Shown here: in pieces, positions 1 to 49,287 of the stretch
How the letters are laid out: each line of letters begins with the position of its first letter
Position numbering within the stretch: position 1 is the first letter of the stretch
IMG/VR virus record: IMGVR_UViG_3300036886_000138
Coordinates: 1 to 49,287 of that record
Strand: one strand, 5' to 3'
Length of the DNA: 49,287 nt
DNA from: a virus
The notes under the pieces: generated by a model
Databases searched by the model: none
Seen by the model: the letters and a program-made list of their open reading frames with translations, nothing else
What the model was told of the DNA's origin: nothing
Program-made: the position numbers and the translations under genes

Positions 1-293
1 TATACCCGAGATTCAGAATCGTAAGAAATATCTTCTTCAACTTTCCCAACAATATGGCCAGTTCGCATGTGAGAAAGTAACCAAACTTTCGAGGCCCGAT
101 CTACAATTCGCCAGTGAAATTTTGTTGGTCGTTCCACTGGCGTTAATGCCATTTGATTCACGTTACCTTGATTTACGCCAGGTGCTTCGGACGAAGCCAA
201 AATATGTTTTCTTCGAGTATGGGTGAAAAGCCCAGCACGAGACTTCGCCTTAAAATCACAACCTGGTGTTTTGCATTTTATTCGTGAGGTCAT
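1..293 (-). CDS. Partial C2H2 zinc-finger protein (C-terminus beyond window edge)
   Basis: An open frame starts at ATG 293 with GGAG 6 nt upstream and runs without a stop to base 1, giving 97 residues. The N-terminus holds Cys7, Cys12, His25 and His30 (C-x4-C-x12-H-x4-H), the spacing of a classical C2H2 zinc finger; the rest is unrecognised. It lies directly downstream of the GroES-like gene on the same strand. If the window is circular, the frame continues across the junction for four more codons and stops at TAG 49277-49275. Nucleic-acid binding is inferred from the finger only. Confidence 0.75.
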   Translation of the reverse strand, partial: MTSRIKCKTPGCDFKAKSRAGLFTHTRRKHILASSEAPGVNQGNVNQMALTPVERPTKFHWRIVDRASKVWLLSHMRTGHIVGKVEEDISYDSESRV

Positions 294-326
294 TTAATTC
301 TCCTTGCGCTTTCGCGCTTTTGATTT

Positions 327-647
327 TTACAACGCCTTCTCCAAATCAAGTTCTTCATTACCCGGAATCTTCCCCTGAATCTCGTCACAGCCAAGCATCC
401 TGCACGCGGGCTGTTGCTTGAATTCTAGCAAGACGCCCGAAAACTGGGCGTAGACAACTCGATCGCCGATTGTAAACGCTCCATCTGGAACGTCTGGCCC
501 GATAGCCATGACTGTTCCTGTGGTTGGACGACGTTTGGAAACCTCTGGGATTACTAATCTGCCTTCGTATTTGAAGGCATCCTCTTTAACGGCCAGTCTT
601 GCACCGCATGGGTCGATGAAGAATTTCTTCTTTGGTAAATCGTTCAC
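327..647 (-). CDS. GroES-like co-chaperonin (Cpn10)
   Basis: The 106-aa product reads as a Cpn10 barrel: a start strand ending in RLAV, a mobile-loop region ending in GRLVIP (the position of the GroES hydrophobic tripeptide that contacts GroEL), then TGTVMAIGPDV, GDRVVYAQFSGV and a C-terminal CDEIQGKI strand. Such phage proteins, like T4 gp31, cap the host GroEL and help fold capsid protein. The start is GTG 647, overlapping the stop of the upstream ATPase gene (GTGA), with AGGAGGA 5-6 nt upstream. It is placed in the replication unit, not beside the capsid genes. The family call is firm; the client protein is unknown. Confidence 0.88.
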   Translation of the reverse strand: MNDLPKKKFFIDPCGARLAVKEDAFKYEGRLVIPEVSKRRPTTGTVMAIGPDVPDGAFTIGDRVVYAQFSGVLLEFKQQPACRMLGCDEIQGKIPGNEELDLEKAL

Positions 648-1855
648 GGAGTTCCTCCTGGATTTAATGGAATTATCGTATAGAATACCTTATTGCCTTT
701 GGATATTTCCTGCAAAACACCACCCATCGTTAATGTTTGTAAAACTTTTGTTAATGTCTCGGCCGAAACGTGTTGCCAATTCGCGTGTAATATCTCGTTG
801 TACGATGCCATTCCATGCGATTCGATATAACGAACGACTTTATCAGCGGCACTTGTTAGATCACTCTCGCCCACGGAACGGAACACCGTACCTAAATCCT
901 TCATCAAACGTTTTACTTGTGCATAAGCATCGAGCATATCACTCTCGGTTAATTCAAGCGTATCCCGCCGAGCTGTGCTCAAAACCATCGCCAGTTTTAA
1001 TACATGAACCCATTGTGATGACTTATACAACGCAGTTGCTTCGTCGTCGAATTCTTCTGGCACCGATTCTGAGTAAACATTGGCGAACACTATCTCCGCC
1101 GCCGACGAGAATTTAAACTCACCGCTTAACGCGCCGATATGACGTAGATCGTTGACAATTTTATCGGTGCTGCCGACATGGTTCTGCGACCATGGTGATT
1201 TGCCTTTCTTATTTTCAACACCAAAAACAAAATTCATTCTTCGCGTTAGACCACCTCCAACTGCGTCGGGCGGAATTGATTTCGAAATCCAACGGGGAGG
1301 TGTTCCGCCAAATAAACAGACACATGGATCGGTGATATTAGTCTCACCTTTACCACGGGTGCCGTATTGGAATGTTCCCTCCCGAGAATCCCATAACGAA
1401 GCGAGGTCACCAAGCATCTCACTATGACTTCGGATGAATACCGATAATTCTGGGGAGTATATAAAAGCGGAGCTATCTTTGCCAAGTTTTATCGTACCTC
1501 CGGTGGTGTGAGTGGCACTTGAAAATCCATTAGCCATTTTCTCAAGAACAAACTCAATCGTTAAACGGTCGCTTAGGATGTTTGCGGTGTTCGCCTCGCG
1601 TAACATTGATTCGGCCGGTCCTAAGGCTTCACCCTTACCTGTGCCTGGCTCGCCCACCAAAACCACATACATATTCGGATAAAGCTTATCCGACGACAAT
1701 CGTATCTTTTGCCTACTAACCCACACATGACGCTTGAGTGTAGCGGCTATGACGCTGACGGCACCCCAGTAGTGGTACTGGGTTGGGCAGCGGGTGAGTT
1801 GGCTGAAATACGACATATAGGCCGTGATCCAATCAGACTGGAGCTGTCTCGGCAA
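644..1855 (-). CDS. P-loop ATPase, DUF3987-like (helicase/primase-associated type)
   Basis: The 403-aa protein starts with a segment (WITAYM...YHYWGAVSVIAATL) typical of phage DUF3987-type ATPases, followed by Walker A GEPGTGKGEA at residues 68-77 and a Walker B-like strand FIYSPELSVF at 131-140. Such proteins sit in phage replication modules, where a helicase-like role is presumed. No separate DnaB- or T7-type helicase was recognised here, so this is the best replicative helicase candidate. The start is TTG 1855, chosen because GGGGAG lies 8 nt upstream at 1869-1864 and because the conserved N-terminus needs it. It therefore overlaps the 3' end of the polymerase gene by 109 nt in another frame. 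Confidence 0.75.
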   Translation of the reverse strand: MPRQLQSDWITAYMSYFSQLTRCPTQYHYWGAVSVIAATLKRHVWVSRQKIRLSSDKLYPNMYVVLVGEPGTGKGEALGPAESMLREANTANILSDRLTIEFVLEKMANGFSSATHTTGGTIKLGKDSSAFIYSPELSVFIRSHSEMLGDLASLWDSREGTFQYGTRGKGETNITDPCVCLFGGTPPRWISKSIPPDAVGGGLTRRMNFVFGVENKKGKSPWSQNHVGSTDKIVNDLRHIGALSGEFKFSSAAEIVFANVYSESVPEEFDDEATALYKSSQWVHVLKLAMVLSTARRDTLELTESDMLDAYAQVKRLMKDLGTVFRSVGESDLTSAADKVVRYIESHGMASYNEILHANWQHVSAETLTKVLQTLTMGGVLQEISKGNKVFYTIIPLNPGGTP

Positions 1856-3180
1856 GCTTTCATCTCCCCAAGGTTGTAGCCTATTTCAAATTCGATTGGT
1901 ATTTTTAACGTAAGCCCGTTTGGGAATTTGATTTCTCGATCGAAGCTTCGTTCGATAAGGGCGCCTGCACTCCTAATGGCTTCCTCAGTATCGTCGGTTT
2001 CGATTGTGAGCGCGTCATGGTCATCTGCAATAACAAGACCGGGGCAAGTGCGCTCCAGGAATAATATAGCCATGCCAGTATTATCTCCCACTGTGGACTG
2101 AGGAATATAGGCATAGCCGTCTCGAAATATATCGTCATTACGCGTAAGAGGACGTAAGCCGAAAAACATACGTTCACGGCCCAGAGGAGTACGAAGCATA
2201 CGATTTGTTCTAAGCTCGGTTTCGACATAGTGTTGAAAAACCCCCTTTATTTGCGGTTCTTTTTTATGAAACTGTTCTAGTAAGAAATCACAAAACTTTG
2301 GTTCATAATGATAACCTTCAGCCGCGAGTGCGGTACTCATGCGAAAGCCGGCCATTCCATATGAGCCGGCATAACGGGTCTTTTTGCCAAGAAAATACAT
2401 CATCGAACCTTCGGTTGTGGTTTTGTCGCATAGCGATTCTGGTTTTGAGAATATAAAACTGGCGAGTTTAACGTGACGGTTAGCCCCGCTTAAAAGCTCA
2501 TCGAGACCATCTCGTATACCGCTAACATCTGCGATTAACCCATGAACAATCCAATCCTCCGCTGACATCTGATCGGCACTTATGAGAATCTTGCCTGGTC
2601 GAGCGCATAGGCATTTACGAAATTCCATCCCGAGCGTGGAGTGCTTTGGTAGGTTTTGCCTATTAGCACCGAGCTTTAAGAAATTCTGCCTTGATGAACG
2701 ACGGCCAGTGACCGTGCCAGTTACCACATACGAGCAATAAAGAATCCCGTTTAAGAGTTTACAATCAGCATAGGTACCCTTGAGCTTGGAAAGCTCACGA
2801 AATTTAAGAATCTGCCGAAGGCAATCATCCCCCGATTCGGCGAAAAGTTTCTCAAGCACATCAGCGCCGGTGCTTTTCGAACCAGTCTTACGGCTTTTTG
2901 GTACTTTAAGCCCACGGGCTTCGAGCAGTTTTAATAGCTGTAGTGGCGAGGCCAGATTAACGCAATCAATACCAGCGTACTTTGCATCTTCCGTTGAGCC
3001 AACGGCTAACCGACCGATTAGCTTGGATGCTTCCGCAAGCGTTAGCTGCAACTCCCGGTCGAGCTTATTCTTGAAACGCCCAAGCTCCGCCATATCAACG
3101 GCGATTCCGCGTTGTTCAACGAAGTGCAACGCTCGTGCCAGTGGCATTTCGTAATCGTTGTAGAAGCTTGCTAGGCCCAT
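1747..3180 (-). CDS. Family A DNA polymerase, polymerase domain only
   Basis: This is a Pol I-type polymerase without its own exonuclease or 5' nuclease domain. Counting from a possible upstream TTG at 3195, motif A is SADQMSAED (Asp208, Glu213), the O helix is GKKTRYAGSYG (Lys271, Tyr275, Tyr279-Gly280) and motif C is DDHDAL (His393-Asp394). Tyr275 aligns with T7 polymerase Tyr526. Motif C has Ala where HDE is usual. I prefer ATG 3180, one base after the stop of the UDG/exonuclease gene, which implies translational coupling; TTG 3195 is the alternative. The last 36 codons overlap the DUF3987-type gene and extend past the usual polymerase end. Proofreading is probably supplied by the preceding gene. 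Confidence 0.9.
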   Translation of the reverse strand: MGLASFYNDYEMPLARALHFVEQRGIAVDMAELGRFKNKLDRELQLTLAEASKLIGRLAVGSTEDAKYAGIDCVNLASPLQLLKLLEARGLKVPKSRKTGSKSTGADVLEKLFAESGDDCLRQILKFRELSKLKGTYADCKLLNGILYCSYVVTGTVTGRRSSRQNFLKLGANRQNLPKHSTLGMEFRKCLCARPGKILISADQMSAEDWIVHGLIADVSGIRDGLDELLSGANRHVKLASFIFSKPESLCDKTTTEGSMMYFLGKKTRYAGSYGMAGFRMSTALAAEGYHYEPKFCDFLLEQFHKKEPQIKGVFQHYVETELRTNRMLRTPLGRERMFFGLRPLTRNDDIFRDGYAYIPQSTVGDNTGMAILFLERTCPGLVIADDHDALTIETDDTEEAIRSAGALIERSFDREIKFPNGLTLKIPIEFEIGYNLGEMKACRDSSSLIGSRPICRISANSPAAQPSTTTGVPSAS

Positions 3181-3181
3181 A

Positions 3182-4333
3182 TTAACGCTCGGCAAATTCT
3201 TTTTCTTGTTCTAAAAAGATTTCATAATCAACCGCCGCATCCTTTGCTCCATACCGAAGCAACCGCTCCTTGCCATCTGACGGCTTCCACTTCCGGCCCT
3301 CATCTTTGTAATAGGGTTCCCGTGTATATTGCATGGTTTGGAAATGGAGAGTATGCTCAAACTCAGGCCATAACACATGATGCCGAACAAGTGTGTCGTG
3401 AAGTTCCGCTATGTTTGACTCAATACCAATGGTGCGAAGCCAATGGGCGTCAAAGCTGTAATAGTTCTGGCCGATTAACTTGCGCGTACGGAGCACTTCG
3501 TCTAGTAATCGGAGAATCCTAGCACATTTATCCGTAGGATAATCCCAAAGCGCCCAGCTTATAGCAACGTCGGGTGACGTTGCTATAGCGATGCTATAGA
3601 CCATGCGGCAACGAATCATTTCGATGTCTGCCGCTGTCGCGTTGGCAAGGTCGTTTGGTTTTGCCAGTATATCGCGCAGAAACTCCACGATAGTTTCAAA
3701 GGGAGGAGCTACGATAAGCTGGCGTTGGGGTAACGGCGCTAAAGCGTCGTAGTTGTGCCAGTAACATAGTTCCTCCCAAGCTCGTTGGTAAATGAAAACG
3801 CTTATTTGGCGCTCGGACCACTCTCGTAGGACGAACGCTGGATGCTGAACTGGTATAACATAGTGGGGCCATGATAGCCTTGGTGAAACAAGTAGGCTAC
3901 CGCGCCATCGTCCAATTGGTATACTGGTCCGTCGAGCCCTGGTCTCCGGGCAAAGGAAGCCCAGGCTCGTTGCACCAGCGCAAATGATAATCGTAGGCTT
4001 ACTCGCGCCAAGCTCCTCCAAAAGCTGCTTTTCAAACATCTCACTCGGTATACCAATCTCTGATAAACGCGCAAGCTCATTGTTTGGTGGCCTCACTTTG
4101 TATAGATTTGTAAACCAAACCTGGGTCATATCAAAGCCTGCTTCTGCCATCATCTTGTCTTGTTCCCTACCGGAGGCGCCGCAGAACGGGATGCCAGAGG
4201 CATCTTCGTCAGCCCCAGGGGCTTCGCCAATTACTACGCAGGGCGCGCTTGTGTCACCACGGGTGCCAATATACTTAACACCTTTGGTCAAACAAGCACC
4301 GCGTAATTTTGATTCTTCAATACCGCAAATCAT
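3182..4333 (-). CDS. Uracil-DNA glycosylase-like domain fused to 3'-5' exonuclease
   Basis: Residues about 30-195 form a UDG superfamily domain: GEAPGADED at 36-44, NLYKVRPPNN at 76-85 and QHPAF at 163-167. Residues about 225-383 form a DnaQ/Pol I-type proofreading exonuclease: Exo I Asp236-x-Glu238, Exo II Asp295 in QNYYSFD, Exo III Tyr361-x3-Asp365. The Cys that follows NVVK in iron-sulfur family 4 UDGs is Val80 here and the N-terminal CxxC is absent, so a cluster is unlikely and glycosylase activity is uncertain. The start ATG 4333 overlaps the upstream stop by 4 nt. The next gene is the polymerase, in the +1 frame, so the usual exonuclease-polymerase chain is divided in two. Confidence 0.85.
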   Translation of the reverse strand: MICGIEESKLRGACLTKGVKYIGTRGDTSAPCVVIGEAPGADEDASGIPFCGASGREQDKMMAEAGFDMTQVWFTNLYKVRPPNNELARLSEIGIPSEMFEKQLLEELGASKPTIIICAGATSLGFLCPETRARRTSIPIGRWRGSLLVSPRLSWPHYVIPVQHPAFVLREWSERQISVFIYQRAWEELCYWHNYDALAPLPQRQLIVAPPFETIVEFLRDILAKPNDLANATAADIEMIRCRMVYSIAIATSPDVAISWALWDYPTDKCARILRLLDEVLRTRKLIGQNYYSFDAHWLRTIGIESNIAELHDTLVRHHVLWPEFEHTLHFQTMQYTREPYYKDEGRKWKPSDGKERLLRYGAKDAAVDYEIFLEQEKEFAER

Positions 4334-4503
4334 CTTCGCCCTAACTTTTCTAAAATTCCATCCCTATACCCTGTTCGCCGAAGATCGCGAAGCTCAGCCC
4401 ACATTCCACGAACGGTATTGAATCCAATATGAATCAACAAAGCGTTGATGGCTAAGCCTGAAACGCTTAGATAAACGATTAAACCAATGCCTAATTCATC
4501 CAT
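4330..4503 (-). CDS. Small single-pass membrane protein
   Basis: A 57-aa protein with one hydrophobic helix at about residues 5-24 and a basic, Arg-rich C-terminus, which predicts the C-terminus in the cytoplasm. The ATG at 4503 was chosen because GGAG lies 8 nt upstream; the longer frame from 4551 would overlap the methyltransferase further and has no such site. It overlaps the ParB-methyltransferase stop and the UDG/exonuclease start by a few bases, so it belongs to the replication operon. Membrane attachment of replication proteins is one possible role, but nothing in the sequence shows it. Confidence 0.6.
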   Translation of the reverse strand: MDELGIGLIVYLSVSGLAINALLIHIGFNTVRGMWAELRDLRRTGYRDGILEKLGRR

Positions 4504-5863
4504 TTTTGTTCTCCTTTTTTTGATTATCAATCGCAGATTGCGCCTGCGCACATCGTGCTTCGATTAGTGAATGGGCCGACGGCTCGCGTTCAAATAATAT
4601 CGGACTCATGCCAAGCTCAAGAGCGGCTACACCAGTAGTGCCAGAGCCAGCGCACCAATCAACGACCGTAGCGCCTTCGACGGCCATGTCCCCAAGAAAC
4701 CGTTTAACGAGTAATGTTGGCTGTTGTGCAATTTGTAATCGTTCGCTGGAGGTAATCGCTGGAATGTCTACGACGTTTGTTTGGCCGGGACGGATAAACA
4801 ACGGTGAACCCTTTGATACAACTAACGCCGCGTCGTAGGCGTTTGCGTAACGGGTGTTAGGGTTCTCTGTTGAACGAGTGTGCTTGTACCAGATAACGGG
4901 AACAGGGTTAACGACGAAGCCCACTGATTGTAGCATAGCCAAAAGCTGGCTGTAGTAATTAAAGCCGAAGAAAAAAACGCCGAAACGGTCATTGCGAAGC
5001 ACGCGGTGGGAAATGCTTGCAAGATCGGCGAGTTGCGAAACGATGGAATCGCGGTCGTCGGCATATTGTGCAACGCCTTTGTCGTGTTTGGACATTTCGG
5101 AGAGGGAAACTCCAAATGGTAAATCAGTATAAATAAGGTCAACACTCTCGTTTGGGATGGCGTTTGATAAAAGCCGAAAATCCCCCTTATACAAAGTCCA
5201 TCTCGGTGCGCCCGAAGGCAGCTTTGCCGCGTTAGTTTTCATCTTCACAACCGTTATGGTTGTGCGTAGCAACCGCATCGCAGATTCTTTAGTGGCAGCG
5301 TTCGCTAAAGCCGGTGCATTTGTAAGCATCGACGCAAGCGTTAAGTCTTTACTCGTCAAAGCGGCGCTTTCGCCAAGCATCGCGGCAAGTTTATTAACTC
5401 CAAACCCAGACTCGACCAAACCAAGACGTTCCCACCTTGATGGCGCACCTGGTCTTGCCTCGCCGTAGATTGCTTTCATGGTTTCCAAAAGCTTTTGTTT
5501 TGCAGAGACCTGTTCTTGCCAGGTAAGTTCTTTTCGTCGGAGATTTTCTTCAAGCTCAACGGCTTGTTTACGCAGCGGGTCGGAGTTCTCCTCCCCAAGA
5601 CATAGAAAGTGAACACCATGTATAAGCTTGATGATACCAAGCTTTTTCATAGCAGCCAAACGACGACCACCAATAACAAGACGTATTTTATCAAATGCTG
5701 GGTCGCCAGTATAATCAAAGTCAAGTATAATTGGCTGCAAAAGCCCAAACTCTTTGATAGATTCGGCGAGCTTATCAATATCGCCGAGATCAATGCGAAT
5801 ACGGTCGCTTACAAGGATGGTGTTAATGTTTATAGATTGAACGTTTGTGGTTTTTTCATCCAT
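4496..5863 (-). CDS. ParB-like domain fused to DNA N6-adenine/N4-cytosine methyltransferase
   Basis: Residues 8-115 are a ParB/Srx-type domain with IGGRRLAAMKK at 64-74 and an ELEENLRRKELTWQEQ segment. Residues about 220-445 are an amino-methyltransferase: catalytic motif IV TDLPFG (246-251) precedes the AdoMet loop DWCAGSGTTG (402-411), the beta-class order. A central helical part (about 120-215) links them. Such fusions occur in phages and mobile elements and may protect phage DNA from host restriction or mark it for replication or packaging. No restriction endonuclease is adjacent. The start ATG 5863 shares a base with the upstream stop (TAATG) and has GGAGG 6 nt upstream. The target sequence cannot be read from the protein. 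Confidence 0.88.
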   Translation of the reverse strand: MDEKTTNVQSININTILVSDRIRIDLGDIDKLAESIKEFGLLQPIILDFDYTGDPAFDKIRLVIGGRRLAAMKKLGIIKLIHGVHFLCLGEENSDPLRKQAVELEENLRRKELTWQEQVSAKQKLLETMKAIYGEARPGAPSRWERLGLVESGFGVNKLAAMLGESAALTSKDLTLASMLTNAPALANAATKESAMRLLRTTITVVKMKTNAAKLPSGAPRWTLYKGDFRLLSNAIPNESVDLIYTDLPFGVSLSEMSKHDKGVAQYADDRDSIVSQLADLASISHRVLRNDRFGVFFFGFNYYSQLLAMLQSVGFVVNPVPVIWYKHTRSTENPNTRYANAYDAALVVSKGSPLFIRPGQTNVVDIPAITSSERLQIAQQPTLLVKRFLGDMAVEGATVVDWCAGSGTTGVAALELGMSPILFEREPSAHSLIEARCAQAQSAIDNQKKENKNG

Positions 5864-6030
5864 TACTTGCCTCCGGTGAGCTGGGCGATAGCCGCGTCGA
5901 TGCCAAGAATCATCGAATTGGTTTTTATGAAATCATCAACGATGGCGCATTCCTGAAAATCAGGCCAGTCATTTGCTGCTTCCAACCACTTCTCCACCAA
6001 TCTGTAAATCGGCTCCGGTCTATCGCTCAT
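5863..6030 (-). CDS. Small acidic protein, 55 aa
   Basis: Starts at ATG 6030 behind a strong GGAGG site and ends at a TAA sharing one base with the methyltransferase start. The product (MSDRPEPIYRLVEKW...) is short, mostly helical and acidic, with a Trp-rich first half. No family was recognised. The tight packing on both sides (4-nt overlap upstream, TAATG downstream) and the Shine-Dalgarno site make it a convincing gene despite its length. Confidence 0.7.
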   Translation of the reverse strand: MSDRPEPIYRLVEKWLEAANDWPDFQECAIVDDFIKTNSMILGIDAAIAQLTGGK

Positions 6031-6236
6031 TTCCCTACCTCCTTCCGCAAAGCCTCAACTTCTGCGCGTTTCTTCTGTAATGCTCTGCCCTCTCTGAGAT
6101 GCAGTTCCATTACCTCGTATTGCCCCTCCGCGATCTTTAGCTTGACGAACGGGAGCAACATTTCCACTAGAGGTCTAGGTCCATCCATATGCGGAAATAT
6201 GCTTGTCAATTCTTCCCTGAGTTTGTCGTCTCTCAT
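6027..6236 (-). CDS. Small helical protein, 69 aa
   Basis: A charged protein whose second half (EGQYEVMELHLREGRALQ and what follows) should form one long helix or coiled coil. Two ATGs follow each other; the second, at 6236, gives the better distance to AGGAGG, the first is at 6239. It overlaps both neighbours by a few bases. Function unknown. Confidence 0.65.
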   Translation of the reverse strand: MRDDKLREELTSIFPHMDGPRPLVEMLLPFVKLKIAEGQYEVMELHLREGRALQKKRAEVEALRKEVGK

Positions 6237-6433
6237 CATCCCCTCCTATCGAGTTCACTGATCACGTCTACCGGCTTAACCTTCTCTGGCTCTGGAAACG
6301 CCGTTTCATGCACTCTCTTGCACAGCCAGTAGCAGCCGACCGACAGAATGAATATAGCTGTCAGCGCCACGATAGATAGACAGGCCAAACCAAACACCTC
6401 GACAAATCCGCGACATAGTCCATCGTTGAGCAT
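6236..6433 (-). CDS. Small single-pass membrane protein, 65 aa
   Basis: ATG 6433 with AAGGA 6 nt upstream was chosen over the longer frame from 6490. One strongly hydrophobic helix covers about residues 13-36 (FGLACLSIVALTAIFILSVG), followed by WLCKRVH and an acidic/Pro-rich tail. It is the second of three one-helix proteins in this unit (also at 4330 and 7655). Its stop overlaps the next start. Role unknown. Confidence 0.62.
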   Translation of the reverse strand: MLNDGLCRGFVEVFGLACLSIVALTAIFILSVGCYWLCKRVHETAFPEPEKVKPVDVISELDRRG

Positions 6434-6852
6434 TAGGTTTCCTTTTCCTGCGTGAGTTTGGCGATGGCCGAGCCTACGTTCCGCTTGCAAGTTTTACATA
6501 GTCCGTTACCGTTGGTTTTGGCCTTACACTCTTGAACCATTAGAAGCACCGCGACCACATCCACTTCGGCAGAGGACTTAGGCGCGGCGGGAGCGGGCTG
6601 TTGATGACAAGGACAAGGACAAGGCTGATTCGGCTTGTGAATCCATGCTCTAATAAATCCACTTGCGTCAACGTCGGCTTCCCAACAACTCTTGCACCTG
6701 TCGTTACCTAGCGGAACGGGCTGCTTTGCTTCGGCCTCCAGCTTGTCAAGCGCGGCCTCTTCACCTTTAAGAAATTTGGAGCACGCTCTACACTTTCTGA
6801 AATGCTTGATATTGCTTTTAAGCTGCTCGATGCTTGCTTCACGTTCCGTCAT
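6433..6852 (-). CDS. Cysteine-rich, probably zinc-binding protein, 139 aa
   Basis: ATG 6852 follows GGAG by 5-6 nt, so the upstream 45 codons of the open frame are excluded. The product contains CRAC, CKSC, CPCPCH and CKTC clusters, enough for two or more zinc sites, in a mostly helical charged chain. The CPCPCH cluster resembles CNCACH in the 48-aa protein at 9839. Its start codon lies 11 bases beyond the stop of the upstream gene. No named family was recognised; an adaptor or nucleic-acid-binding role is only inferred from the zinc sites. Confidence 0.65.
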   Translation of the reverse strand: MTEREASIEQLKSNIKHFRKCRACSKFLKGEEAALDKLEAEAKQPVPLGNDRCKSCWEADVDASGFIRAWIHKPNQPCPCPCHQQPAPAAPKSSAEVDVVAVLLMVQECKAKTNGNGLCKTCKRNVGSAIAKLTQEKET

Positions 6853-6862
6853 ATTTTCTCCT

Positions 6863-7180
6863 TCACCGTGCTCTAGCGCCATCAACTTGCCCTGCCTTCC
6901 ATCCTTCTTCCCGAGCCTTTGCGACCGCAGCGGCTTCGTGGCGGCAGGCGAGGCAGTAGGCATATTCATCCTCACCGGAGCCCTCATACTGCATTTCAGC
7001 CATCGAGTGAATCCCGCACGGCCCCAGCGCCGTCAGTGCCTTCTCGCGGGCTTCGACGGCGGCAGAGATTTGATTCTTAATTGCATTTTTAAGTTCCCCT
7101 AACTCTCTGGGATTATGTGGAACAGCATATATCGAGCTTATGGCGTTATCTGCTCGTTCACTCGCGCTCGGATCGTTCAT
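6863..7180 (-). CDS. Small protein with C-terminal zinc-ribbon-like cysteines, 105 aa
   Basis: Starts at ATG 7180 with GGAGGG upstream. The N-terminal half is helical and charged; the C-terminal half has GPCGIHS and, about 20 residues on, YCLACRHEAA, a zinc-ribbon-like spacing. The start overlaps the next upstream gene's stop by 4 nt. Function unknown. Confidence 0.62.
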   Translation of the reverse strand: MNDPSASERADNAISSIYAVPHNPRELGELKNAIKNQISAAVEAREKALTALGPCGIHSMAEMQYEGSGEDEYAYCLACRHEAAAVAKAREEGWKAGQVDGARAR

Positions 7181-7440
7181 TTGCCCTCCAGGATGCCGTC
7201 GAACACTTTGACGATTTCGTCCTGCAACCACTTATCGATATGGAACTGGGCGTTTGGCATACGAATATCGAGGATTTCATGTTTCAGTCGCTGCATCCTG
7301 TCCTCATGCTCTTTCGTGATCCACTCCCACGCCGCGAGCCAGGCAGATTCCTTGATTCGATACCATTTCTCGCTAGAAATTCCACCGCCCATGTATTTCA
7401 GAAACTCCGCCCTCGCACGCTTCTCTTGGTCTGGTGTCAT
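7177..7440 (-). CDS. Hypothetical protein, 87 aa
   Basis: ATG 7440 follows GGAGG by 5 nt. The product is helical, with many Trp and charged residues (SAWLAAWEWITKEHEDRMQ). No family recognised. It overlaps both neighbours by 4 nt, marking it as part of the same translationally coupled train. Confidence 0.62.
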   Translation of the reverse strand: MTPDQEKRARAEFLKYMGGGISSEKWYRIKESAWLAAWEWITKEHEDRMQRLKHEILDIRMPNAQFHIDKWLQDEIVKVFDGILEGK

Positions 7441-7652
7441 GCTCGCCTCCGTTGTTCTTTCACCCAACGTGCATGTTTGCGTTGCCACTGGTCAGGATTG
7501 CCGCGAGCGATCTTACCTGATCCCGGCCATGATGTCCTTCGGTCAACCTCAGCTTTCTTGCCATTTCCTGGGAATGTTACAATACACCTTCGCTCAATAC
7601 CCTTGCGGCGGCGCTGAGTTCTATCGTCTGTAAACTCCACCCGACTTTTCAT
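7437..7652 (-). CDS. Small basic protein, 71 aa
   Basis: ATG 7652 follows GGAGGTGAGC. The protein is very basic (runs RRRK, KEQRRRA at the end) with a central GIERRCIVTFPGNGKKAEV segment that could form beta strands. Binding of nucleic acid would fit the charge but is only an inference. Four-base overlap with the downstream gene. Confidence 0.6.
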   Translation of the reverse strand: MKSRVEFTDDRTQRRRKGIERRCIVTFPGNGKKAEVDRRTSWPGSGKIARGNPDQWQRKHARWVKEQRRRA

Positions 7653-7654
7653 GC

Positions 7655-7807
7655 TCACCTCCGTTCACCTTTGCGCCGGTCAAACAAGCCTTCTCGGCAG
7701 GCTTGGTCGTACCAATCTTGGAGCTTGTCACGGTAGAATACGACAAGACACTGAACCACAAATAAAATAATCGCACCAATTACGAACCAGTCTCGCCAGT
7801 CCATCAT
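7655..7807 (-). CDS. Small single-pass membrane protein, 50 aa
   Basis: Two adjacent ATGs (7807 and 7804) follow GGAG; the first overlaps the upstream stop. The 50-aa product has one hydrophobic helix at about residues 8-24 (FVIGAIILFVVQCLVVF) and a charged tail ending in RRKGERR. The next start codon follows after two bases. Unknown role. Confidence 0.65.
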   Translation of the reverse strand: MMDWRDWFVIGAIILFVVQCLVVFYRDKLQDWYDQACREGLFDRRKGERR

Positions 7808-8022
7808 CGCTTCTCCGGGCCACGCTCACGCTTGGTGAGGGGGCGCGCATGTGAATCCTGTATCCACGGCCCTTTCGCATGAGTCTTGTAGTAAATCACG
7901 CCTCCAAGTGAATCCGGAGCAATTTCAACAATCGAGAAATAATCTGGTAGAAGGTCTCGGAACTTCCGAGAACCACGGACACCCACCACCTGCCCGACTT
8001 TGAACTTCGGTTTACGTTTCAT
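7804..8022 (-). CDS. Small beta-barrel-like protein, 72 aa
   Basis: ATG 8022 is preceded by GGAGGAGC. The sequence FKVGQVVGVRGSRKF...YFSIVEIAP...GGVIYYKTHAKG reads as a small SH3/KOW-like beta fold of the kind common in phage accessory proteins. An in-frame ATG 8109 would add 29 residues but its AAGGGGG lies too close. The 120 nt upstream of this start contain no other gene that I can support. Confidence 0.6.
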   Translation of the reverse strand: MKRKPKFKVGQVVGVRGSRKFRDLLPDYFSIVEIAPDSLGGVIYYKTHAKGPWIQDSHARPLTKRERGPEKR

Positions 8023-8142
8023 GCTCCTCCTGATTAGGGCGGCGGTGGCCGTTATACCGTGGTTTTTACGGAATCCGTCCACGTCAAATGGGCTTGTCCC
8101 CGCACCGCGCCCCATCCCCCTTGCGAGGGAACTCAAACAAGT

Positions 8143-8619
8143 TTACTTCCCCAAATTCGTCGAGTGTTTGTCCGAGCAGCCCGGCACCGCGCAGACGTAT
8201 TGGTTGATTTTGTTTTGTGGCCGTCCTTTGTCATCCTCCCCGACCTTGAGGAAAATCTGCGCCGTCCGTCCCTGTAACGGTCCAGCGTAGCTCCACTTTT
8301 CGGGGTCGGTTTCGTTTGGTGGATTGAACGTGCCCGGCAATTCGTCCTTATCGGCGCCGTCGAGTTCAAGCCCGAAAGCGTGGACGAAATCTTTGATAAC
8401 CCAATCAGCACTTGTGCTCAGGTTCTCGAACACAAGCTGGTCGTTGTATGTTGGGTGATTGATGATTTTGAGAGTCGGCCGGAGGTTAATCGCCGATTGA
8501 TTCTTGGCCTTTGCGCTGGGTTTCTTCGGTTTAAAACCGTCGAGCCGGATGGTGTAAAGGCCCTCGGGTAGAACGGGCGGTCCCGCGAGTTTTTCTTTAT
8601 TTAATTTGATTGTTGCCAT
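8143..8619 (-). CDS. Candidate single-stranded DNA-binding protein (DUF669-like)
   Basis: The 158-aa product begins PPVLPEGLYTIRLDGFKPKK, then NLRPTLKIINHP..QLVFENLS and WVIKDFVHAFGLEL, resembling phage proteins of the DUF669 type that commonly occur beside a Sak4- or Erf-like recombinase and often act as ssDNA-binding proteins. The neighbouring RecA-fold ATPase gene supports that reading. GGAG lies 11 nt before ATG 8619, a long spacing. Assignment rests on pattern and position, not on a clear OB-fold signature. Confidence 0.5.
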   Translation of the reverse strand: MATIKLNKEKLAGPPVLPEGLYTIRLDGFKPKKPSAKAKNQSAINLRPTLKIINHPTYNDQLVFENLSTSADWVIKDFVHAFGLELDGADKDELPGTFNPPNETDPEKWSYAGPLQGRTAQIFLKVGEDDKGRPQNKINQYVCAVPGCSDKHSTNLGK

Positions 8620-8691
8620 CTTTGATAAGTCTCCTTTTTGGGTTATGGTTTATTTTAACTACTTCGCAGTTGCCTGCAAAGACCTTTTGTG

Positions 8692-8856
8692 TTAATCCAA
8701 ATGCTGCAAAGCAAATTGTTTTAATGCTACATATGCCCTCTCAAATATTGTTCTCCCGGAAAAATCAACCTCATCCGGTACTATTATTTTAATGGTAACA
8801 ACTGTACTGAGAAGGACATGGTTATAATCAACAGTAACTTCCGTGATAGTGTTCAT
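8692..8856 (-). CDS. Hypothetical protein, 54 aa
   Basis: ATG 8856 overlaps the stop of the Sak4-like gene by 4 nt. The product (MNTITEVTVDYNHVLLSTVV, then TIKIIVPDEV and a short helix) alternates like two beta strands plus a helix. No family recognised. The overlap and the absence of any other frame here support it. Between its stop and the next gene (8620-8691) there is only leader sequence. Confidence 0.6.
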   Translation of the reverse strand: MNTITEVTVDYNHVLLSTVVTIKIIVPDEVDFSGRTIFERAYVALKQFALQHLD

Positions 8857-9650
8857 TTAACATTCCCTGACAAAGATCGATGATACTCAATCATTTCGGT
8901 GATGTTCGGCCAAGCAGCTTTCCCGCTGAGATTCAATGAACATTCCGCGGTGAATTTCCAATTTGGAATGGTTTGTATCGACGGAACGGCGTTGATGCGT
9001 TCAAGCACCCATACATCGGGGAAATATCGCAGCAAGCGTTTATGCCGCACAGGGAACGTGGTAATTTTGCCGGTGAGCTTAACGTTTTCGCCGGTTGAAT
9101 CCGGTGACTCTTCTTCGGTTTGATGAAACGTTACAATCAAATCACACGGCAACGCCATCGCTCGCAGGATGATGGATTCTGCCGCTTGCATTTCGCTGCT
9201 CCAGCCATCGAAGGATTTTGATACATGAATGGCCATCCCGCCCTTTACAACGATTTCGCGGCGGAGGTCTTTTTCAACGTATAGATTATACGCCATTAAC
9301 GCCCGCGCAAATGTGGCCATTGAGTCGATGACCAACGTACCCAACGGTACAGATACTTCATCGAAACCAATCACTTTCAAAGAGCACTCTTTTTCAAGAG
9401 CGGTTAAAATATCAAGCGTAAGCGGTGCAGCGTCTGGTTGCGAAAATGGTTTCGCATCCCGAAATGTTTTGGCGTAGACACCTTTCCGCCCAGCAAGGCT
9501 TTCAGCCTTTTGGTCATAATCAAGGAATAATACAGGCTTTCTGCCGGTGGCAGCGAGCGTGCTTTTACCAACGCCTTCCGGCCCGATCAAAGCGATATGC
9601 TTTTTCGCCGTTGGCGCTAACGCGCCGATGTCGTGGGTCTCGACTGGCAT
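8853..9650 (-). CDS. RecA-fold ATPase, Sak4-like (AAA_24 type), recombination
   Basis: ATG 9650 with AAGGAG upstream gives 265 aa; the longer frame from 9788 runs through the neighbouring gene. Walker A GPEGVGKST is at residues 23-31, a DYDQK segment follows at about 43, and Walker B is TLVIDSMATFARA. A TFHQ segment at about residue 180 matches the sensor region of Sak4-type proteins. These ATPases work with phage ssDNA-binding proteins in single-strand annealing or recombination-dependent replication. The downstream DUF669-like gene and upstream PD-(D/E)XK nuclease fit a recombination set. Confidence 0.8.
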   Translation of the reverse strand: MPVETHDIGALAPTAKKHIALIGPEGVGKSTLAATGRKPVLFLDYDQKAESLAGRKGVYAKTFRDAKPFSQPDAAPLTLDILTALEKECSLKVIGFDEVSVPLGTLVIDSMATFARALMAYNLYVEKDLRREIVVKGGMAIHVSKSFDGWSSEMQAAESIILRAMALPCDLIVTFHQTEEESPDSTGENVKLTGKITTFPVRHKRLLRYFPDVWVLERINAVPSIQTIPNWKFTAECSLNLSGKAAWPNITEMIEYHRSLSGNVK

Positions 9651-9651
9651 T

Positions 9652-9855
9652 TTAAGGTCTCCTTTTTTGGTAGATAGCTTTTGGTCCTTTAGAAAATGTA
9701 ACAAAAATTTCAATGGAACTAAAACGTTTGTGACAACCACAGCACGCGTAGCGACGGTATTTCTGCCACGACCCGTCAAAACGAACACGGGTGTTTACTA
9801 CTCGTAATTGTGAGTCGCACTCAGGGCAAACGGAGTGGCTACGCCCTTTCGGCAT
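9652..9855 (-). CDS. NrdR-like zinc-ribbon protein, 67 aa
   Basis: From ATG 9855 (GAGGAG upstream) the protein contains VCPECDSQLRVVNTRV and YACCGCHKRFSSIE, matching the four-cysteine ribbon at the NrdR N-terminus (CPxC...RRRRECxxCxxRFTTYE). The ATP-cone domain of true NrdR is missing. It may bind DNA as a small regulator or associate with recombination proteins. An Ogr/Delta-type activator is the main alternative. It ends two bases before the Sak4-like start. Confidence 0.68.
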   Translation of the reverse strand: MPKGRSHSVCPECDSQLRVVNTRVRFDGSWQKYRRYACCGCHKRFSSIEIFVTFSKGPKAIYQKRRP

Positions 9856-9985
9856 CTTCGTTCTCCTCGTCAAAGTGGCAAGCGCAATTACAATCTTCCG
9901 ATTCACACTCCTCATGGTCACCCATATAACATTCGTTGGTGATCTCATCGCCCCACTCGTTAAGCATTGGGTTTTCTATGCCCAT
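9839..9985 (-). CDS. Acidic cysteine-rich small protein, 48 aa
   Basis: ATG 9985 lies two bases after the nuclease stop and the frame ends at TAG 9841-9839, overlapping the next gene by 17 nt. The product (MGIENPMLNEWGDEITNEC, then GDHEECESEDCNCACHFDEE) is strongly acidic with five Cys and two His that could bind zinc. The Shine-Dalgarno site is weak (GGAA), so it would depend on coupling. No family recognised. Confidence 0.55.
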   Translation of the reverse strand: MGIENPMLNEWGDEITNECYMGDHEECESEDCNCACHFDEENEDAERA

Positions 9986-9987
9986 AA

Positions 9988-11049
9988 TTATTCCGTTTCG
10001 TAAGCTACCCACGGTGGCGATTGTGTGTAAGAAGCCTGTATTTGCACGTTGCGGGCGCCGGGTGTAATAGAATCAATCGCTCGGTACTCGCAAGGGCGAC
10101 CGTAGTTAAAATGACAAGAGCTTTCTCGCATTGGCCACACGCCTGTGTTAATACACTCGCGCAGCCGCTCGGCTTTTACGATAACCTCACGACGCCATTC
10201 TTCAATTTCTTCCCAAGTATAGTTCGGATAAGCGCGCTTGAAGCGTGGGCGTTTAGCGCCACCGTTTTTCGGCTTATCGGTTGGTTCCTCACGGGCTGCG
10301 CCGTTTATGATGCAACGGTCAACAACGGAGTTGGGAAATCCCAAAGATTTGGCAAGCAGCCCAACGGCATAAATATAACCAACGGTCTGCGCGTGCGGCT
10401 TCCACTTAGCATCAAAGTCTGGCTCGATTTTCGCGGTCGTTTTGTGGTCTACTGGTACCAAACGCTTGTTCTCGTCCAGCACAACCAAGTCTGGCTTACC
10501 GACGTAGTAAACATCAACCTTGTCGGTTCCACCAACCCAAACTTCATCTTTCATCCCGAAACCACTCTCAGTGGCGATGATCTTCCAAGTACGTTTGTCT
10601 TGCTCGGCGCGTATATCATAGTACGAAGTAATCATCGTCATAGCGCCTTGCGGGAGCGGGTATGGCACGCCGTTAAATTCCACCTGAACGCTAGTGCCGC
10701 CGAACGCTTCGTACTTTTTCGGGTCGAGGGTTTTAAACAACTCCATACCATGCTCGTCCCAGCGTTTGACCGCGCTCACGATAGCGGCATTACGCGTAAG
10801 CGTACCCGCCGCCATCATCTCGTAGAAATCCGACATCACATCCGACCACCATTGACCAAACTTCAACGTCCAACCTACGGTGCCCTTCGGGCGGAGAATC
10901 ATACCCGCGGCATTGGGAAAATGCTTGTAAAAGAACAAGCGTTCGCAGGTGTTAAAGCTGTTAATCATATGGTGGTCAAAGCGGAGCTTCATTCGACCAC
11001 CGGGCAAACGCTCGTAGAATGGTTTGTACGCCAGAGGTTTATCTGTCAT
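9988..11049 (-). CDS. PD-(D/E)XK nuclease, RecB/Cas4-like
   Basis: The 353-aa protein has the RecB-type core: Glu161 in ATESGFG, GKPDLVV at 184-190 with the catalytic Asp, VDHKTT at 200-205 (D-x-K) and a following QTVGYIYA helix. A late ESSCHFNYGRPCEYRA segment has two Cys like the C-terminal part of Cas4/AddB proteins, though a complete four-Cys iron-sulfur set is not evident. Role inferred: processing DNA ends for recombination, or degrading host DNA. ATG 11049 overlaps the upstream stop by 4 nt with GGAGG 11 nt before it. Confidence 0.85.
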   Translation of the reverse strand: MTDKPLAYKPFYERLPGGRMKLRFDHHMINSFNTCERLFFYKHFPNAAGMILRPKGTVGWTLKFGQWWSDVMSDFYEMMAAGTLTRNAAIVSAVKRWDEHGMELFKTLDPKKYEAFGGTSVQVEFNGVPYPLPQGAMTMITSYYDIRAEQDKRTWKIIATESGFGMKDEVWVGGTDKVDVYYVGKPDLVVLDENKRLVPVDHKTTAKIEPDFDAKWKPHAQTVGYIYAVGLLAKSLGFPNSVVDRCIINGAAREEPTDKPKNGGAKRPRFKRAYPNYTWEEIEEWRREVIVKAERLRECINTGVWPMRESSCHFNYGRPCEYRAIDSITPGARNVQIQASYTQSPPWVAYETE

Positions 11050-11660
11050 TCTTTTTTCGCCTCCTTTGGCGCTTGCGCCGGCATCATCGCCTGTAGCATT
11101 TCCAACGTAAAGCCCGCGGCTTTCAACTTTGCTGCCATCGCAGCGGCTGGGTTCGCGGTCTTGCTCGCGGCCTTGGCTTCGCCGACTTTGATTTTACCAG
11201 CAAAACTCAACGGCGAACCAGTTCGCATTTTACGCAGATTTGACCTGCGCCGATCATCGCGCTCGCCCTCAATCATCGTGCCCATGATGCGGTTGTACTC
11301 CAACGCCCGTTCACATTCGTGAACTTTCATGGTATATTGATTAGCGAAACGCTCAAGTTCTTGGTCGGACATATTAACGACCGAGCCGGCACGACTTACA
11401 TAGTAAGGCCCGACAGGCGTTATAAGCCGTCCTTCCTGCTCCACACCGTCGGAGTTCACCAACGGAGCTTCTTTGATTTCTGCGGCTTTTTCATTTAAGC
11501 AATCACCGCAGGTGTAAATATCCAGCGAAGCCGCGTGGTTAATGCAGAACGGGCGACCGCAGATTGTGCATTGGGTTGTGGACGTTAGTAAACGGTCAAC
11601 CAGAGATTCATCGGGTTCCAACGGTGTTCTGTCGCAGATATAGCATGGTGACGATGGCAT
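11046..11660 (-). CDS. Zinc-finger protein, 204 aa
   Basis: First gene after the promoter at 11688-11716. ATG 11660 has GGAGG about 12 nt upstream; the frame from 11720 would start inside the promoter and is rejected. Residues 1-60 hold CYIC, CTICGRPFC, H and CGDC, a multi-zinc treble-clef or RING-like arrangement. The middle is helical with a basic stretch (ERDDRRRSNLRKMR), the end Ala/Lys-rich. It may be a nucleic-acid-binding or regulatory protein; nothing more specific is visible. Confidence 0.7.
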   Translation of the reverse strand: MPSSPCYICDRTPLEPDESLVDRLLTSTTQCTICGRPFCINHAASLDIYTCGDCLNEKAAEIKEAPLVNSDGVEQEGRLITPVGPYYVSRAGSVVNMSDQELERFANQYTMKVHECERALEYNRIMGTMIEGERDDRRRSNLRKMRTGSPLSFAGKIKVGEAKAASKTANPAAAMAAKLKAAGFTLEMLQAMMPAQAPKEAKKE

Positions 11661-11687
11661 GTATGCGGTGCCTCCATTTCTTGTAAG

Positions 11688-11716
11688 AGAGTAGCATATA
11701 TAGTGCTTACTGTCAA
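11688..11716 (-). promoter_or_regulatory. Sigma70-like promoter for the recombination genes
   Basis: On the minus strand TTGACA (11716-11711), a 17-nt spacer, then TACTCT (11693-11688) preceded by TGC, an extended -10. It sits 28 bp before the start of the zinc-finger gene at 11660. Confidence 0.7.
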
Positions 11717-11740
11717 GCACTATAAGTGCTTTAGATTCAA
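11701..11740. promoter_or_regulatory. Palindromic operator overlapping the -35 box
   Basis: TAGTGCTT (11701-11708) and AAGCACTA (11715-11722) form a perfect inverted repeat around the -35 hexamer. It overlaps a second palindrome, AGCAC-TATAA-GTGCT (11716-11730). Bases 11717-11740 recur with one change at 16700-16723 beside another promoter. The arrangement suggests a repressor or activator with AGTGCT half-sites. Confidence 0.55.
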
Positions 11741-11907
11741 CGTTTTAGAGCTATTTCTAAGAGCAAGATTTTTGCTTTCAACGCCATGACTTGCACGCAA
11801 AACCGAGCGTGAGAATTAGTGGTGCTTTTGAGGGTTTCCGCCTCCGCCTGGTCAATCAAAGCAACAACAGTATTTGTCATTTCCTGTATATTAGCATCAA
11901 GTTTCAT
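11737..11907 (-). CDS. Hypothetical helical protein, 56 aa
   Basis: ATG 11907 follows GGAGGAG by 8 nt and is preferred to ATG 11928. The product is all-helical (MKLDANIQEMTNTVVALIDQ, then VQVMALKAKILLLEIALKR). No family recognised. It ends just before the operator and promoter at 11,688-11,740, so it is the last gene of the unit that begins with the J-domain protein. Confidence 0.58.
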   Translation of the reverse strand: MKLDANIQEMTNTVVALIDQAEAETLKSTTNSHARFCVQVMALKAKILLLEIALKR

Positions 11908-11927
11908 TATGTATTCTCCTCCCGTCA

Positions 11928-12233
11928 TTAGGCGTTACCTTGTGGTCTTACGTTTGCCAAAATTTCATCTGACGGCCAATGTGGCTTTTCTGCCTCGGTT
12001 ATTTCGAGGATTTCCGCGATTGGAGCAATCGCTCCAAGTATTAGTTTGAAACGGTCACGCGTATAGGTCGCGGCGTTGTCAAGTAACCACTGACGCTCAT
12101 GGCCAGGTTTCATCGTCGCAACCTTTACGATACTATTATCGGAACGGCTGATTACAATAATGGTTGAACGTGAGTATTGCCCACGTTCATCAGCGCGTAG
12201 CGGGAGCATTAAAAGAGTGTCAGGCATATTCAT
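11928..12233 (-). CDS. Hypothetical protein, 101 aa
   Basis: ATG 12233 overlaps the FtsK stop by 4 nt, with GGAGG about 10 nt upstream; ATG 12227 is an alternative. The sequence suggests an alpha/beta protein (STIIVISRSDNSIVKVATM, then a KLILGAIAPIAEIL helix). No family recognised. Its coupling to the FtsK-type motor suggests a shared process. Confidence 0.6.
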   Translation of the reverse strand: MNMPDTLLMLPLRADERGQYSRSTIIVISRSDNSIVKVATMKPGHERQWLLDNAATYTRDRFKLILGAIAPIAEILEITEAEKPHWPSDEILANVRPQGNA

Positions 12234-13423
12234 AACGAAGCTGCCTCCTTTTGAATCGACACCTCAACCGCCGCTTCGATGTCTTTTATCGACGCAAACG
12301 GCGAGTGTAAACGAACAATCGTTGGGCGCAGCGGTGATGAATACAGCATATCACCACGGGCGAGCAAATGCTCCGCGCCTTCGGTGTTTATCACCGTTCG
12401 GCTGTCAATATCACTGGGCAAACGAAACGTCAAACGTGCGGGGAAGTTCGATTTTATCGAACCTTTAACAATGTCGACCGATGGTCGTTGGGTTGACGCG
12501 ATAACGTGGATGCCGCTTTTGCGGCTCTTTTGAACCATTGTCGAAAGCTTGCTCTGCGCGACTTTGCCCAGTGATGGGCCTTTCTTCTCGCCATCACCTT
12601 TACGGTCATCACAGAGTAAATCAGCAAGCTCGTCGATTAGGAAGAGGATGCGGGGCATCCTCTTTGATGGAACGCCAGCGCCTGACATTTGAATGGCGTT
12701 ATACTCCGCGATGTTCCGCACGCCTGCTGCGGCAATCTTCTTGAGCCTATCCTCCATCTCGTCTAATAACCAATCCATTCGCTCAAGCGTTTGGTAGATG
12801 TTAATTGCTGGTGGAAATAGCAGATGTGGAGCACCGATAAAGTGTGTGAACTCTACGTTCGTTGTATCTGAAAGAACGAGCTTGAGGGTGGAACTGTTTA
12901 CACAGTAAACAATTGAGGCGAGCAAGCTGCTCAAAAGCGTGGATTTGCCGCTGCCTGTGGTACCCGCAATCAACAAATGCGGTAGCAACGCTAAATCTTC
13001 GCAGAAGAACTTACCAGTATGGTCAACGCCAAACGCAAGTGGTATCTCATGTGGAGCATTGGAGGCTTGTAGCTTCCATAACTCCGTAACGATTGTTTTG
13101 AAATCAACAAACGTTCGTTCGGTGTTTGGTACAAACACAGCCACCGCGGATTCGCCTGGCAAACGCTTGATTAGAATATCTTCAACTCCTAATGCCACCG
13201 CAAGGTCCGAGGCGAGCGCCTCAAGATGAGACACTTTTGTGGAGCCTTGCGGTAGCAATCGGTAAACTGAAACGATTGGACCAACGCTAACGTTTGGTAG
13301 CATTTTAACGTTGCAACCAAGACCGAGCAGTTTCATACCGATTACACTCATGGTACGAATCTGCTCGGGCGTTAGTGTTGAATCGAGACCGTCGAGTTTA
13401 CGTTGTAGCGGTTCAGCTATCAC
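12230..13423 (-). CDS. FtsK/SpoIIIE-type DNA translocase, soluble motor only
   Basis: The 397-aa protein has the FtsK alpha domain (residues about 45-100, with VGPIVSVYRL and ESAVAVFVPN) and beta motor domain: Walker A GTTGSGKS at 154-161, Walker B ILFLIDELADL at 259-269, the TQRPSVDIV motif at 311-319 and ARGDMLY near 355. Both the membrane domain and the DNA-reading gamma winged helix of bacterial FtsK are missing, so it would be a cytosolic motor without the usual sequence steering. The start is GTG 13423, overlapping the VWA stop (GTGA), with GGAGG 7 nt upstream. It could pump DNA during replication or resolve concatemers. Family certain, function inferred. Confidence 0.9.
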   Translation of the reverse strand: MIAEPLQRKLDGLDSTLTPEQIRTMSVIGMKLLGLGCNVKMLPNVSVGPIVSVYRLLPQGSTKVSHLEALASDLAVALGVEDILIKRLPGESAVAVFVPNTERTFVDFKTIVTELWKLQASNAPHEIPLAFGVDHTGKFFCEDLALLPHLLIAGTTGSGKSTLLSSLLASIVYCVNSSTLKLVLSDTTNVEFTHFIGAPHLLFPPAINIYQTLERMDWLLDEMEDRLKKIAAAGVRNIAEYNAIQMSGAGVPSKRMPRILFLIDELADLLCDDRKGDGEKKGPSLGKVAQSKLSTMVQKSRKSGIHVIASTQRPSVDIVKGSIKSNFPARLTFRLPSDIDSRTVINTEGAEHLLARGDMLYSSPLRPTIVRLHSPFASIKDIEAAVEVSIQKEAASL

Positions 13424-14151
13424 GCTTTCACCTCCGAAGCGCCGATCAAATTCGCTGCGCCCGGCAACATTAGCCTGCTACGCAGGCCTGGCGTTAGATA
13501 CTTTAACGCCTTTCCGAAGGAAGCAACATCCGAGAAGCGGATAAATATCCCTCCGGTTATCTCCGCTATACGCTTTAGTGTATCAGCGCCTTCGCCATCG
13601 GAGATATGAACGCAGTCGATGGGTATTTTTGCTTCTGCATATGTTTGCGCAATATCGAAGCAAAGGTTGCCATCAGTCTGCCCACCATCCGAGATGAGCA
13701 CCGCTCGTGTTATTGGGTAATTACCGAGCGTTTTTTGCATTACGTCTCCGATAGGCGTGCTGCTTACGGCTTGAATATTGGCTGATTCAATAGCTAATGC
13801 GATAGCATCGGCCATCAACGGCGTTGATAAATCGTTACCGATACCGACAAGCGCAACGCTTGTTTGTGTTAAGTCACAAGCTTCGATGAAGCCTTTAACG
13901 GCATCCCGTTCATGCTGGATTTTCGGCTTGCCTGCGGCATCATTTCTCATAGAACCACTGCAATCGCACAAAATTGCTATGCGATTTGGCATTGAAACTG
14001 CCGCCTCATGCATCTGTGATGCACTGGGTGGTTCCACCGAAGCTGTGCCATCACGCTTGGCCGCGTTCATGCGCGCGCGGAAGCTATTCGCTGGTGGGCC
14101 AATCTTAATTTTGATTGGCTTCGCTAACGTATTGGGGTCTTCGTATGGCAC
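13420..14151 (-). CDS. von Willebrand factor A (VWA) domain protein
   Basis: The 243-aa protein has a full MIDAS: DCSGS at 63-67, Thr132 in SSTPIGD and Asp155 in LISDGGQTDG, in a Rossmann-like fold ending near residue 215. Residues 1-50 are basic and probably extended. VWA proteins often pair with AAA+ or motor ATPases as adaptors; here the gene is directly coupled to an FtsK-type motor. GTG 14151 with GGAGG 7 nt upstream is the start, lying inside the end of the preceding 59-aa gene. Confidence 0.85.
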   Translation of the reverse strand: MPYEDPNTLAKPIKIKIGPPANSFRARMNAAKRDGTASVEPPSASQMHEAAVSMPNRIAILCDCSGSMRNDAAGKPKIQHERDAVKGFIEACDLTQTSVALVGIGNDLSTPLMADAIALAIESANIQAVSSTPIGDVMQKTLGNYPITRAVLISDGGQTDGNLCFDIAQTYAEAKIPIDCVHISDGEGADTLKRIAEITGGIFIRFSDVASFGKALKYLTPGLRSRLMLPGAANLIGASEVKA

Positions 14152-14303
14152 GGTTCCACCTCCGTTTCATTTTTGATTTTTACAACGGCATAGCCAATAT
14201 CCTCAAAGAAATATTCAAGGGCTATGTAACGCTCGTGCTCCTTTAAAAGATAAGGTTTTTGTTTCTCAGCAAGTTCCAGTGTTACTGTGATAACTTGTTT
14301 CAT
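14124..14303 (-). CDS. Small protein between J-domain and VWA genes, 59 aa
   Basis: ATG 14303 overlaps the J-domain stop by 4 nt; AAAGGAGG lies 10 nt upstream. The frame ends at TAG 14126-14124, overlapping the VWA start by 28 nt. The product (MKQVITVTLELAEKQKPYLL, KEHERYIALEYFFEDIGYAV) looks like a small alpha/beta protein. No family recognised. Its place in the coupled chain makes it a candidate partner of the VWA/FtsK pair. Confidence 0.62.
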   Translation of the reverse strand: MKQVITVTLELAEKQKPYLLKEHERYIALEYFFEDIGYAVVKIKNETEVEPCHTKTPIR

Positions 14304-14995
14304 TGATGAAATACCTCCTTTTGAATTCTATCCCACAAAGCATTCAAACGGGCCATCTTCTCCATATCACCACCCGCTTTATCCGGGTGCAACGCGATAG
14401 CGCCAGCGCGGTATGCGCTACGCATCGCTTCATATGGCAACAGCTTAACAAACTGTACCAGCACGTTGTCAAGCGGCGAACTAGCGATTGCTGGCGGAAC
14501 GCTGGCTTTTTGCGTTTGTTCTTTGGTGATAACGGTATAATTGCTGGTTCCGAAGATTTTATCCGCGAGCATTTTAATCGGCCCGAGGTAGCTTTCCGGG
14601 AAAGTCCATATCTTCGTGTTATCATCATAATCACGGAGATTACCAGGAATCAAAAGTTTCAACGATTCAAAGAACCGTTTGTCGTATGGACTAGCCAATC
14701 GGTAAGCGTCAAGCGCGGGGTCGTACCAGATTTTTACTTTTTGGTTGTTTGCCATTGGTGGTGGAACACCTCCGTATTTTCCTTGGTATTGTGATGGAAT
14801 TGGTAATATAACGTGGAAATCAATCAATGAACCACATTTACATACTTGTGTATAATGGCCCGGGCTTGCTGTATAGTATGCGCCATGCACACAATTGCAC
14901 GCAAAACACTCAAAAATATTTGGTCTGATTTCTAGTAATCGCTGACCGGTTTTGATATCGGTTGCGATTATAACTAAACCATTAGCATTTGCCAT
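14300..14995 (-). CDS. J-domain (DnaJ-like) protein with N-terminal cysteine cluster
   Basis: The C-terminal 45 residues read as a short J-domain: LPYEAMRSAYRAGAIALHPD with His203-Pro204-Asp205 at the diagnostic position, then KAGGD and a closing helix. The HPD loop triggers the ATPase of Hsp70/DnaK. Residues 30-54 carry Cys30, 33, 35, 52 and 54, a probable zinc site. Residues 81-150 (WYDPALDAYRLASPYDKRFF) resemble no domain I can name. The start is uncertain: ATG 14995 has a weak site, while in-frame ATG 14755 has GGAGG 13 nt upstream and would give a 151-aa form without the cysteines. Confidence 0.72.
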   Translation of the reverse strand: MANANGLVIIATDIKTGQRLLEIRPNIFECFACNCVHGAYYTASPGHYTQVCKCGSLIDFHVILPIPSQYQGKYGGVPPPMANNQKVKIWYDPALDAYRLASPYDKRFFESLKLLIPGNLRDYDDNTKIWTFPESYLGPIKMLADKIFGTSNYTVITKEQTQKASVPPAIASSPLDNVLVQFVKLLPYEAMRSAYRAGAIALHPDKAGGDMEKMARLNALWDRIQKEVFHQ

Positions 14996-15023
14996 ATACT
15001 TGTTCCAAGCGCGATTCGCGCAT

Positions 15024-15065
15024 AAAAATACCCATGCTATGCACCATTACAATGCATAGCATGGG
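15024..15065 (-). terminator. Rho-independent terminator, minus strand
   Basis: CCCATGCTATGCA (15031-15043) and TGCATAGCATGGG (15053-15065) form a perfect 13-bp stem with a 9-nt loop, followed on the minus strand by ATTTTTATG. It lies between the 168-aa gene and the J-domain gene, so it would separate early from replication genes unless antiterminated. Confidence 0.8.
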
Positions 15066-15127
15066 TTGGAGAGTAAAGCCTTCGGTCGTTTGCTTAGTGG
15101 CCGAAGTATTACGTAAACGCCGAAGTA

Positions 15128-15634
15128 TTACGCGGTAGCGCTGGCCTTCTGGAACTCCTGCAACAGCTTCGCCATTTCCTCCGGCGTCAATTCGCTGAAC
15201 ATCTTGCGAATCTTGTCCGCAGGCGCCAGCCGTTTGCGTTCGGTAGCTGCCGCGCAAGCTTCCTTCAAATCGTACTCGCCTTCGACTGGTTCGAATTCCG
15301 AATCGGTCAAAGTGTCGCGCACGAATACTTGCTGCTTCAGAACCAAACCGCGGTTGACGATGTTCGCCCGTTGCGCAGGGTCCGATACCAGCTCTACGAA
15401 GTCTGCGTCGGTTTCGACCTCGTAGAATCGGAACGCTTGTATCAAGGGATTCTGAGTTTTGGAACCAGCAACTTCCGGCTCCGCCACCGTTGCACCAGGC
15501 TCCTTCGCCTTCGCAACTTCCTTGTTGTATTTGTTCTCGGGCAACACCCGCACATACGGCGTACCGGCTTCGCCTGGTTTTTCCGCTGGCGCGATAGCCG
15601 TAACACCGATATACGTTTCGAGTGATGTTTTCAT
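15128..15634 (-). CDS. Hypothetical protein, 168 aa
   Basis: ATG 15634 follows AAAGGAGG by 9 nt and lies behind the strongest-looking early promoter (15724-15752), with a terminator directly after the gene, so it is a one-gene transcription unit probably expressed at high level. The protein is acidic, with a beta-rich start (LETYIGVTAIAP), a central LVLKQQVFVRDTLTDSEFEP segment and a helical end (ELTPEEMAKLLQEFQKA). No family recognised. High expression would suit an early takeover or DNA-binding protein, but that is inference. Confidence 0.72.
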   Translation of the reverse strand: MKTSLETYIGVTAIAPAEKPGEAGTPYVRVLPENKYNKEVAKAKEPGATVAEPEVAGSKTQNPLIQAFRFYEVETDADFVELVSDPAQRANIVNRGLVLKQQVFVRDTLTDSEFEPVEGEYDLKEACAAATERKRLAPADKIRKMFSELTPEEMAKLLQEFQKASATA

Positions 15635-15723
15635 CGGTTATTACCTCCTTTAGGATAGCGTGCAAAGCACGCTGGGTCAACCCTGACGTTTTAAGCGACC
15701 GCGCCGGGATTGAAACTTTGATT

Positions 15724-15752
15724 ATGATAGCATACCTCTTTTAAAAAGTCAA
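15724..15752 (-). promoter_or_regulatory. Sigma70-like promoter with extended -10
   Basis: Minus strand TTGACT (15752-15747), 17-nt spacer, TATCAT (15729-15724) preceded by TGC. It drives the 168-aa gene. It is the closest match to consensus in the window. Confidence 0.78.
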
Positions 15753-15809
15753 GCATTATTTAAAACTTTAATCGCTTTGTTATGTGTGCCTTGCACACTC
15801 AAGCGTGTA

Positions 15810-16178
15810 TTAACGCAAAACTTCGTCGGTAATATCCTGGGCAACACAATAACGAAGATGGTCTTCGATTGCTTCGTGGATATAAGCAAGCAACGCTTGT
15901 TCGGAACCTTCTTCATCGGTGGGCCATTTATCACCGGCTAATGCCATACTAGCACCGATAAAACGATGTGGGCATGGAATACAACCAACTTGTGATTTAG
16001 GCTCTGATTGCCCTATCTGTTCATATTGTGAATGATTAGGGTTACGGAGCACGTTAATGACCAAATCACCAGACGTGTCCGGCTCGGTTGATTGGGTAAA
16101 CGTGATGGTAAAAGCTTCGCTTTTCGTAGCGCCACTTACTCCATCCATTTTATCCCATATGGTATGTTCGACAATCAT
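15810..16178 (-). CDS. Hypothetical protein, 122 aa
   Basis: ATG 16178 has GGGAGA about 10 nt upstream and follows the stop of the zinc-ribbon gene by six bases. The N-terminus is beta-rich (KSEAFTITFTQS, GDLVINVLRN); the centre has a GCIPCPHRFIG cysteine pair; the end is an acidic helix. No family recognised. A 19-nt stretch within it (15938-15956) is repeated in an intergenic region at 17384. A GTGTGC/GCACAC hairpin follows the stop (15784-15798) but has no U run. Confidence 0.62.
   Translation of the reverse strand: MIVEHTIWDKMDGVSGATKSEAFTITFTQSTEPDTSGDLVINVLRNPNHSQYEQIGQSEPKSQVGCIPCPHRFIGASMALAGDKWPTDEEGSEQALLAYIHEAIEDHLRYCVAQDITDEVLR
15938..15956. repeat. 19-nt exact repeat, coding copy
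   Basis: GCTAATGCCATACTAGCAC occurs here inside the 122-aa gene and again, identical and in the same orientation, at 17384-17402 between genes. Confidence 0.6.
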
Positions 16179-16184
16179 GGTTTT

Positions 16185-16637
16185 TTATTCTCCCGTATTT
16201 GTGTTAGCGTTACAAACGCCTGCGCGCTTTCCGCTCGCAATCTCAAATAACTCCTTAATCAATTCCGACCGTGAGATTGCCGGCCCGCTTGCGGTTGCCA
16301 AACGCTCTGGCAATTCTCGCAGCGATTCCAAGGCGTCAAACGCCTTGCGTCGGTTTCGCATATCTTTGCTGATGAATTGTGGAGCACCACACTCCATTCT
16401 ATCGATGTCGCTAAAGCGAGCACCACAACGGCGGCAATTATAACTCCTAATCTCTATCTGTTGTGGTTCACCGTTTGCGGTGGCGTTCGCTGGGAGTGTA
16501 ATCATACGCGAGAAGCTTGGTAACATATAGCAAGTCTTTGCCCCACACCCTGGACAATGAACGCCGGTGCGACCACAACCACAGGTTACCTGTGTTTGTG
16601 CACCGACTTGGTTTCTCTCTTTGGTTGCTTGAATCAT
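16185..16637 (-). CDS. Zinc-ribbon protein, 150 aa
   Basis: ATG 16637 is 9 nt after GGAGGG; the ATG at 16658 lies upstream of that site and is rejected. Residues 10-35 carry CGCGRTGVHCPGCGAKTC, and about 40 residues later YNCRRCGARF completes a second ribbon half. The C-terminal half is helical and charged (SELIKELFEIASGKRAG). It may be a small transcription or nucleic-acid-binding factor. Its promoter and an operator lie just upstream. Confidence 0.68.
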   Translation of the reverse strand: MIQATKERNQVGAQTQVTCGCGRTGVHCPGCGAKTCYMLPSFSRMITLPANATANGEPQQIEIRSYNCRRCGARFSDIDRMECGAPQFISKDMRNRRKAFDALESLRELPERLATASGPAISRSELIKELFEIASGKRAGVCNANTNTGE

Positions 16638-16660
16638 AGGATAGTGCCCTCCATGCATGT

Positions 16661-16689
16661 ATGCTACACTATGCGGAGCACTGTGTCAA
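16661..16689 (-). promoter_or_regulatory. Sigma70-like promoter
   Basis: Minus strand TTGACA (16689-16684), 17-nt spacer, TAGCAT (16666-16661), leading into the zinc-ribbon gene at 16637. Confidence 0.7.
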
Positions 16690-16699
16690 GGATTATTTT

Positions 16700-16723
16700 G
16701 CACTATAAGTGCTTCAGATTCAA
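16700..16723. promoter_or_regulatory. Second copy of the palindromic operator
   Basis: GCACTATAAGTGC (16700-16712) plus eleven following bases match 11717-11740 with one difference. As at 11.7 kb, it lies between the stop of one gene and the -35 of the next promoter. Confidence 0.55.
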
Positions 16724-16727
16724 GCGT

Positions 16728-16928
16728 TTACGCTTGTATGTTACCCTGTGCGAAATTCTTCATAATATGGTCAATCATAAAACACTGGCCACGATAATAC
16801 CAAGTGGCATTTTTCCATAATTCTGCCTCCTTGAATGGTCTATTCTCCGCGACACTAGTTAAAGCGGCCGTTGTGTGTGACCCATATTGAAAAGAAAGGT
16901 ACCTTAAAATACGAAGTGCTTCTCTCAT
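16728..16928 (-). CDS. Hypothetical protein, 66 aa
   Basis: ATG 16928 follows AAAGGAGG by 8-9 nt, within CATTAAAGGAGGT, a 13-mer also present at 17104-17116. The product (MREALRILRYLSFQYGSHTT, then FKEAELWKNATWYYRGQCFM) is helical and aromatic-rich. No family recognised. The start is clear because the longer frame begins upstream of the ribosome site. Confidence 0.62.
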   Translation of the reverse strand: MREALRILRYLSFQYGSHTTAALTSVAENRPFKEAELWKNATWYYRGQCFMIDHIMKNFAQGNIQA

Positions 16929-16971
16929 ATCTAATACCTCCTTTAATGTATAACACATTTAGTGCTTTCGT

Positions 16972-17056
16972 ATAATAATGTGCCCTCAACATTACCTCTC
17001 TGCGTTATTAACGCGATGGGTTTAAGCCCTAGAGAGTGCCGAGGGCACATTATTAT
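16972..17056 (-). ncRNA. Strongly structured noncoding segment (branched inverted repeat)
   Basis: A perfect 16-bp inverted repeat (16972-16987 with 17041-17056) encloses a 6-bp stem, CTCTCT (16996-17001) with AGAGAG (17031-17036). Inside that lie two small palindromes: GCGTTATTAACGC (17002-17014) and GGGTTTAAGCCC (17018-17029). The nested stems would fold as a multibranched RNA of about 85 nt. No convincing gene crosses it. Whether it is a free RNA, a leader or a DNA site cannot be told from sequence. Confidence 0.5.
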
Positions 17057-17095
17057 GCTGGCATCTTCCGCCCTGTGCGGATTAAGATGCCAGCA
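17056..17095. repeat. Long hairpin next to the branched inverted repeat
   Basis: TGCTGGCATCTT (17056-17067) pairs perfectly with AAGATGCCAGCA (17084-17095); inside, CCGC pairs with GCGG around a 5-nt loop, with a 3-nt bulge. On the minus strand it follows AAAGGAGGTG (17113-17104), a ribosome-site sequence with no real gene behind it, only a four-codon GTG mini-frame. Confidence 0.6.
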
Positions 17096-17149
17096 CTCGC
17101 TTGCACCTCCTTTAATGTTTGGTGCTCGCACCACGCCTGTCGCTCGCAT

Positions 17150-17323
17150 TTATGCCAATGCGATAACGATAGTAATCGCCGCAGGCGGTGGCTCCGTGAG
17201 CGCCCACTTTTCGATGTACAACGTCCGCACCGCAGGCGGCTTGCCTTGCACCACGATGGCGTCGTAGACGTGGGTTGACTTCGTTGATTTAACCAATCGT
17301 AAACCAACCTGAATCGCTTCCAT
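17150..17323 (-). CDS. Hypothetical protein, 57 aa
   Basis: ATG 17323 follows AAAAGGAGG by about 11 nt. The sequence alternates like a beta-rich protein (MEAIQVGLRLVKSTKSTHVY, DAIVVQGKPPAVRTLYIEKW) ending in a hydrophobic PPPAAITIVIALA tail. No family recognised. The 80 nt before its start contain the 19-nt repeat and a partial copy of it. Confidence 0.58.
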   Translation of the reverse strand: MEAIQVGLRLVKSTKSTHVYDAIVVQGKPPAVRTLYIEKWALTEPPPAAITIVIALA

Positions 17324-17383
17324 GCTTTGTATCACCTCCTTTTATATTAAACGTGGCTAATGCCATGTTATAATGTTAGCGAA

Positions 17384-17402
17384 GCTAATGCCATACTAGC
17401 AC
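17384..17402. repeat. 19-nt exact repeat, intergenic copy
   Basis: Identical to 15938-15956. The first 11 bases, GCTAATGCCAT, recur once more at 17356-17366, so the upstream region of the 57-aa gene carries two direct copies 28 nt apart. Confidence 0.6.
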
Positions 17403-17403
17403 G

Positions 17404-17667
17404 TTAAAATGAATCGTTCAACGGGCACATTGATGCCCAATGAAACGCTTGTGCGTTATCCTGCGTGACGTAACCACAAGGCCCGTAGAGACCATGCTTA
17501 ATCGGCAACTTGAACTTCTCCGGCGACCGCTTCCAACGCTTGCACGCGCCGTTGACACGAAAACGTACCGATGGGTTCGTCTTATCCGACGCGCTAGTAT
17601 TAGAGCAATCGCCATAGTGCAATCGTTGGCCATGTTGTGAGCTAGTGGCCGTATCAATCGTTATCAT
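17404..17667 (-). CDS. Hypothetical protein, 87 aa
   Basis: ATG 17667 follows GGAGG by 8 nt. The product is basic in the middle (RFRVNGACKRWKRSPEKFKL) and ends GLYGPCGYVTQDNAQAFHWA with several aromatic and Cys residues. No family recognised. The 455 nt upstream carry no gene. Confidence 0.6.
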   Translation of the reverse strand: MITIDTATSSQHGQRLHYGDCSNTSASDKTNPSVRFRVNGACKRWKRSPEKFKLPIKHGLYGPCGYVTQDNAQAFHWASMCPLNDSF

Positions 17668-18122
17668 TCTAATACCTCCATTTATCCGAAACGAAGTTGG
17701 CGTTTATGATGCCGTTATGTTAGCGGGGCAATGCCGTGGTACTGTGTTTTACACTGTGCTACGCACTGTACTGTGTAATGTAATGTGCTGTGCTTAATGT
17801 GCTGCGAATAAATCTACACTGTCACTCGCACCGCTGCCGTATTGTATTTATCATACCATAATAAAAAATATATATATATAAGAGAGAGAGAGGCGAGCGA
17901 GGCGCGGCCGTCTGCGAGAGAGACAGCGCATGATTATTCACAGTACAGTACGCACAGCACAGCGCAGCGCACAGCACAGCGTATAACGCAGTGAGCACAC
18001 TCAATAGAATCAACAATATAGCCTAGGCGAGTGGCTCCGCTTTAATGCTATGGCGGAGCCTGCGGTGGTAGGTGCGGCGTGCGCCGCTCGGCAGTATCGC
18101 TTGCGCGATTACATGAAGATTA
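17668..18122. other. Gene-free region with AT-rich dyad and iteron-like repeats; candidate replication origin
   Basis: No supported gene in 455 nt. ACTGTACTGTG (17765-17775) and CACAGTACAGT (17939-17949) form an 11-bp inverted repeat whose centre falls at about 17857. That centre is an AT-only tract, (TA)n at 17859-17880, followed by (AG)6 at 17881-17892. The left flank is rich in CTGTG/GTGCTG words (17740-17808). The right flank holds two direct copies of CGCACAGCACAGCG (17951-17964 and 17968-17981). An AT-rich unwinding element flanked by repeated words is typical of origins. It lies beside the divergent promoter region. Inference only. Confidence 0.45.
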
Positions 18123-18407
18123 TTATACCGGCACGCTGCAAAGTGTGCATTGTACATGCACGATTTTGCCATGACGGCAGAAACCAATCTTATCAGTGTT
18201 AAACCCTTGTGCGCGTAGCGCAGCGTTCGCACGCTGGGCTTGCGCTATCACGGTATTGATATCGGTTTTCCACCGTGAATCGTATGCCTGCCGCGCAAGC
18301 ACGTCACTTGCTGGCACACGGGATGGAGAGACCATTGATTCGGCACTAGCAAACGTAGTTTGCTTATGCCGGCGCGCTAAGGAACGCGCTATGGTTCCAT
18401 AGTTCAT
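18123..18407 (-). CDS. Hypothetical protein with C-terminal zinc-like motif, 94 aa
   Basis: ATG 18407 follows AAAGGGAGG by 6-7 nt. The N-terminal two thirds is helical and basic (MNYGTIARSLARRHKQTTFA); the C-terminus is IGFCRHGKIVHVQCTLCSVP, a C-x-H...C-x2-C set that could hold zinc. The first part resembles a DNA-binding helix bundle only in composition. No family recognised. Confidence 0.6.
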   Translation of the reverse strand: MNYGTIARSLARRHKQTTFASAESMVSPSRVPASDVLARQAYDSRWKTDINTVIAQAQRANAALRAQGFNTDKIGFCRHGKIVHVQCTLCSVPV

Positions 18408-18427
18408 TTGAAACCTCCCTTTAATTT

Positions 18428-18456
18428 AGAGTGTGATTAGAATTGTATGCTTTGCG
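18428..18456 (+). repeat. 29-nt inverted repeat, left copy
   Basis: This segment matches the reverse complement of 18865-18893 at 26 of 29 positions. The shared core is AGTGTGATTAG, then TTGTATGCTTTGCG. The two copies flank the 119-aa gene. Confidence 0.7.
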
Positions 18457-18464
18457 TTTAATGC

Positions 18465-18824
18465 TTATTGCTTTGCAGGTGCTACAGGGATTACAGCGGC
18501 AGGTAGTCGTATGCCTAGCTTTGCGGCCGAAAGTAATACAAGCTCTAGCTTTGCGCGTTCCTTTGAACTCATGGGCTCGCCTTTCAAAGCTTTAGACATC
18601 GTGCGATTGTTATCAGAGTATTCCTCCGACCTGTCCCATGCTTTGCGGGTCTTGACCATGAAGTCCGCCAAGATGTCATCGACAAAGGCATTAAGACTAG
18701 ATGCGTATCCAATCTCTTTGCGCCGTTCACGAGCTTCGCGGTAGAATGATTGAATCAAATCCACTGTTGCTGGTGAGTCAATGACTATCTTTGTCGTGGT
18801 CAATGCTGTGTTAGCGGTATCCAT
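18465..18824 (-). CDS. Hypothetical protein flanked by inverted repeats, 119 aa
   Basis: First gene of the leftward unit. ATG 18824 has GGAG 10 nt upstream; the frame from 18881 would begin in the promoter. The product is mostly helical (ATVDLIQSFYREARERRKEI, LNAFVDDILADFMVKTRKAW) with a Pro/Ala-rich hydrophobic end (LGIRLPAAVIPVAPAKQ). A short basic helix resembles ribbon-helix-helix style proteins but the fold is not clear. Position suggests an immediate-early protein. No family recognised. Confidence 0.65.
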   Translation of the reverse strand: MDTANTALTTTKIVIDSPATVDLIQSFYREARERRKEIGYASSLNAFVDDILADFMVKTRKAWDRSEEYSDNNRTMSKALKGEPMSSKERAKLELVLLSAAKLGIRLPAAVIPVAPAKQ

Positions 18825-18864
18825 ATGCTTTACGCTCCATTGGCGCATAGCGCCTAGTAAGATG

Positions 18865-18893
18865 CGCAAAGCATACAACACTAATCACACTAT
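18865..18893 (-). repeat. 29-nt inverted repeat, right copy
   Basis: Pairs with 18428-18456 (26/29). This copy overlaps the -10 region and transcription start of the leftmost early promoter. Confidence 0.7.
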
Positions 18894-18906
18894 ATTTAAT
18901 TGTCAA
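18878..18906 (-). promoter_or_regulatory. First leftward early promoter
   Basis: Minus strand TTGACA (18906-18901), 17-nt spacer, TAGTGT (18883-18878). It drives the 119-aa gene and the leftward unit. TGACAG/CTGTCA and ATAGTGT-type words just upstream may be regulatory. Confidence 0.68.
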
Positions 18907-19202
18907 GTACACTGACAGCTTGCGAATAACCCCGCACTGTCACATATAGTGTCCGTCAGAGTGACGGGGGCTCAAATTCGGATTGCGTCGGCGGCAGGAA
19001 GAACACCCGCAAATAATTTTTTCCACCTTTATAAGCTTCGTTTATTAGTTGGCATTTATTGTATGAGATGCCGTTAATGTTCACTTTGTGAGCGTTTAGG
19101 GCCGCGCGCTCTGCGCTTTACGGCCCGTGTTTAGCGAAGCGCGCTCGCGCAAGCGAGAAGCGAAAAAGTTGTAACTTGTTGAAAACATTAAGAATAAAGG
19201 CC

Positions 19203-19231
19203 TTGACAAAAGCTTTTTTATATGAGATGAT
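19203..19231 (+). promoter_or_regulatory. Rightward promoter of the late unit
   Basis: TTGACA (19203-19208), 17-nt spacer, GATGAT (19226-19231). It is the only consensus-like plus-strand promoter seen before the terminase genes. No phage RNA polymerase gene was recognised, so host polymerase is expected to transcribe the late genes. Confidence 0.62.
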
Positions 19232-19255
19232 GTCTAGGATGCGGTGGCGAACCCG

Positions 19256-19312
19256 AGCGCGTTACTGCGTAGGAAATGGTTTCCAAAAACCATCTTTTTA
19301 CCCTAACGCGCT
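19256..19312 (+). promoter_or_regulatory. Structured leader with terminator-like hairpin (possible attenuator)
   Basis: ATGGTTT (19276-19282) pairs with AAACCAT (19287-19293), followed by CTTTTTA. GGAAA (19272-19276) can instead pair with TTTCC (19280-19284), which would prevent the first stem. An outer stem, AGCGCGTTA (19256-19264) with TAACGCGCT (19304-19312), encloses both. It sits between the promoter and the first late gene. Confidence 0.5.
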
Positions 19313-19347
19313 TCGCGGTTTTATCGCTGCGCGAGAATAGGTGAAAA

Positions 19348-19929
19348 TTGGGAACCCCTGTAGATAACCAGAACGGAGCAAGCAATGTACAGGGCAACCC
19401 CCGCCCCACAATTCAAAGCAAGACCTGGCTCAAGATTGAACAGATTGCCCGGATGCGAGTAGCAGGTATTAGCGTTACTCGCATGGCAATGATCTTTGGC
19501 GTAACCGAAGCAAGTATTACATACGTTATAGGATTGCCGGAATACGCCGAGCTTGAGCAGTGTATTTTGCTTGGCACGACCACAAAGATGGACGAGGCAC
19601 TCGCGTGTCGCGCTGCCGAGATGAGGAAGGTATTTGCTGTCGGCGTGCCCGCTGCGATGAGGGCGTTGGTGGAAACCGTGAATCAACGACGTGATCTTAG
19701 GTCGAGAATGGAAGCGGCGAAGGAGCTTCTTGATCGTGACCCGCAGCGCGTTTTTTCCAAAGGCAGTATCGCCGCTGGCGATGGGGCGTTTAACGTAACT
19801 CCGTTGCCGGAAGCTTTACTTAACTCCGTGGCGGAGGATAGCAACAAAACCGTTGAACAGGTCAAGACCTCTGATAACGCGCCGTTAGAAGGTGGCGATC
19901 CTGTAGCTAAAACAGGTCTCGTTCAATGA
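19348..19929 (+). CDS. Candidate small terminase subunit
   Basis: The 193-aa protein has a helix-turn-helix-like segment at about residues 26-65 (WLKIEQIARMRVAGISVTRM, MAMIFGVTEASITYVIG), then a helical central part and a disordered acidic tail, the plan of phage TerS proteins that bind pac or cos DNA. It is the first gene of the late unit and close to the large terminase. Start is TTG 19348 with AGGTG 4-5 nt upstream. No other TerS candidate is visible. Two unrelated genes separate it from TerL, which is unusual. Confidence 0.62.
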   Translation: MGTPVDNQNGASNVQGNPRPTIQSKTWLKIEQIARMRVAGISVTRMAMIFGVTEASITYVIGLPEYAELEQCILLGTTTKMDEALACRAAEMRKVFAVGVPAAMRALVETVNQRRDLRSRMEAAKELLDRDPQRVFSKGSIAAGDGAFNVTPLPEALLNSVAEDSNKTVEQVKTSDNAPLEGGDPVAKTGLVQ

Positions 19930-20396
19930 AACAAATGGACGCAGAGTTTGCCAAGTGTTTATCAGAACTTGCAGAAAACGCAACACCCCATCCTTTTATT
20001 GGCCCAGACGGCCACCTCAATGATATTTCAATCCAAAGTGTTTTGCATCGTGATCATAGGTATGACACCTGTGGAGACTGGTATCGTGATGGTATGATAC
20101 CAGGCGAAGGCGTTTTGCGTATTCGAGTTTCGTTCTTACAAGATTGGCGCAGCGAACTCTGCGTTGCCGTTCATGAGTTAATCGAAGCTGCGCTTTGTGC
20201 GCACGACGGCGTTTCACAACAACAGGTTGATGATTTTGATATGGACCTCAGCAACAAAAATCTAAAAGAACCTGGAGCTTCGACCCAAGCTCCTTACCAT
20301 CAACAGCATAGTTTCGCCGAAGGCGTGGAGCGATTGCTTGTTGATAGGCTAGGACTCAAATGGGCCGAGTACGAATCAACCATCGCGGCTTTATAG
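19926..20396 (+). CDS. HELIEA-motif protein, possible small metal-dependent protein
   Basis: The 156-aa protein contains VAVHELIEAALCAHDGV, where His-Glu-x2-x-Glu resembles a degenerate metallopeptidase helix (HExxH lacks its second His), and an upstream YDTCGDWYRDGMIPGEG segment. Similar short proteins with a HELIEA helix are common in phages and uncharacterised. ATG 19926 overlaps the previous stop by 4 nt. Its last 37 nt overlap the start of the exported 536-aa protein in another frame. Enzymatic activity is uncertain. Confidence 0.6.
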   Translation: MKQMDAEFAKCLSELAENATPHPFIGPDGHLNDISIQSVLHRDHRYDTCGDWYRDGMIPGEGVLRIRVSFLQDWRSELCVAVHELIEAALCAHDGVSQQQVDDFDMDLSNKNLKEPGASTQAPYHQQHSFAEGVERLLVDRLGLKWAEYESTIAAL

Positions 20397-21970
20397 CCGC
20401 GTTGATCACCGCTATTTTGTTCTTCGGTACACTTGTCCTCATCACCGAGCGTTCTGCTTTCGGTCAAACTGCTACATTCTTCAATAACACCTACACGATT
20501 GCCAAGAACGATGTCGCTATCAATAACCAAGGCTCACCGATAACGTTACACCGTTTAACGTGGGTTCCTATCGGAACCGTTAGCACCTGCACCGTTGCTT
20601 TGGATTCATCGGTTGACGGTTCAACCTGGGTTGCGGGTGGTGTTATCGCTGGTCAGACTTGCACAGGTGCCTCGCAGAGTGCGGTTACCATCGCCGAAGC
20701 GAACTACGTTCGGGTAAGCCTAACGGCCTTGAGCGGTGGCGGTAGCATAGGCGTTACTTACGACGGCAATGTGAGTGCCACCGGCCTTGGCTCGTCTGTT
20801 CGTTCCTCCATGCAATATAATAGCACCTACACCGCACCTACAGTGGATTCAGGCGTTAATCTCAACGGCTCTCCGATAACAATCCACCGACTAACATGGG
20901 TTCCAATTGGCACCGTTTCAACGTGCAACGTTGCTTTGGACTCGTCAGTGGATGGAACTAATTGGTCCGCAGGTGGGGCTATCGTTGGGCAGACCTGCAC
21001 AAGCGCAGGTCAAAGCGTGGCTACCACCAAAGTAACAAACTTTGTTCGTATAAATCTTGGAACGTTTACTGGCACCGGCTCGGTTGTTGTTATCTACGAT
21101 GGTAATATTGCAAGCGCCAACGGGGCTGGTTCTCCAGTGTTCACCAACCAAACTAACGTTTACGGCGCTTTTTTGCAGGATTTCTCAGCGGGAAGCATCG
21201 ACTTACCGGATGGCGCTGGCTTCGTGGCCACGACCGACTCAAACATAGGGATCGATACAACCGGCCAAAACGTACACCTTTTTAATGCCGGCACAGATAC
21301 GCTTATTCAAAGTTCACAAGCAATTCTCGCCCTAAATGTGATCCCGAAATCTGCGAACGGGAGCAGCGGGCTCCAAACCGCGTCTTTGTGCGTCGAAAAC
21401 GGCACGACGCTCGCCTGCACCGACTCCGGCGGCGCATCGTTTGTGGGCATTACTTCAACCGGAGCGGTTAGTTTATCTCCTGCCAACCTGGCCGTCACGA
21501 TTTCCCCTACTGGCACAGGCACAGTCGCCATCAATCCCACGGCAGTAGGTGCGATCGACAACGTGAATATAGGAGCAACAACGCCGGGCACTATCAAAGG
21601 CACCAATGTCAACGCGACGCTGACTTATAAAGTGAATTCTAAACTTTTGGGGTCGGCTACAGCCCCGACTATCAGCTCAGGCTTTGGCACCAGCCCCACC
21701 ATCCCCAGTAACAACGGCACCTTTGTTTTTACGATCAACGTGGGCACCGGCGGAGCCGCCACCACCGGCGTGGTCGCTCTGCCCGCTGCAACCACCGGAT
21801 GGCATTTATCGTGCGACGACATCACGACCAAGAGCGCCACGGTTGATTCAACTGTGCAAACCGGCGTAGGCACCACCACGACTGTGCCCATCGGAAATTT
21901 TACCAGCGGCGGCATAGCCGGGGCCTGGGTCGCGAGTGACATCTTGCTCTGTACTGCGATGGCTTACTAA
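20360..21970 (+). CDS. Exported/surface protein with two tandem cysteine-pair domains
   Basis: ATG 20360 has AGGA 5 nt upstream. Residues 10-30 form a hydrophobic segment after basic residues, ending at SAFGQ, which reads as a signal peptide or anchor. Two homologous repeats of about 113 residues follow (about 38-140 and 152-255), each with HRLTWVPIGTVSTC, LDSSVDG and GQTCT; the paired Cys suggest a disulfide. The same domain occurs in the protein at 29583. Residues 255-536 are low-complexity Thr/Gly/Ala beta-rich sequence of the phage fibre type. It lies between terminase genes, far from the tail genes. Adhesin, decoration protein or host-surface modifier are possible; none is shown. Confidence 0.72.
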   Translation: MGRVRINHRGFIAALITAILFFGTLVLITERSAFGQTATFFNNTYTIAKNDVAINNQGSPITLHRLTWVPIGTVSTCTVALDSSVDGSTWVAGGVIAGQTCTGASQSAVTIAEANYVRVSLTALSGGGSIGVTYDGNVSATGLGSSVRSSMQYNSTYTAPTVDSGVNLNGSPITIHRLTWVPIGTVSTCNVALDSSVDGTNWSAGGAIVGQTCTSAGQSVATTKVTNFVRINLGTFTGTGSVVVIYDGNIASANGAGSPVFTNQTNVYGAFLQDFSAGSIDLPDGAGFVATTDSNIGIDTTGQNVHLFNAGTDTLIQSSQAILALNVIPKSANGSSGLQTASLCVENGTTLACTDSGGASFVGITSTGAVSLSPANLAVTISPTGTGTVAINPTAVGAIDNVNIGATTPGTIKGTNVNATLTYKVNSKLLGSATAPTISSGFGTSPTIPSNNGTFVFTINVGTGGAATTGVVALPAATTGWHLSCDDITTKSATVDSTVQTGVGTTTTVPIGNFTSGGIAGAWVASDILLCTAMAY

Positions 21971-23658
21971 TGAACGAACAATTCCAACTCGTTCCTCACC
22001 AACCAAACGAATCACCAGAAGCCAAGATTCGTGTGATGCGAACCAACAGTCTCGGCTCTTTGTTTTGGTTTATCAAACACGCCCTACGTCGTAAGCGTTT
22101 GACAACTTCGTTGCATTTGCCGATCTGTCGTTCGCTAGAACGCGAGCACATCAAGGATGTGCTCGAAATGCCACGCGACCATTTCAAATCGACGATTTGT
22201 TCCGAGGGCTTGCCGATGTGGTGGGCGCTTCCATTTACGTCGGCCGATGAGGCGGAGTTTAAACTTCTTGGCTATTCGGAAGAATTTCTCCGTTTCATGC
22301 GTCATGTACATGACCCGGAAACGCGTACCTTACTTGTAAGCGAAAACATAACAAACGCCGCGAAGCTTGGTTCTAAGATTCGTTGGCACTTTGAATCAAA
22401 CGCTATTTATCGTTCCTTGTTCCCAGAGACTTTGCCATCAACTAAAGAGGTTTGGACAAACTTCTCGCTTCATGTACGCAGCGCGGCTGGTGGCAGCCAT
22501 GGCGAGGGAACGTTTGATTTCCTTGGGGTTGGCGGCGCTTTGCAATCTCGGCATTATAAGCGTGCGGTTCAAGATGATCTTGTCGGTCGTAAAGCGATTG
22601 AATCCCAATCTATCATGGACAAGACCATTGAATATCACCAACTTCTGGTTGGCGCGTTTGAAAGCGAAGATGCAAACCATGAAAACAGCGAACTCGTCGT
22701 TGGCAACCGATGGTCGTATTTCGACCTCAACTCCCATATACGGGAGAAGGAACCTTGGTTCCCAATTCACAGCCACAGTGCGCTTGGAGGGTGTTGCGGA
22801 TTACATCCGACTGATACGCCAATCTTTCCCGAGGAGTTCAGTCACAGTAAACTTGCCGGAATACGAAGGCGGCTTGGCGCATATAACTTTTCGTGCCAGT
22901 TCTTAAATAACCCCTGTGCTCCCGAGGACGCTGATTTTAAGCTTGAGTGGTTGCAATACTTCACCCCAACCATCTCGAAAGACTTCCGTGATATAATCGT
23001 TCACAAAGTGAATGGTTACGGTGTTCGCAAGGATTTGTACCGGCGATCGCTTGCAATTGTTATGATCACCGACCCGGCGCATAGCGAGGGAATATCAAAA
23101 GATCGTTGCCGCCATGCGATTGACATCATTGGTATGTCGGAGGACGAGAACTTTTACCTGCTTGATTACTGGGCCAAGCAAGCTTCCTATGATACCTACA
23201 TCGCCGAGCTTTTCAAAATGGCTGATAAGTGGAAACTTAATCAAGTTGGTGTTGAGACTATTGCCGCGCAACGCTATCTCGCTTACCATATTAAATATCG
23301 TAGCCGAATGGAAGGCCGCACGTTGCGCATCATTGAGTTAAAAGGTGAGGTCGAAGGCCCTGATGGCGCTATCACCACGAGAAAAGAATGGCGTATTCGT
23401 AACATTCTTCAGCCCATCTTTGAAGAGGGCCGATTCTGGATTAAGATGATGCCGGATGGGTCGGTACCACAACAAGATTTTCTTGGTGAGTATCAGACTT
23501 TTCCAAAGGGCAAGTTCTGTGATATTCTCGACGCGCTCGCCTACGCACCGCAGGTGCTTCGTAAGAGCATGACTAGTGGTGCTTACGATAGTTGGCGTCG
23601 AGCGAATGATTCGCGTCAGCGTTTGGTTAACCAATCTTATTCAGTAGCAGTAAACTAA
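21970..23658 (+). CDS. Terminase large subunit (TerL)
   Basis: The 562-aa packaging motor has a T7/T4-style ATPase with variant Walker A MPRDHFKST (67-75), Walker B RAVQDD (198-203), and an RNase H-like nuclease with Asp368 in MITDPAH, Glu429 in GVET and Asp518/Asp521 in FCDILDAL. These residues place it firmly in the TerL superfamily. The ATG shares a base with the upstream stop (TAATG). It cuts and translocates DNA through the portal encoded three genes downstream. Confidence 0.93.
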   Translation: MNEQFQLVPHQPNESPEAKIRVMRTNSLGSLFWFIKHALRRKRLTTSLHLPICRSLEREHIKDVLEMPRDHFKSTICSEGLPMWWALPFTSADEAEFKLLGYSEEFLRFMRHVHDPETRTLLVSENITNAAKLGSKIRWHFESNAIYRSLFPETLPSTKEVWTNFSLHVRSAAGGSHGEGTFDFLGVGGALQSRHYKRAVQDDLVGRKAIESQSIMDKTIEYHQLLVGAFESEDANHENSELVVGNRWSYFDLNSHIREKEPWFPIHSHSALGGCCGLHPTDTPIFPEEFSHSKLAGIRRRLGAYNFSCQFLNNPCAPEDADFKLEWLQYFTPTISKDFRDIIVHKVNGYGVRKDLYRRSLAIVMITDPAHSEGISKDRCRHAIDIIGMSEDENFYLLDYWAKQASYDTYIAELFKMADKWKLNQVGVETIAAQRYLAYHIKYRSRMEGRTLRIIELKGEVEGPDGAITTRKEWRIRNILQPIFEEGRFWIKMMPDGSVPQQDFLGEYQTFPKGKFCDILDALAYAPQVLRKSMTSGAYDSWRRANDSRQRLVNQSYSVAVN

Positions 23659-23671
23659 AAGGAGAATCAAA

Positions 23672-23929
23672 ATGAATTGGAATAGCATTTCAAATCTCAT
23701 TGTTACCCTGGCTCCAACATTTGTTGGACTTGCCGAGAAGCTGTTTTCTCACAAGCCGAAGTCAGGGCCGCAGAAAGCGCAGATGGCTTTGCAGCTGGCT
23801 CAGACCGCTATCGTGACCGCGCTTGGCCTTGACCCCGCATTGTTCGGGGCATCAGAGCAGGCGTTGATCACCGGCATCAATAACGACCTCGTCGCGTATT
23901 ACAACGCGAAGGGCTGGCCCACAACTTAA
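23672..23929 (+). CDS. Hypothetical protein, 85 aa
   Basis: ATG 23672 follows AAGGAG. The sequence has an amphipathic start (ISNLIVTLAPTFVGLAEKLF), a helical QKAQMALQLAQTAIVTALG middle and a compact end. It could be a small virion or membrane-associated protein; a holin is less likely because only one weak hydrophobic stretch is present. No family recognised. Confidence 0.6.
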   Translation: MNWNSISNLIVTLAPTFVGLAEKLFSHKPKSGPQKAQMALQLAQTAIVTALGLDPALFGASEQALITGINNDLVAYYNAKGWPTT

Positions 23930-23965
23930 CCGGCTCGCCGGTATCTCTCAAGGAGGTAATCTTAA

Positions 23966-24280
23966 ATGGTACCTTGCGTACCTCAGATTTTTACGGGCAT
24001 TACCCAAGACAAGTTCGATGCGTTGGTGAAGAAGTCCAACGAATATAACTTGGCAATCAACGGGCCGAGTGGACAGGTTCATTACCACGGGGTCACCGTA
24101 GCGTGGAAATATGAACCCACGGTCGGTACTGGCACGCTGTCGCTTCAGGTTCTTGAGAAGCATTTCTACGAATCTTGCGAGCTTATTAACAGTAAGCTCA
24201 AAGACCTGGTTGATGCCGCCTCGGCATCAGTTGCAGCACAGACTCAGGCGACAACGCCAAAGCCAACGCTAGTAAAATGA
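23966..24280 (+). CDS. Hypothetical protein, 104 aa
   Basis: ATG 23966 lies 10 nt after AAGGAGG. The product has a small alpha/beta core (QVHYHGVTVAWKYEPTVGTG, TLSLQVLEKHFYESCELINS) and an Ala/Thr tail. Its stop overlaps the portal start by 4 nt. Position suggests a head-assembly or accessory protein. No family recognised. Confidence 0.62.
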   Translation: MVPCVPQIFTGITQDKFDALVKKSNEYNLAINGPSGQVHYHGVTVAWKYEPTVGTGTLSLQVLEKHFYESCELINSKLKDLVDAASASVAAQTQATTPKPTLVK

Positions 24281-26199
24281 TCGAGCCAATCAAACTTGAT
24301 TTTGGACGCGAGGCGGAGGAACGATTTAAAAAGTTCCTCCGCACCCGCATTTTGCAAACCAAAGCTGGTCTGCAAGACCTCCATGAGAATCGTTTGCCTG
24401 CGATGCGTAGGGTTTATAAAGCGATTCCTTTGGAGAAGGTTCGTGAATTTCCGTTTCATAACGCTAGTAATATTGTTATCCCTGTTGTGGCCATTTATGC
24501 AGACACCCTCCTGAGCCGGATAATGGCTGCGATCTTTAAGACAATGCCGATTTGGGTTCTCAAAAGCTACGGCTCGCATACAGCAGCCGAGGCCGCTGAA
24601 CGAGATTTGCAGCGTAAGGCTCTTGAGGATGCCCTTCAATATTATGGCATCGAGCCGTCAGAGCTTGACTTGTATCGGGTTTATAACGAGTGGCTTGGCT
24701 GCACCATTCGTTACGGAACTGACATAGTTAAGGTTCCGTGGGAGACTCAGGTTGAGTCTTTCAAAACGCCTGCTGGTGATGGCAACGGCAAGTACGAAGA
24801 TGTCGATGAGGTCATCTATGATGGCCCCCGCCCCGAGCGTATCCAACTCGACGATTTCTTTGTTTCTCCAAACATCTCCTCCCTTGCAACCTGTGATTTC
24901 AAAGCCCACCGACGGCGAATGGAGAAGTGGGAACTTGAAGAAAAGCGCTTTCGCCAAATCTACGATGCGTCGAAGGTTGATTTAATAATCAAATCACCAT
25001 CGCGTCAGTCTCCGACTTCCTCTGAACAAGAACAACAAACCGACTCAGGTGCTATGACTGCTCAGGGTTATGGCTATGCCGAGTGGGATATTTGGGAATG
25101 TTGGTGCCGTTATCGCATTGGTACAAGGCTTTACCGTGTGGTAGCGAGTTACCATCTTGAAACTGATACCCTTGTTCGGGCGTTTTATACCTATTATCCC
25201 GAGGATATATTTGTTGCCGCAAGGCTGTTCTTTGAAGATGGCATGTTCTTTGGGATGGGCTTCTGCGAGGCGCTTGGACAGTTTCAGGAAGAAATCACTA
25301 CGATTCACAACCAACGACGCGATGCGATTACCGTTGCGAATTGTAATCTAATGCGGGTTTCACCGGATAGCAAGTTGAACGCTGGGTATCGTATCTTCCC
25401 AGGCGCAACGATTCCGGCTGAGAAAGACGAGATTGAACCGCTTAAGTTTGGTGAACCATCACAGATGACCATTGAGGAAGAGCGGATGTCTTTCGATCTT
25501 GCAGAACGGAGAGCAGGTGTTTCACAGCCGTTGCAAGGTATGGGTTCTGGTTCGTTTAATAAGAAAGGTAATTATTCCGCGATGGGCACTTTGTCGGTGA
25601 TGCAGGAAGGAAATAATCGTACCGATTTGAATATCACCGACATGCGTTACGCGCACGCGAGGCTTGGGCGTATCGTAGCTCGGCAGATGGCGGAATTCAA
25701 AAACACCCCCGATGCTTATGGTATGTTTGGGATAAAGGCCGAGCGTATTGTGGCTGCGTTGAAAGCTTTGCGTAGCGGTACTCTCGCCTTACCTATCCAG
25801 GCATCTAACGCTAGTATCAACCGAGAGGTTGAGAAGCAAAACGATCTAATGTTGTCGAATGTCGCCAGCAGACATTATGGAATGATTACCCAGATGTTGC
25901 AGGCGTCTGCGCAGCAGATGATACCGCCAGAGGTTAAGACATACCTCAAGGACGCTATCAAGGCTGCGAATCAGTTAATGACCGATGTTTTCCAGCATTT
26001 CAATTATGACGAGCCTGAAAGGCTCGTACCGGAGCCACATTCAGATGAACCAGGACAACAGCAGCAAGTCCCTTCTTTACAGGGAGCACAGCCAAATCCG
26101 CAGGCTCCTCAGCAGCCCGGAGGCGACAACGTTCTTAGCATGGCTGAAAGAACGCCAATCGCATTACCTAGCGGTGCTTCGGGTATGCAGCAGCCTTGA
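24277..26199 (+). CDS. Portal protein
   Basis: The 640-aa product starts with helical RLPAMRRVYKAIPLEKVREF, then FHNASNIVIPVVAIYADTLL, a pattern seen in podovirus portals, followed by stem and clip regions and a QMTIEEERMSFDLAERRAGV segment. It forms the dodecameric vertex through which TerL pumps DNA. Gene order (TerL, portal, small protein, scaffold, capsid) supports it. The C-terminus is Gln/Pro-rich and its last 155 nt also encode the start of the next protein in another frame. Confidence 0.85.
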   Translation: MIEPIKLDFGREAEERFKKFLRTRILQTKAGLQDLHENRLPAMRRVYKAIPLEKVREFPFHNASNIVIPVVAIYADTLLSRIMAAIFKTMPIWVLKSYGSHTAAEAAERDLQRKALEDALQYYGIEPSELDLYRVYNEWLGCTIRYGTDIVKVPWETQVESFKTPAGDGNGKYEDVDEVIYDGPRPERIQLDDFFVSPNISSLATCDFKAHRRRMEKWELEEKRFRQIYDASKVDLIIKSPSRQSPTSSEQEQQTDSGAMTAQGYGYAEWDIWECWCRYRIGTRLYRVVASYHLETDTLVRAFYTYYPEDIFVAARLFFEDGMFFGMGFCEALGQFQEEITTIHNQRRDAITVANCNLMRVSPDSKLNAGYRIFPGATIPAEKDEIEPLKFGEPSQMTIEEERMSFDLAERRAGVSQPLQGMGSGSFNKKGNYSAMGTLSVMQEGNNRTDLNITDMRYAHARLGRIVARQMAEFKNTPDAYGMFGIKAERIVAALKALRSGTLALPIQASNASINREVEKQNDLMLSNVASRHYGMITQMLQASAQQMIPPEVKTYLKDAIKAANQLMTDVFQHFNYDEPERLVPEPHSDEPGQQQQVPSLQGAQPNPQAPQQPGGDNVLSMAERTPIALPSGASGMQQP

Positions 26200-26317
26200 G
26201 GAAATAAGAAAGGCGCAAGGCTCACTTGAGGCCATTGAGAAGATTCTTGGATTACCAGATGAGCTAAGGCAATACTCGGAAGATATAAGGTCTGGTAAAA
26301 TTAAAAAGGAGGAGTGA
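26045..26317 (+). CDS. Small head-region protein overlapping the portal end, 90 aa
   Basis: The chosen ATG 26045 has GGAG 11 nt upstream; the frame opens earlier at 25985. The product is helical (FLAWLKERQSHYLAVLRVCS, LEAIEKILGLPDELRQY). Small helical proteins of this kind often lie between portal and scaffold genes in podoviruses. About 155 nt overlap the portal C-terminal codons. Coding evidence is best for the part after the portal stop, where it is the only frame. Confidence 0.62.
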   Translation: MNQDNSSKSLLYREHSQIRRLLSSPEATTFLAWLKERQSHYLAVLRVCSSLEEIRKAQGSLEAIEKILGLPDELRQYSEDIRSGKIKKEE

Positions 26318-26322
26318 CCCAG

Positions 26323-27042
26323 ATGGGATTATTTGGAGCTAAGAGGGAAGAAGATTTGCCGGAGGAGCTTCGTGGGTTAACAGCCGCGCAGGTTCTTGAA
26401 AAGATCAATGTAGGAAGGCAAGCCCTTGACTTGGCCAAAGCTCAAGAAGCGGAGCTTGCTACGCTAAAAGCGGGCGATGCAACGACGAAATCAGAGCTTG
26501 CTCAAACCCGCGAGGCGTTGGCTGCGTTGAACGCCGCGAATCGAAAACCTGTGGTGGAGAACAACAATCAACCTCAGCGTTTGTTCGTTACCGACGAGGA
26601 AGAAGATGCCTTTAACACTCGTTTGAATAACGAACTCGCGCCCTTGCGAGCGGGCTTGATGTTTAACAGCGCCATGCTTGCGCGGCAAGCCGCTGAGCAT
26701 AACATCGCCAAGAACCGTCGTGATTCGATTATCCTTGGCAAGTACCGCAACGAAGTTGAGGAGCTTTTCAAGCGGGTGCCAGCACAGAATCAGGTGTTCT
26801 CCGACGCGTTTGAGAATTGCTTCGCGTTGGTAAAAGCCAAGCACATGGACGAAATCATGGAAGCGATTCAAAAGAACGATGTTTTATTCACTGAACCGGC
26901 GGGGCCAAGCGGCGTTCGTCCAGACGATAACGCCCGTAAGGATACTCTATCACCTGATGAGTCCTCGATCGCCAGGCGGATGGGTATTAGCGACGTTGAT
27001 TGGACAAAATCTCGCAAAGAGGCGGTGGTTTATGGACGTTAA
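26323..27042 (+). CDS. Scaffolding protein (candidate)
   Basis: ATG 26323 is 8-10 nt after GGAGGAG; the alternative GTG 26314 is inside the spacer. The 239-aa acidic, helical protein has a coiled coil (QALDLAKAQEAELATLKAGD), a disordered middle and a short C-terminal helix (VDWTKSRKEAVVYGR), the usual plan of scaffolds that bind capsid protein with their C-terminus. Position just before the capsid genes fits. No protease gene is seen. Confidence 0.72.
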   Translation: MGLFGAKREEDLPEELRGLTAAQVLEKINVGRQALDLAKAQEAELATLKAGDATTKSELAQTREALAALNAANRKPVVENNNQPQRLFVTDEEEDAFNTRLNNELAPLRAGLMFNSAMLARQAAEHNIAKNRRDSIILGKYRNEVEELFKRVPAQNQVFSDAFENCFALVKAKHMDEIMEAIQKNDVLFTEPAGPSGVRPDDNARKDTLSPDESSIARRMGISDVDWTKSRKEAVVYGR

Positions 27043-27574
27043 TAAACCAATAACACCAGCATTGACAACAGCGAATCTTCCGAAACCCCCAATCGAGCCA
27101 CCGGTTGAGGGTGGTTCAAGGGATGAGTTTGCGGGCATACGAGCAAAACCACTTTTCGGCAGTGATCCAACCACTGTCGTTTCGCTGAATCCGTCTTTGT
27201 CGTTTCGATGGGTCAATCGACTCGCCAAGGACGGTCTTTCAGCGACCCAGTGGGAAGCGCGTGGTATGCGTTACGCAGCGGCAACGGATGCCAAATGCCC
27301 TCATGCGTTGTTTCGGGACGGTCGTTTCATCTACGGCGATCTTATATTGATGTGCATGCCGCGGACGGATTATCTCGGCGCGTTGAAACACAACGACGAA
27401 ACGGCGCGTAGGCGTGTGGCTCACGCTAACCAGCTTCGTGCTGGCAAGGCGATGTTGCAGGAGGAAGTTAATGCCGGCAAAGGTTCGGCCATACATAAAC
27501 GCCCAGGTCTTTTCCAGGTATTTACACCCGGCCAATCGGAATCTGGTATCCCCGAGGCCGGCCCAGACTCGTAG
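27032..27574 (+). CDS. Hypothetical head-region protein, 180 aa
   Basis: ATG 27032 overlaps the scaffold stop by 11 nt. The N-terminal 50 residues are Pro-rich; residues 55-130 (VVSLNPSLSFRWVNRLAKDG, GDLILMCMPRTDYLGALKHN) look like a compact alpha/beta domain common next to podovirus scaffold genes. The tail is Gly/Pro-rich. Function unknown; a virion or assembly role is inferred from position. Confidence 0.65.
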   Translation: MDVNKPITPALTTANLPKPPIEPPVEGGSRDEFAGIRAKPLFGSDPTTVVSLNPSLSFRWVNRLAKDGLSATQWEARGMRYAAATDAKCPHALFRDGRFIYGDLILMCMPRTDYLGALKHNDETARRRVAHANQLRAGKAMLQEEVNAGKGSAIHKRPGLFQVFTPGQSESGIPEAGPDS

Positions 27575-27617
27575 TTATTCTCAGAGTAGTTGACCCGAAT
27601 CCTAATAGGAGGTAAAT

Positions 27618-28166
27618 ATGGCGAGTGCTTTGATTTATGCAATTCGAACGGTTTCGGGCAATCAACCTGTGGTTGACCGAATCATTGAAAAGAACGCTCA
27701 GACTTTTGTATTGGGCGTTCCTGTTCAGATCGACGCAGGGACGGGAGCCATCAAAGAATGGGATGGCGCAACGCTTCCGGGTATCGCAGGCTTCTCGAAA
27801 GCCGCAGGCGCGAACCTTACCACTACTGGTACGGCTCAAACCTTAACCTTTGGCGTGGTGCCTTTCCAATCTTCAGGGGTTAACATCCCTCGCGGCGCGC
27901 CTTTCAACGACGGTAAAACGCCGTTTGAAGCAGCTGCACCGGATACGGTATTCTACGGGCAGATCAATCCAACCGTCCAAGTATTGCTTGCAACTGACGT
28001 GGGTAAGTCCTATGGCTTAACCAAGGACACCGACGGACATTGGTTCGTTGATAAAACCAAAGTCGGCGCTTCTGCCGCGGTGAAGATCATCGAGCTTGAC
28101 CAGAACGACATCCTTCGCGGTGTGCATTTCCAAGTGTTGTCAACAGCAGCTAGTCTGACCACCTAG
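27618..28166 (+). CDS. Candidate capsid decoration or head protein, 182 aa
   Basis: ATG 27618 follows AGGAGG by 6 nt. The protein is beta-rich and Gly/Thr-rich (QTFVLGVPVQIDAGTGAIKE, WDGATLPGIAGFSKAAG), like small head-decoration proteins (DUF2190-like) that lie directly before major capsid genes. The role is inferred from fold impression and position. Confidence 0.6.
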   Translation: MASALIYAIRTVSGNQPVVDRIIEKNAQTFVLGVPVQIDAGTGAIKEWDGATLPGIAGFSKAAGANLTTTGTAQTLTFGVVPFQSSGVNIPRGAPFNDGKTPFEAAAPDTVFYGQINPTVQVLLATDVGKSYGLTKDTDGHWFVDKTKVGASAAVKIIELDQNDILRGVHFQVLSTAASLTT

Positions 28167-28179
28167 CCAGTGAGCTTTA

Positions 28180-28198
28180 CCTTCGGTTAACCCGAAGG
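28180..28198 (+). promoter_or_regulatory. Hairpin in the capsid gene leader
   Basis: CCTTCGG (28180-28186) pairs with CCGAAGG (28192-28198) around a 5-nt loop; no U run follows, so it is not a terminator. It lies 12 nt upstream of the AGGAGG site of the capsid gene and may protect or process the message. Confidence 0.5.
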
Positions 28199-28221
28199 AA
28201 TCTTAGAGAGGAGGAAGCAAC

Positions 28222-29181
28222 ATGACGATGATGCGTGAGGGCTTTGCCCAACTCATGGCTCCTGGCCTACATCACACGTTCGTTCATTGGATTGATTTGA
28301 AACAGCGTGAGGAAGAATACACTCATCTGTTTCACGTCGAAACATCGGACAAAGCTTTTGAGGACGAGGTGGAATTTGCAGGCTTGCCGCCAATGATTCA
28401 GAAGGACGAAGCCACGTCGGTTCAGTACAACGATGCCATACAAGGTGGCACCGTGCGGTATAATATGTTCACCTTCGCTTTGGGTGTGCGAAGCTCGTTT
28501 GAGCTTTATGAAGATGACCAGTACGGTATCATTATGCAAGTGCCAAAAGCACTTGCCCGTAGCGGTCACTTCACACTCGAACAGCGATCGGCGAACATAT
28601 TAAACAACGGCTTCTCATCGACAGGTACTTTGACCACCGATGGTTTGAGCCTGTTCAACAACCAACACCCGCTGCTTGGCGGCCCTGGCGCCACTAACAT
28701 CGGGCCGGGCCTGACTAACGTGATCGGTGCCGCTGGCACTTATCCGAATCGTCCGTCAACCGATCTTGATCTCTCGGTTACCGCTTTGCAATTGATGATA
28801 AATCAATTCGAGCGGTTGGTCGATAGCCAAGGTTTGCCGATTGTTCTCAAGCCGAAATTGATCGTGATCCCGCCTGAGCTTCAGTTTATCGCTTCTGAAA
28901 TCCTGGGCTCCGCTCACAAGCCGTATACCGCCGACAACGAAATCAATGCGCTTTTGTCGCAAGATTTGAATTTCTTCGTCGGCCACTACTTCACCTCGCA
29001 GAGCGCGTGGTTTGCCCTGTGCGACAAGGACCAACACCAAATGAAGGTGTTCATGCGTCGGAAGATGGACACCAAATTCAGCGACGACTTTGATACCTTG
29101 AGTGTCAAAGAAATCGCCTTCTGGCGTGGTGGTTTCGGCGCCACTTCATGGATGGGAACATGGGGCAGCAACGGCCCTTAG
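28222..29181 (+). CDS. Major capsid protein, Mu gpT-like HK97 fold
   Basis: The 319-aa protein resembles the Mu gpT-type capsid subunit: a long N-arm, LEQRSANILNNGFSSTG, the LSLFNNQHPLLGG loop, TALQLMINQFERLVDSQGLP, VLKPKLIVIPPELQFIASEI and a C-terminal WFALCDKDQHQMKVFMRRKM strand. The start has the strongest ribosome site in the late unit (AGGAGG) and a leader hairpin, consistent with high expression. No maturation protease is seen. The GroES-like protein may assist its folding. Confidence 0.88.
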   Translation: MTMMREGFAQLMAPGLHHTFVHWIDLKQREEEYTHLFHVETSDKAFEDEVEFAGLPPMIQKDEATSVQYNDAIQGGTVRYNMFTFALGVRSSFELYEDDQYGIIMQVPKALARSGHFTLEQRSANILNNGFSSTGTLTTDGLSLFNNQHPLLGGPGATNIGPGLTNVIGAAGTYPNRPSTDLDLSVTALQLMINQFERLVDSQGLPIVLKPKLIVIPPELQFIASEILGSAHKPYTADNEINALLSQDLNFFVGHYFTSQSAWFALCDKDQHQMKVFMRRKMDTKFSDDFDTLSVKEIAFWRGGFGATSWMGTWGSNGP

Positions 29182-29213
29182 GGTAGTCAAAATCTAAAAA
29201 GGGAGGTTTTCTT

Positions 29214-29540
29214 ATGCCGGATATTGTTGATATTGCCAGCAGGACACCGAATTACTCGGTGACGGATACAAAAAACCCGCATCTCAACGGGGCCTACAGG
29301 TTCCTCGCTGAGTGCTCGCTTTGCCACGCGCAGGTGCGTGGGCCATCAGTTGATGTCGGTGACATCATGGTGGAGCATTTGAAAGACAGGCATTTCGCGG
29401 ATGCGGTGGCTACGCCGGACTCGGCGCATCCGCAGCAACCGTTGGTGGTGGAGGAGCCGGTAAAGACTTTTGTAATTGTTCCGCCGGCTGCAAAACCACC
29501 GATTGCAGTACCACCTGTACCACCGGTGGTGGGTTCGTAG
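29214..29540 (+). CDS. C2H2 zinc-finger-like protein next to capsid, 108 aa
   Basis: ATG 29214 follows GGGAGG by 7-8 nt. Residues Cys34, Cys37, His55 and His60 (ECSLCHAQVRG...VEHLKDRHF) form a C-x2-C-x17-H-x4-H zinc-finger-like site; the tail is Pro/Val-rich, probably unstructured. It is the second C2H2-like protein of the phage. A structural zinc in a small virion or assembly protein is as likely as nucleic-acid binding. Confidence 0.65.
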   Translation: MPDIVDIASRTPNYSVTDTKNPHLNGAYRFLAECSLCHAQVRGPSVDVGDIMVEHLKDRHFADAVATPDSAHPQQPLVVEEPVKTFVIVPPAAKPPIAVPPVPPVVGS

Positions 29541-29582
29541 TTCGGAGAATTGACCCACAAATTCAATTTGGAGGTTATTCGG

Positions 29583-30575
29583 ATGAAGAAGCTTTTGGCT
29601 TTGCTCATGCTTTCCCTATGCTTCGCAGCAGCACCTGCGCAAGCGCAGTTCAATGGTACGTTGACCCAATCAAATACGTTGATTGCAACTGGCGTTAGCG
29701 GCCCGATGGCAACTGGTAACGTCACGACCACGTCGTTGAACGTTGGGCTTTATCAGCTAACGTGGTGGGGGCAGGGCACCGTTTCGACCTGCACTATCGG
29801 CGTTGAGGTTGCCAGCACCTCGGGTGGTTCTTACTCCGGCGCAGGAAACACTCAGACCTGTACTAGCAACGGCTCTTACTCGTTTTTCCTTGCGCCAGCT
29901 TCTACTAACGCTTATGTGCATGTGAACCTAAGCGTGCTCAGCGGCGCTGGTGCTACCATTAACTATACCCTGAACGCTTTTCAGGGTACACCAGTGGCTG
30001 GTACTGGTGTGCTAGGAACAACCATCACTGATGGTATGGTGTTTATTCCTGCCACTCAAGCTGGTTGTTTTGTCACTCCAACTACGCTAACACAAACCCT
30101 TACCACTGTTCGGGCGGCGTTAAATAACACCGTAATGAACTCAACCACCAACGCTGCCGCTGGAAGTGAGGAATGGGATTGTGATATTACCTCAGCCCTT
30201 GCTTCTCGTACGACCGCTTTGAAAGGCGTCACAATTACCGCGATCAATGAGTTCTATGGTACTCAAGCCGCCACGGCAACCTCTCTTGCTAACGCAACCT
30301 ATGACACAGTTACCTACCCAGCGGTAGGTGGCGCAGCCTCGGGCACCGTAAGTTCTATTCTTCCCGCAACTGTGACTCCTGGTATGTCACACAGCACTCC
30401 AACCGCAACCACCTCTGGTCAGTGTGTGAATGAGGGTAACGTTCTAACTACCCCTCTGCAACTCACGGCCGCTATTGCTAGGATAACCTACTCACAGGTG
30501 TTTTCGCAAACTGCGGCATCAGCCATGACCATTCAGCTTTGTGGGTTCCAAGTGTTGTTTACTTACACCAACTAA
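29583..30575 (+). CDS. Exported protein with signal peptide and shared cysteine-pair domain
   Basis: ATG 29583 follows GGAGG by 8 nt; the frame from 29550 starts before it and is rejected. The N-terminus is a textbook Sec signal peptide: KK, a hydrophobic core (LLALLMLSLCFAAAP) and AQA before Gln. The mature part starts with a domain like that in the protein at 20360: YQLTWWGQGTVSTC, VASTSGGSY, TQTCT, VHVNLSVLSG. The remaining 200 residues are beta-rich Thr/Ala/Gly sequence with further Cys. It stands between capsid and lysis genes. Surface display, periplasmic action or virion attachment are all possible. Confidence 0.75.
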   Translation: MKKLLALLMLSLCFAAAPAQAQFNGTLTQSNTLIATGVSGPMATGNVTTTSLNVGLYQLTWWGQGTVSTCTIGVEVASTSGGSYSGAGNTQTCTSNGSYSFFLAPASTNAYVHVNLSVLSGAGATINYTLNAFQGTPVAGTGVLGTTITDGMVFIPATQAGCFVTPTTLTQTLTTVRAALNNTVMNSTTNAAAGSEEWDCDITSALASRTTALKGVTITAINEFYGTQAATATSLANATYDTVTYPAVGGAASGTVSSILPATVTPGMSHSTPTATTSGQCVNEGNVLTTPLQLTAAIARITYSQVFSQTAASAMTIQLCGFQVLFTYTN

Positions 30576-30639
30576 CGCAGGGCTTTACAAAGTCCTAGCA
30601 ACCGCGAGCCGGCGCAGGCATTAACCGGCGGGGGGACTT

Positions 30640-31302
30640 ATGAGAACACAAGGCGTTTTTTACGCTGATACACCGCATCAGGGGGGCTTCTTTATACATG
30701 GAGCCTCCCAGCTACAAACTGATTCTGCGAATCTTGCTATTGCCAGGAACGCCATCGGCGATTGGTCATTAAATCGCACCGCGACTGGCGCTGAGACCTA
30801 TCACGTTCTTCTCCAGCTTGATGAACTGAAACGGCTTATTGAGGTTTCGACAACCCCAATGCCGTTCCAAGAACAATTTGGTAAAAGTGCTGGCACTTCG
30901 GGCTGGCCAGCAGGCACGCCTGGATTGCCGCCGTTTACCGGCGCTTCGCAATTAACCCCGCCAACTCAAGACGTCCCAAAGGGTTTACGAATCCTTTCTG
31001 TCTGGGTAGCTTATCAGGTTGGTGTTGTTGACTTGACGAGTGCCACTATCGGCGTTTCACGAACGGGTTTTGGCAATAACCTTGCAAACGTTATAACACC
31101 AGTGCTTGCGGCGACAGCTATCGCAAAGACTGCTGCCGGCGACGCGACTGGTCCATATCTTTCCGAGGTTGCTATTGCTGCTCCGGTGTTTGAGAATCTT
31201 GATTCATCGGACATTTTAATCGAAGCCACGTTTGTGATGGCCAATACCGGCACTCTCCGAGTGTACGCGATTGGCTTTGACTGTGATTTTAACTACAACT
31301 AA
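30640..31302 (+). CDS. Hypothetical structural protein, 220 aa
   Basis: ATG 30640 follows GGGGGGA. The protein is beta-rich (TYHVLLQLDELKRLIEVSTT, LRILSVWVAYQVGVVDLTSA, LRVYAIGFDCDFNY) with Gly/Pro loops, as in small phage fibre or head-fibre proteins. The 64-nt leader contains two short hairpins (AGGGCTTT/AAAGTCCT and GCCGG/CCGGC). No family recognised. Confidence 0.65.
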   Translation: MRTQGVFYADTPHQGGFFIHGASQLQTDSANLAIARNAIGDWSLNRTATGAETYHVLLQLDELKRLIEVSTTPMPFQEQFGKSAGTSGWPAGTPGLPPFTGASQLTPPTQDVPKGLRILSVWVAYQVGVVDLTSATIGVSRTGFGNNLANVITPVLAATAIAKTAAGDATGPYLSEVAIAAPVFENLDSSDILIEATFVMANTGTLRVYAIGFDCDFNYN

Positions 31303-31556
31303 TGGCAGTAGCGCCACGCAAAATCGTTGGGATTCGAGGCGACCCGTGGTCGCGCTGTGACCGCTGTGGTTGTGACTACCGCCTAAGCGAGCTTTCGATG
31401 CAAAATGGTCAGCTGCTTTGCCGTAGTGATTTTGATAACCCAGAGGCGTTTCATCGGGACGAAACGATTGCACAGGTGATTTCTTCGTCCCCCGATGAGA
31501 TGCGTAATGTGACCGCCGAAAAGCGTAGTGAATCGGCACAAGAGGATTATTCGTAA
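31302..31556 (+). CDS. Conserved phage zinc-ribbon protein, 84 aa
   Basis: The start shares a base with the previous stop. WSRCDRCGCDYRLSELSMQN, then GQLLCRSDFDNPE forms a four-Cys ribbon of a type seen often in phage head/tail regions, followed by an acidic helical tail. Role unknown, possibly a head-completion factor. Confidence 0.68.
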   Translation: MAVAPRKIVGIRGDPWSRCDRCGCDYRLSELSMQNGQLLCRSDFDNPEAFHRDETIAQVISSSPDEMRNVTAEKRSESAQEDYS

Positions 31557-31861
31557 TGAAAACGTTGATTGATTTAATCTGGGCGCATCAGGTTATCTCT
31601 GGATGGATAGCTTGCGGAGCCGTTACGATTGTTTCCAGTTCGATGCCTACACCGTCGCCCACTGATGGGAAGTCATACGTTATAGCGTTTAACATTCTGC
31701 ATCAGATTACAGGGATATTCGGACGTCTGCCGTGGTATCGTTCGTTCTTTGGGCTACAAGAGAATCCCACAACGCTTGCGGGAATCGCTGCGAAAGAGGA
31801 TGCGATAGCGATTGACCCACATACTCAGGGAACTTCTCAGGCCCCAGGGGTGAAACCATAA
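31556..31861 (+). CDS. Small protein with one hydrophobic segment, 101 aa
   Basis: Starts TAATG-coupled to the zinc-ribbon gene. Residues 12-30 (HQVISGWIACGAVTIVSSSM) are hydrophobic, followed by a PTPSPTDGKSYVIAFNIL segment common in short phage membrane-associated proteins. The tail is polar. It may belong to the lysis region, for example as a holin-related protein, but evidence is thin. Confidence 0.55.
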   Translation: MKTLIDLIWAHQVISGWIACGAVTIVSSSMPTPSPTDGKSYVIAFNILHQITGIFGRLPWYRSFFGLQENPTTLAGIAAKEDAIAIDPHTQGTSQAPGVKP

Positions 31862-32328
31862 TGCCCGAATGGATTTGGCCAACGGTAGTATCGGTGCTGG
31901 TTGCGTCGCTAGGTGCGGCGTCTGCCATGCTGTTGAGAATGGGCGGAAGAATACGCGACCTAGAGTTAGACATGGTGGCCGTGAAGCTTAAGGGCGAGCC
32001 TTATTGGGCCGTCGCGCAGCAAATTCTATCCAAGAAACTGACCCACAAAGGGCATCCGAGAGTTGACGAGCTTCTGGTTCGACTAAATGCCCTAACCATC
32101 ACTCAAGCCGAAAAGATTGAATTAAAGAATCTGCTGAATGAACGGCTCACTGATTTTACCGGAGAAATCACAGCAGACGAAAGAGCTTGCATTCCGCACT
32201 TCCTTTGGATCATGGACCAGGTTATATTGGAGAAAGAATCGGCCACCCTAAATCTGACCGACACGGCAATCATCGCGCTGTTCGGAATCTCGTCGGCATT
32301 GGGCAATGCCTTGAGAAATTGGAGGTAA
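31861..32328 (+). CDS. Membrane-anchored helical protein, 155 aa (lysis region)
   Basis: One N-terminal transmembrane helix (PTVVSVLVASLGAASAMLLR, residues 7-26) is followed by a long charged helical part (RIRDLELDMVAVKLKGEP, QAEKIELKNLLNERLTDFTG). This is the plan of an inner-membrane spanin (Rz) or of a small membrane accessory protein. No outer-membrane partner lipoprotein could be found, so the spanin idea is tentative. TAATG coupling to the previous gene. Confidence 0.55.
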   Translation: MPEWIWPTVVSVLVASLGAASAMLLRMGGRIRDLELDMVAVKLKGEPYWAVAQQILSKKLTHKGHPRVDELLVRLNALTITQAEKIELKNLLNERLTDFTGEITADERACIPHFLWIMDQVILEKESATLNLTDTAIIALFGISSALGNALRNWR

Positions 32329-32333
32329 CAAAC

Positions 32334-32498
32334 ATGCATATAAATTGCAGAATGACGGGAAGTTCTCGTAAAAGCGTCGGGGCTTCGTATGTCTGGTTTT
32401 ATAAGTATGGATTCGGAATCTGGATCTGGCGTTTGCTGTTCGGATTCGGGCATGACACAAGATCAAGGGCGCTGTATCGCGGCAATGACGCCGCTTAA
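32334..32498 (+). CDS. Small aromatic-rich protein, 54 aa
   Basis: ATG 32334 follows GGAGG by 8 nt. The product (MHINCRMTGSSRKSVGASYV, WFYKYGFGIWIWRLLFGFGH) has a short aromatic hydrophobic stretch that could lie in a membrane. It belongs to the lysis-region cluster. No family recognised. Confidence 0.5.
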   Translation: MHINCRMTGSSRKSVGASYVWFYKYGFGIWIWRLLFGFGHDTRSRALYRGNDAA

Positions 32499-32511
32499 AA
32501 AGGAGAGTAAC

Positions 32512-32916
32512 ATGAAAACCATTTTGAAAGTCTTCACCGCTGTGTTACTATTCTCGACGGGCGCACAAGCCGGGCAAGCTCAAAGGCCGAGCGAACGAGC
32601 GAAAGCCGATCTTGCTGACACGAAGGCGACGGCGCGTGTAGCCGAGGCCAAGCAACTTTTACAGGAAAGAGTGAAGGCTGAAGTGCGAATTAAAGAAATC
32701 GACGCACGCTTGGCGGCGCTCGATGCTGGTGCGGAGCCTAATTCCTGCTGGGTCATTACGGTTCCGCCTTCCTGTTGCAGTGCGGCAGCACCAATCTTTC
32801 AGTGGATGATCACCACCCCAACCTACAACTATTGTGGGTGTGGGACTCCTTATACGTCTTGCTGCACCAGCGGCACGATTACACTTGGTAGCACGCCGAT
32901 CATTATGCTTAATTGA
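32512..32916 (+). CDS. Exported cysteine-rich protein, 134 aa
   Basis: ATG 32512 follows AAAAAGGAG. A Sec signal peptide (MKTILKVFTAVLLFSTGAQA) is followed by a coiled-coil-like charged helix (about residues 27-75) and a Cys-rich end with CW, SCC, YNYCGCG and SCC groups, seven Cys in about 45 residues. Oxidised in the periplasm these would form several disulfides. The layout (export signal, helix, rigid tip) could span the periplasm, but no lipobox is present. It is not a family I recognise. Confidence 0.62.
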   Translation: MKTILKVFTAVLLFSTGAQAGQAQRPSERAKADLADTKATARVAEAKQLLQERVKAEVRIKEIDARLAALDAGAEPNSCWVITVPPSCCSAAAPIFQWMITTPTYNYCGCGTPYTSCCTSGTITLGSTPIIMLN

Positions 32917-32935
32917 CGGAAGTAAAGGAGGCTAC

Positions 32936-33118
32936 ATGAAAATCATGTTGTCGGTTGTAGCAGTCATACTACTGTTGTGTACGTTCCTGAAAGCCGGGGC
33001 CATCCGGTACGCTGGCCGCAAGACGGCGAACGGTGCTAAGGCCGTGGGACGTGCCACAAGCAAGGGCGCGGTCAAGGTAGGGCACGGCGCGAAACGAGTT
33101 TGGAAGGCGGTGTGGTGA
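32936..33118 (+). CDS. Small membrane-active-looking cationic protein, 60 aa
   Basis: ATG 32936 follows AAAGGAGG by 4-5 nt. A hydrophobic N-terminus (MLSVVAVILLLCTFLKAGA) is followed by a Lys/Arg/Gly/Ala-rich amphipathic half (AVGRATSKGAVKVGHGAKRV, WKAVW) resembling cationic helical peptides. It lies just before DUF3309 and the endolysin. A holin, pinholin-like or other lysis role is plausible; DNA binding is less likely given the membrane helix. Confidence 0.58.
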   Translation: MKIMLSVVAVILLLCTFLKAGAIRYAGRKTANGAKAVGRATSKGAVKVGHGAKRVWKAVW

Positions 33119-33276
33119 TGTTAGGCACAATTTTGGTTGTGGTGTTAATTTTGATGCTGATCGGTGCGCTACCACAGTGGCCGCATCAGGGGTGTGGTTA
33201 TGGCTGGGCACCCAGCGGCGGCTTGGGGCTGGTTGTGCTGATCTTGGTTATCTTGCTATTGCTTGGCCGTTTGTAA
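33118..33276 (+). CDS. DUF3309 family membrane protein, 52 aa
   Basis: The ATG overlaps the previous stop by one base (TGATG). The product starts MLGTILVVVLILMLIGALPQ, then WPHQGCGYGWAPSGG and a second hydrophobic helix LGLVVLILVILLLLG, the hallmark layout of DUF3309: two helices joined by a WPH...YGPSGG loop. The family is common in Gram-negative genomes and uncharacterised. Two helices and the endolysin gene nine bases downstream make it the best holin candidate here. That role is my inference. Confidence 0.78.
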   Translation: MLGTILVVVLILMLIGALPQWPHQGCGYGWAPSGGLGLVVLILVILLLLGRL

Positions 33277-33285
33277 AGGGGAACT

Positions 33286-33705
33286 ATGGAAGCACCAACA
33301 CCGTACGCAAGGATTCTAGCGGCTCTGTGCGTCTGGCGCGAGGCCAGAGGCGAATCATCCGATGCCAAGCTAGGGGTGGCATGGGTGCTTCGTAATCGGG
33401 CTGAGCGTCCTACTTGGTGGGGGACTGACTTGGTTCTATGTATACTCAAGCCATTTCAATTTTCATCGTTTAATCATGGCGACCCAAATTCATATAGGTT
33501 TCCAACGGAGACTGACAACTCATGGCAAGCCAGTCTGGATGCCGTCGATGCGATGCTAGTAAGTCAGACCGACCCTACTAGAAAGGCCACCAGCTATTTC
33601 GATCGGTCATTAGATTTTGATCCGCCGAAGTGGGCCACAGATGGCTCGAACGTTAAGACAGTGGAATTGGGCGCACTAAGGTTCTATAAACGGGTTGCTG
33701 ATTAA
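33286..33705 (+). CDS. Endolysin, SleB-like cell wall hydrolase (Hydrolase_2)
   Basis: The 139-aa single-domain protein has the SleB/CwlJ catalytic core: CVWREARGESSDAKLGVAWV with the conserved Glu, LRNRAERPTWWG, then KPFQFSSFNHGDP and a C-terminal LGALRFYKR strand. These enzymes cleave peptidoglycan glycan strands. No signal peptide is present, so release would depend on a holin-like protein from the upstream genes. GGGGA precedes ATG 33286. Confidence 0.88.
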   Translation: MEAPTPYARILAALCVWREARGESSDAKLGVAWVLRNRAERPTWWGTDLVLCILKPFQFSSFNHGDPNSYRFPTETDNSWQASLDAVDAMLVSQTDPTRKATSYFDRSLDFDPPKWATDGSNVKTVELGALRFYKRVAD

Positions 33706-33720
33706 CAAAAGGGTTTGGTA

Positions 33721-34971
33721 ATGAAGTTTTTCTTCATCTCCGAGGGTGGTGACGGCGTTGGGCTCGCGCTTCGTATTCAGCAAGAAGGTAATGAGGTTTG
33801 CTGCTGGATTAAAGACGACGATGCTTCACACCGTGGCGACGGCCTCGTGCCAAAGTCTGGAGACTTCGACGCTCCGTTTGATATTGACCGTGATACGATT
33901 ATTGTGGCTGATTGTACTGGCAACGGTCAAATTTGTGACGCGCTTCGGAAGTCGGGATATCCCGTGATTGGTGGATGTGCGTTGGCTGATCGACTTGAAA
34001 TGGACCGAAGCTTTGCGAGGGAGGTAATGATTGACGCGGGTATCAAAGTCCCGCCTAGCCAAAGCTTTAGTGATTGGGATACCGCGGCGGAATTTGTCCA
34101 GAATAACGATGATGAAATCCGTTTGGTGTTCAAACCAAGCGGCGGAATGAGCGGCGTGTTGCCAAGTTACGTTTCCGCCGACAACGAAGATATGCTGCAA
34201 ATGCTTGAGTATTACCGGATTAAAACTCACGGTGATGCGAACTTCGAGCTACAAGAATTCAAAGAAGGAATCGCCGTTTCAACCGAAGGTTGGTTTGATG
34301 GGGATAAATTCTTATCCCCGTTCAACCACACGATTGAACGCAAACAGTTGATGAATAACGATCTTGGGCCGTCAGGGGGCTGTACCGGCAACGTCGTATG
34401 GGTCAACGATGTTGTGGTCAGCGAACTGATGGCCCTAACTCAACTTTTACATACCCACGGGTATGTTGGGCCGATTGATTTAAACGCTGTGATTAACGAG
34501 GAGGGTTTATGGGGATTGGAGTTCACTCCGAGGTTTGGCTATGACGCGACACCAACCGCCCTCTTCGAACTTGTTGACGGTGGAGTTGGACGATTCCTTT
34601 CTGATGTATCAAAAGGGCAGGCGGAGCCGAGGATGCCCTTTAGGGAAGGCTTTGCCGCCGGAGTTAGGGTCACTACTGCGCCGTGGCCATCAGAACAATA
34701 TCCTGGACCTGAGGGGATTCCGGTGCGGGGACTTCGTGATGGTGACTGGGAGCACTTCTATATCTACGATATTAAACGACAAGAAGGAGATTACGTTACC
34801 AGTCAGGGATATGGCATAGTAGGTATAGCGACTGGCTATGGCGATAGCGTTGACAAAGCGTTTGATGGGCCGTATCGAATAGTTGAAAAGTTAAAGCTCC
34901 CTGATAAGCAATATCGAACCGATCTAAGCGAAGTTTGTTCTAAAGATATCGAAAATTTGAGCGGCTCGTAG
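33721..34971 (+). CDS. PurD-like ATP-grasp enzyme
   Basis: ATG 33721 has AAGGG 8 nt upstream. The 416-aa product follows the domain order of phosphoribosylamine-glycine ligase: an N-terminal domain (residues 1-100, FFISEGGDGVGLALRIQQEG), an ATP-grasp domain with FKPSGGMSG, LQEFKEGIAVSTEG and NDLGPSGGCTGNV, the metal-binding LEFTPRFG near residue 265, and a C-terminal barrel-like end. PurD joins glycine to phosphoribosylamine in purine synthesis. No other purine gene is present and the GKG loop of PurD is changed, so another carboxylate-amine ligation (DNA base, peptide or cell-envelope compound) is possible. Substrate unknown. Confidence 0.8.
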   Translation: MKFFFISEGGDGVGLALRIQQEGNEVCCWIKDDDASHRGDGLVPKSGDFDAPFDIDRDTIIVADCTGNGQICDALRKSGYPVIGGCALADRLEMDRSFAREVMIDAGIKVPPSQSFSDWDTAAEFVQNNDDEIRLVFKPSGGMSGVLPSYVSADNEDMLQMLEYYRIKTHGDANFELQEFKEGIAVSTEGWFDGDKFLSPFNHTIERKQLMNNDLGPSGGCTGNVVWVNDVVVSELMALTQLLHTHGYVGPIDLNAVINEEGLWGLEFTPRFGYDATPTALFELVDGGVGRFLSDVSKGQAEPRMPFREGFAAGVRVTTAPWPSEQYPGPEGIPVRGLRDGDWEHFYIYDIKRQEGDYVTSQGYGIVGIATGYGDSVDKAFDGPYRIVEKLKLPDKQYRTDLSEVCSKDIENLSGS

Positions 34972-34988
34972 CCGTCGAGGCGTAGCCA

Positions 34989-35690
34989 ATGGCTTTTACA
35001 AACCAGTGGAATTCAGCGCAACCGTTAGATTCGCAACAGGCGAATCAGCTTGGGTTAGACCTCCGGTCTCTTAAAACTGATATTCAAGAGCGCATGGCGC
35101 AGTTTGCGTCTGGTACTTTGGGGAACATCCCTGTGCCGGAGGGTGTGTTTGGCAACGGCAATAACGGAGTTTTGTACTTTGCAACCGATCAGAAGAAGTT
35201 CTACCAATGGAGCGGCGCAGCCTGGGTTGAGGCGGCTTGTTGGCAGACATTTACAGACTTAACGGTTGCTCCGATTGTAAACCCTGGGGTTGAGACAACG
35301 GTTAATACGATAACGATTCCAGCGGCTTTTATGGTTGCAGGCTACTCCGTAGAAGTATTTGCTTTGATTGCCGCGGCTGGTGTTACCGCAAACGATAATA
35401 TCAATCTTTATGTAAACGGTGTGAAGGTGAGTAACCAAACGTTGGTTGGTAATGCTTTGCCGTTTTACACTTTTGAAGGTCATGGACTTGTTTTAACCAA
35501 TATTTTGATGAGCTTCGTTTCAACTGCGAATGTTGGATTTAATTTCGTTGGCGGCTCCGCAACCCCGTTCGCGCAGCCGGGTCAAATCGCCATCAATGTC
35601 GCTAATCAAATTATTGTGAAAACAACCATAGGAGCTAACGCTAATTGCACATATACGCCGGGTGGTTTGTACGTTAAGGTTCATCGTTAA
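34989..35690 (+). CDS. Tail or fibre structural protein, 233 aa
   Basis: The N-terminal 45 residues are helical (LDSQQANQLGLDLRSLKTDI), followed by GVLYFATDQKKFYQWSGAAW, a motif common in phage tail-fibre proteins, and a beta-rich C-terminal domain. The stop shares a base with the next start. Probably a virion component; no specific family is assigned. Confidence 0.68.
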   Translation: MAFTNQWNSAQPLDSQQANQLGLDLRSLKTDIQERMAQFASGTLGNIPVPEGVFGNGNNGVLYFATDQKKFYQWSGAAWVEAACWQTFTDLTVAPIVNPGVETTVNTITIPAAFMVAGYSVEVFALIAAAGVTANDNINLYVNGVKVSNQTLVGNALPFYTFEGHGLVLTNILMSFVSTANVGFNFVGGSATPFAQPGQIAINVANQIIVKTTIGANANCTYTPGGLYVKVHR

Positions 35691-37261
35691 TGCCACAAGC
35701 AACCACAGATCGCATTGAAAAACAAGAGCTTCCAGAACTCTCGTTTCATGGGCCGTTTGGTGGTATCCAAAGCGAGCTTTCTGCGGATGTGATTGAGAAT
35801 CTTGGCTTCGCTGATTGTGTGAATATGATTCTCCGTAAGGGCCTAGCGCAGGTTAGACCCGGTTATACAGCGCTGGCTTCGCCGGATGGCGCTAACCCAA
35901 TTCTTGGAATCAACGATTTCTTTGATACTCTTGGAGTACGTCACCAGGTTGGGATAACCAAGAGTAGTTTGTTCCCATGGGATGGGAGCAACTGGACGCA
36001 GCTTATCGGAGCGTTAACCGGTGGGGCTGGTATGTTGTTTAGTAGTACGGTTGTCAACGGCAAATTTTTGTTTTCCCAAGGCACTGACGCGGTTCAGATG
36101 TGGGATGGAATGGCTAATAACTTCGGGCCAGTTAGCCCAAACGCGGTTCCAGCCTTTCACATGATGGAACTTGTTCAGTCGTTGTTGGTTGCTAATACTG
36201 TTGAGAATGGTATTCCATACCCTCAACGAGTACGGTGGACTGGTCCTGGCGACCCAACGGATTGGACTAGTTTTGCCGCTGGTAAGACTGATATTTTAAG
36301 TGATCTTGGGCCGATCACTGGTTGTGGTAAGATTTATCAACAAGGTTATCTTGCGCATTTTGGTGGGCTAACACAAGTTGTGCCAACGGGTATTGGCACA
36401 GCCCCATTTAATTTTGTGCCTTTCGGCTCGCGTGGTAAAGGTAATATCTTTCCATGGAGCTGGGCTAACTACGGCGAAGAAGGCTCGGCCTATATTGGCT
36501 TTGAGGATGTGTTCTTCTTTAATGGTACTGACTCCGAACCGATTGGTTCACGAACTATTGATGGCAGCCGTCAAGTTGGTGCTCGTACAAGCATCATGGC
36601 TGAATTAGCAAACTCCAAACCATCTCAAATCTCCGGCTTTATTTCAAGCGATTGTAACGGTAATGATTACAAGGCCTATTGGATTGTTATACCTCAAGGC
36701 TCGACTTGGGTTTATAACTTTAAAGAGGCTAACTGGAGCCGGTTTGTTTTCGATAAAACGCCGTCGGTGGTTGGACGATTTTATAACCCGCGAGCGATTC
36801 GGATTGCAGATTTGAAGGGGCAAATCTCTCAACAACAATGGACTCCAGTAACGCAGGCATCTACGAAAGTGTACGATGATTTACTTATCGGCTTTGGTGA
36901 TGGCACGCCTGGGGTGGTAGACTTCACAAATTATTCAGAATCAAATTGGTTCATCACAAGCGGTCAGCTTTGCATGGGTGATCGCCGTCATAATAAAGAT
37001 GTTACCCGTTTTCGTTTGGTTTACAAAGACATTGCTGCGTCGATTCTTTTTACGATTTCTATTACCAATGAACAAGGCCGAACCGAGACAAAGCAGTTCG
37101 CACTTGGCGGTAACACCGGGCTTGTGCTTGAGAAGGTTATCCCGTTCCATATCTCCGGGCTTTTTCTAACCTATTCAATAAGTGGCAACGCCGGAACGGT
37201 TGCAAGCTTTGTAGAGTTCGCGCCGATTTACGTAACCGGCGGTGAGGTCAAGACAAACTAA
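35690..37261 (+). CDS. Tail/DNA stabilisation protein, P22 gp10-like beta-propeller
   Basis: The 523-aa protein begins FHGPFGGIQSELSADVIE, then DCVNMILRKGLAQVRPGYTA, the typical entry of phage proteins related to P22 gp10 or T7 gp12, followed by repeated strands around WDGSNWTQ, MWDGMANN and FFNGTDSEP as in a propeller. It would close the portal and form the tail hub. TAATG coupling on both sides places it in the tail gene set. Confidence 0.7.
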   Translation: MPQATTDRIEKQELPELSFHGPFGGIQSELSADVIENLGFADCVNMILRKGLAQVRPGYTALASPDGANPILGINDFFDTLGVRHQVGITKSSLFPWDGSNWTQLIGALTGGAGMLFSSTVVNGKFLFSQGTDAVQMWDGMANNFGPVSPNAVPAFHMMELVQSLLVANTVENGIPYPQRVRWTGPGDPTDWTSFAAGKTDILSDLGPITGCGKIYQQGYLAHFGGLTQVVPTGIGTAPFNFVPFGSRGKGNIFPWSWANYGEEGSAYIGFEDVFFFNGTDSEPIGSRTIDGSRQVGARTSIMAELANSKPSQISGFISSDCNGNDYKAYWIVIPQGSTWVYNFKEANWSRFVFDKTPSVVGRFYNPRAIRIADLKGQISQQQWTPVTQASTKVYDDLLIGFGDGTPGVVDFTNYSESNWFITSGQLCMGDRRHNKDVTRFRLVYKDIAASILFTISITNEQGRTETKQFALGGNTGLVLEKVIPFHISGLFLTYSISGNAGTVASFVEFAPIYVTGGEVKTN

Positions 37262-37623
37262 TGCCTCATATCGCTCCAACAACCGAACGTCAGTTACAAT
37301 CAGGCGATCCGTTATCGGCGATTAAAACCATACGCAAGTCGTATGAACAACTTGCGTCCGTCTTTAACGGACGCATTGCCTTCGGCAACCCAACCTCCGG
37401 TGCGGATAATCTTGATGGTAAATGGGTGACGGTGATAACGCCGGTGGGGTTTGATCATGATTTTACCGTTAAGCATAATCTCGGGCGTTTGCCAGTAGGC
37501 TATTTGCCTATGTCAAAAAGCTCGCCTTGTGATATTTACACCGGCAGTGTACCAGCAACTAAGACCGATATTACTCTACGGGCTACTATTGGTAGGGTAA
37601 CGGTGGTATTATTTATACTATGA
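37261..37623 (+). CDS. Small tail-region protein, 120 aa
   Basis: Starts TAATG-coupled to the gp10-like gene. After a helical start (DPLSAIKTIRKSYEQLASVF) a beta domain follows: FDHDFTVKHNLGRLPVGYLP, a pattern frequent in small podovirus tail proteins that cap or join fibre domains. Function unknown. Confidence 0.65.
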   Translation: MPHIAPTTERQLQSGDPLSAIKTIRKSYEQLASVFNGRIAFGNPTSGADNLDGKWVTVITPVGFDHDFTVKHNLGRLPVGYLPMSKSSPCDIYTGSVPATKTDITLRATIGRVTVVLFIL

Positions 37624-37648
37624 ACGATTACGATTAAGGAGCCTCGCT

Positions 37649-37921
37649 ATGGCCAATGATATATCAGCACGACAATGGAAGCTTGACACACCCGCTGCGA
37701 CGGTTATCGCCAACTGGAATATCAAAGTCAAACAGTTTGAGTTTTTCGATTTCAACGGGAACGCCGATCTTGTTAAGATAACCGATCAAAACGGAAAGAT
37801 CGTTTGGGATGGGCATGGTTCCGCGGATGGCGCGCCGGTAAGGTCGGGGACTGTTGGTTGGGTTAATGGGTTGATTATGCCAGTATTGACGTCTGGCAAA
37901 TTGATGGTTTACACGGAGTAG
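37649..37921 (+). CDS. Small tail-region beta protein, 90 aa
   Basis: ATG 37649 follows AAGGAG by 8-9 nt. The sequence (FEFFDFNGNADLVKITDQNG, KIVWDGHGSADGAPVRSG) reads as a small all-beta protein. Similar short proteins accompany tail genes in podoviruses. No named family. Confidence 0.62.
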   Translation: MANDISARQWKLDTPAATVIANWNIKVKQFEFFDFNGNADLVKITDQNGKIVWDGHGSADGAPVRSGTVGWVNGLIMPVLTSGKLMVYTE

Positions 37922-37927
37922 CTTGCT

Positions 37928-40384
37928 ATGCGAAAACTAACGTTTTGTTTCATTGCCGTTTTGTTGCTGTTGCTATTCGCTGGACGAGCAAATGCCCAGG
38001 GCGTTCCGTACCATGATATTGCTTTCTCGTCTGTGACGGGTAAACCAATTGGTGGCGTAAACGTTTATGTTTGCACTGCATCGGCGACTGGCGCTCCATG
38101 TTCGCCACAGGTAAACATTTATACCAATCAAGCATTAAGTCCGGCGAACCTGATTACACAACCTTTAAACGCTGATAACCTTGGGAATTTTTCTTTTTGG
38201 GCTGCGCCAGGTATTTACAAAGTTCAGGTTATTGGAACAGGTATTACAACCTATAGCTATTCTATAATTGACCCTGTTGATCTTACCAACTCATATAGTG
38301 GAACAGTTAATTTTACCGGCATTGTAAATATAACAACGCTTAATGTTAGCGGTGTACTTACCCTAGGCACCCTTGTATTACCGAATCTTGGCTCGATTCA
38401 TTTTGCCGCTGGCTATAGCGGGGGCGATTGCGGGGCGAAGATAAATTCCGCTGATGCTGATTTGGGTGTGGTTGCCGGAGAAATTTGGGTTAATCAAGCG
38501 TGCGGCTTGGTTTGGACTACTCGCGTCTCTGTTTCAGCCAATCATACAGTTAGAATGATTCAGGCTGGTAATTACGTATTACCAACCGGAACGCCCTCAA
38601 GTCCGGCAATTACGCTGGCCGGAAACAATTCAAAGCTGATCTGTGGTGGATGGGACACGATCTTCAACTATACGACTCCGGCTTCTGACAGCGCACCGAT
38701 GGTTTATGCAAACGCGACGGCCGGAAACGTTGTGAAGGATTGCTCTTTTATAGGAACGGCCGGGCCGACCATCAACGTGCCGCTCGGCAATTCCGTGGAT
38801 ACGGCGACTAACGGGCAAGAGGGTATTCTGTTCAATAATGTAACAAATTGCCAGATTATCCATAACCAATCGACCAATCACGGCTATGCGGGGATTGTTC
38901 TCGTCAGGTCCACGCGATGCGAGGTGAACGATAACACGGCAAATTCCAACACTTCGGGCGGCGGAATTTTAGGGTGGTCTACCGATTTAGGGCCAATGCT
39001 TGAGAATACATTTGATAAAAATATCATTAGCAATAATGGATGTCTTGGTGCGGCTTGCTTCCAGGCAAGAGGCATTCTGATGGCTCGTCTTGGAACCACT
39101 AATGGGCCGGTTGGAAATAAAATAACCGGAAATACGGCGAACAGCAACTCCCTCTATGGAATAGAAGTATATCAATATGGACGTAAAAATATCATCACTG
39201 GAAATACGTTCAACGGGAACTGTGTAGGTGGTATACACGATTGGACGAATACATTCGATATTATATCATTTAATATAGTGACTGGAACCGGGGGTATAAC
39301 CTGTCCCAATAGTGCGGGTGGGGTCATCAATGGTGGTTATGGAATACGAGTAGGTTCAGGTTACTATAGCCAAGTAGTAAATAACTTAGTTGCTGGAAAT
39401 AATACAAGCAATCTCGCTGGTTATCCGGGAATAGGCGTTGATGGAGAAGGGGCACTTAACTCATTCGGGATGTTGGTTAGTGATAACACTGTCCGTGATC
39501 ACCAAGCATCCAACGATATCCTTGTCTCCTCCAGTGCGTTAACAACGCTTGGTGCAGCGACTTATTATTATGTAGCAGTTGCTTATGGGACAACTGGAAC
39601 GGTTCTCGCACAAAGCTCTGAGGTTTCCGCCGTGGCCGGTGGTGGCGGCTCCGTGCTTCTAAGTTGGTCAGAGTACCAAGGAGTCGCAGTTTATCGAGTT
39701 TATCGGGGTACTGCCCCGGCTGGAGAGAATGTTTATTATATCCTTCCCGGACCTGCCTACGTTGATACAGGGAACGTTTCTACCCGTAATGCAGGGACCC
39801 CCCCAGGTTCAGGGAATTCTATTGCTAATCCATCAGCAACTGTTGTAGCTGGAGGGTTTGATACTCAAGGCATTGTGGTTCACGACAACGCTTTGTACGG
39901 AACTACAAGCGTAACTCCATTATCTGTTGGTTCTAATGCGTGGTCTTATGCCAACCCGACTTCTTTGACGAATCCTGCGGCCTCTGGAAACCTTCGGCTT
40001 AACTCCGGTGACTCAATTGTGTGGAGAAATAATGCCGGAACTGGAGACATACCTTTAGCTAAAAGTGCCGGAGACTTGCCGACATTTCAAGGGAATATTA
40101 TTCCTGTTATTGCGCTTGGTGCTCAATCGAATTTGCGCTCGGCAACCGCTGCCCTAACGTTTGGCTCAATCCCGGCAAATAGTTGTTCAGAACAGCCTAT
40201 TGCTGTGACTGGAGTACCAACGACAAGCGCCGTATTCGTTAGTCCACAAGTAAGTATAGGGGCAAACTTTAGTTGGTCAGCTTATGTAAGCGCATCAGGA
40301 ACTGTACAAGCAAGGGTATGTAATGTGACCACCGGGGCATTGACTCCGAGTGTTCAAACATGGACGGCAACCGAATTACAGTGA
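37928..40384 (+). CDS. Tailspike-like beta-helix protein with a signal peptide
   Basis: Residues 1-23 are a Sec-type signal peptide: RK, hydrophobic FCFIAVLLLLLFAG, then ANA before Gln. A head-binding-like domain follows (GKPIGGVNVYVCTASATGAP, GNFSFWAAPGIYKVQVIGTG). Residues about 230-540 are a right-handed parallel beta helix of the NosD/pectate-lyase type (NNVTNCQIIHNQSTNHGYAG, KITGNTANSNSLYGIEV). A fibronectin-like part with YYYVAVAYGT and a C-terminal domain with TFGSIPANSCSEQPI end the protein. Such proteins bind or cut host polysaccharide. A signal peptide on a tailspike is unexpected, because virions assemble in the cytoplasm. Confidence 0.78.
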   Translation: MRKLTFCFIAVLLLLLFAGRANAQGVPYHDIAFSSVTGKPIGGVNVYVCTASATGAPCSPQVNIYTNQALSPANLITQPLNADNLGNFSFWAAPGIYKVQVIGTGITTYSYSIIDPVDLTNSYSGTVNFTGIVNITTLNVSGVLTLGTLVLPNLGSIHFAAGYSGGDCGAKINSADADLGVVAGEIWVNQACGLVWTTRVSVSANHTVRMIQAGNYVLPTGTPSSPAITLAGNNSKLICGGWDTIFNYTTPASDSAPMVYANATAGNVVKDCSFIGTAGPTINVPLGNSVDTATNGQEGILFNNVTNCQIIHNQSTNHGYAGIVLVRSTRCEVNDNTANSNTSGGGILGWSTDLGPMLENTFDKNIISNNGCLGAACFQARGILMARLGTTNGPVGNKITGNTANSNSLYGIEVYQYGRKNIITGNTFNGNCVGGIHDWTNTFDIISFNIVTGTGGITCPNSAGGVINGGYGIRVGSGYYSQVVNNLVAGNNTSNLAGYPGIGVDGEGALNSFGMLVSDNTVRDHQASNDILVSSSALTTLGAATYYYVAVAYGTTGTVLAQSSEVSAVAGGGGSVLLSWSEYQGVAVYRVYRGTAPAGENVYYILPGPAYVDTGNVSTRNAGTPPGSGNSIANPSATVVAGGFDTQGIVVHDNALYGTTSVTPLSVGSNAWSYANPTSLTNPAASGNLRLNSGDSIVWRNNAGTGDIPLAKSAGDLPTFQGNIIPVIALGAQSNLRSATAALTFGSIPANSCSEQPIAVTGVPTTSAVFVSPQVSIGANFSWSAYVSASGTVQARVCNVTTGALTPSVQTWTATELQ

Positions 40385-40407
40385 CCATCTTTGGTGGAGT
40401 TTAGATT

Positions 40408-41148
40408 ATGCCAGTAGTTAATACATCTGGTCAGCTTCAATTTTATATCTCCGATCTTCAGGGCGATGTTTTAATAAAGGTCGAGAACCGTGTACAAGAC
40501 GTTGCCCGCGCACAGGTGTGGTTGCGGGACGCAATTATAGAAATCGCTGGCTCGCCTGATTACCGCGATGATTTTTGCGAACTTGAAGAATTTGGGCCGT
40601 TGTTTAATCTAACGCCGGGTACACAAGAGTATGCCGAAAGCAATCTCGTTCCAGCCGGGGATGTGAATCAGGCTACGTTGGACATCTTAATGTGGACGGA
40701 CCCAGGAACAAATGCAATTCGTAAAAAGCTAAATCCATCTCATTATCAAGAAACCGATCGTTTTAATGTAAACAACTCGCAGCCTACAAAGTGGTATCGG
40801 TTTTCAACCAATATTGGTTTTTATCCTGTACCGGACAAGGCTTATCAGGTACAGACCCGTATACTGCGGAACCACCCAATCAATGATGCTGGACTTGGCG
40901 GGACGGTTATACTCCTGCCTCGTGACTGGAACGAAATTTTGGTGTGGTCTGCGGTCGAGCGTGGCTTTGCCGAACTTGAAGAATTTGAGAAAGCAGGTGC
41001 CGTTCACGCGATGTTATTCGGTGATCCGAAGTATCCAACCAAGCCGGGGCTTGTTGCGAAACGCAAGAAGAAACGTGAGCAAGAAGCGTGGCGGCAAGAA
41101 CAGCAATTAAGACCGATATGCCGACCATACACTTATTTTAGGAGATAA
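40408..41148 (+). CDS. Head-to-tail adaptor, P22 gp4 / T7 gp11-like
   Basis: The 246-aa protein has an N-terminal helical pair (ARAQVWLRDAIIEIAGSPDY), a beta part (WYRFSTNIGFYPVPDKAYQV, QTRILRNHP) and LPRDWNEILVWSAVERGFAE, a combination typical of podovirus adaptor proteins that extend the portal. The end is basic. GGAG about 13 nt upstream is weak. The assignment rests on pattern and position. Confidence 0.65.
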   Translation: MPVVNTSGQLQFYISDLQGDVLIKVENRVQDVARAQVWLRDAIIEIAGSPDYRDDFCELEEFGPLFNLTPGTQEYAESNLVPAGDVNQATLDILMWTDPGTNAIRKKLNPSHYQETDRFNVNNSQPTKWYRFSTNIGFYPVPDKAYQVQTRILRNHPINDAGLGGTVILLPRDWNEILVWSAVERGFAELEEFEKAGAVHAMLFGDPKYPTKPGLVAKRKKKREQEAWRQEQQLRPICRPYTYFRR

Positions 41149-41149
41149 T

Positions 41150-42877
41150 ATGGGTGGATTGCCAGGTCAAGGAACCACGTTATTCCTACCGGAATCTAGC
41201 GGAACGAACCCTTACGGTTCGAGTAACCAATACTTTAGCAATATGCCGTCGTTGCCTGGCGCATCAGGGATGCCTTCGGCTTCGCCGGCAGCCTCGCCAT
41301 ATGGCCCTCAATCTAACGCTGGGCCTTCAAGCTCACCATCACCATTTAATCCTTCGGGATCGCCAACAGTGTTGCCAACGGCAACTTCAACCGGACAAGG
41401 ACAGATATTTGGTGGTTCGCCGGTCTCGCCTGCTTTCACAAATCAGTTATTACAATGGCTTTCATCGCAGATGGGCAAGGGGGCGACACCATTTGGCGGG
41501 TCGGTCGTGCTACCATCAAGTGGTCAATCGACTACGCCAGGTGCAACAAGCGCGCCGATGACACCGGAGCTTGCCGCGTTGCAGCAGTTTTTCCTAACCG
41601 GTAATGCTGGCGGTCAGCCTGGTTTGCAGGGTTTGCAAAGCATGGCTAACGGCGTAAACACGTTGCCAGCATGGCAAGCGATGGTTGCCGCGCAGCAGCA
41701 GAATATCCAACGGAACCAGGCAGACTTAAAGGGTCAGTTTGCGTTTAGCGGTAACCTACAAGGCAGCCCGTTCGGCGATGCGATGTCTCATTACGAATCG
41801 CAGACTACCGCCGATCAAAATGCCCTGCTTGCAAATACAACCCTGCAAGGGATGGGTTTGCAGGAGCAAGCAGGTTCTACGCTGTTAAACGCCAGTACTC
41901 AACTTGGGCAGTTGTTTCAAGGGATGGACCAAACAGCGGTTCAGAACGCTTTGCAGGAATTTATCCGTACACAACCGGAATACAGCCCGTTGCTTAACGC
42001 AATTTTTGGGTTGGGTACTTCGTACCCGCCGTATATGTCAAAGACCTCTGGTGTTGGTCTTGGCGGGGTACTTGGCTCGGCAGCTATTAGCGCGTTGGGG
42101 CCTACGGCTGGAAAGGAAATACAAAAACTTCTTGGGATTGGTCAGACACCGGCTTCTAGTGTTATCCCAGAAGGGCAGCTTCCCGGCACACCTCCTGGGG
42201 ATATAACCGGCGGACTCAGCACAAATCCATTATCACTTCCAGCTTCGTTAGCGGCCCCGTCGATAGGAGCGGTAGCAGGTGTAGGAGCAGGTGCGGGTGC
42301 TGGCGCGGCGGCACCATTAAGTGCTGCTGTTAGCTCCTCGGTATTACCAGGCGCTACATTACTACCTGACGCGGCTGCTGGTGCGCTTGATTTAACTGGC
42401 ACCGCTGCCCCAATTACATCAACAAGTATTGGAGCTTTATCATCTGGCGCTAACGCTGGTGCTGGCGCATCAGCCGGTACTGGAGCTATGAGTGGCCTTG
42501 GCGCTGCCGCTACTGTAATCGCACCGCTTGCGGCTGGTATTGGTGTTGGTGAGCTGGTGCTTAGTTTGCTTGATTCTAACGGCGTTACCGTCAAAGACGC
42601 TGCCGCGATGAATAAAAGTCTTGACTCTACTGACAAAACACTTGCGTCGTCATGGCAGCAAGCGGCACAAACTGCGCTCACACCTGGTGCTACGCAGAGT
42701 GGTTATGGCCCCGCGTTTGCCACGCAGATGATTAACCAGCAAATGAAATCCTACAGCCAAGAATTATCCGACGCTTTCAAATGGGGTTTCATTACGAAAA
42801 ATCAAATGGCAGCGAAGCTTGCGAATTTGACGGTTGCTTATAACCAATCAATGGCGCTATTGCAGGGGGGTAAATAA
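41150..42877 (+). CDS. Internal virion / DNA ejection-type protein, 575 aa
   Basis: Starts with AGGAG 5-6 nt upstream. Residues 1-150 are low-complexity Pro/Ser/Gly; residues 155-300 are helical and Gln-rich (LQGLQSMANGVNTLPAWQAM); residues 340-470 are Ala/Gly-rich hydrophobic segments (AAPSIGAVAGVGAGAGAGAA) that could insert in membranes. This resembles podovirus ejection proteins that build a channel after infection. No sequence family recognised. Confidence 0.62.
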   Translation: MGGLPGQGTTLFLPESSGTNPYGSSNQYFSNMPSLPGASGMPSASPAASPYGPQSNAGPSSSPSPFNPSGSPTVLPTATSTGQGQIFGGSPVSPAFTNQLLQWLSSQMGKGATPFGGSVVLPSSGQSTTPGATSAPMTPELAALQQFFLTGNAGGQPGLQGLQSMANGVNTLPAWQAMVAAQQQNIQRNQADLKGQFAFSGNLQGSPFGDAMSHYESQTTADQNALLANTTLQGMGLQEQAGSTLLNASTQLGQLFQGMDQTAVQNALQEFIRTQPEYSPLLNAIFGLGTSYPPYMSKTSGVGLGGVLGSAAISALGPTAGKEIQKLLGIGQTPASSVIPEGQLPGTPPGDITGGLSTNPLSLPASLAAPSIGAVAGVGAGAGAGAAAPLSAAVSSSVLPGATLLPDAAAGALDLTGTAAPITSTSIGALSSGANAGAGASAGTGAMSGLGAAATVIAPLAAGIGVGELVLSLLDSNGVTVKDAAAMNKSLDSTDKTLASSWQQAAQTALTPGATQSGYGPAFATQMINQQMKSYSQELSDAFKWGFITKNQMAAKLANLTVAYNQSMALLQGGK

Positions 42878-42879
42878 TT

Positions 42880-44202
42880 ATGGTTGGACCAGCCGCGACA
42901 GATATTCAAGCGAAGCTTTTGCAACTGATGCAGGGCTTCGCACAACAATGGGCAAAGCCAGCTAATACTGGTGGTGGCGCTACACCGCCTAGACCAGGTG
43001 GGGCTCCGCCAAACGTAGGCAACCCTACAAACCCTGGGATGGCTATGTTACCAGGCGGGGGTGGCGGTGGTACACCAATACCAAGCCCGGCGAAAGAATC
43101 ATACCCCGCAACGAATATGCCGAATCAAGGGCCGCAATACCCACAAGGGTTTGAATTCCGTTCCCCGCAGGGCGCACGCGCGGCAAATGCCTACGCGATT
43201 TCACAATCGGTTCTGGAGCAGTTTAATAAATCGAAAGCTACCAAGTTTGAGCGTGATAAGAACCAGGCTGATTATCTGATGTCGGAGTATATCGCCGCCC
43301 GTGGTCGTGGCGATACGGAGATGGCGAATCATATCCTCAACGACCCGAAGTTTGCAAAGATTATGAAAGAGATGGAAGGCTTCGTGCCGATTGAGCAGCC
43401 AACAAAGCCAGCGGCGGTCGCCGGTGCGGAGCAGGCTTTTACGAAAGCCGCCCAGCAACAAAATCAAGCGCCAGCGCAAAGCGCACCGCGCAGTGAAACT
43501 GGCGCGCCGATAATGCCAATGCAGGCTTCGCCAGATCAGCAGTTACAGGATATGATAAGTAAAGCTCGGCTGAGTGCGGTTCAGAAAGACCCAGCTTTGC
43601 TTCAACGGGCAGCAACAGGTTCTGGTCTAACCGGCTCAGAGCAAACGCAGGTAGAAAAAACTGCGTCTGGTCTTGAGGTTTCACCAGTTGCGCTTGCTCA
43701 GATGGAATCTGGTAAGGCTGAATTGACTATTAAAGGTGATTACGAAATTAAAGCTGTTCAAACGGATAATGAAGGGCGTATGGCTGTTGCAAGGTTTCAA
43801 GGTGCCAATGAAGAAAAATTAACCAAAATGAGGATTGATGGCGACCTTAAAGTCGCCGATAAACGGTTCGCGCAAATGAATAATATTCTGGGCATAAGAG
43901 ATGAGGGCATACAAGCCCAAGCCCTTGCCGCTCATAACAAAGCGTTGGTGGACATGGCAAAATCTCATGCAGCAGCGGCTGACAAAGCTAGTGCCGCTGC
44001 CACTAACTTACTAATCAAAGACCCTTCAAAGAATTCAAATAGCCCAGAGTTTGCCGCCCTTATAGCGACGGCGGCAGCAGAGCGTGGGGCGTCCAAAGAA
44101 ATAGAAGGGAAAATGAAGGAGTTTACCGCCACTCAAACAAAACAAAAAGCTGATAAAGCAAAGGAATTGGCCGCGGATCCAAATAACCCATTAGGTTTGT
44201 AA
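42880..44202 (+). CDS. Internal virion / DNA ejection-type protein, 440 aa
   Basis: Starts two bases after the previous stop behind GGGGGG. The N-terminal 100 residues are Gly/Pro/Asn-rich and disordered; the rest is helical, Ala/Lys/Gln-rich coiled coil (AAADKASAAATNLLIKDPSK). Its position among four large virion-type genes at the end of the late unit suggests an ejection protein. No catalytic domain visible. Confidence 0.6.
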   Translation: MVGPAATDIQAKLLQLMQGFAQQWAKPANTGGGATPPRPGGAPPNVGNPTNPGMAMLPGGGGGGTPIPSPAKESYPATNMPNQGPQYPQGFEFRSPQGARAANAYAISQSVLEQFNKSKATKFERDKNQADYLMSEYIAARGRGDTEMANHILNDPKFAKIMKEMEGFVPIEQPTKPAAVAGAEQAFTKAAQQQNQAPAQSAPRSETGAPIMPMQASPDQQLQDMISKARLSAVQKDPALLQRAATGSGLTGSEQTQVEKTASGLEVSPVALAQMESGKAELTIKGDYEIKAVQTDNEGRMAVARFQGANEEKLTKMRIDGDLKVADKRFAQMNNILGIRDEGIQAQALAAHNKALVDMAKSHAAAADKASAAATNLLIKDPSKNSNSPEFAALIATAAAERGASKEIEGKMKEFTATQTKQKADKAKELAADPNNPLGL

Positions 44203-44216
44203 TAAAGTGAATTAAA

Positions 44217-46541
44217 ATGCCAGAATTAACACTTACAGAATTGGGACAAAGGATAAAGGCCAAGTATCCGTTGGGTGTGACAAGTAGCAAAATCCCATAC
44301 GCGAAGATTTCAGACGAGGACTTGGCTCGTCAGGTTATCGGCAAACACCCGGAGTATCAAAAATGGCTTTCTACTGATGAATTAAAAAAGATCGCGGGTC
44401 AGGTAAAGCCCACAGGAGGTGGGCTTGCAAACAGCCCAGCTGGCCCGGTAGCCGCTGGCGGTGCGAAGGCGCTTGAGAACATGGCGGAGTTCTCGCAGAA
44501 GTATGGGCCGTATTTATCCCCAGTATCGGCGTTGATGATGCCGAAGGGAGCAGGTGAAGCAGGCGTTGATAACTTGAAAAAGGTTTCGGATGCTGTCTCT
44601 GGCGAGACGGCGGGTTATGAAAGTAAACACCCGATAATGAGCGCGGTCGAGCGTGGGGTGGGTGAGGTTGGAATATCATTACCGTTAATGAGTGGCGCTG
44701 GTTCGATGTTGCCTACGGCCGCTAAAGACGCTTCGCTCTTAGCGAAAGTTGCCACGGGCGCTGCTCGTGGAGCGGGTGAGTTTGCCGCAGGCAGTCCAGC
44801 ATTCTCGCCAAATGCATCCGATATTCCAAAGAGTGCTATTCAAGGTGCAGCCTTTGGTGCAGCTTCGCCTATCGCTGGAAAAGCCCTTGAGCCTTTGGGT
44901 AAACGGTTACGTCAGTTTCTGGGCCGTTCAACAACGACTTCGGCGGCATCAGCGAGCACAGCCGTGACCGAAGATAAAGCTGCCACTTTATTTAAGCAGG
45001 TTGTCAGAGACAAGCTTCCACATATTGACACTACTGGCGACCCAAACGCCATACTTGATAAGCTATCGCCAAGCGAAAGGCAGATCGTTTATAAAGAGTA
45101 TGGCACTCGCAACGCGGCTGAGAAACATAATGACGCTCGCGTGGCGAGTTATACAAAAAAACATGGCGCGCCAGTACCGGAGATAGAAGCGAAGCTCCGT
45201 GGAACGCATGAAGAAGCGGTACAGGCGTTTGCTGATGCGAAAGCCGCAAAGATTGCGAAACCAAAATCGATTGTTAGTGCCACTCTCGAAGATAAACTTG
45301 CCCAACAAAATGCGGCCGTAGCGAAGAAAGCTACCGAACGTGAGGCGTTGAAATCGGAGAAAGCCATCGTTAATGCGAAAGCCCAACAGGCGATGAAGGA
45401 AGCGAATAAGCTTCGTAAAACATTAGGTGGTGTATTAAGTCAAGACCATCTTAGACGGATAGCGAATGGCGAAACGTCAGATCAAATTTTGGGTATTGTG
45501 CCTAACGCGCCAGCGGCTGTAAGCCCATCGGCCCAAGAAGTACTAACACCCAAGCTCGCTGCGGAGCAACCACAGGTAGCACCCGCTTTGGAAGTGGCGA
45601 AGTCTATCCATGAAGTGATGAAGCCGGAGCCGGCGGCTGCCGCGTCGAGCGAACCACCAGCATTTGATGGCAAGACGCTTGGTCCGCGCTTGAGCGAGGT
45701 AGAGCACGCGCTACCACAGATAGAGCGCCAGAAGCTCGCGCTGGAGCGTCTACGAAGCGATGCAGAGCAAAAGTTAAAGGACTTACACGCGAGTAGCGTT
45801 CCTGCAAGTGTGAAGTCACGCGAGCAAGCAAAGATTATTCTTCAAGCCGGCAGGATTGCAGACCGCTTTGGCAAGGGGGATTTCTCTGCCCAACGCGTGA
45901 GAACGATTGCATCGAAAACCAAAGACGCAGAGCGTGCCACGGCTGCGCGGGTGAAGGCCGCTGCGGAGGCTTCGCCTACTGGGAATATTGTATCGCCCGC
46001 GAGTGAGGAAGGTGGTCGCGCGGATGTGGGTCATAAGTTTGACGAAGGCAAATGGAAAGACCAATTCTTTGATTTGTGGAAACACCCACCAACGGAGATT
46101 CAGTTGGAGCGTGGGCGCTTAGGGCAGAGTGTGGGGGAAGTGGTGGATGAGGTTGAGGAAATGAAGTTCATGGATAAACACCCGGAACTTTTTGAGCCTT
46201 CGGCGGAGCCGAGTGAATCAGCACCGAAATCCGTTGCTCCTAGACCGGTTTCAAAGCAAGCCTTACCTGGTTCGTTGGCCGGTATCAAGCCACGTTACGG
46301 TTATAAAGATCGTAATTTCCAACTTGCTTTCTCCAACGATACTGATAGGGTATTATACACGGTGGCACAAAAAGTAAAAAGCAAATCACATGATGCCGCT
46401 ATGGCATATCTCAAAAACGTTTTCCCTGGCGAGAGTGATAACGCTATTATTAAACGCGGCCAAGCGGTTAAGGAAATGATTAAGCAGAAGGCTGCTGTAG
46501 CACCGAAGGGTGCTACTACGTTGTATTTGATGGGTGATTAA
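44217..46541 (+). CDS. Internal virion protein, 774 aa
   Basis: The N-terminus (GQRIKAKYPLGVTSSKIPYA, KISDEDLARQVIGKHPEYQK) contains the short repeat-like SDEDLAxxVIxKxPEY element seen at the start of many large phage virion proteins. A hydrophobic Gly/Ala region (about 130-225) could insert in membranes, then a long charged helical region (250-620) with coiled-coil character. A lytic transglycosylase or protease motif was looked for and not found. Ribosome site is weak. Confidence 0.65.
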   Translation: MPELTLTELGQRIKAKYPLGVTSSKIPYAKISDEDLARQVIGKHPEYQKWLSTDELKKIAGQVKPTGGGLANSPAGPVAAGGAKALENMAEFSQKYGPYLSPVSALMMPKGAGEAGVDNLKKVSDAVSGETAGYESKHPIMSAVERGVGEVGISLPLMSGAGSMLPTAAKDASLLAKVATGAARGAGEFAAGSPAFSPNASDIPKSAIQGAAFGAASPIAGKALEPLGKRLRQFLGRSTTTSAASASTAVTEDKAATLFKQVVRDKLPHIDTTGDPNAILDKLSPSERQIVYKEYGTRNAAEKHNDARVASYTKKHGAPVPEIEAKLRGTHEEAVQAFADAKAAKIAKPKSIVSATLEDKLAQQNAAVAKKATEREALKSEKAIVNAKAQQAMKEANKLRKTLGGVLSQDHLRRIANGETSDQILGIVPNAPAAVSPSAQEVLTPKLAAEQPQVAPALEVAKSIHEVMKPEPAAAASSEPPAFDGKTLGPRLSEVEHALPQIERQKLALERLRSDAEQKLKDLHASSVPASVKSREQAKIILQAGRIADRFGKGDFSAQRVRTIASKTKDAERATAARVKAAAEASPTGNIVSPASEEGGRADVGHKFDEGKWKDQFFDLWKHPPTEIQLERGRLGQSVGEVVDEVEEMKFMDKHPELFEPSAEPSESAPKSVAPRPVSKQALPGSLAGIKPRYGYKDRNFQLAFSNDTDRVLYTVAQKVKSKSHDAAMAYLKNVFPGESDNAIIKRGQAVKEMIKQKAAVAPKGATTLYLMGD

Positions 46542-46542
46542 G

Positions 46543-48456
46543 ATGGGCGGCTTCATCGAAAAACTCGCAGACAGACTCGGACCAAAGGTCGGGGAACTAT
46601 TCTCCGACACAATGAAAACCGGCGTTCGCGCTGGAATAACCCAAGTCGAGCATAGCTCACCTGTGAGCGGTCCTCTGGCGAAGCATATGATTGAGGAATA
46701 CGAATCGGCATACCCACGCGCGGCTGCGCCCGTTTACCAAGAGGCAAAACAAGCGATTGATTCAGTGCCGAAGGCATTACACAGCCAAGTATTTGAGATG
46801 CTTGACAAGGGCACAACGCCAGCACATCCCGAAGCTTCTCGCGCGGCATTTAAAATCAAACTCATCAACGATAAAATCTATAACGAAGCAATCTCTAAAG
46901 GTTTAAGCGATCCCGCTTGGCAAGTACCAAACTTCTTCCCCCGAAAGTGGGATAAGGTATTTGATGGGGTGAGCAAGCAACAAGCAATCGACCATCTTGT
47001 TGCAACGAAACAAGCAAGCAATCCTGTAATGGCCGAGAAGTTGTTAAATTGGATTTCGCCTGGTGGCATACGCAATCATAACTTAGAGTTGCCTCGTAGA
47101 CTTGACTTACCTGGCTATCGCCAAGACCTCGGCGTTTTGCTTGAACACATCGACCAATCATATAAACGTTTCGCACAGGCAGATATATTCGGCAAGAACG
47201 ACGAGAAACTCTCCGAGGCTTTGTCGGGCATCGGTAAGGAATCTGGTTTGGCAAACCAATCATTAGCAACCAAAATCGTCGAGCATTGGCTTCGCCGTCC
47301 AGTAGGCCACCAGGGCCAGGTAGCCGGACTTGCCAGCACTGGTTGGGAACGTTTGGCGGGAAGTATCGAAGCAGCAGGTAAGCTATCGCTTGCACCGTTG
47401 AGTCACCCTGTCCAGTTGTTTGGTAACGTTCCGGCGATTACCGGTTTCAAACCGTTCGCCCGTGCGTTGGTTCAATCAGCGGTTGATTACGGTGATGTAC
47501 GGGAGTTTGGATTTTTATCTGGTGCCAGCTATCATAGCGCCGCCCGTATGGCACAGGAGCAACTCGCGTTAGAATTAAAAGATAGCTCGATGGGTAAGCA
47601 GGTTCTTAAAAGAACCGGCAGTTTTATGTTCTCGCGTATGCGGCAGAACATCGCCGCTCAGTCTGGCAAGAACATGGTGATGAGGAATTTCGAGGCTCTG
47701 CGAGCTAACCCAAACGACGCGAAGTTATTAAACACGTTTAATTGGCTGCGTGTAGACGCAGAAGCTGCGTTACAACGCGGCAGTTTATCGGTTGAGGACC
47801 TCCGAATCGCCGGTCAACGAGTGTCAAACGTAACGCAACTGATGGGTGGTAGCGAACAGCTTCCAATCTGGATGCGTAGCAGCCCAGAAATGCGTGTATT
47901 AACCATGTTCAAGCCATTCTTTTATAAAGAGTTTCGGTTTATAAAAGACTACGTTCTAAAACCAGCGTTCCTTCACGGCGATATGAAGGCGCTCACGATG
48001 GCGTCGATTGTATTCCCTGCTATCGGCGAGCTGACTGCTGATTTGAAAAACGTGGTAAAGTTTGGCGATTTGAAACAGCGACCCGGTTTCGACAAAGACC
48101 ATTGGTTGGATAGGATAATCGACGATTACGCCGAGGCTTCGATGTTCGGCGTTTTCAGAGATATAGCCTTTTCGCTAAGTAGCTCATCGCCAACGATGGC
48201 GCTGCGTGAGGTTGTTGGTCCAGCGGTCAGCGACGTTGTGGATTTTGGTAGGTGGGGAGCGGGTTTTCTAAGCGGTAAAACACCGTTGCATACGTTAAGC
48301 GACCAAGCGAAGAAAGAGCTTTTACGAAGTATACCAGTGGTGGGGGCAAGGATTTACCACGAGGAGTACCCAAAAAGCCGTCGTTATCAAAGTGATTTAC
48401 AAAAGGGTTATTTTACCAAAAAACTTAACAAAGTGGCTCAAACGTTCACAGAGTGA
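46543..48456 (+). CDS. Internal virion / ejection-type protein, 637 aa
   Basis: ATG 46543 begins one base after the previous stop, with GGGTGA upstream; GTG 46534 in the same frame is an alternative. The protein is helical throughout, with FMLxKGTTPAHPE-like loops, a membrane-prone FKPFARALVQSAVDYGD region and a conserved-looking MRVLTMFKPFFYKEFRFIKD segment. Large proteins with such segments end many podovirus late units and are ejected into the host. No enzyme motif visible. Confidence 0.62.
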   Translation: MGGFIEKLADRLGPKVGELFSDTMKTGVRAGITQVEHSSPVSGPLAKHMIEEYESAYPRAAAPVYQEAKQAIDSVPKALHSQVFEMLDKGTTPAHPEASRAAFKIKLINDKIYNEAISKGLSDPAWQVPNFFPRKWDKVFDGVSKQQAIDHLVATKQASNPVMAEKLLNWISPGGIRNHNLELPRRLDLPGYRQDLGVLLEHIDQSYKRFAQADIFGKNDEKLSEALSGIGKESGLANQSLATKIVEHWLRRPVGHQGQVAGLASTGWERLAGSIEAAGKLSLAPLSHPVQLFGNVPAITGFKPFARALVQSAVDYGDVREFGFLSGASYHSAARMAQEQLALELKDSSMGKQVLKRTGSFMFSRMRQNIAAQSGKNMVMRNFEALRANPNDAKLLNTFNWLRVDAEAALQRGSLSVEDLRIAGQRVSNVTQLMGGSEQLPIWMRSSPEMRVLTMFKPFFYKEFRFIKDYVLKPAFLHGDMKALTMASIVFPAIGELTADLKNVVKFGDLKQRPGFDKDHWLDRIIDDYAEASMFGVFRDIAFSLSSSSPTMALREVVGPAVSDVVDFGRWGAGFLSGKTPLHTLSDQAKKELLRSIPVVGARIYHEEYPKSRRYQSDLQKGYFTKKLNKVAQTFTE

Positions 48457-48488
48457 ACAGTTATGCCATAAACTAACGGAGGTTCCAA

Positions 48489-48671
48489 ATGCATAGCCGA
48501 ATGTCCATCAAAGAAGTGAAATCTTATTTGAAAGGAATACAGAAAGACCCTGGTAAGAGTGAACAGGGCCATTCTGTTAGCGTAACAGACAAGCATAACA
48601 AACCTGCCCACCGCGGCGGACACGCATCTAACCCGCATTTCCGCGCAGCGATGGGCAAGAAAAAAGCGTAG
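48489..48671 (+). CDS. Small basic protein at the end of the late unit, 60 aa
   Basis: ATG 48489 follows GGAGG by 6-7 nt. The product is Lys/His/Gly-rich (MSIKEVKSYLKGIQKDPGKS, KPAHRGGHASNPHFRAAMGK) and probably binds nucleic acid or is unstructured. Its stop lies in the shared terminator, directly abutting the convergent minus-strand gene. Confidence 0.65.
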   Translation: MHSRMSIKEVKSYLKGIQKDPGKSEQGHSVSVTDKHNKPAHRGGHASNPHFRAAMGKKKA

Positions 48672-48679
48672 TTACGCTT
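48660..48679. terminator. Shared terminator at the convergent junction
   Basis: AAGCGTA (48664-48670) and TACGCTT (48673-48679) form a hairpin that overlaps the stop codons of both converging genes. On the minus strand it is followed by six T (48665-48660), a good terminator; on the plus strand the run is GGTTTGGTTTTCTT, weaker. Confidence 0.72.
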
Positions 48680-49190
48680 GGTTTGGTTTTCTTACCGTTT
48701 CAGCGGAATTTGGCGTTGAGCCTTTGGTATCTGGTGACGTAACTAACAAAGGCTCAACGACTCTTACCAAGCTTGGTAAGCCCTGACCTGGCACGCCAAA
48801 TTGCGTGAACTCGATAATAACCTTTGCTGACGCAGGCGTTACCCCATCACCTGTAGAAGAAGCACCAATCTTTAGCCCAGGCACAGCCACCCCACCGGAA
48901 CTTAACTCTACAACGGTTCCGAAAACCGTTGTATCCGGCAGCTTCAAAAGCACTCGATGCCCGACTTCGAGATTGTTACCGATTGAATCTTTAACCTGAC
49001 TTGACATATAATCTCCTTCGTCGCATAAGCGACCGGCTGGAAATGCGTGACAGTAATTACATCTGCGGCCGTCACCGCTTATCTTCAAGACCTTGCGGTC
49101 TTTGCTACCGCAAGCGGCACAAGCTTCGCTTTTATCCGGCGAAGCCGTTACCGAGTGACAGCCGCATGATGTACAAATCAGACGTTTCAT
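48672..49190 (-). CDS. Zinc-ribbon protein with C-terminal GroES-like/beta-barrel segment, 172 aa
   Basis: ATG 49190 overlaps the stop of the partial upstream gene by 4 nt. Residues 1-60 hold CTSCGCHSV, CAACGSKD and CNYCHAFPAGRLC, enough for two zinc sites. Residues 62-172 form a separate beta domain (DSIGNNLEVGHRVLLKLPDT, VFGTVVELSSGGVAVPGLKI), loosely like a small barrel. An in-frame ATG 49007 with GGAG 5-6 nt upstream could make the 111-aa C-terminal domain alone. It is the last gene of the leftward unit if the genome is circular. Confidence 0.65.
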   Translation of the reverse strand: MKRLICTSCGCHSVTASPDKSEACAACGSKDRKVLKISGDGRRCNYCHAFPAGRLCDEGDYMSSQVKDSIGNNLEVGHRVLLKLPDTTVFGTVVELSSGGVAVPGLKIGASSTGDGVTPASAKVIIEFTQFGVPGQGLPSLVRVVEPLLVTSPDTKGSTPNSAETVRKPNQA

Positions 49191-49287
49191 GTAAATGTTA
49201 GGTAGTCGATGGCAGACTCGACCGCCTGCTGGGCAGAGTGAGTTCCAATAAAAATTCCAAGGCTTTGTGGGCAGCTACCAATTAAAG
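49187..49287 (-). CDS. Partial gene at the window end (C-terminal 32 residues)
   Basis: The minus frame enters at the window edge (LIGSCPQSLGIFIGTHSAQQ) and ends AVESAIDYLTFT at TGA 49189-49187, overlapping the next start by 4 nt as elsewhere in this unit. The start lies outside. If the window is circular, the frame continues back into bases 46-1 and could begin at a TTG near 40 behind GGGA, but it would then overlap the zinc-finger gene. Confidence 0.55.
   Translation of the reverse strand, partial: LIGSCPQSLGIFIGTHSAQQAVESAIDYLTFT

Follow-up and report, generated by a model that had tools for sequence, protein, structure and literature searches.

A conserved combination of J-domain, VWA and FtsK genes beside a Sak4 recombination module in uncultivated phages

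Gene organization of the locus

The window considered here, i.e. the whole stretch of 49,287 nucleotides (positions 1 to 49,287) of the IMG/VR record IMGVR_UViG_3300036886_000138, harbors on its minus strand a chain of genes encoding a HARP-J protein of 231 aa (14300..14995), a 59-aa protein (14124..14303), a VWA protein of 243 aa (13420..14151), an FtsK-type motor of 397 aa (12230..13423) and a 101-aa protein (11928..12233). An earlier note had described these five genes as joined by overlapping stop and start codons. The list of open reading frames confirms coordinates, strand and successive overlaps of 4, 28, 4 and 4 nt, and the chain extends past the 101-aa gene by a 1-nt overlap into a 63-aa ORF (11737..11928).

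These genes are embedded in a larger minus-strand block, which is headed by p157 (16185..16658), a zinc-ribbon-like protein, and p168 (15128..15634), encoded directly before J; both are recognized by their conserved position. Beyond the 63-aa ORF follows p224 (11046..11720), a conserved, Cys-rich and zinc-finger-like protein defined by its place in the block and by Cys29, 51, 54, 59 and 74, which are invariant in 16 members. Next come a PD-(D/E)XK exonuclease of the RecB/Cas4 type (9988..11049; Pfam PDDEXK_1 4e-12, phrog_1218 exonuclease 4e-19) and a Sak4-like RecA-fold single-strand annealing protein (8853..9788; Pfam AAA_24 2e-13, phrog_124 Sak4 6e-12), which with its exonuclease neighbor constitutes a Sak4 recombination module. 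Sak4-type recombinases are reported to be necessary for phage replication in S. aureus (PMC5499656). Conserved in position directly after Sak4 is p158 (8143..8619), without family or PDB match; that it is an SSB is a guess, and searches confirmed neither this assignment nor a fold for p168. The block ends with a ParB-like domain fused to a DNA methyltransferase (4496..5863), assigned by domain call and position. The J, VWA and FtsK genes are accompanied by a DNA polymerase, the ParB/methyltransferase, the exonuclease and Sak4. The terminase large subunit TerL, i.e. the packaging motor, is encoded on the plus strand (21970..23658; phrog_38 5e-62). Moreover, the phage encodes a Cpn10/GroES homolog.

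Conservation of the block among relatives

Since neither FtsK nor VWA, used as single-protein query, gave a match among viral contigs, relatives were gathered via TerL, which served as family marker; the J alignment is too divergent for scanning viral contigs. The resulting comparison set comprises 28 dereplicated records, namely 27 metagenomic viral records (window included) and one contig of a Sulfuriferula MAG. The latter, a distant member whose TerL is 42% identical, is the single contig recovered by the TerL profile among GTDB genome contigs, which is too little for naming the host. Just about 20-30% of TerL is in common with the nearest named phages, which points to an abundant uncultivated phage group without close isolated relative.

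In all 28 records, J, VWA and FtsK occur in the same order and on the same strand within a block of about ten genes (p157–p168–J–VWA–FtsK–p224–PD-(D/E)XK–Sak4–p158–ParB/MTase), and no record spanning the region is devoid of any of the three. They are mutually adjacent throughout (28/28), no other conserved gene intervening, although unconserved ORFs do intervene. Each of the 28 records retains an intact HPD motif, DxSxS of the MIDAS and Walker A/B, at median pairwise protein identities of 38-48%. In addition, J and VWA are present at each of the 40 loci (24 dereplicated) that carry both p168 and p224 and at each of the 45 loci that carry both TerL and FtsK. Co-inheritance in relatives, which the earlier note had named as a check, is thus strict for J, VWA and FtsK. 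One different phage encodes a related FtsK but neither VWA nor J.

The proposed coupling of five genes into one cluster stands in part only: J, VWA and FtsK are kept together, but neither the 59-aa and 101-aa partners nor the overlaps are conserved. Profiles of the two small proteins recover no homolog at the corresponding positions in relatives, and the five-gene set is therefore rejected as a conserved unit; the 63-aa ORF is likewise not conserved. An overlap or direct junction of VWA with FtsK is seen in just 3 of 28 records, and the gap between the two reaches 2 kb in some relatives. J–VWA–FtsK is a conserved association of domains that are known singly but are new in this combination, and its function we infer from its parts and neighbors; no description of a J(HARP)–VWA–FtsK combination was found in the literature searched.

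Partial correlations of distance matrices link the PD-(D/E)XK exonuclease to Sak4 (0.54), VWA to p168 (0.30) and VWA to J (0.25), whereas the VWA–FtsK pair, for which the earlier note had suggested an adaptor relation, shows no specific co-evolution by this measure (about 0.08; subsampled 5-95%: -0.06 to 0.22) and J-FtsK (-0.07) is not singled out either. These correlations are weak, because only 18 genomes enter.

The three conserved proteins

FtsK is a dsDNA pump that serves as a segregation motor in cells. The phage protein matches the Pfam families FtsK_SpoIIIE (3e-34) and FtsK_alpha (5e-11), the alpha domain starting at residue 26 and the motor match ending at residue 316, followed by about 80 aa; the protein hence possesses the alpha+beta motor of FtsK/SpoIIIE translocases, Walker A and B included. 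The N-terminal membrane domain and the C-terminal gamma domain typical of cell-division FtsK are both absent, as the earlier note had recognized, and reading frames in relatives comprise 341-427 aa, the shortest being cut by a contig end. The closest solved chain is FtsK 2iuu (E 5e-96), far ahead of TcpA (6e-36) and EccC (3e-22), and a secretion-type ATPase is rejected on this ground; by sequence resemblance, the motor is far closer to DNA-translocating FtsK than to TcpA or type VII ATPases. Since the phage possesses a separate TerL, a function as packaging motor is also ruled out.

The VWA protein scores above the Pfam VWA cutoff (1.7e-5, 25.5 bits, cutoff 23.8), carries the MIDAS (DxSxS..T..D), which is invariant in 20/20 aligned members and had already been called intact, and ends in a conserved C-terminal GA-x-E tail. 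Fold searches return Z about 20 to bacterial VWA proteins and archaeal ArnA/ArnB and about 19 to TFIIH Ssl1/p44 and others, which shows a Rossmann-like VWA fold with MIDAS. No MoxR-type AAA+ partner was seen among the block genes scanned. Searches with three different family members yielded no VWA match in named phages, tblastn with the window VWA and J found none there, and the VWA profile matched no GTDB genome contig; one weak VWA match among plasmids comes from Salinigranum.

The J protein consists of a low-confidence N-terminus (about 1-80), a HARP-like domain (about 85-160) and a C-terminal J-domain (175-231), the latter two modeled with pLDDT >90; the HARP-like domain had been overlooked by the earlier note. 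Helices 175-185, 188-202 and 211-227 of the model surround the HPD (residues 203-205), which is invariant in 22/22 aligned members. The J-domain call is weak for the window protein alone (Pfam DnaJ E 0.041, below cutoff) but stronger at the family level: 19/22 members match Pfam DnaJ (best 5.1e-6, individually listed members scoring below the 27.8-bit cutoff), and the family profile matches the solved J-domains of T-antigen and Sis1 with E down to 1.5e-9. Both the J and the VWA calls therefore hold in profile as well as in fold searches, the J-domain model aligning to Sis1 J at Z 4.5; no Foldseek match to the full-length J model reached E<0.001. Matches of J to named phages cover only 31-37 residues around HPD (Aeromonas and Morganella phages). 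Regarding the HARP-like part, Pfam HARP (PF07443) matches 13/22 members (best 1.7e-4, 21.5 bits vs cutoff 25), the family profile meets SMARCAL1 HARP 4o66 at E 0.029, and fold searches retrieve the XPB N-terminal domain at Z 5.2-5.7, eIF1-like folds scoring equal or higher, up to Z 7. In SMARCAL1, the HARP domain anneals DNA, and HARP domains as well as XPB N-terminal domains bind ss/ds junctions or forks. We are aware of no earlier description of a HARP–J architecture.

A candidate mechanism and its alternatives

The reading we favor, albeit tentatively, is that a soluble FtsK dsDNA pump acts on phage replication/recombination intermediates, with HARP-J recognizing junctions and recruiting DnaK and VWA serving as adaptor. 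J, VWA and FtsK would then represent the motor part of a phage replication/recombination cassette. The alpha+beta protein would assemble into a soluble hexameric ring pumping dsDNA, and the HARP-like domain may bind ss/ds junctions or forks and thereby mark the work site of the ring. The C-terminal J-domain could bring host DnaK, so that proteins at the site are loaded, freed or stripped, while VWA, via its MIDAS, might connect J, possibly together with p168, to the other components. The outcome would resemble the role of RuvAB: branches would be migrated, or concatemeric recombination intermediates cleared or processed, and J-DnaK would provide the recycling step. Of these steps, more confidence attaches to the pump and to the J-domain function, and the least to junction targeting and to the VWA bridge. 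The earlier note had suggested that DnaK could be recruited by J for remodeling of the complex; given the invariant HPD and the precedent of RB43 Rki, a phage J protein that acts on DnaK (PMC3486835), this is plausible. The mechanism is supported by the strict synteny, the recombination and replication neighbors, the FtsK-type motor, the HARP-like and J domains, and the VWA fold with its MIDAS. Counted against it are the sub-cutoff HARP and DnaJ scores of individually listed members, the middling structural match of the HARP-like part, correlations that single out neither VWA-FtsK nor J-FtsK, the VWA–FtsK gaps of up to 2 kb, and the ParB gene, which gives some room to a role in segregation. 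An undescribed chaperone-coupled dsDNA pump, in which a HARP-J-guided FtsK ring is linked through a MIDAS VWA and loaded or recycled by host DnaK, is a doubtful proposition that nonetheless deserves consideration.

The correlations would also fit an arrangement with no three-part machine, where operon conservation keeps together early replication genes of separate function, namely J, VWA (with p168) and FtsK, with FtsK serving the nuclease/Sak4 side and J and VWA acting elsewhere. VWA is linked to p168 and J and the exonuclease to Sak4, VWA-FtsK and J-FtsK stand near zero, and the conserved order takes in p157, p168, p224 and p158 too; nevertheless, the three genes stay adjacent in every record despite intervening unconserved ORFs, and a correlation over 18 genomes weighs little, which leaves this arrangement rather unlikely but of appreciable weight. 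It is improbable that J instead reprograms or titrates host DnaK for takeover, with no tie to a DNA motor. The precedent is Rki, which binds DnaK, is toxic and stabilizes sigma32 (PMC3486835). The invariant HPD agrees with such a role, as does the Cpn10/GroES homolog, which indicates that the phage engages host chaperones, but a plain titrator needs neither fusion to a HARP-like domain of DNA-junction type nor a site in the replication block.

A dsDNA pump might alternatively untangle or position concatemeric DNA for the terminase and thus ready it for packaging or maturation. The same role has been proposed for other phage FtsK proteins, as in Sinorhizobium phage AP-20-A (PMC13299392), yet the present block lies on the strand opposite TerL, beside Sak4 and the nuclease and away from the head genes, making this quite improbable. 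On account of the ParB-like gene ending the same block, and with cellular FtsK being a segregation motor, a slight chance attaches to partition or lysogeny, in which FtsK and ParB would move or segregate an extrachromosomal prophage; however, ParB in the window is fused to a DNA methyltransferase, suggesting DNA modification, FtsK is devoid of gamma and membrane domains, and neither ParA nor integrase was identified among the annotated subset of the window's genes. A conflict or secretion system combining VWA with an FtsK/EssC-like ATPase, as in TerY-P/CoCoNuT operons, is largely refuted: PADLOC FtsK-type models match the motor and some type III-A CoCoNuTs carry flanking VWA genes next to FtsK-like ATPases (PMC11090510), but the motor resembles DNA-translocase FtsK and not EssC/EccC, no WXG100, TerY-P kinase or phosphatase is seen nearby, and PADLOC has no match for VWA or J.

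Comparison with known systems

VWA genes adjoin an FtsK-superfamily ATPase in TerY-P/CoCoNuT operons as well (PMC11090510), though there in a defense/secretion context with an EssC-type ATPase and with the TerY-P kinase and phosphatase not seen in the phage block. RB43 Rki (PMC3486835) shares with the present J a phage-encoded J-domain with HPD that, by analogy, would be expected to act on host DnaK; the latter differs by its HARP-J architecture, the C-terminal position of the J-domain and its site in the replication block. The closest solved J-domain by profile is that of polyomavirus T-antigen (1faf, E 1.5e-9), which is likewise carried by a viral protein of DNA replication, but the match is limited to the HPD region (helices II-III), and the phage J-domain is short and C-terminal, with no helicase in the chain. 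The motor belongs to the same family as the FtsK/SpoIIIE-like proteins of mycobacteriophages and Bacillus phages (phrog_1358), the relatives found being <60% identical. Such motors with an unassigned job are common in phages, and the linkage of one of them to HARP-J and VWA beside Sak4 in 28 records provides a concrete hypothesis for phage FtsK.

The HARP-like domain recalls the SMARCAL1/HARP annealing helicase and the N-terminal (damage-recognition) domain of XPB, but is fused to a J-domain rather than to an SF2 motor, the neighboring motor being FtsK. RuvAB couples a protein that binds junctions to a hexameric dsDNA pump, which this protein directs. The likeness of the phage system would be an analogy in the way of working, as it has no homology to RuvA or RuvB, its pump is of FtsK type, and VWA and a J-domain are added. 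If the proposed mechanism is true, it would constitute a phage counterpart of RuvAB/SMARCAL1 made of unrelated parts and would add a chaperone-driven DNA pump, along with the HARP–J architecture, to the viral recombination machinery.

Conservation of the J-VWA-FtsK gene order

The genes encoding a J-domain protein (J; 231 aa in the window), a VWA protein (243 aa) and an FtsK protein (397 aa) occur in the same order and on the same strand in 28/28 dereplicated records that hold all three, namely 27 viral records, the window included, and one MAG contig. The check for co-occurrence proposed in the earlier note thus finds these genes jointly inherited. Because median pairwise identity amounts to 39% for J, 38% for VWA and 48% for FtsK, their linkage is old and maintained, rather than a mark of recent shared ancestry.

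As single queries, the FtsK and VWA proteins of the window retrieved no close relatives, while the terminase large subunit (TerL) yielded 14 loci at 53-60% identity, a VWA profile 23 loci, and a TerL profile 80 viral loci in addition to the MAG contig, assigned to Sulfuriferula (TerL 42% identical). Running profiles over all ORFs of the retrieved loci, which are mostly metagenomic contigs and in many cases partial, revealed a common order in records spanning the region: p157–p168–J–VWA–FtsK–p224–PD-(D/E)XK–Sak4–p158–ParB/MTase, where the p-numbers denote conserved flanking-gene proteins by their length in the window. In some records the profiles missed single flanking genes: p224 in one locus (L122), ParB in a few, and, on the MAG contig, p168 as well as p157. 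Both J and VWA are present in 40/40 loci with p168 and p224 (24 dereplicated) and in 45/45 loci with TerL and FtsK; incomplete J/VWA/FtsK sets occur where a contig ends. The Sulfuriferula contig, a distant member of the group, keeps J-VWA-FtsK-p224-PDDEXK-Sak4-p158 in order and may represent either an integrated or a mis-binned phage; Sulfuriferula as host is a tentative assignment based on one 47.7-kb MAG contig.

In the window, a virus record of 49,287 bases, the minus-strand series from 14995 to 11928 comprises J, a 59-aa ORF, VWA, FtsK and a 101-aa ORF. These genes overlap, as the earlier note had described, and the overlaps in transcription order amount to 4, 28, 4 and 4 nt. It is followed on the 3' side by a 63-aa ORF, the Cys-rich p224 (224 aa), a PD-(D/E)XK exonuclease and a Sak4-like annealing protein, and farther along by a ParB/methyltransferase fusion, a DNA polymerase and a primase/helicase-like protein, while the head genes lie on the opposite strand. 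The reading of the first five genes as one tightly coupled unit does not extend to the relatives: profiles of the 59-aa, 101-aa and 63-aa ORFs recovered no homologs at the corresponding positions, and an overlap or direct junction between the VWA and FtsK genes exists in just 3/28 records, the others having a gap of up to 2 kb that holds unrelated ORFs. Hence, the five-gene coupling is a local trait of the window genome, and the true unit is larger.

The polymerase of the window is encoded by two overlapping minus-strand ORFs (1747-3195 and 3182-4333) matching successive parts of phrog_17; it is likewise split in some relatives (L121), while a single ORF matches both halves in L123 and L133. 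The window ORF at 4496-5863 (minus strand) joins a ParB-like domain to a DNA methyltransferase, whereas its counterpart in relatives such as L044 and L036 is ParB-like, about 250 aa long and devoid of the methyltransferase part. In the relative L022, the gene after ParB (11722-12864, plus strand) appears to encode a fusion of an ABC-type ATPase with an acetyltransferase-like portion, which may be a Mom-like DNA modification protein. The window further encodes a Cpn10/GroES-like co-chaperonin (327-647, minus strand; Pfam Cpn10 1.5e-8, phrog GroES 2e-5), and together with the J-domain protein this suggests that the phage engages both host chaperone systems.

Domain composition of the three proteins

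The FtsK protein carries the Pfam domains FtsK_SpoIIIE and FtsK_alpha and lacks the membrane and gamma domains, in agreement with the earlier note. Against solved chains, its family profile matches FtsK DNA translocase best (5e-96), by a wide margin over TcpA (6e-36) and EccC5 (3e-22). Walker A and B motifs are intact in 28/28 proteins, three of which failed the strict pattern and were confirmed by eye. By its sequence, the protein is a DNA pump core and not a divisome protein. A function as packaging motor is ruled out, since a separate TerL is encoded on the opposite strand (21970-23658; phrog_38, 5e-62).

The J-domain call of the earlier note is weak for the window protein alone (DnaJ, 0.041) and gains its strength from the family, 19/22 members of which match DnaJ (best 5.1e-6). 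The family profile finds the polyomavirus T-antigen J-domain as best solved structure (1.5e-9), next Sis1 and auxilin, and the HPD motif is invariant in 22/22 aligned proteins and in 28/28 dereplicated records. The predicted model places the J helices at residues 175-227 with high confidence and aligns with the Sis1 J-domain over 55 residues (Z 4.5). N-terminal to it, a second confident domain (residues ~85-160) is, with moderate confidence, HARP-like: Pfam HARP is matched by 13/22 members, albeit under the curated cutoff (best 1.7e-4), the profile reaches the SMARCAL1-family HARP structure 4o66 at E 0.029, and structural alignment yields XPB N-terminal domains (Z 5.2-5.7), although eIF1-like folds reach Z values of up to 7.0. 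Ghosal et al. in 2011, cited in PMC9371921, reportedly linked HARP domains to annealing-helicase activity.

The VWA assignment with an intact MIDAS is likewise borne out by a model (pLDDT 87) with VWA-fold matches at Z ~18-21 and by MIDAS residues invariant in 20/20 sequences. The top matches comprise a bacterial VWA, archaeal ArnA/ArnB and the TFIIH subunit Ssl1/p44; many extracellular VWAs score close to these, and therefore the fold does not point to a partner. A short conserved C-terminal tail, GA-x-E, is a candidate docking peptide.

Possible mode of action

The three genes have recombination genes as neighbours, and in S. aureus phages are reported to require Sak4-type recombinases in order to replicate (PMC5499656). 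While co-inheritance, intact motifs and domain assignments are shown, the explanation we favour is inferred: a soluble FtsK ring might work on replication or recombination intermediates, guided at junctions by the J protein with its HARP-like domain (HARP-J), the J-domain would recruit DnaK and VWA would serve as a bridging adaptor, in analogy to RuvAB and provided that the proteins form a complex at all. As a caution, partial correlations computed from the distance matrices of 18 genomes show no pairing of FtsK with either VWA (0.08) or J (-0.07); they are weak for J–VWA (0.25) and VWA–p168 (0.30) and strong for PD-(D/E)XK–Sak4 (0.54). The physical unit, if one exists, may have J–VWA–p168 as its core. 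The p168 gene (15128-15634, minus strand) always immediately precedes J, and its product, which shows the best distance correlation with VWA once background is removed, has no recognisable fold apart from a weak match to archaeal RpoF (E 0.12).

Comparison with known systems

Literature searches, with a coverage that misses most subscription journals, found no description of J, VWA and FtsK components together, and a search in a collection of named phages recovered neither a relative of VWA nor one that covers J over its full length. Phage J proteins are known: that of RB43, Rki, binds DnaK and stabilises sigma32 (PMC3486835). Phage FtsK proteins are common, and a role in concatemer handling has been proposed for them (PMC13299392). 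An unrelated viral contig (L050, 5313-6791, plus strand) encodes an FtsK of 38% identity adjoining DnaB-like and primase-like genes, as identified by eye, but neither VWA nor J; phage FtsK motors hence occur in replication regions elsewhere, too. In CoCoNuT/TerY-P operons, VWA genes adjoin FtsK/EssC ATPases (PMC11090510), which are, however, of the secretion type, unlike the FtsK of the J-VWA cassette.

Follow-up and report, generated by a model that had tools for sequence, protein, structure and literature searches.

Candidate Sec-exported fibre and spike adhesins in a group of soil tailed phages

Tailed phages are taught to assemble purely in the cytoplasm, and the same normally holds for their appendages. 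The phage examined here nonetheless carries, among its packaging genes, a gene whose product begins like an export precursor. The sequence analysed here (the window) is one virus record of 49,287 bases, a single metagenomic contig, and the relatives used for comparison are contigs of soil phages. The original prediction described a 536-aa ORF with a signal-like N-terminus and two tandem Cys-pair repeats, inferred that its product is exported, and offered two roles: a moron that alters the host surface, for example for superinfection exclusion, or an envelope-facing virion protein. The ORF and its repeats are indeed present (Table 1), the latter being 56% identical to one another and each about 107 aa long. 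The best explanation, to which we assign a probability of roughly one half, is that this protein and its relatives are Sec-exported, disulfide-bonded fibre or spike adhesins that join virions at lysis.

The target gene is embedded in a recognisable packaging and structural region. The identity of the TerL gene is certain, and the portal protein matches the SU10 portal family (PF23899, 8e-12). TerL is shared at 53-60% with fourteen IMG/VR contigs, while its sole genome match is a phage contig in a Sulfuriferula MAG, possibly mis-binned; the contig filed under this MAG (TerL 45%) is complete, with a 141-bp terminal repeat, and has the same structural gene order. The target was expected to lie between the small terminase gene and TerL. 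This is the case for the pair as a whole, although the gene immediately upstream encodes a 156-aa protein rather than TerS. The expected overlap of the target start with this preceding gene amounts to 37 nt, and at its other end the target stop codon shares a single base (21970) with the start of TerL. Overlaps with TerL and with the upstream gene, together with a paralogue that follows the major capsid gene, place these genes in late structural operons.

An apparent signal could also be the result of a chimeric assembly or a mis-called start, given that the gene is known from a single metagenomic contig and that a near-identical contig (L029) stops short of it. However, the start has a good ribosome-binding site (AGGA, five bases 5' of the ATG) as well as the operon overlaps, and the same architecture is found in many independent contigs. 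Such an artefact is therefore most improbable, being largely excluded by the relatives.

Table 1. Coordinates of the target gene, its sub-features and the neighbouring genes in the window.
Feature	Position	Strand	Evidence or remark
TerS	19348..19929	+	synteny; homologues upstream of TerL in relatives
HELIE-motif protein, 156 aa	19926..20396	+	homologues elsewhere in relatives
Target gene, 536-aa fibre-like protein (predicted export)	20360..21970	+	ORF, ATG start
Sec-type signal peptide, aa 1-35, predicted site G35/Q36	20360..20464	+	rule-based test; direct reading
Cys-pair repeat 1, aa 37-141, C77 and C101	20468..20782	+	hmmsearch iE 5e-43, with a family model that already includes both target repeats; alignments A2/A6
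Cys-pair repeat 2, aa 149-255, C189 and C213	20804..21124	+	hmmsearch iE 2e-44, same model
'YGAFLQDFSAG' module, aa 260-355	21137..21424	+	also in the L005 fusion and in large spike/fibre proteins with signals (L001, L002, L006)
Fibre motif around SPTGTGTVAINPTAVGAIDNVNIGATTPG, aa 368-411	21461..21592	+	71% identical to L003/L004 repeat
TerL	21970..23658	+	PHROG 38, E 5e-62
Major capsid protein	28222..29181	+	PF10124/PHROG 371, Mu gpT-like/Phage_capsid_4
Paralogue: signal MKKLLALLMLSLCFAAAPAQA/Q and one Cys-pair repeat	29583..30575	+	3' of capsid gene; GGAGG before ATG 29583
818-aa beta-helix tailspike-like protein, signal MRKLTFCFIAVLLLLLFAGRANA/Q	37928..40384	+	PF13229 E 3e-10; TIGR03804

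The N-terminus of the target (MGRVRINHRGFIAALITAILFFGTLVLITERSAFG/Q) has a basic n-region, followed by a hydrophobic core of 19 residues and a site compatible with cleavage at -3/-1. The mature protein contains eight Cys that fall into four sequential pairs (77/101, 189/213, 344/353 and 485/531), and it carries the fibre motif "SPTGTGTVAINP...IDNVNIGATTPG". Comparison of the whole protein with PHROG, Pfam and PDB gave no significant match, and close homologues of the target or of the spikes were absent from 50,697 phage records.

Contigs of related soil phages contain the Cys-pair repeat in 18 non-redundant ORFs, the window paralogue included, and the two Cys of the repeat are invariant across the 18 aligned repeats. 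A rule-based check of the n-, h- and c-regions placed a signal peptide at the start of every one of these ORFs; the signal sequences differ, the layout of the three regions is typical, and many have A-x-A/Q sites. On these comparisons the target is not an isolated moron. Beyond the target, two structural genes of the same phage are signal-bearing, namely the paralogue and the gene for the beta-helix protein, neither of which the original prediction had mentioned. When the repeat pattern was searched in 84,980 bacterial and archaeal genomes, none of the 48 pattern matches was homologous, and thus, at that pattern sensitivity, nothing points to a domain taken from a host or to lysogeny.

A hydrophobic N-terminus need not be a Sec signal, and could instead be an anchor, buried in a membrane or in the virion, that is kept in the particle. 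The core of the target is followed by an acidic residue and exceeds the usual length of cleaved signals, which makes a signal anchor possible in this one case; an internal signal-like segment is also found in a fusion protein of one relative. We nevertheless consider an anchor quite unlikely, because the family has the typical organisation and the many cleavage sites described above, as well as the even Cys counts presented below. In the fusion itself (L005 1834-7053; G016 25904-31123), a g120 homologue is joined in frame to the signal-like segment and a giant spike, and translation from a TTG at codon 116 would give a product with a typical signal peptide at its N-terminus. We did not accept this fusion as proof of virion attachment, since it is a single case, an internal TTG start is possible, and other g120 homologues are free-standing.

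Signals are also concentrated in fibre-like proteins. Across 354 non-redundant genes of at least 200 aa, our home-made rule (not SignalP) called signals in 43 of 66 fibre-like proteins, defined by S+T+N+G >36% and charged residues <13%, compared with 6 of 288 other proteins (Fisher p 7e-32). The same pipeline returned no positives at >=150 aa in T7 and P22 and two in lambda, Lom and Rz, both of which are truly exported or membrane (envelope) proteins; with two more phages, 1 of 105 control genes of at least 200 aa was positive (Lom). Among the 23 fibre-like proteins scored as signal-less, several have a hydrophobic, signal-like start and narrowly fail the rule (among them L011 2515 and 3993, L027 1987, L037 9085), and 13 are without any Cys, with several homologous to the Cys-free core proteins g575, g233 and g182.

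The Cys content provides a pointer that is independent of the signal rule, since proteins whose Cys pair up as disulfides in an oxidising compartment would have even counts. All 43 exported fibre-like proteins contain Cys, and the mature count is even in 37 of them (p=8e-7, in a test where related proteins are not independent of each other; this count replaces an earlier, smaller one of 17/20), while even counts occur in 114 of 227 (50%) comparison proteins outside this class. These even counts point to disulfides formed in an oxidising compartment. Together with the signals throughout the repeat family, they lend strong sequence-level support to the export that had been proposed, and these proteins, as surface-binding parts of the phage, are probably folded outside the cytoplasm. 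One spike N-domain homologue (L011 649-1611) is without a signal, indicating that export is not obligatory; it also lacks the C...C pair of most signal-bearing members and has one Cys in all. As a natural control it leans toward a link between export and disulfides, notwithstanding a signal-bearing relative in L037 that likewise has no Cys pair in that domain.

Several features suggest that the exported proteins are fibres or spikes. Target residues 368-411 have their L003 counterpart in a repeat from a fibre-like protein of 1002 aa (ORF 5599-8607), encoded on a contig otherwise unrelated to the window, and residues 260-355 recur in L006 and in giant proteins of spike/fibre-like type from L001, L002 and L005. 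L006 in addition has a tail-fibre PHROG match at 1e-12, and, judged from its sequence, the signal trait extends beyond the clade of the window. In L026, a signal and repeat are followed by modules matching several tail-fibre PHROGs (E 1e-9) and head-decoration PHROGs. The signal-bearing genes are found in a spike slot, with g523/g120 on one side and g246 on the other, behind the capsid gene, or next to TerL. Spike/fibre-like genes lie upstream of TerL in L011 and L012/G001; those in L009 and L018 are 5'-cut, with N-termini beyond the contig data.

The relatives with complete genomes, as judged by terminal repeats (G003 and G005, 127 bp each; G018:C7, 141 bp), are the most informative, as every recognisable spike/fibre candidate in them is signal-bearing. 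Their only large, Cys-rich, low-charge beta-type proteins are, respectively, pairs of 641 and 597 aa, 1424 and 365 aa (accompanied by a 257-aa near-signal protein), and 598 and 795 aa, all with signals. The last two are pectate-lyase-like (PF12708 matches at E 0.007 and 1e-5, which fall short of the Pfam cut-off). Core virion proteins have few or no Cys. If the signal-bearing proteins were not receptor-binding, these three phages would be without a recognisable receptor-binding part, and it is mainly because they have no other spike/fibre candidates that we prefer a virion role. The same consideration bears on the idea that these are soluble glycan-binding or polysaccharide-degrading proteins, freed at lysis and never on the virion, whose signal serves only disulfide formation before lysis. 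While beta-helix or pectate-lyase-like and Ig/TIG/CHB_HEX_C modules on signal-bearing genes are consistent with such a function, it would leave the complete relatives with no recognisable receptor-binding protein at all, and the fibre-type modules favour attachment to the particle, so that we regard this idea as unlikely.

The main rival is an exported surface moron, that is, a non-virion envelope protein that masks receptors or glycans and thereby excludes superinfection or keeps progeny off debris. A signal peptide and adhesin-like repeats would be expected of such a protein, and the variable gene positions are cargo-like. Moreover, lambda Lom, which our rule also detects, is an exported protein encoded within a tail-gene cluster, and T5 Llp is an exported moron like Lom. 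The target resembles these morons in its rule-based signal peptide and its location among virion genes, but differs from them in that neither an outer-membrane barrel nor a lipobox is seen, in its fibre modules, and in that each genome has several proteins of this type. Tail-fibre modules are present in its relatives, the complete genomes contain no other spike candidates, and searches with PADLOC and NCBIfam gave no match to exclusion or defence proteins. Independent, non-late expression would be expected of a moron; the overlap of the target with both packaging-operon neighbours would argue against this. A surface moron is hence a doubtful explanation, though the strongest of the rivals, and the envelope-facing virion protein is the better fit of the two roles originally offered, given the tail-fibre modules, the late operons and the complete relatives.

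The likeness to phage tail fibres and tailspikes, such as the P22 gp9-like beta-helix spikes, extends to low-charge composition rich in S/T/N/G, fibre repeats, modular N- and C-termini, the spike gene slot, and the beta-helix of the 818-aa protein and its relatives. However, well-studied fibres and spikes are without Sec signals and assemble in the cytoplasm, whereas here signals and even Cys counts are the rule. The absence of an export signal is a usual, if not strictly defining, feature of tail fibres; with signal-like N-termini in 18/18 family members, the target would be at most an exported variant, assignable to this class only in part, and its predicted export departs from the tail-fibre norm. 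The repeats also show some likeness to F5/8 type C (discoidin-like) or Ig-like adhesion domains, in a weak 'SxDGxxW ... YVRxxxxxxGxG' pattern and a beta-rich character; the L012 member, for its part, has a major-tail-protein PHROG match at 1.6e-4. This likeness is not significant across the family (best PF00754 match E 0.003, in 1 of 18 repeats and below the Pfam threshold), and the repeat has its own invariant Cys pair. A discoidin identity was not confirmed, as the match to PDB 3f2z (E 0.14 with alignment A2) was lost with the larger alignment A6.

If the target is an exported virion adhesin, it would be a late-expressed, fibre-type protein synthesised as a Sec preprotein, translated from the packaging operon in coupling with TerL and then exported to the periplasm. 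Once there, it would lose its signal and perhaps oligomerise, with disulfides forming as its beta-rich repeats and distal domains fold. At lysis, as periplasm and cytoplasm mix, the folded protein would meet finished capsids and attach to them, becoming an appendage of the virion with which glycans of the cell surface are bound; the paralogue and the beta-helix spike would follow the same route. P22 tailspikes are able to join finished heads outside the cell, which makes late attachment physically plausible. Across the phage group, signals and even Cys counts suggest that the periplasm is used for disulfide-stabilised adhesins attached at lysis. That a soil tailed-phage lineage as such sends its receptor-binding fibres and spikes through host Sec, oxidises them in the periplasm and attaches them to the capsid only at lysis is a broader proposal, which we make tentatively and hold to be somewhat less than evenly probable.

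In the open-access literature we found no precedent for exported tailed-phage appendages, or for Sec signals as a regular feature of fibre/spike proteins. If true, the proposal would contradict the usual rule of entirely cytoplasmic construction in tailed phages, part of the virion being made outside that compartment, and these proteins would be a source of disulfide-stabilised binders. It would also change how phage adsorption proteins are recognised, as the lack of signal peptides has been used to support the phage origin of DGR target proteins (Benler et al. 2018, PMC6199706).

Several further observations were made in the window and its relatives. The HELIE-motif gene upstream of the target is mobile among relatives (G001 15920, G002 26486, G016 10120, L002 1303). 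On L006, a 62-kb phage contig, about seven signal-like genes are clustered at 2151-10086, one of them with a tail-fibre PHROG match. A 418-aa window protein (33715-34971) has, judged by eye, the look of an ATP-grasp (PurD-like) ligase; its homologues lie amid structural genes in nearly all relatives (G001, G002, G004, G005, G016), and a similar gene is present in G018 (19822-21129). Finally, a 175-aa signal-bearing protein encoded at 32389-32916 (start perhaps 32509), which has a CWVITVPPSCCSAAAP stretch and adjoins the endolysin gene, is possibly a spanin-like lysis protein.

Follow-up and report, generated by a model that had tools for sequence, protein, structure and literature searches.

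A P22-type beta-helix tailspike behind a predicted Sec signal peptide, and possible spike export in tailed phages

Tailed-phage virions are held to be completed in the cytoplasm, and the closest described tailspikes, P22 gp9 and Sf6 gp14, are cytoplasmic proteins without a signal, each combining a head-binding fold with a right-handed beta-helix and encoded in a virion gene cluster. In P22 it is through the head-binding domain that the tailspike attaches to the particle, and P22 tailspikes can join finished, spike-free heads in vitro. Sec-exported virion proteins are otherwise represented by the filamentous phage coat proteins pIII and pVIII, which belong to virions extruded across the envelope. 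Tailed phages are known to use Sec for SAR and Sec-exported endolysins (for example PMC7143992), these being lysis enzymes and not receptor-binding virion proteins. In the open-access literature, outside which most subscription papers lie, our survey found no description of a signal peptide on a spike or fibre of a tailed phage. GenBank contains five Tunturiibacter phages (PMC11924767), and the main text of that paper makes no mention of signal peptides.

Here we describe a predicted tailspike in a stretch of viral DNA of 49,287 nucleotides (IMG/VR record IMGVR_UViG_3300036886_000138, positions 1 to 49,287; this whole stretch is called the window). It shares with P22 gp9 and Sf6 gp14 the head-binding fold (a Z of about 8 across 85-91 residues), the right-handed beta-helix and the location in a virion gene cluster, but unlike those cytoplasmic, signal-free proteins it bears a signal and a cysteine pair, its mature chain containing 14 cysteines. 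The export that we propose recalls pIII and pVIII, although the window belongs to a tailed phage with terminase, portal and capsid. Its parts are as follows.

37928 to 40384, plus strand: signal-bearing beta-helix tailspike, 818 residues (795 when mature, if cleaved after residue 23)
37915 to 37918, plus strand: Shine-Dalgarno-like GGAG, 9 nt 5' of the ATG at 37928
37928 to 37996, plus strand: predicted Sec signal peptide, residues 1-23, MRKLTFCFIAVLLLLLFAGRANA, predicted cut between ANA and QG (rule-based test and family comparison)
37997 to 38281, plus strand: N-domain, residues 24-118, with a P22-type head-binding or transthyretin-like (CarboxypepD_reg-like) fold (AlphaFold, Foldseek, Pfam)
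38072 to 38101, plus strand: cysteine pair C49...C58 (CTASATGAPC), which signal-bearing relatives retain and signal-less ones lack
38705 to 39250, plus strand: right-handed parallel beta-helix, residues 260-441 (Pfam Beta_helix, NosD)
39971 to 40381, plus strand: C-terminal modules, residues 682-746 and 732-818 (blastp), common to the signal-bearing fibre proteins of L026, L027, L025, L019, L023 and L032

The gene is a single open frame from the ATG at 37928 to a stop ending at 40384, and a prior sequence-only reading, which had proposed a beta-helix tailspike with a Sec signal here, had strand, frame and coordinates right; the open reading frame, signal rule, Pfam matches, fold and gene position all bear that proposal out. 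The protein begins MRKLTFCFIAVLLLLLFAGRANA followed by QGVPYHD, with a basic n-region (R2/K3), an uncharged hydrophobic core and an A-N-A site, then Q, after residue 23. Sec/SPase I signals were scored with a rule-based predictor in two forms of the rule (not SignalP), under which the tailspike shows the positive n-region, hydrophobic core and small residues at -3 and -1 expected of such a signal; the signal peptide prediction that the sequence-only reading had named as a check thus returns, by rule, a cleavage site at ANA-Q after residue 23. The rule flagged 3 of 54 window ORFs in one form and 4 of 56 in the other, the tailspike core having the highest 8-residue mean Kyte-Doolittle value among those flagged (3.69). 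A chance hydrophobic N-terminus was rejected, as shuffled N-termini pass the same kind of rule at only 1.7% and the signal is conserved in the family. We likewise rejected a misplaced start codon: the Shine-Dalgarno element precedes 37928, and the frame opens just two codons upstream, after a stop at 37919-37921.

Turning to what follows the signal, an AlphaFold model of residues 24-122, built on 37 relatives, reached a pLDDT of 90.4, and its best solved matches by Foldseek against the PDB were the head-binding domains of the P22, Sf6 and Pan3 tailspikes (probability 1.00, E ~0.01). Comparison by VIA with the Pan3, Pam1 and P22 head-binding domains gave Z 8.0-8.9 over 85-91 residues, with a range of 7.4-8.9 across the P22, Sf6, Pam1 and Pan3 tailspike anchors. 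Among predicted viral structures, most of the named matches were tail fibres, tailspikes or pectate-lyase spikes (best E 4e-5). Transthyretin-like domains outside phages, such as pilins and carboxypeptidase D, also match (Z about 7-8), and because this fold is common outside phages, the modelled fold alone is not sufficient proof of virion binding. By profile, the N-domain has homologues in tailspikes that carry no signal, those of Enterobacter phage Arya (E 4e-5), Sulfitobacter phage phiGT1 (E 3e-4) and Escherichia phage ECO1230-10, which differ in beginning with this domain at the start codon and in having neither signal nor cysteine pair. Pfam Head_binding (PF09008) has zero matches in the window record, so the protein is not filed under that family, and kinship is drawn from the fold and from other tailspike N-domains. 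Further along the chain, residues 260-441 match Pfam Beta_helix at 40.3 bits (cut-off 25.9) and NosD at 37.7 bits (cut-off 23.6); a full-length AlphaFold model made without an alignment (pLDDT 35) was discarded and adds nothing to the beta-helix call.

The surrounding genes are those of a tailed-phage structural cassette: the tailspike is preceded by genes for terminase (phrog_38), portal and major head protein and by that of a phrog_3287 virion protein.

35690 to 37261, plus strand: virion structural protein (phrog_3287), a conserved neighbour, 42-47% identical in L100, L110, L117 and L057
37261 to 37623, plus strand: 120-residue tail-type protein; in L057, L110 and L117 its homologue is joined in frame ahead of the signal segment
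37649 to 37921, plus strand: 90-residue conserved gene directly upstream of the tailspike, also in L100
40408 to 41148, plus strand: tail protein (phrog_10775, E 7e-5), the next gene downstream, 57% identical in L110

We identify the product of 37928-40384 as a predicted tailspike from its fold and genomic position, since a head-binding fold lies behind the signal and the gene stands between the phrog_3287 and phrog_10775 genes. Head-binding fold, right-handed beta-helix and structural-cassette position are all those of a P22-type tailspike, but such spikes lack an export signal and this one has one; we regard it as P22-type in build and do not file it as an ordinary member. It would be a receptor-binding protein, possibly a trimer present on the virion that binds or cleaves glycans, with a possible polysaccharide-cleaving role.

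On the opposite strand, genes of replication type (PolA, uracil-DNA glycosylase, a nuclease, an FtsK-like gene) lie in the first third of the window. Among them, 3182-4333 (minus strand) joins a uracil-DNA glycosylase domain to a 3'-5' exonuclease-like domain beside PolA, and an FtsK/SpoIIIE-like ATPase gene at 12230-14151 (minus strand) lies next to a von Willebrand factor A domain gene. That the window might be a non-viral contig was rejected on finding terminase, portal and capsid.

Two further window genes, also within the structural region, probably carry signals.

29583 to 30575, plus strand: probable second signal-bearing gene, MKKLLALLMLSLCFAAAPAQA cut before QF, shortly after the major head protein gene, with GGAGG at its start
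20360 to 21970, plus strand: probable third signal-bearing gene, 536 residues, ...ERSAFG cut before QT, just before terminase

The first of these was listed as a 341-residue ORF, and its start is better set at 29583, where GGAGG precedes the ATG; its product may be an exported head-decoration or fibre protein. By eye, both genes share a cysteine-pair repeat (VSTC...QTCT), of which 20360-21970 holds two copies, and the latter gave no PHROG or Pfam match. Ten cysteines (5.7 per 100) lie in a 175-residue ORF at 32389-32916 (plus strand), where an internal ATG may start a signal, MKTILKVFTAVLLFSTGAQAGQA ahead of QR.

Relatives of the N-domain were collected with DNA patterns. One built on the cysteine motif returned some 20 viral relatives, each carrying a signal that ends A/G-Q, and a second, D[GA]xGN[FY]xFYA, which ignores both cysteines and signal, returned 84 stretches, with signals scored on the 45 residues preceding the N-domain. 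The relatives form two separate groups, about 62 distinct IMG/VR sequences with a hydrophobic signal segment and 22-23 sequences without, the latter including proteobacterial tailspikes. In the signal-bearing group the segment precedes a diverged spike and is N-terminal by predicted starts in all but three. Position -3, which was not used in choosing the site, is small or aliphatic at 63 of 63 sites (A in 41), and a start with at least 4 nt of Shine-Dalgarno precedes the signal in 34 of 63 relatives vs 9 of 63 control positions. Across 16 close relatives, dN/dS is 0.54 over the signal codons, indicating weak purifying selection, and 0.08 over the N-domain; the predicted signal is loose in sequence and kept in kind, as expected of a signal. 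Genomic context agrees in part of this set, as L100 (portal 50% and capsid 62% identical to those of the window) carries a signal-bearing spike in the equivalent slot behind the same small gene, and in other relatives signal-bearing and signal-less genes both occupy structural modules made of the same gene clusters. The clearest exception is found in three loci syntenic with the window (L057:9439-12045, L110:1891-5022, L117:5918-8524), where a 120-residue upstream domain runs in frame into the signal-like segment, which as read lies about 130 residues inside the ORF and not at its N-terminus; this fusion could mean internal initiation or an internal signal. On the reverse strand of L026, two adjacent ORFs are tandem signal-bearing genes with the same N-domain. 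Searches for full tailspike homologues among phage records and for the N-domain of a relative in plasmids found none, and a pattern scan of genome contigs gave zero confirmed relatives. Taken over the relatives, the predicted signal is a widespread family trait and not the oddity of a single gene.

The cysteine pair tracks the signal. It is present in 61 of 62 signal-bearing N-domains and in 0 of 23 signal-less ones, for which the Fisher value of 7e-20 is not to be taken at face value because the N-domain tree needs just two signal changes, leaving one or two independent contrasts and an underpowered test. The switch can be seen in two related sequences, VCTQPATTSAPCSPLATLY with the signal (L068) and VCTQPATTSTIPPSPLATIY without it (L088). 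A second, unrelated fibre N-domain that adjoins the spike in five relatives also has both a signal and a cysteine pair (near YKFVLC...NDG..CAP).

L023:4893-6260, L025:4909-6504, L032:7231-8730, L036:3628-5268 and L019:5101-6364: second fibre genes, with an unrelated N-domain, signal and cysteine pair

Signal-less homologues of this second domain, in phage DSL-LC05 and ctn9Y15, have neither feature, which puts the pair in 5 of 5 signal-bearing vs 0 of 2 signal-less cases. With three unrelated phages pooled (Tunturi 2, Tunturi 4 and that of the window), structural proteins that carry a signal are richer in cysteine than those that do not (10 vs 57 genes, p 1.6e-5; p 0.06 for the window alone). 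Paired cysteines point to an oxidising compartment, and as indirect support they suggest that the tailspike is a substrate cleaved and exported in vivo.

Cultured phages present the same arrangement. In Tunturi 2 the products with a signal are gp12, gp13 (tail fiber), gp14 (pectin lyase), gp16 and gp17 (virion structural, by eye beta-helix-like); all large spike and fibre genes of the module are signal-bearing, and across its first 42 kb the rule flags zero further ORFs. Genes and signals alike recur in Tunturi 1, where gp14 is annotated as a tail spike, and the siphovirus Tunturi 4 has signals on gp113, gp114 and, after upstream extension of the frame, gp111. The deposited start of that last gene, a tail fiber gene (L045:31177-34272), probably lies some 357 nt downstream of the true one; the extended frame opens with a signal peptide. 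Like the window spike, the products of Tunturi 1/2 gp12-gp17 and Tunturi 4 gp111/113/114 (PMC11924767) combine spike or fibre genes with Sec-type signals and many cysteines, but mostly with other N-domains. The signal is no rule for all phages of Acidobacteriota, since none of the tail genes examined in Tunturi 3 or in the first 50 kb of Tunturi 5 has one. Portal, capsid and tape measure genes adjoin a signal-bearing gene in the provirus L087, for which a non-viral origin was rejected on the presence of those three genes; its record number, 637000001, we take to be that of Koribacter versatilis Ellin345, an acidobacterium. Because signal-bearing genes occur in Tunturiibacter phages and in this provirus, the host of the window is likely an acidobacterium. 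Several unrelated tail proteins of Acidobacteriota phages appear to share the export arrangement, their cleavage and virion presence being predicted.

As the sequence-only reading correctly noted, cytoplasmic assembly and a signal peptide are at odds in a tailspike. We propose that the spike is exported through Sec, oxidised in the periplasm, cleaved by SPase I and docked on virions at or after lysis, a reading to which we give about an even chance (roughly 0.5). Translation would start at the ATG at 37928 and the signal would route the chain through the Sec channel; signal peptidase I would cleave after ANA23, leaving Q24 as the mature N-terminus; the head-binding domain would form its disulfide (probably C49-C58) and the beta-helix would fold in the periplasm. 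There the spike would be held while the cytoplasm builds heads and tail hubs, and at lysis it would meet the particle, its head-binding domain docking on the tail hub to complete it. From the strong evidence of comparison among relatives we infer the earlier steps, namely Sec export, cleavage between A23 and Q24 and periplasmic oxidation. Docking on the tail hub at lysis would be a further step, which we favour because the virion-binding domain is strongly conserved, the gene lies in the structural cassette and these genomes hold no recognisable signal-free spike; the addition of P22 spikes in vitro makes late docking physically possible.

The main alternative accepts export and denies docking. 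The protein would then be a free depolymerase or adhesin that never sits on the virion and strips or masks the surface polysaccharide of the dying cell or its neighbours, with easier release, spread or exclusion of rivals as benefits and the anchor domain as a relic of tailspike origin. The signal and the cysteines speak for export whether or not the protein docks, and Tunturi_2 gp72 (L038:9848-10141) offers an exported product with half of the N-domain outside the spike module. That gene encodes a small predicted lipoprotein (LIGC lipobox), possibly a surface decoy or exclusion factor. We nevertheless consider a free protein less likely than a docked one, given the strength of selection on the virion-binding domain, the location of the genes within the structural cassette and the consequence that, with signal-bearing spikes and fibres excluded, the Tunturi_2 particle would be left without a recognisable receptor-binding protein. 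When the sequence-only reading suggested an exported free enzyme, its export half is upheld by the signal and cysteine pair, and the free half is disfavoured by a retained virion-binding domain that favours joining.

It is improbable that the segment is an uncleaved anchor in the virion or a membrane, for instance inserted in the tail or in the host membrane at entry, and not a working Sec signal. The fused loci L057, L110 and L117, with the segment internal to a longer ORF, would suit such an anchor, but unrelated proteins share its basic n-region, its hydrophobic core and its small residues at -3 and -1, a cysteine pair follows the segment in two unrelated domains, and signal-less homologues have no such helix, their N-domain beginning at the start codon (Arya, phiGT1). 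A leaderless virion form made from an internal downstream start, beside or replacing the exported form, was another suggestion of the sequence-only reading and seems to us quite improbable. Many relatives do have in-frame GTG codons near the cleavage site, but in the window a GTG at +12, inside the N-domain and lacking a Shine-Dalgarno, is the first in-frame start codon past the signal, start positions are not conserved in the family, and 12 of 63 relatives lack a start codon from -6 to +21. Passive capture of signal and domain together from a secreted host protein, such as the N-terminal module of a TonB-dependent receptor, behind whose signals CarboxypepD_reg also sits, would suit the Pfam CarboxypepD_reg matches of 29 of 37 family members, but such a capture, which the sequence-only reading also put forward, is very improbable as a functionless remnant and is contradicted by a signal kept, paired with cysteines, across about 62 diverged relatives, widely conserved in unrelated phages and recurring on unrelated fibre domains.

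What is new here is the combination of a P22-type tailspike with an export signal, and two-compartment assembly would be a novel case. Extending the exported-spike reading beyond the window, we tentatively propose, as something possible more than probable, that a group of tailed phages, many of them probably on Acidobacteriota, build two-compartment virions: capsid and tail hub would be made in the cytoplasm, and receptor-binding spikes and fibres, perhaps with head decorations, would leave through Sec, gain disulfides in the periplasm and join the particle only at lysis. If true, the final assembly step would take place outside the cytoplasm and spikes would be able to carry disulfides. The export signal would then be a simple sequence mark of host-recognition proteins in poorly known soil phages and would help account for many unannotated long ORFs. 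Judged from their sequences, soil phages, including cultured phages of Acidobacteria, may export their receptor-binding proteins and not build the entire particle within the cytoplasm, as the present comparison suggests.
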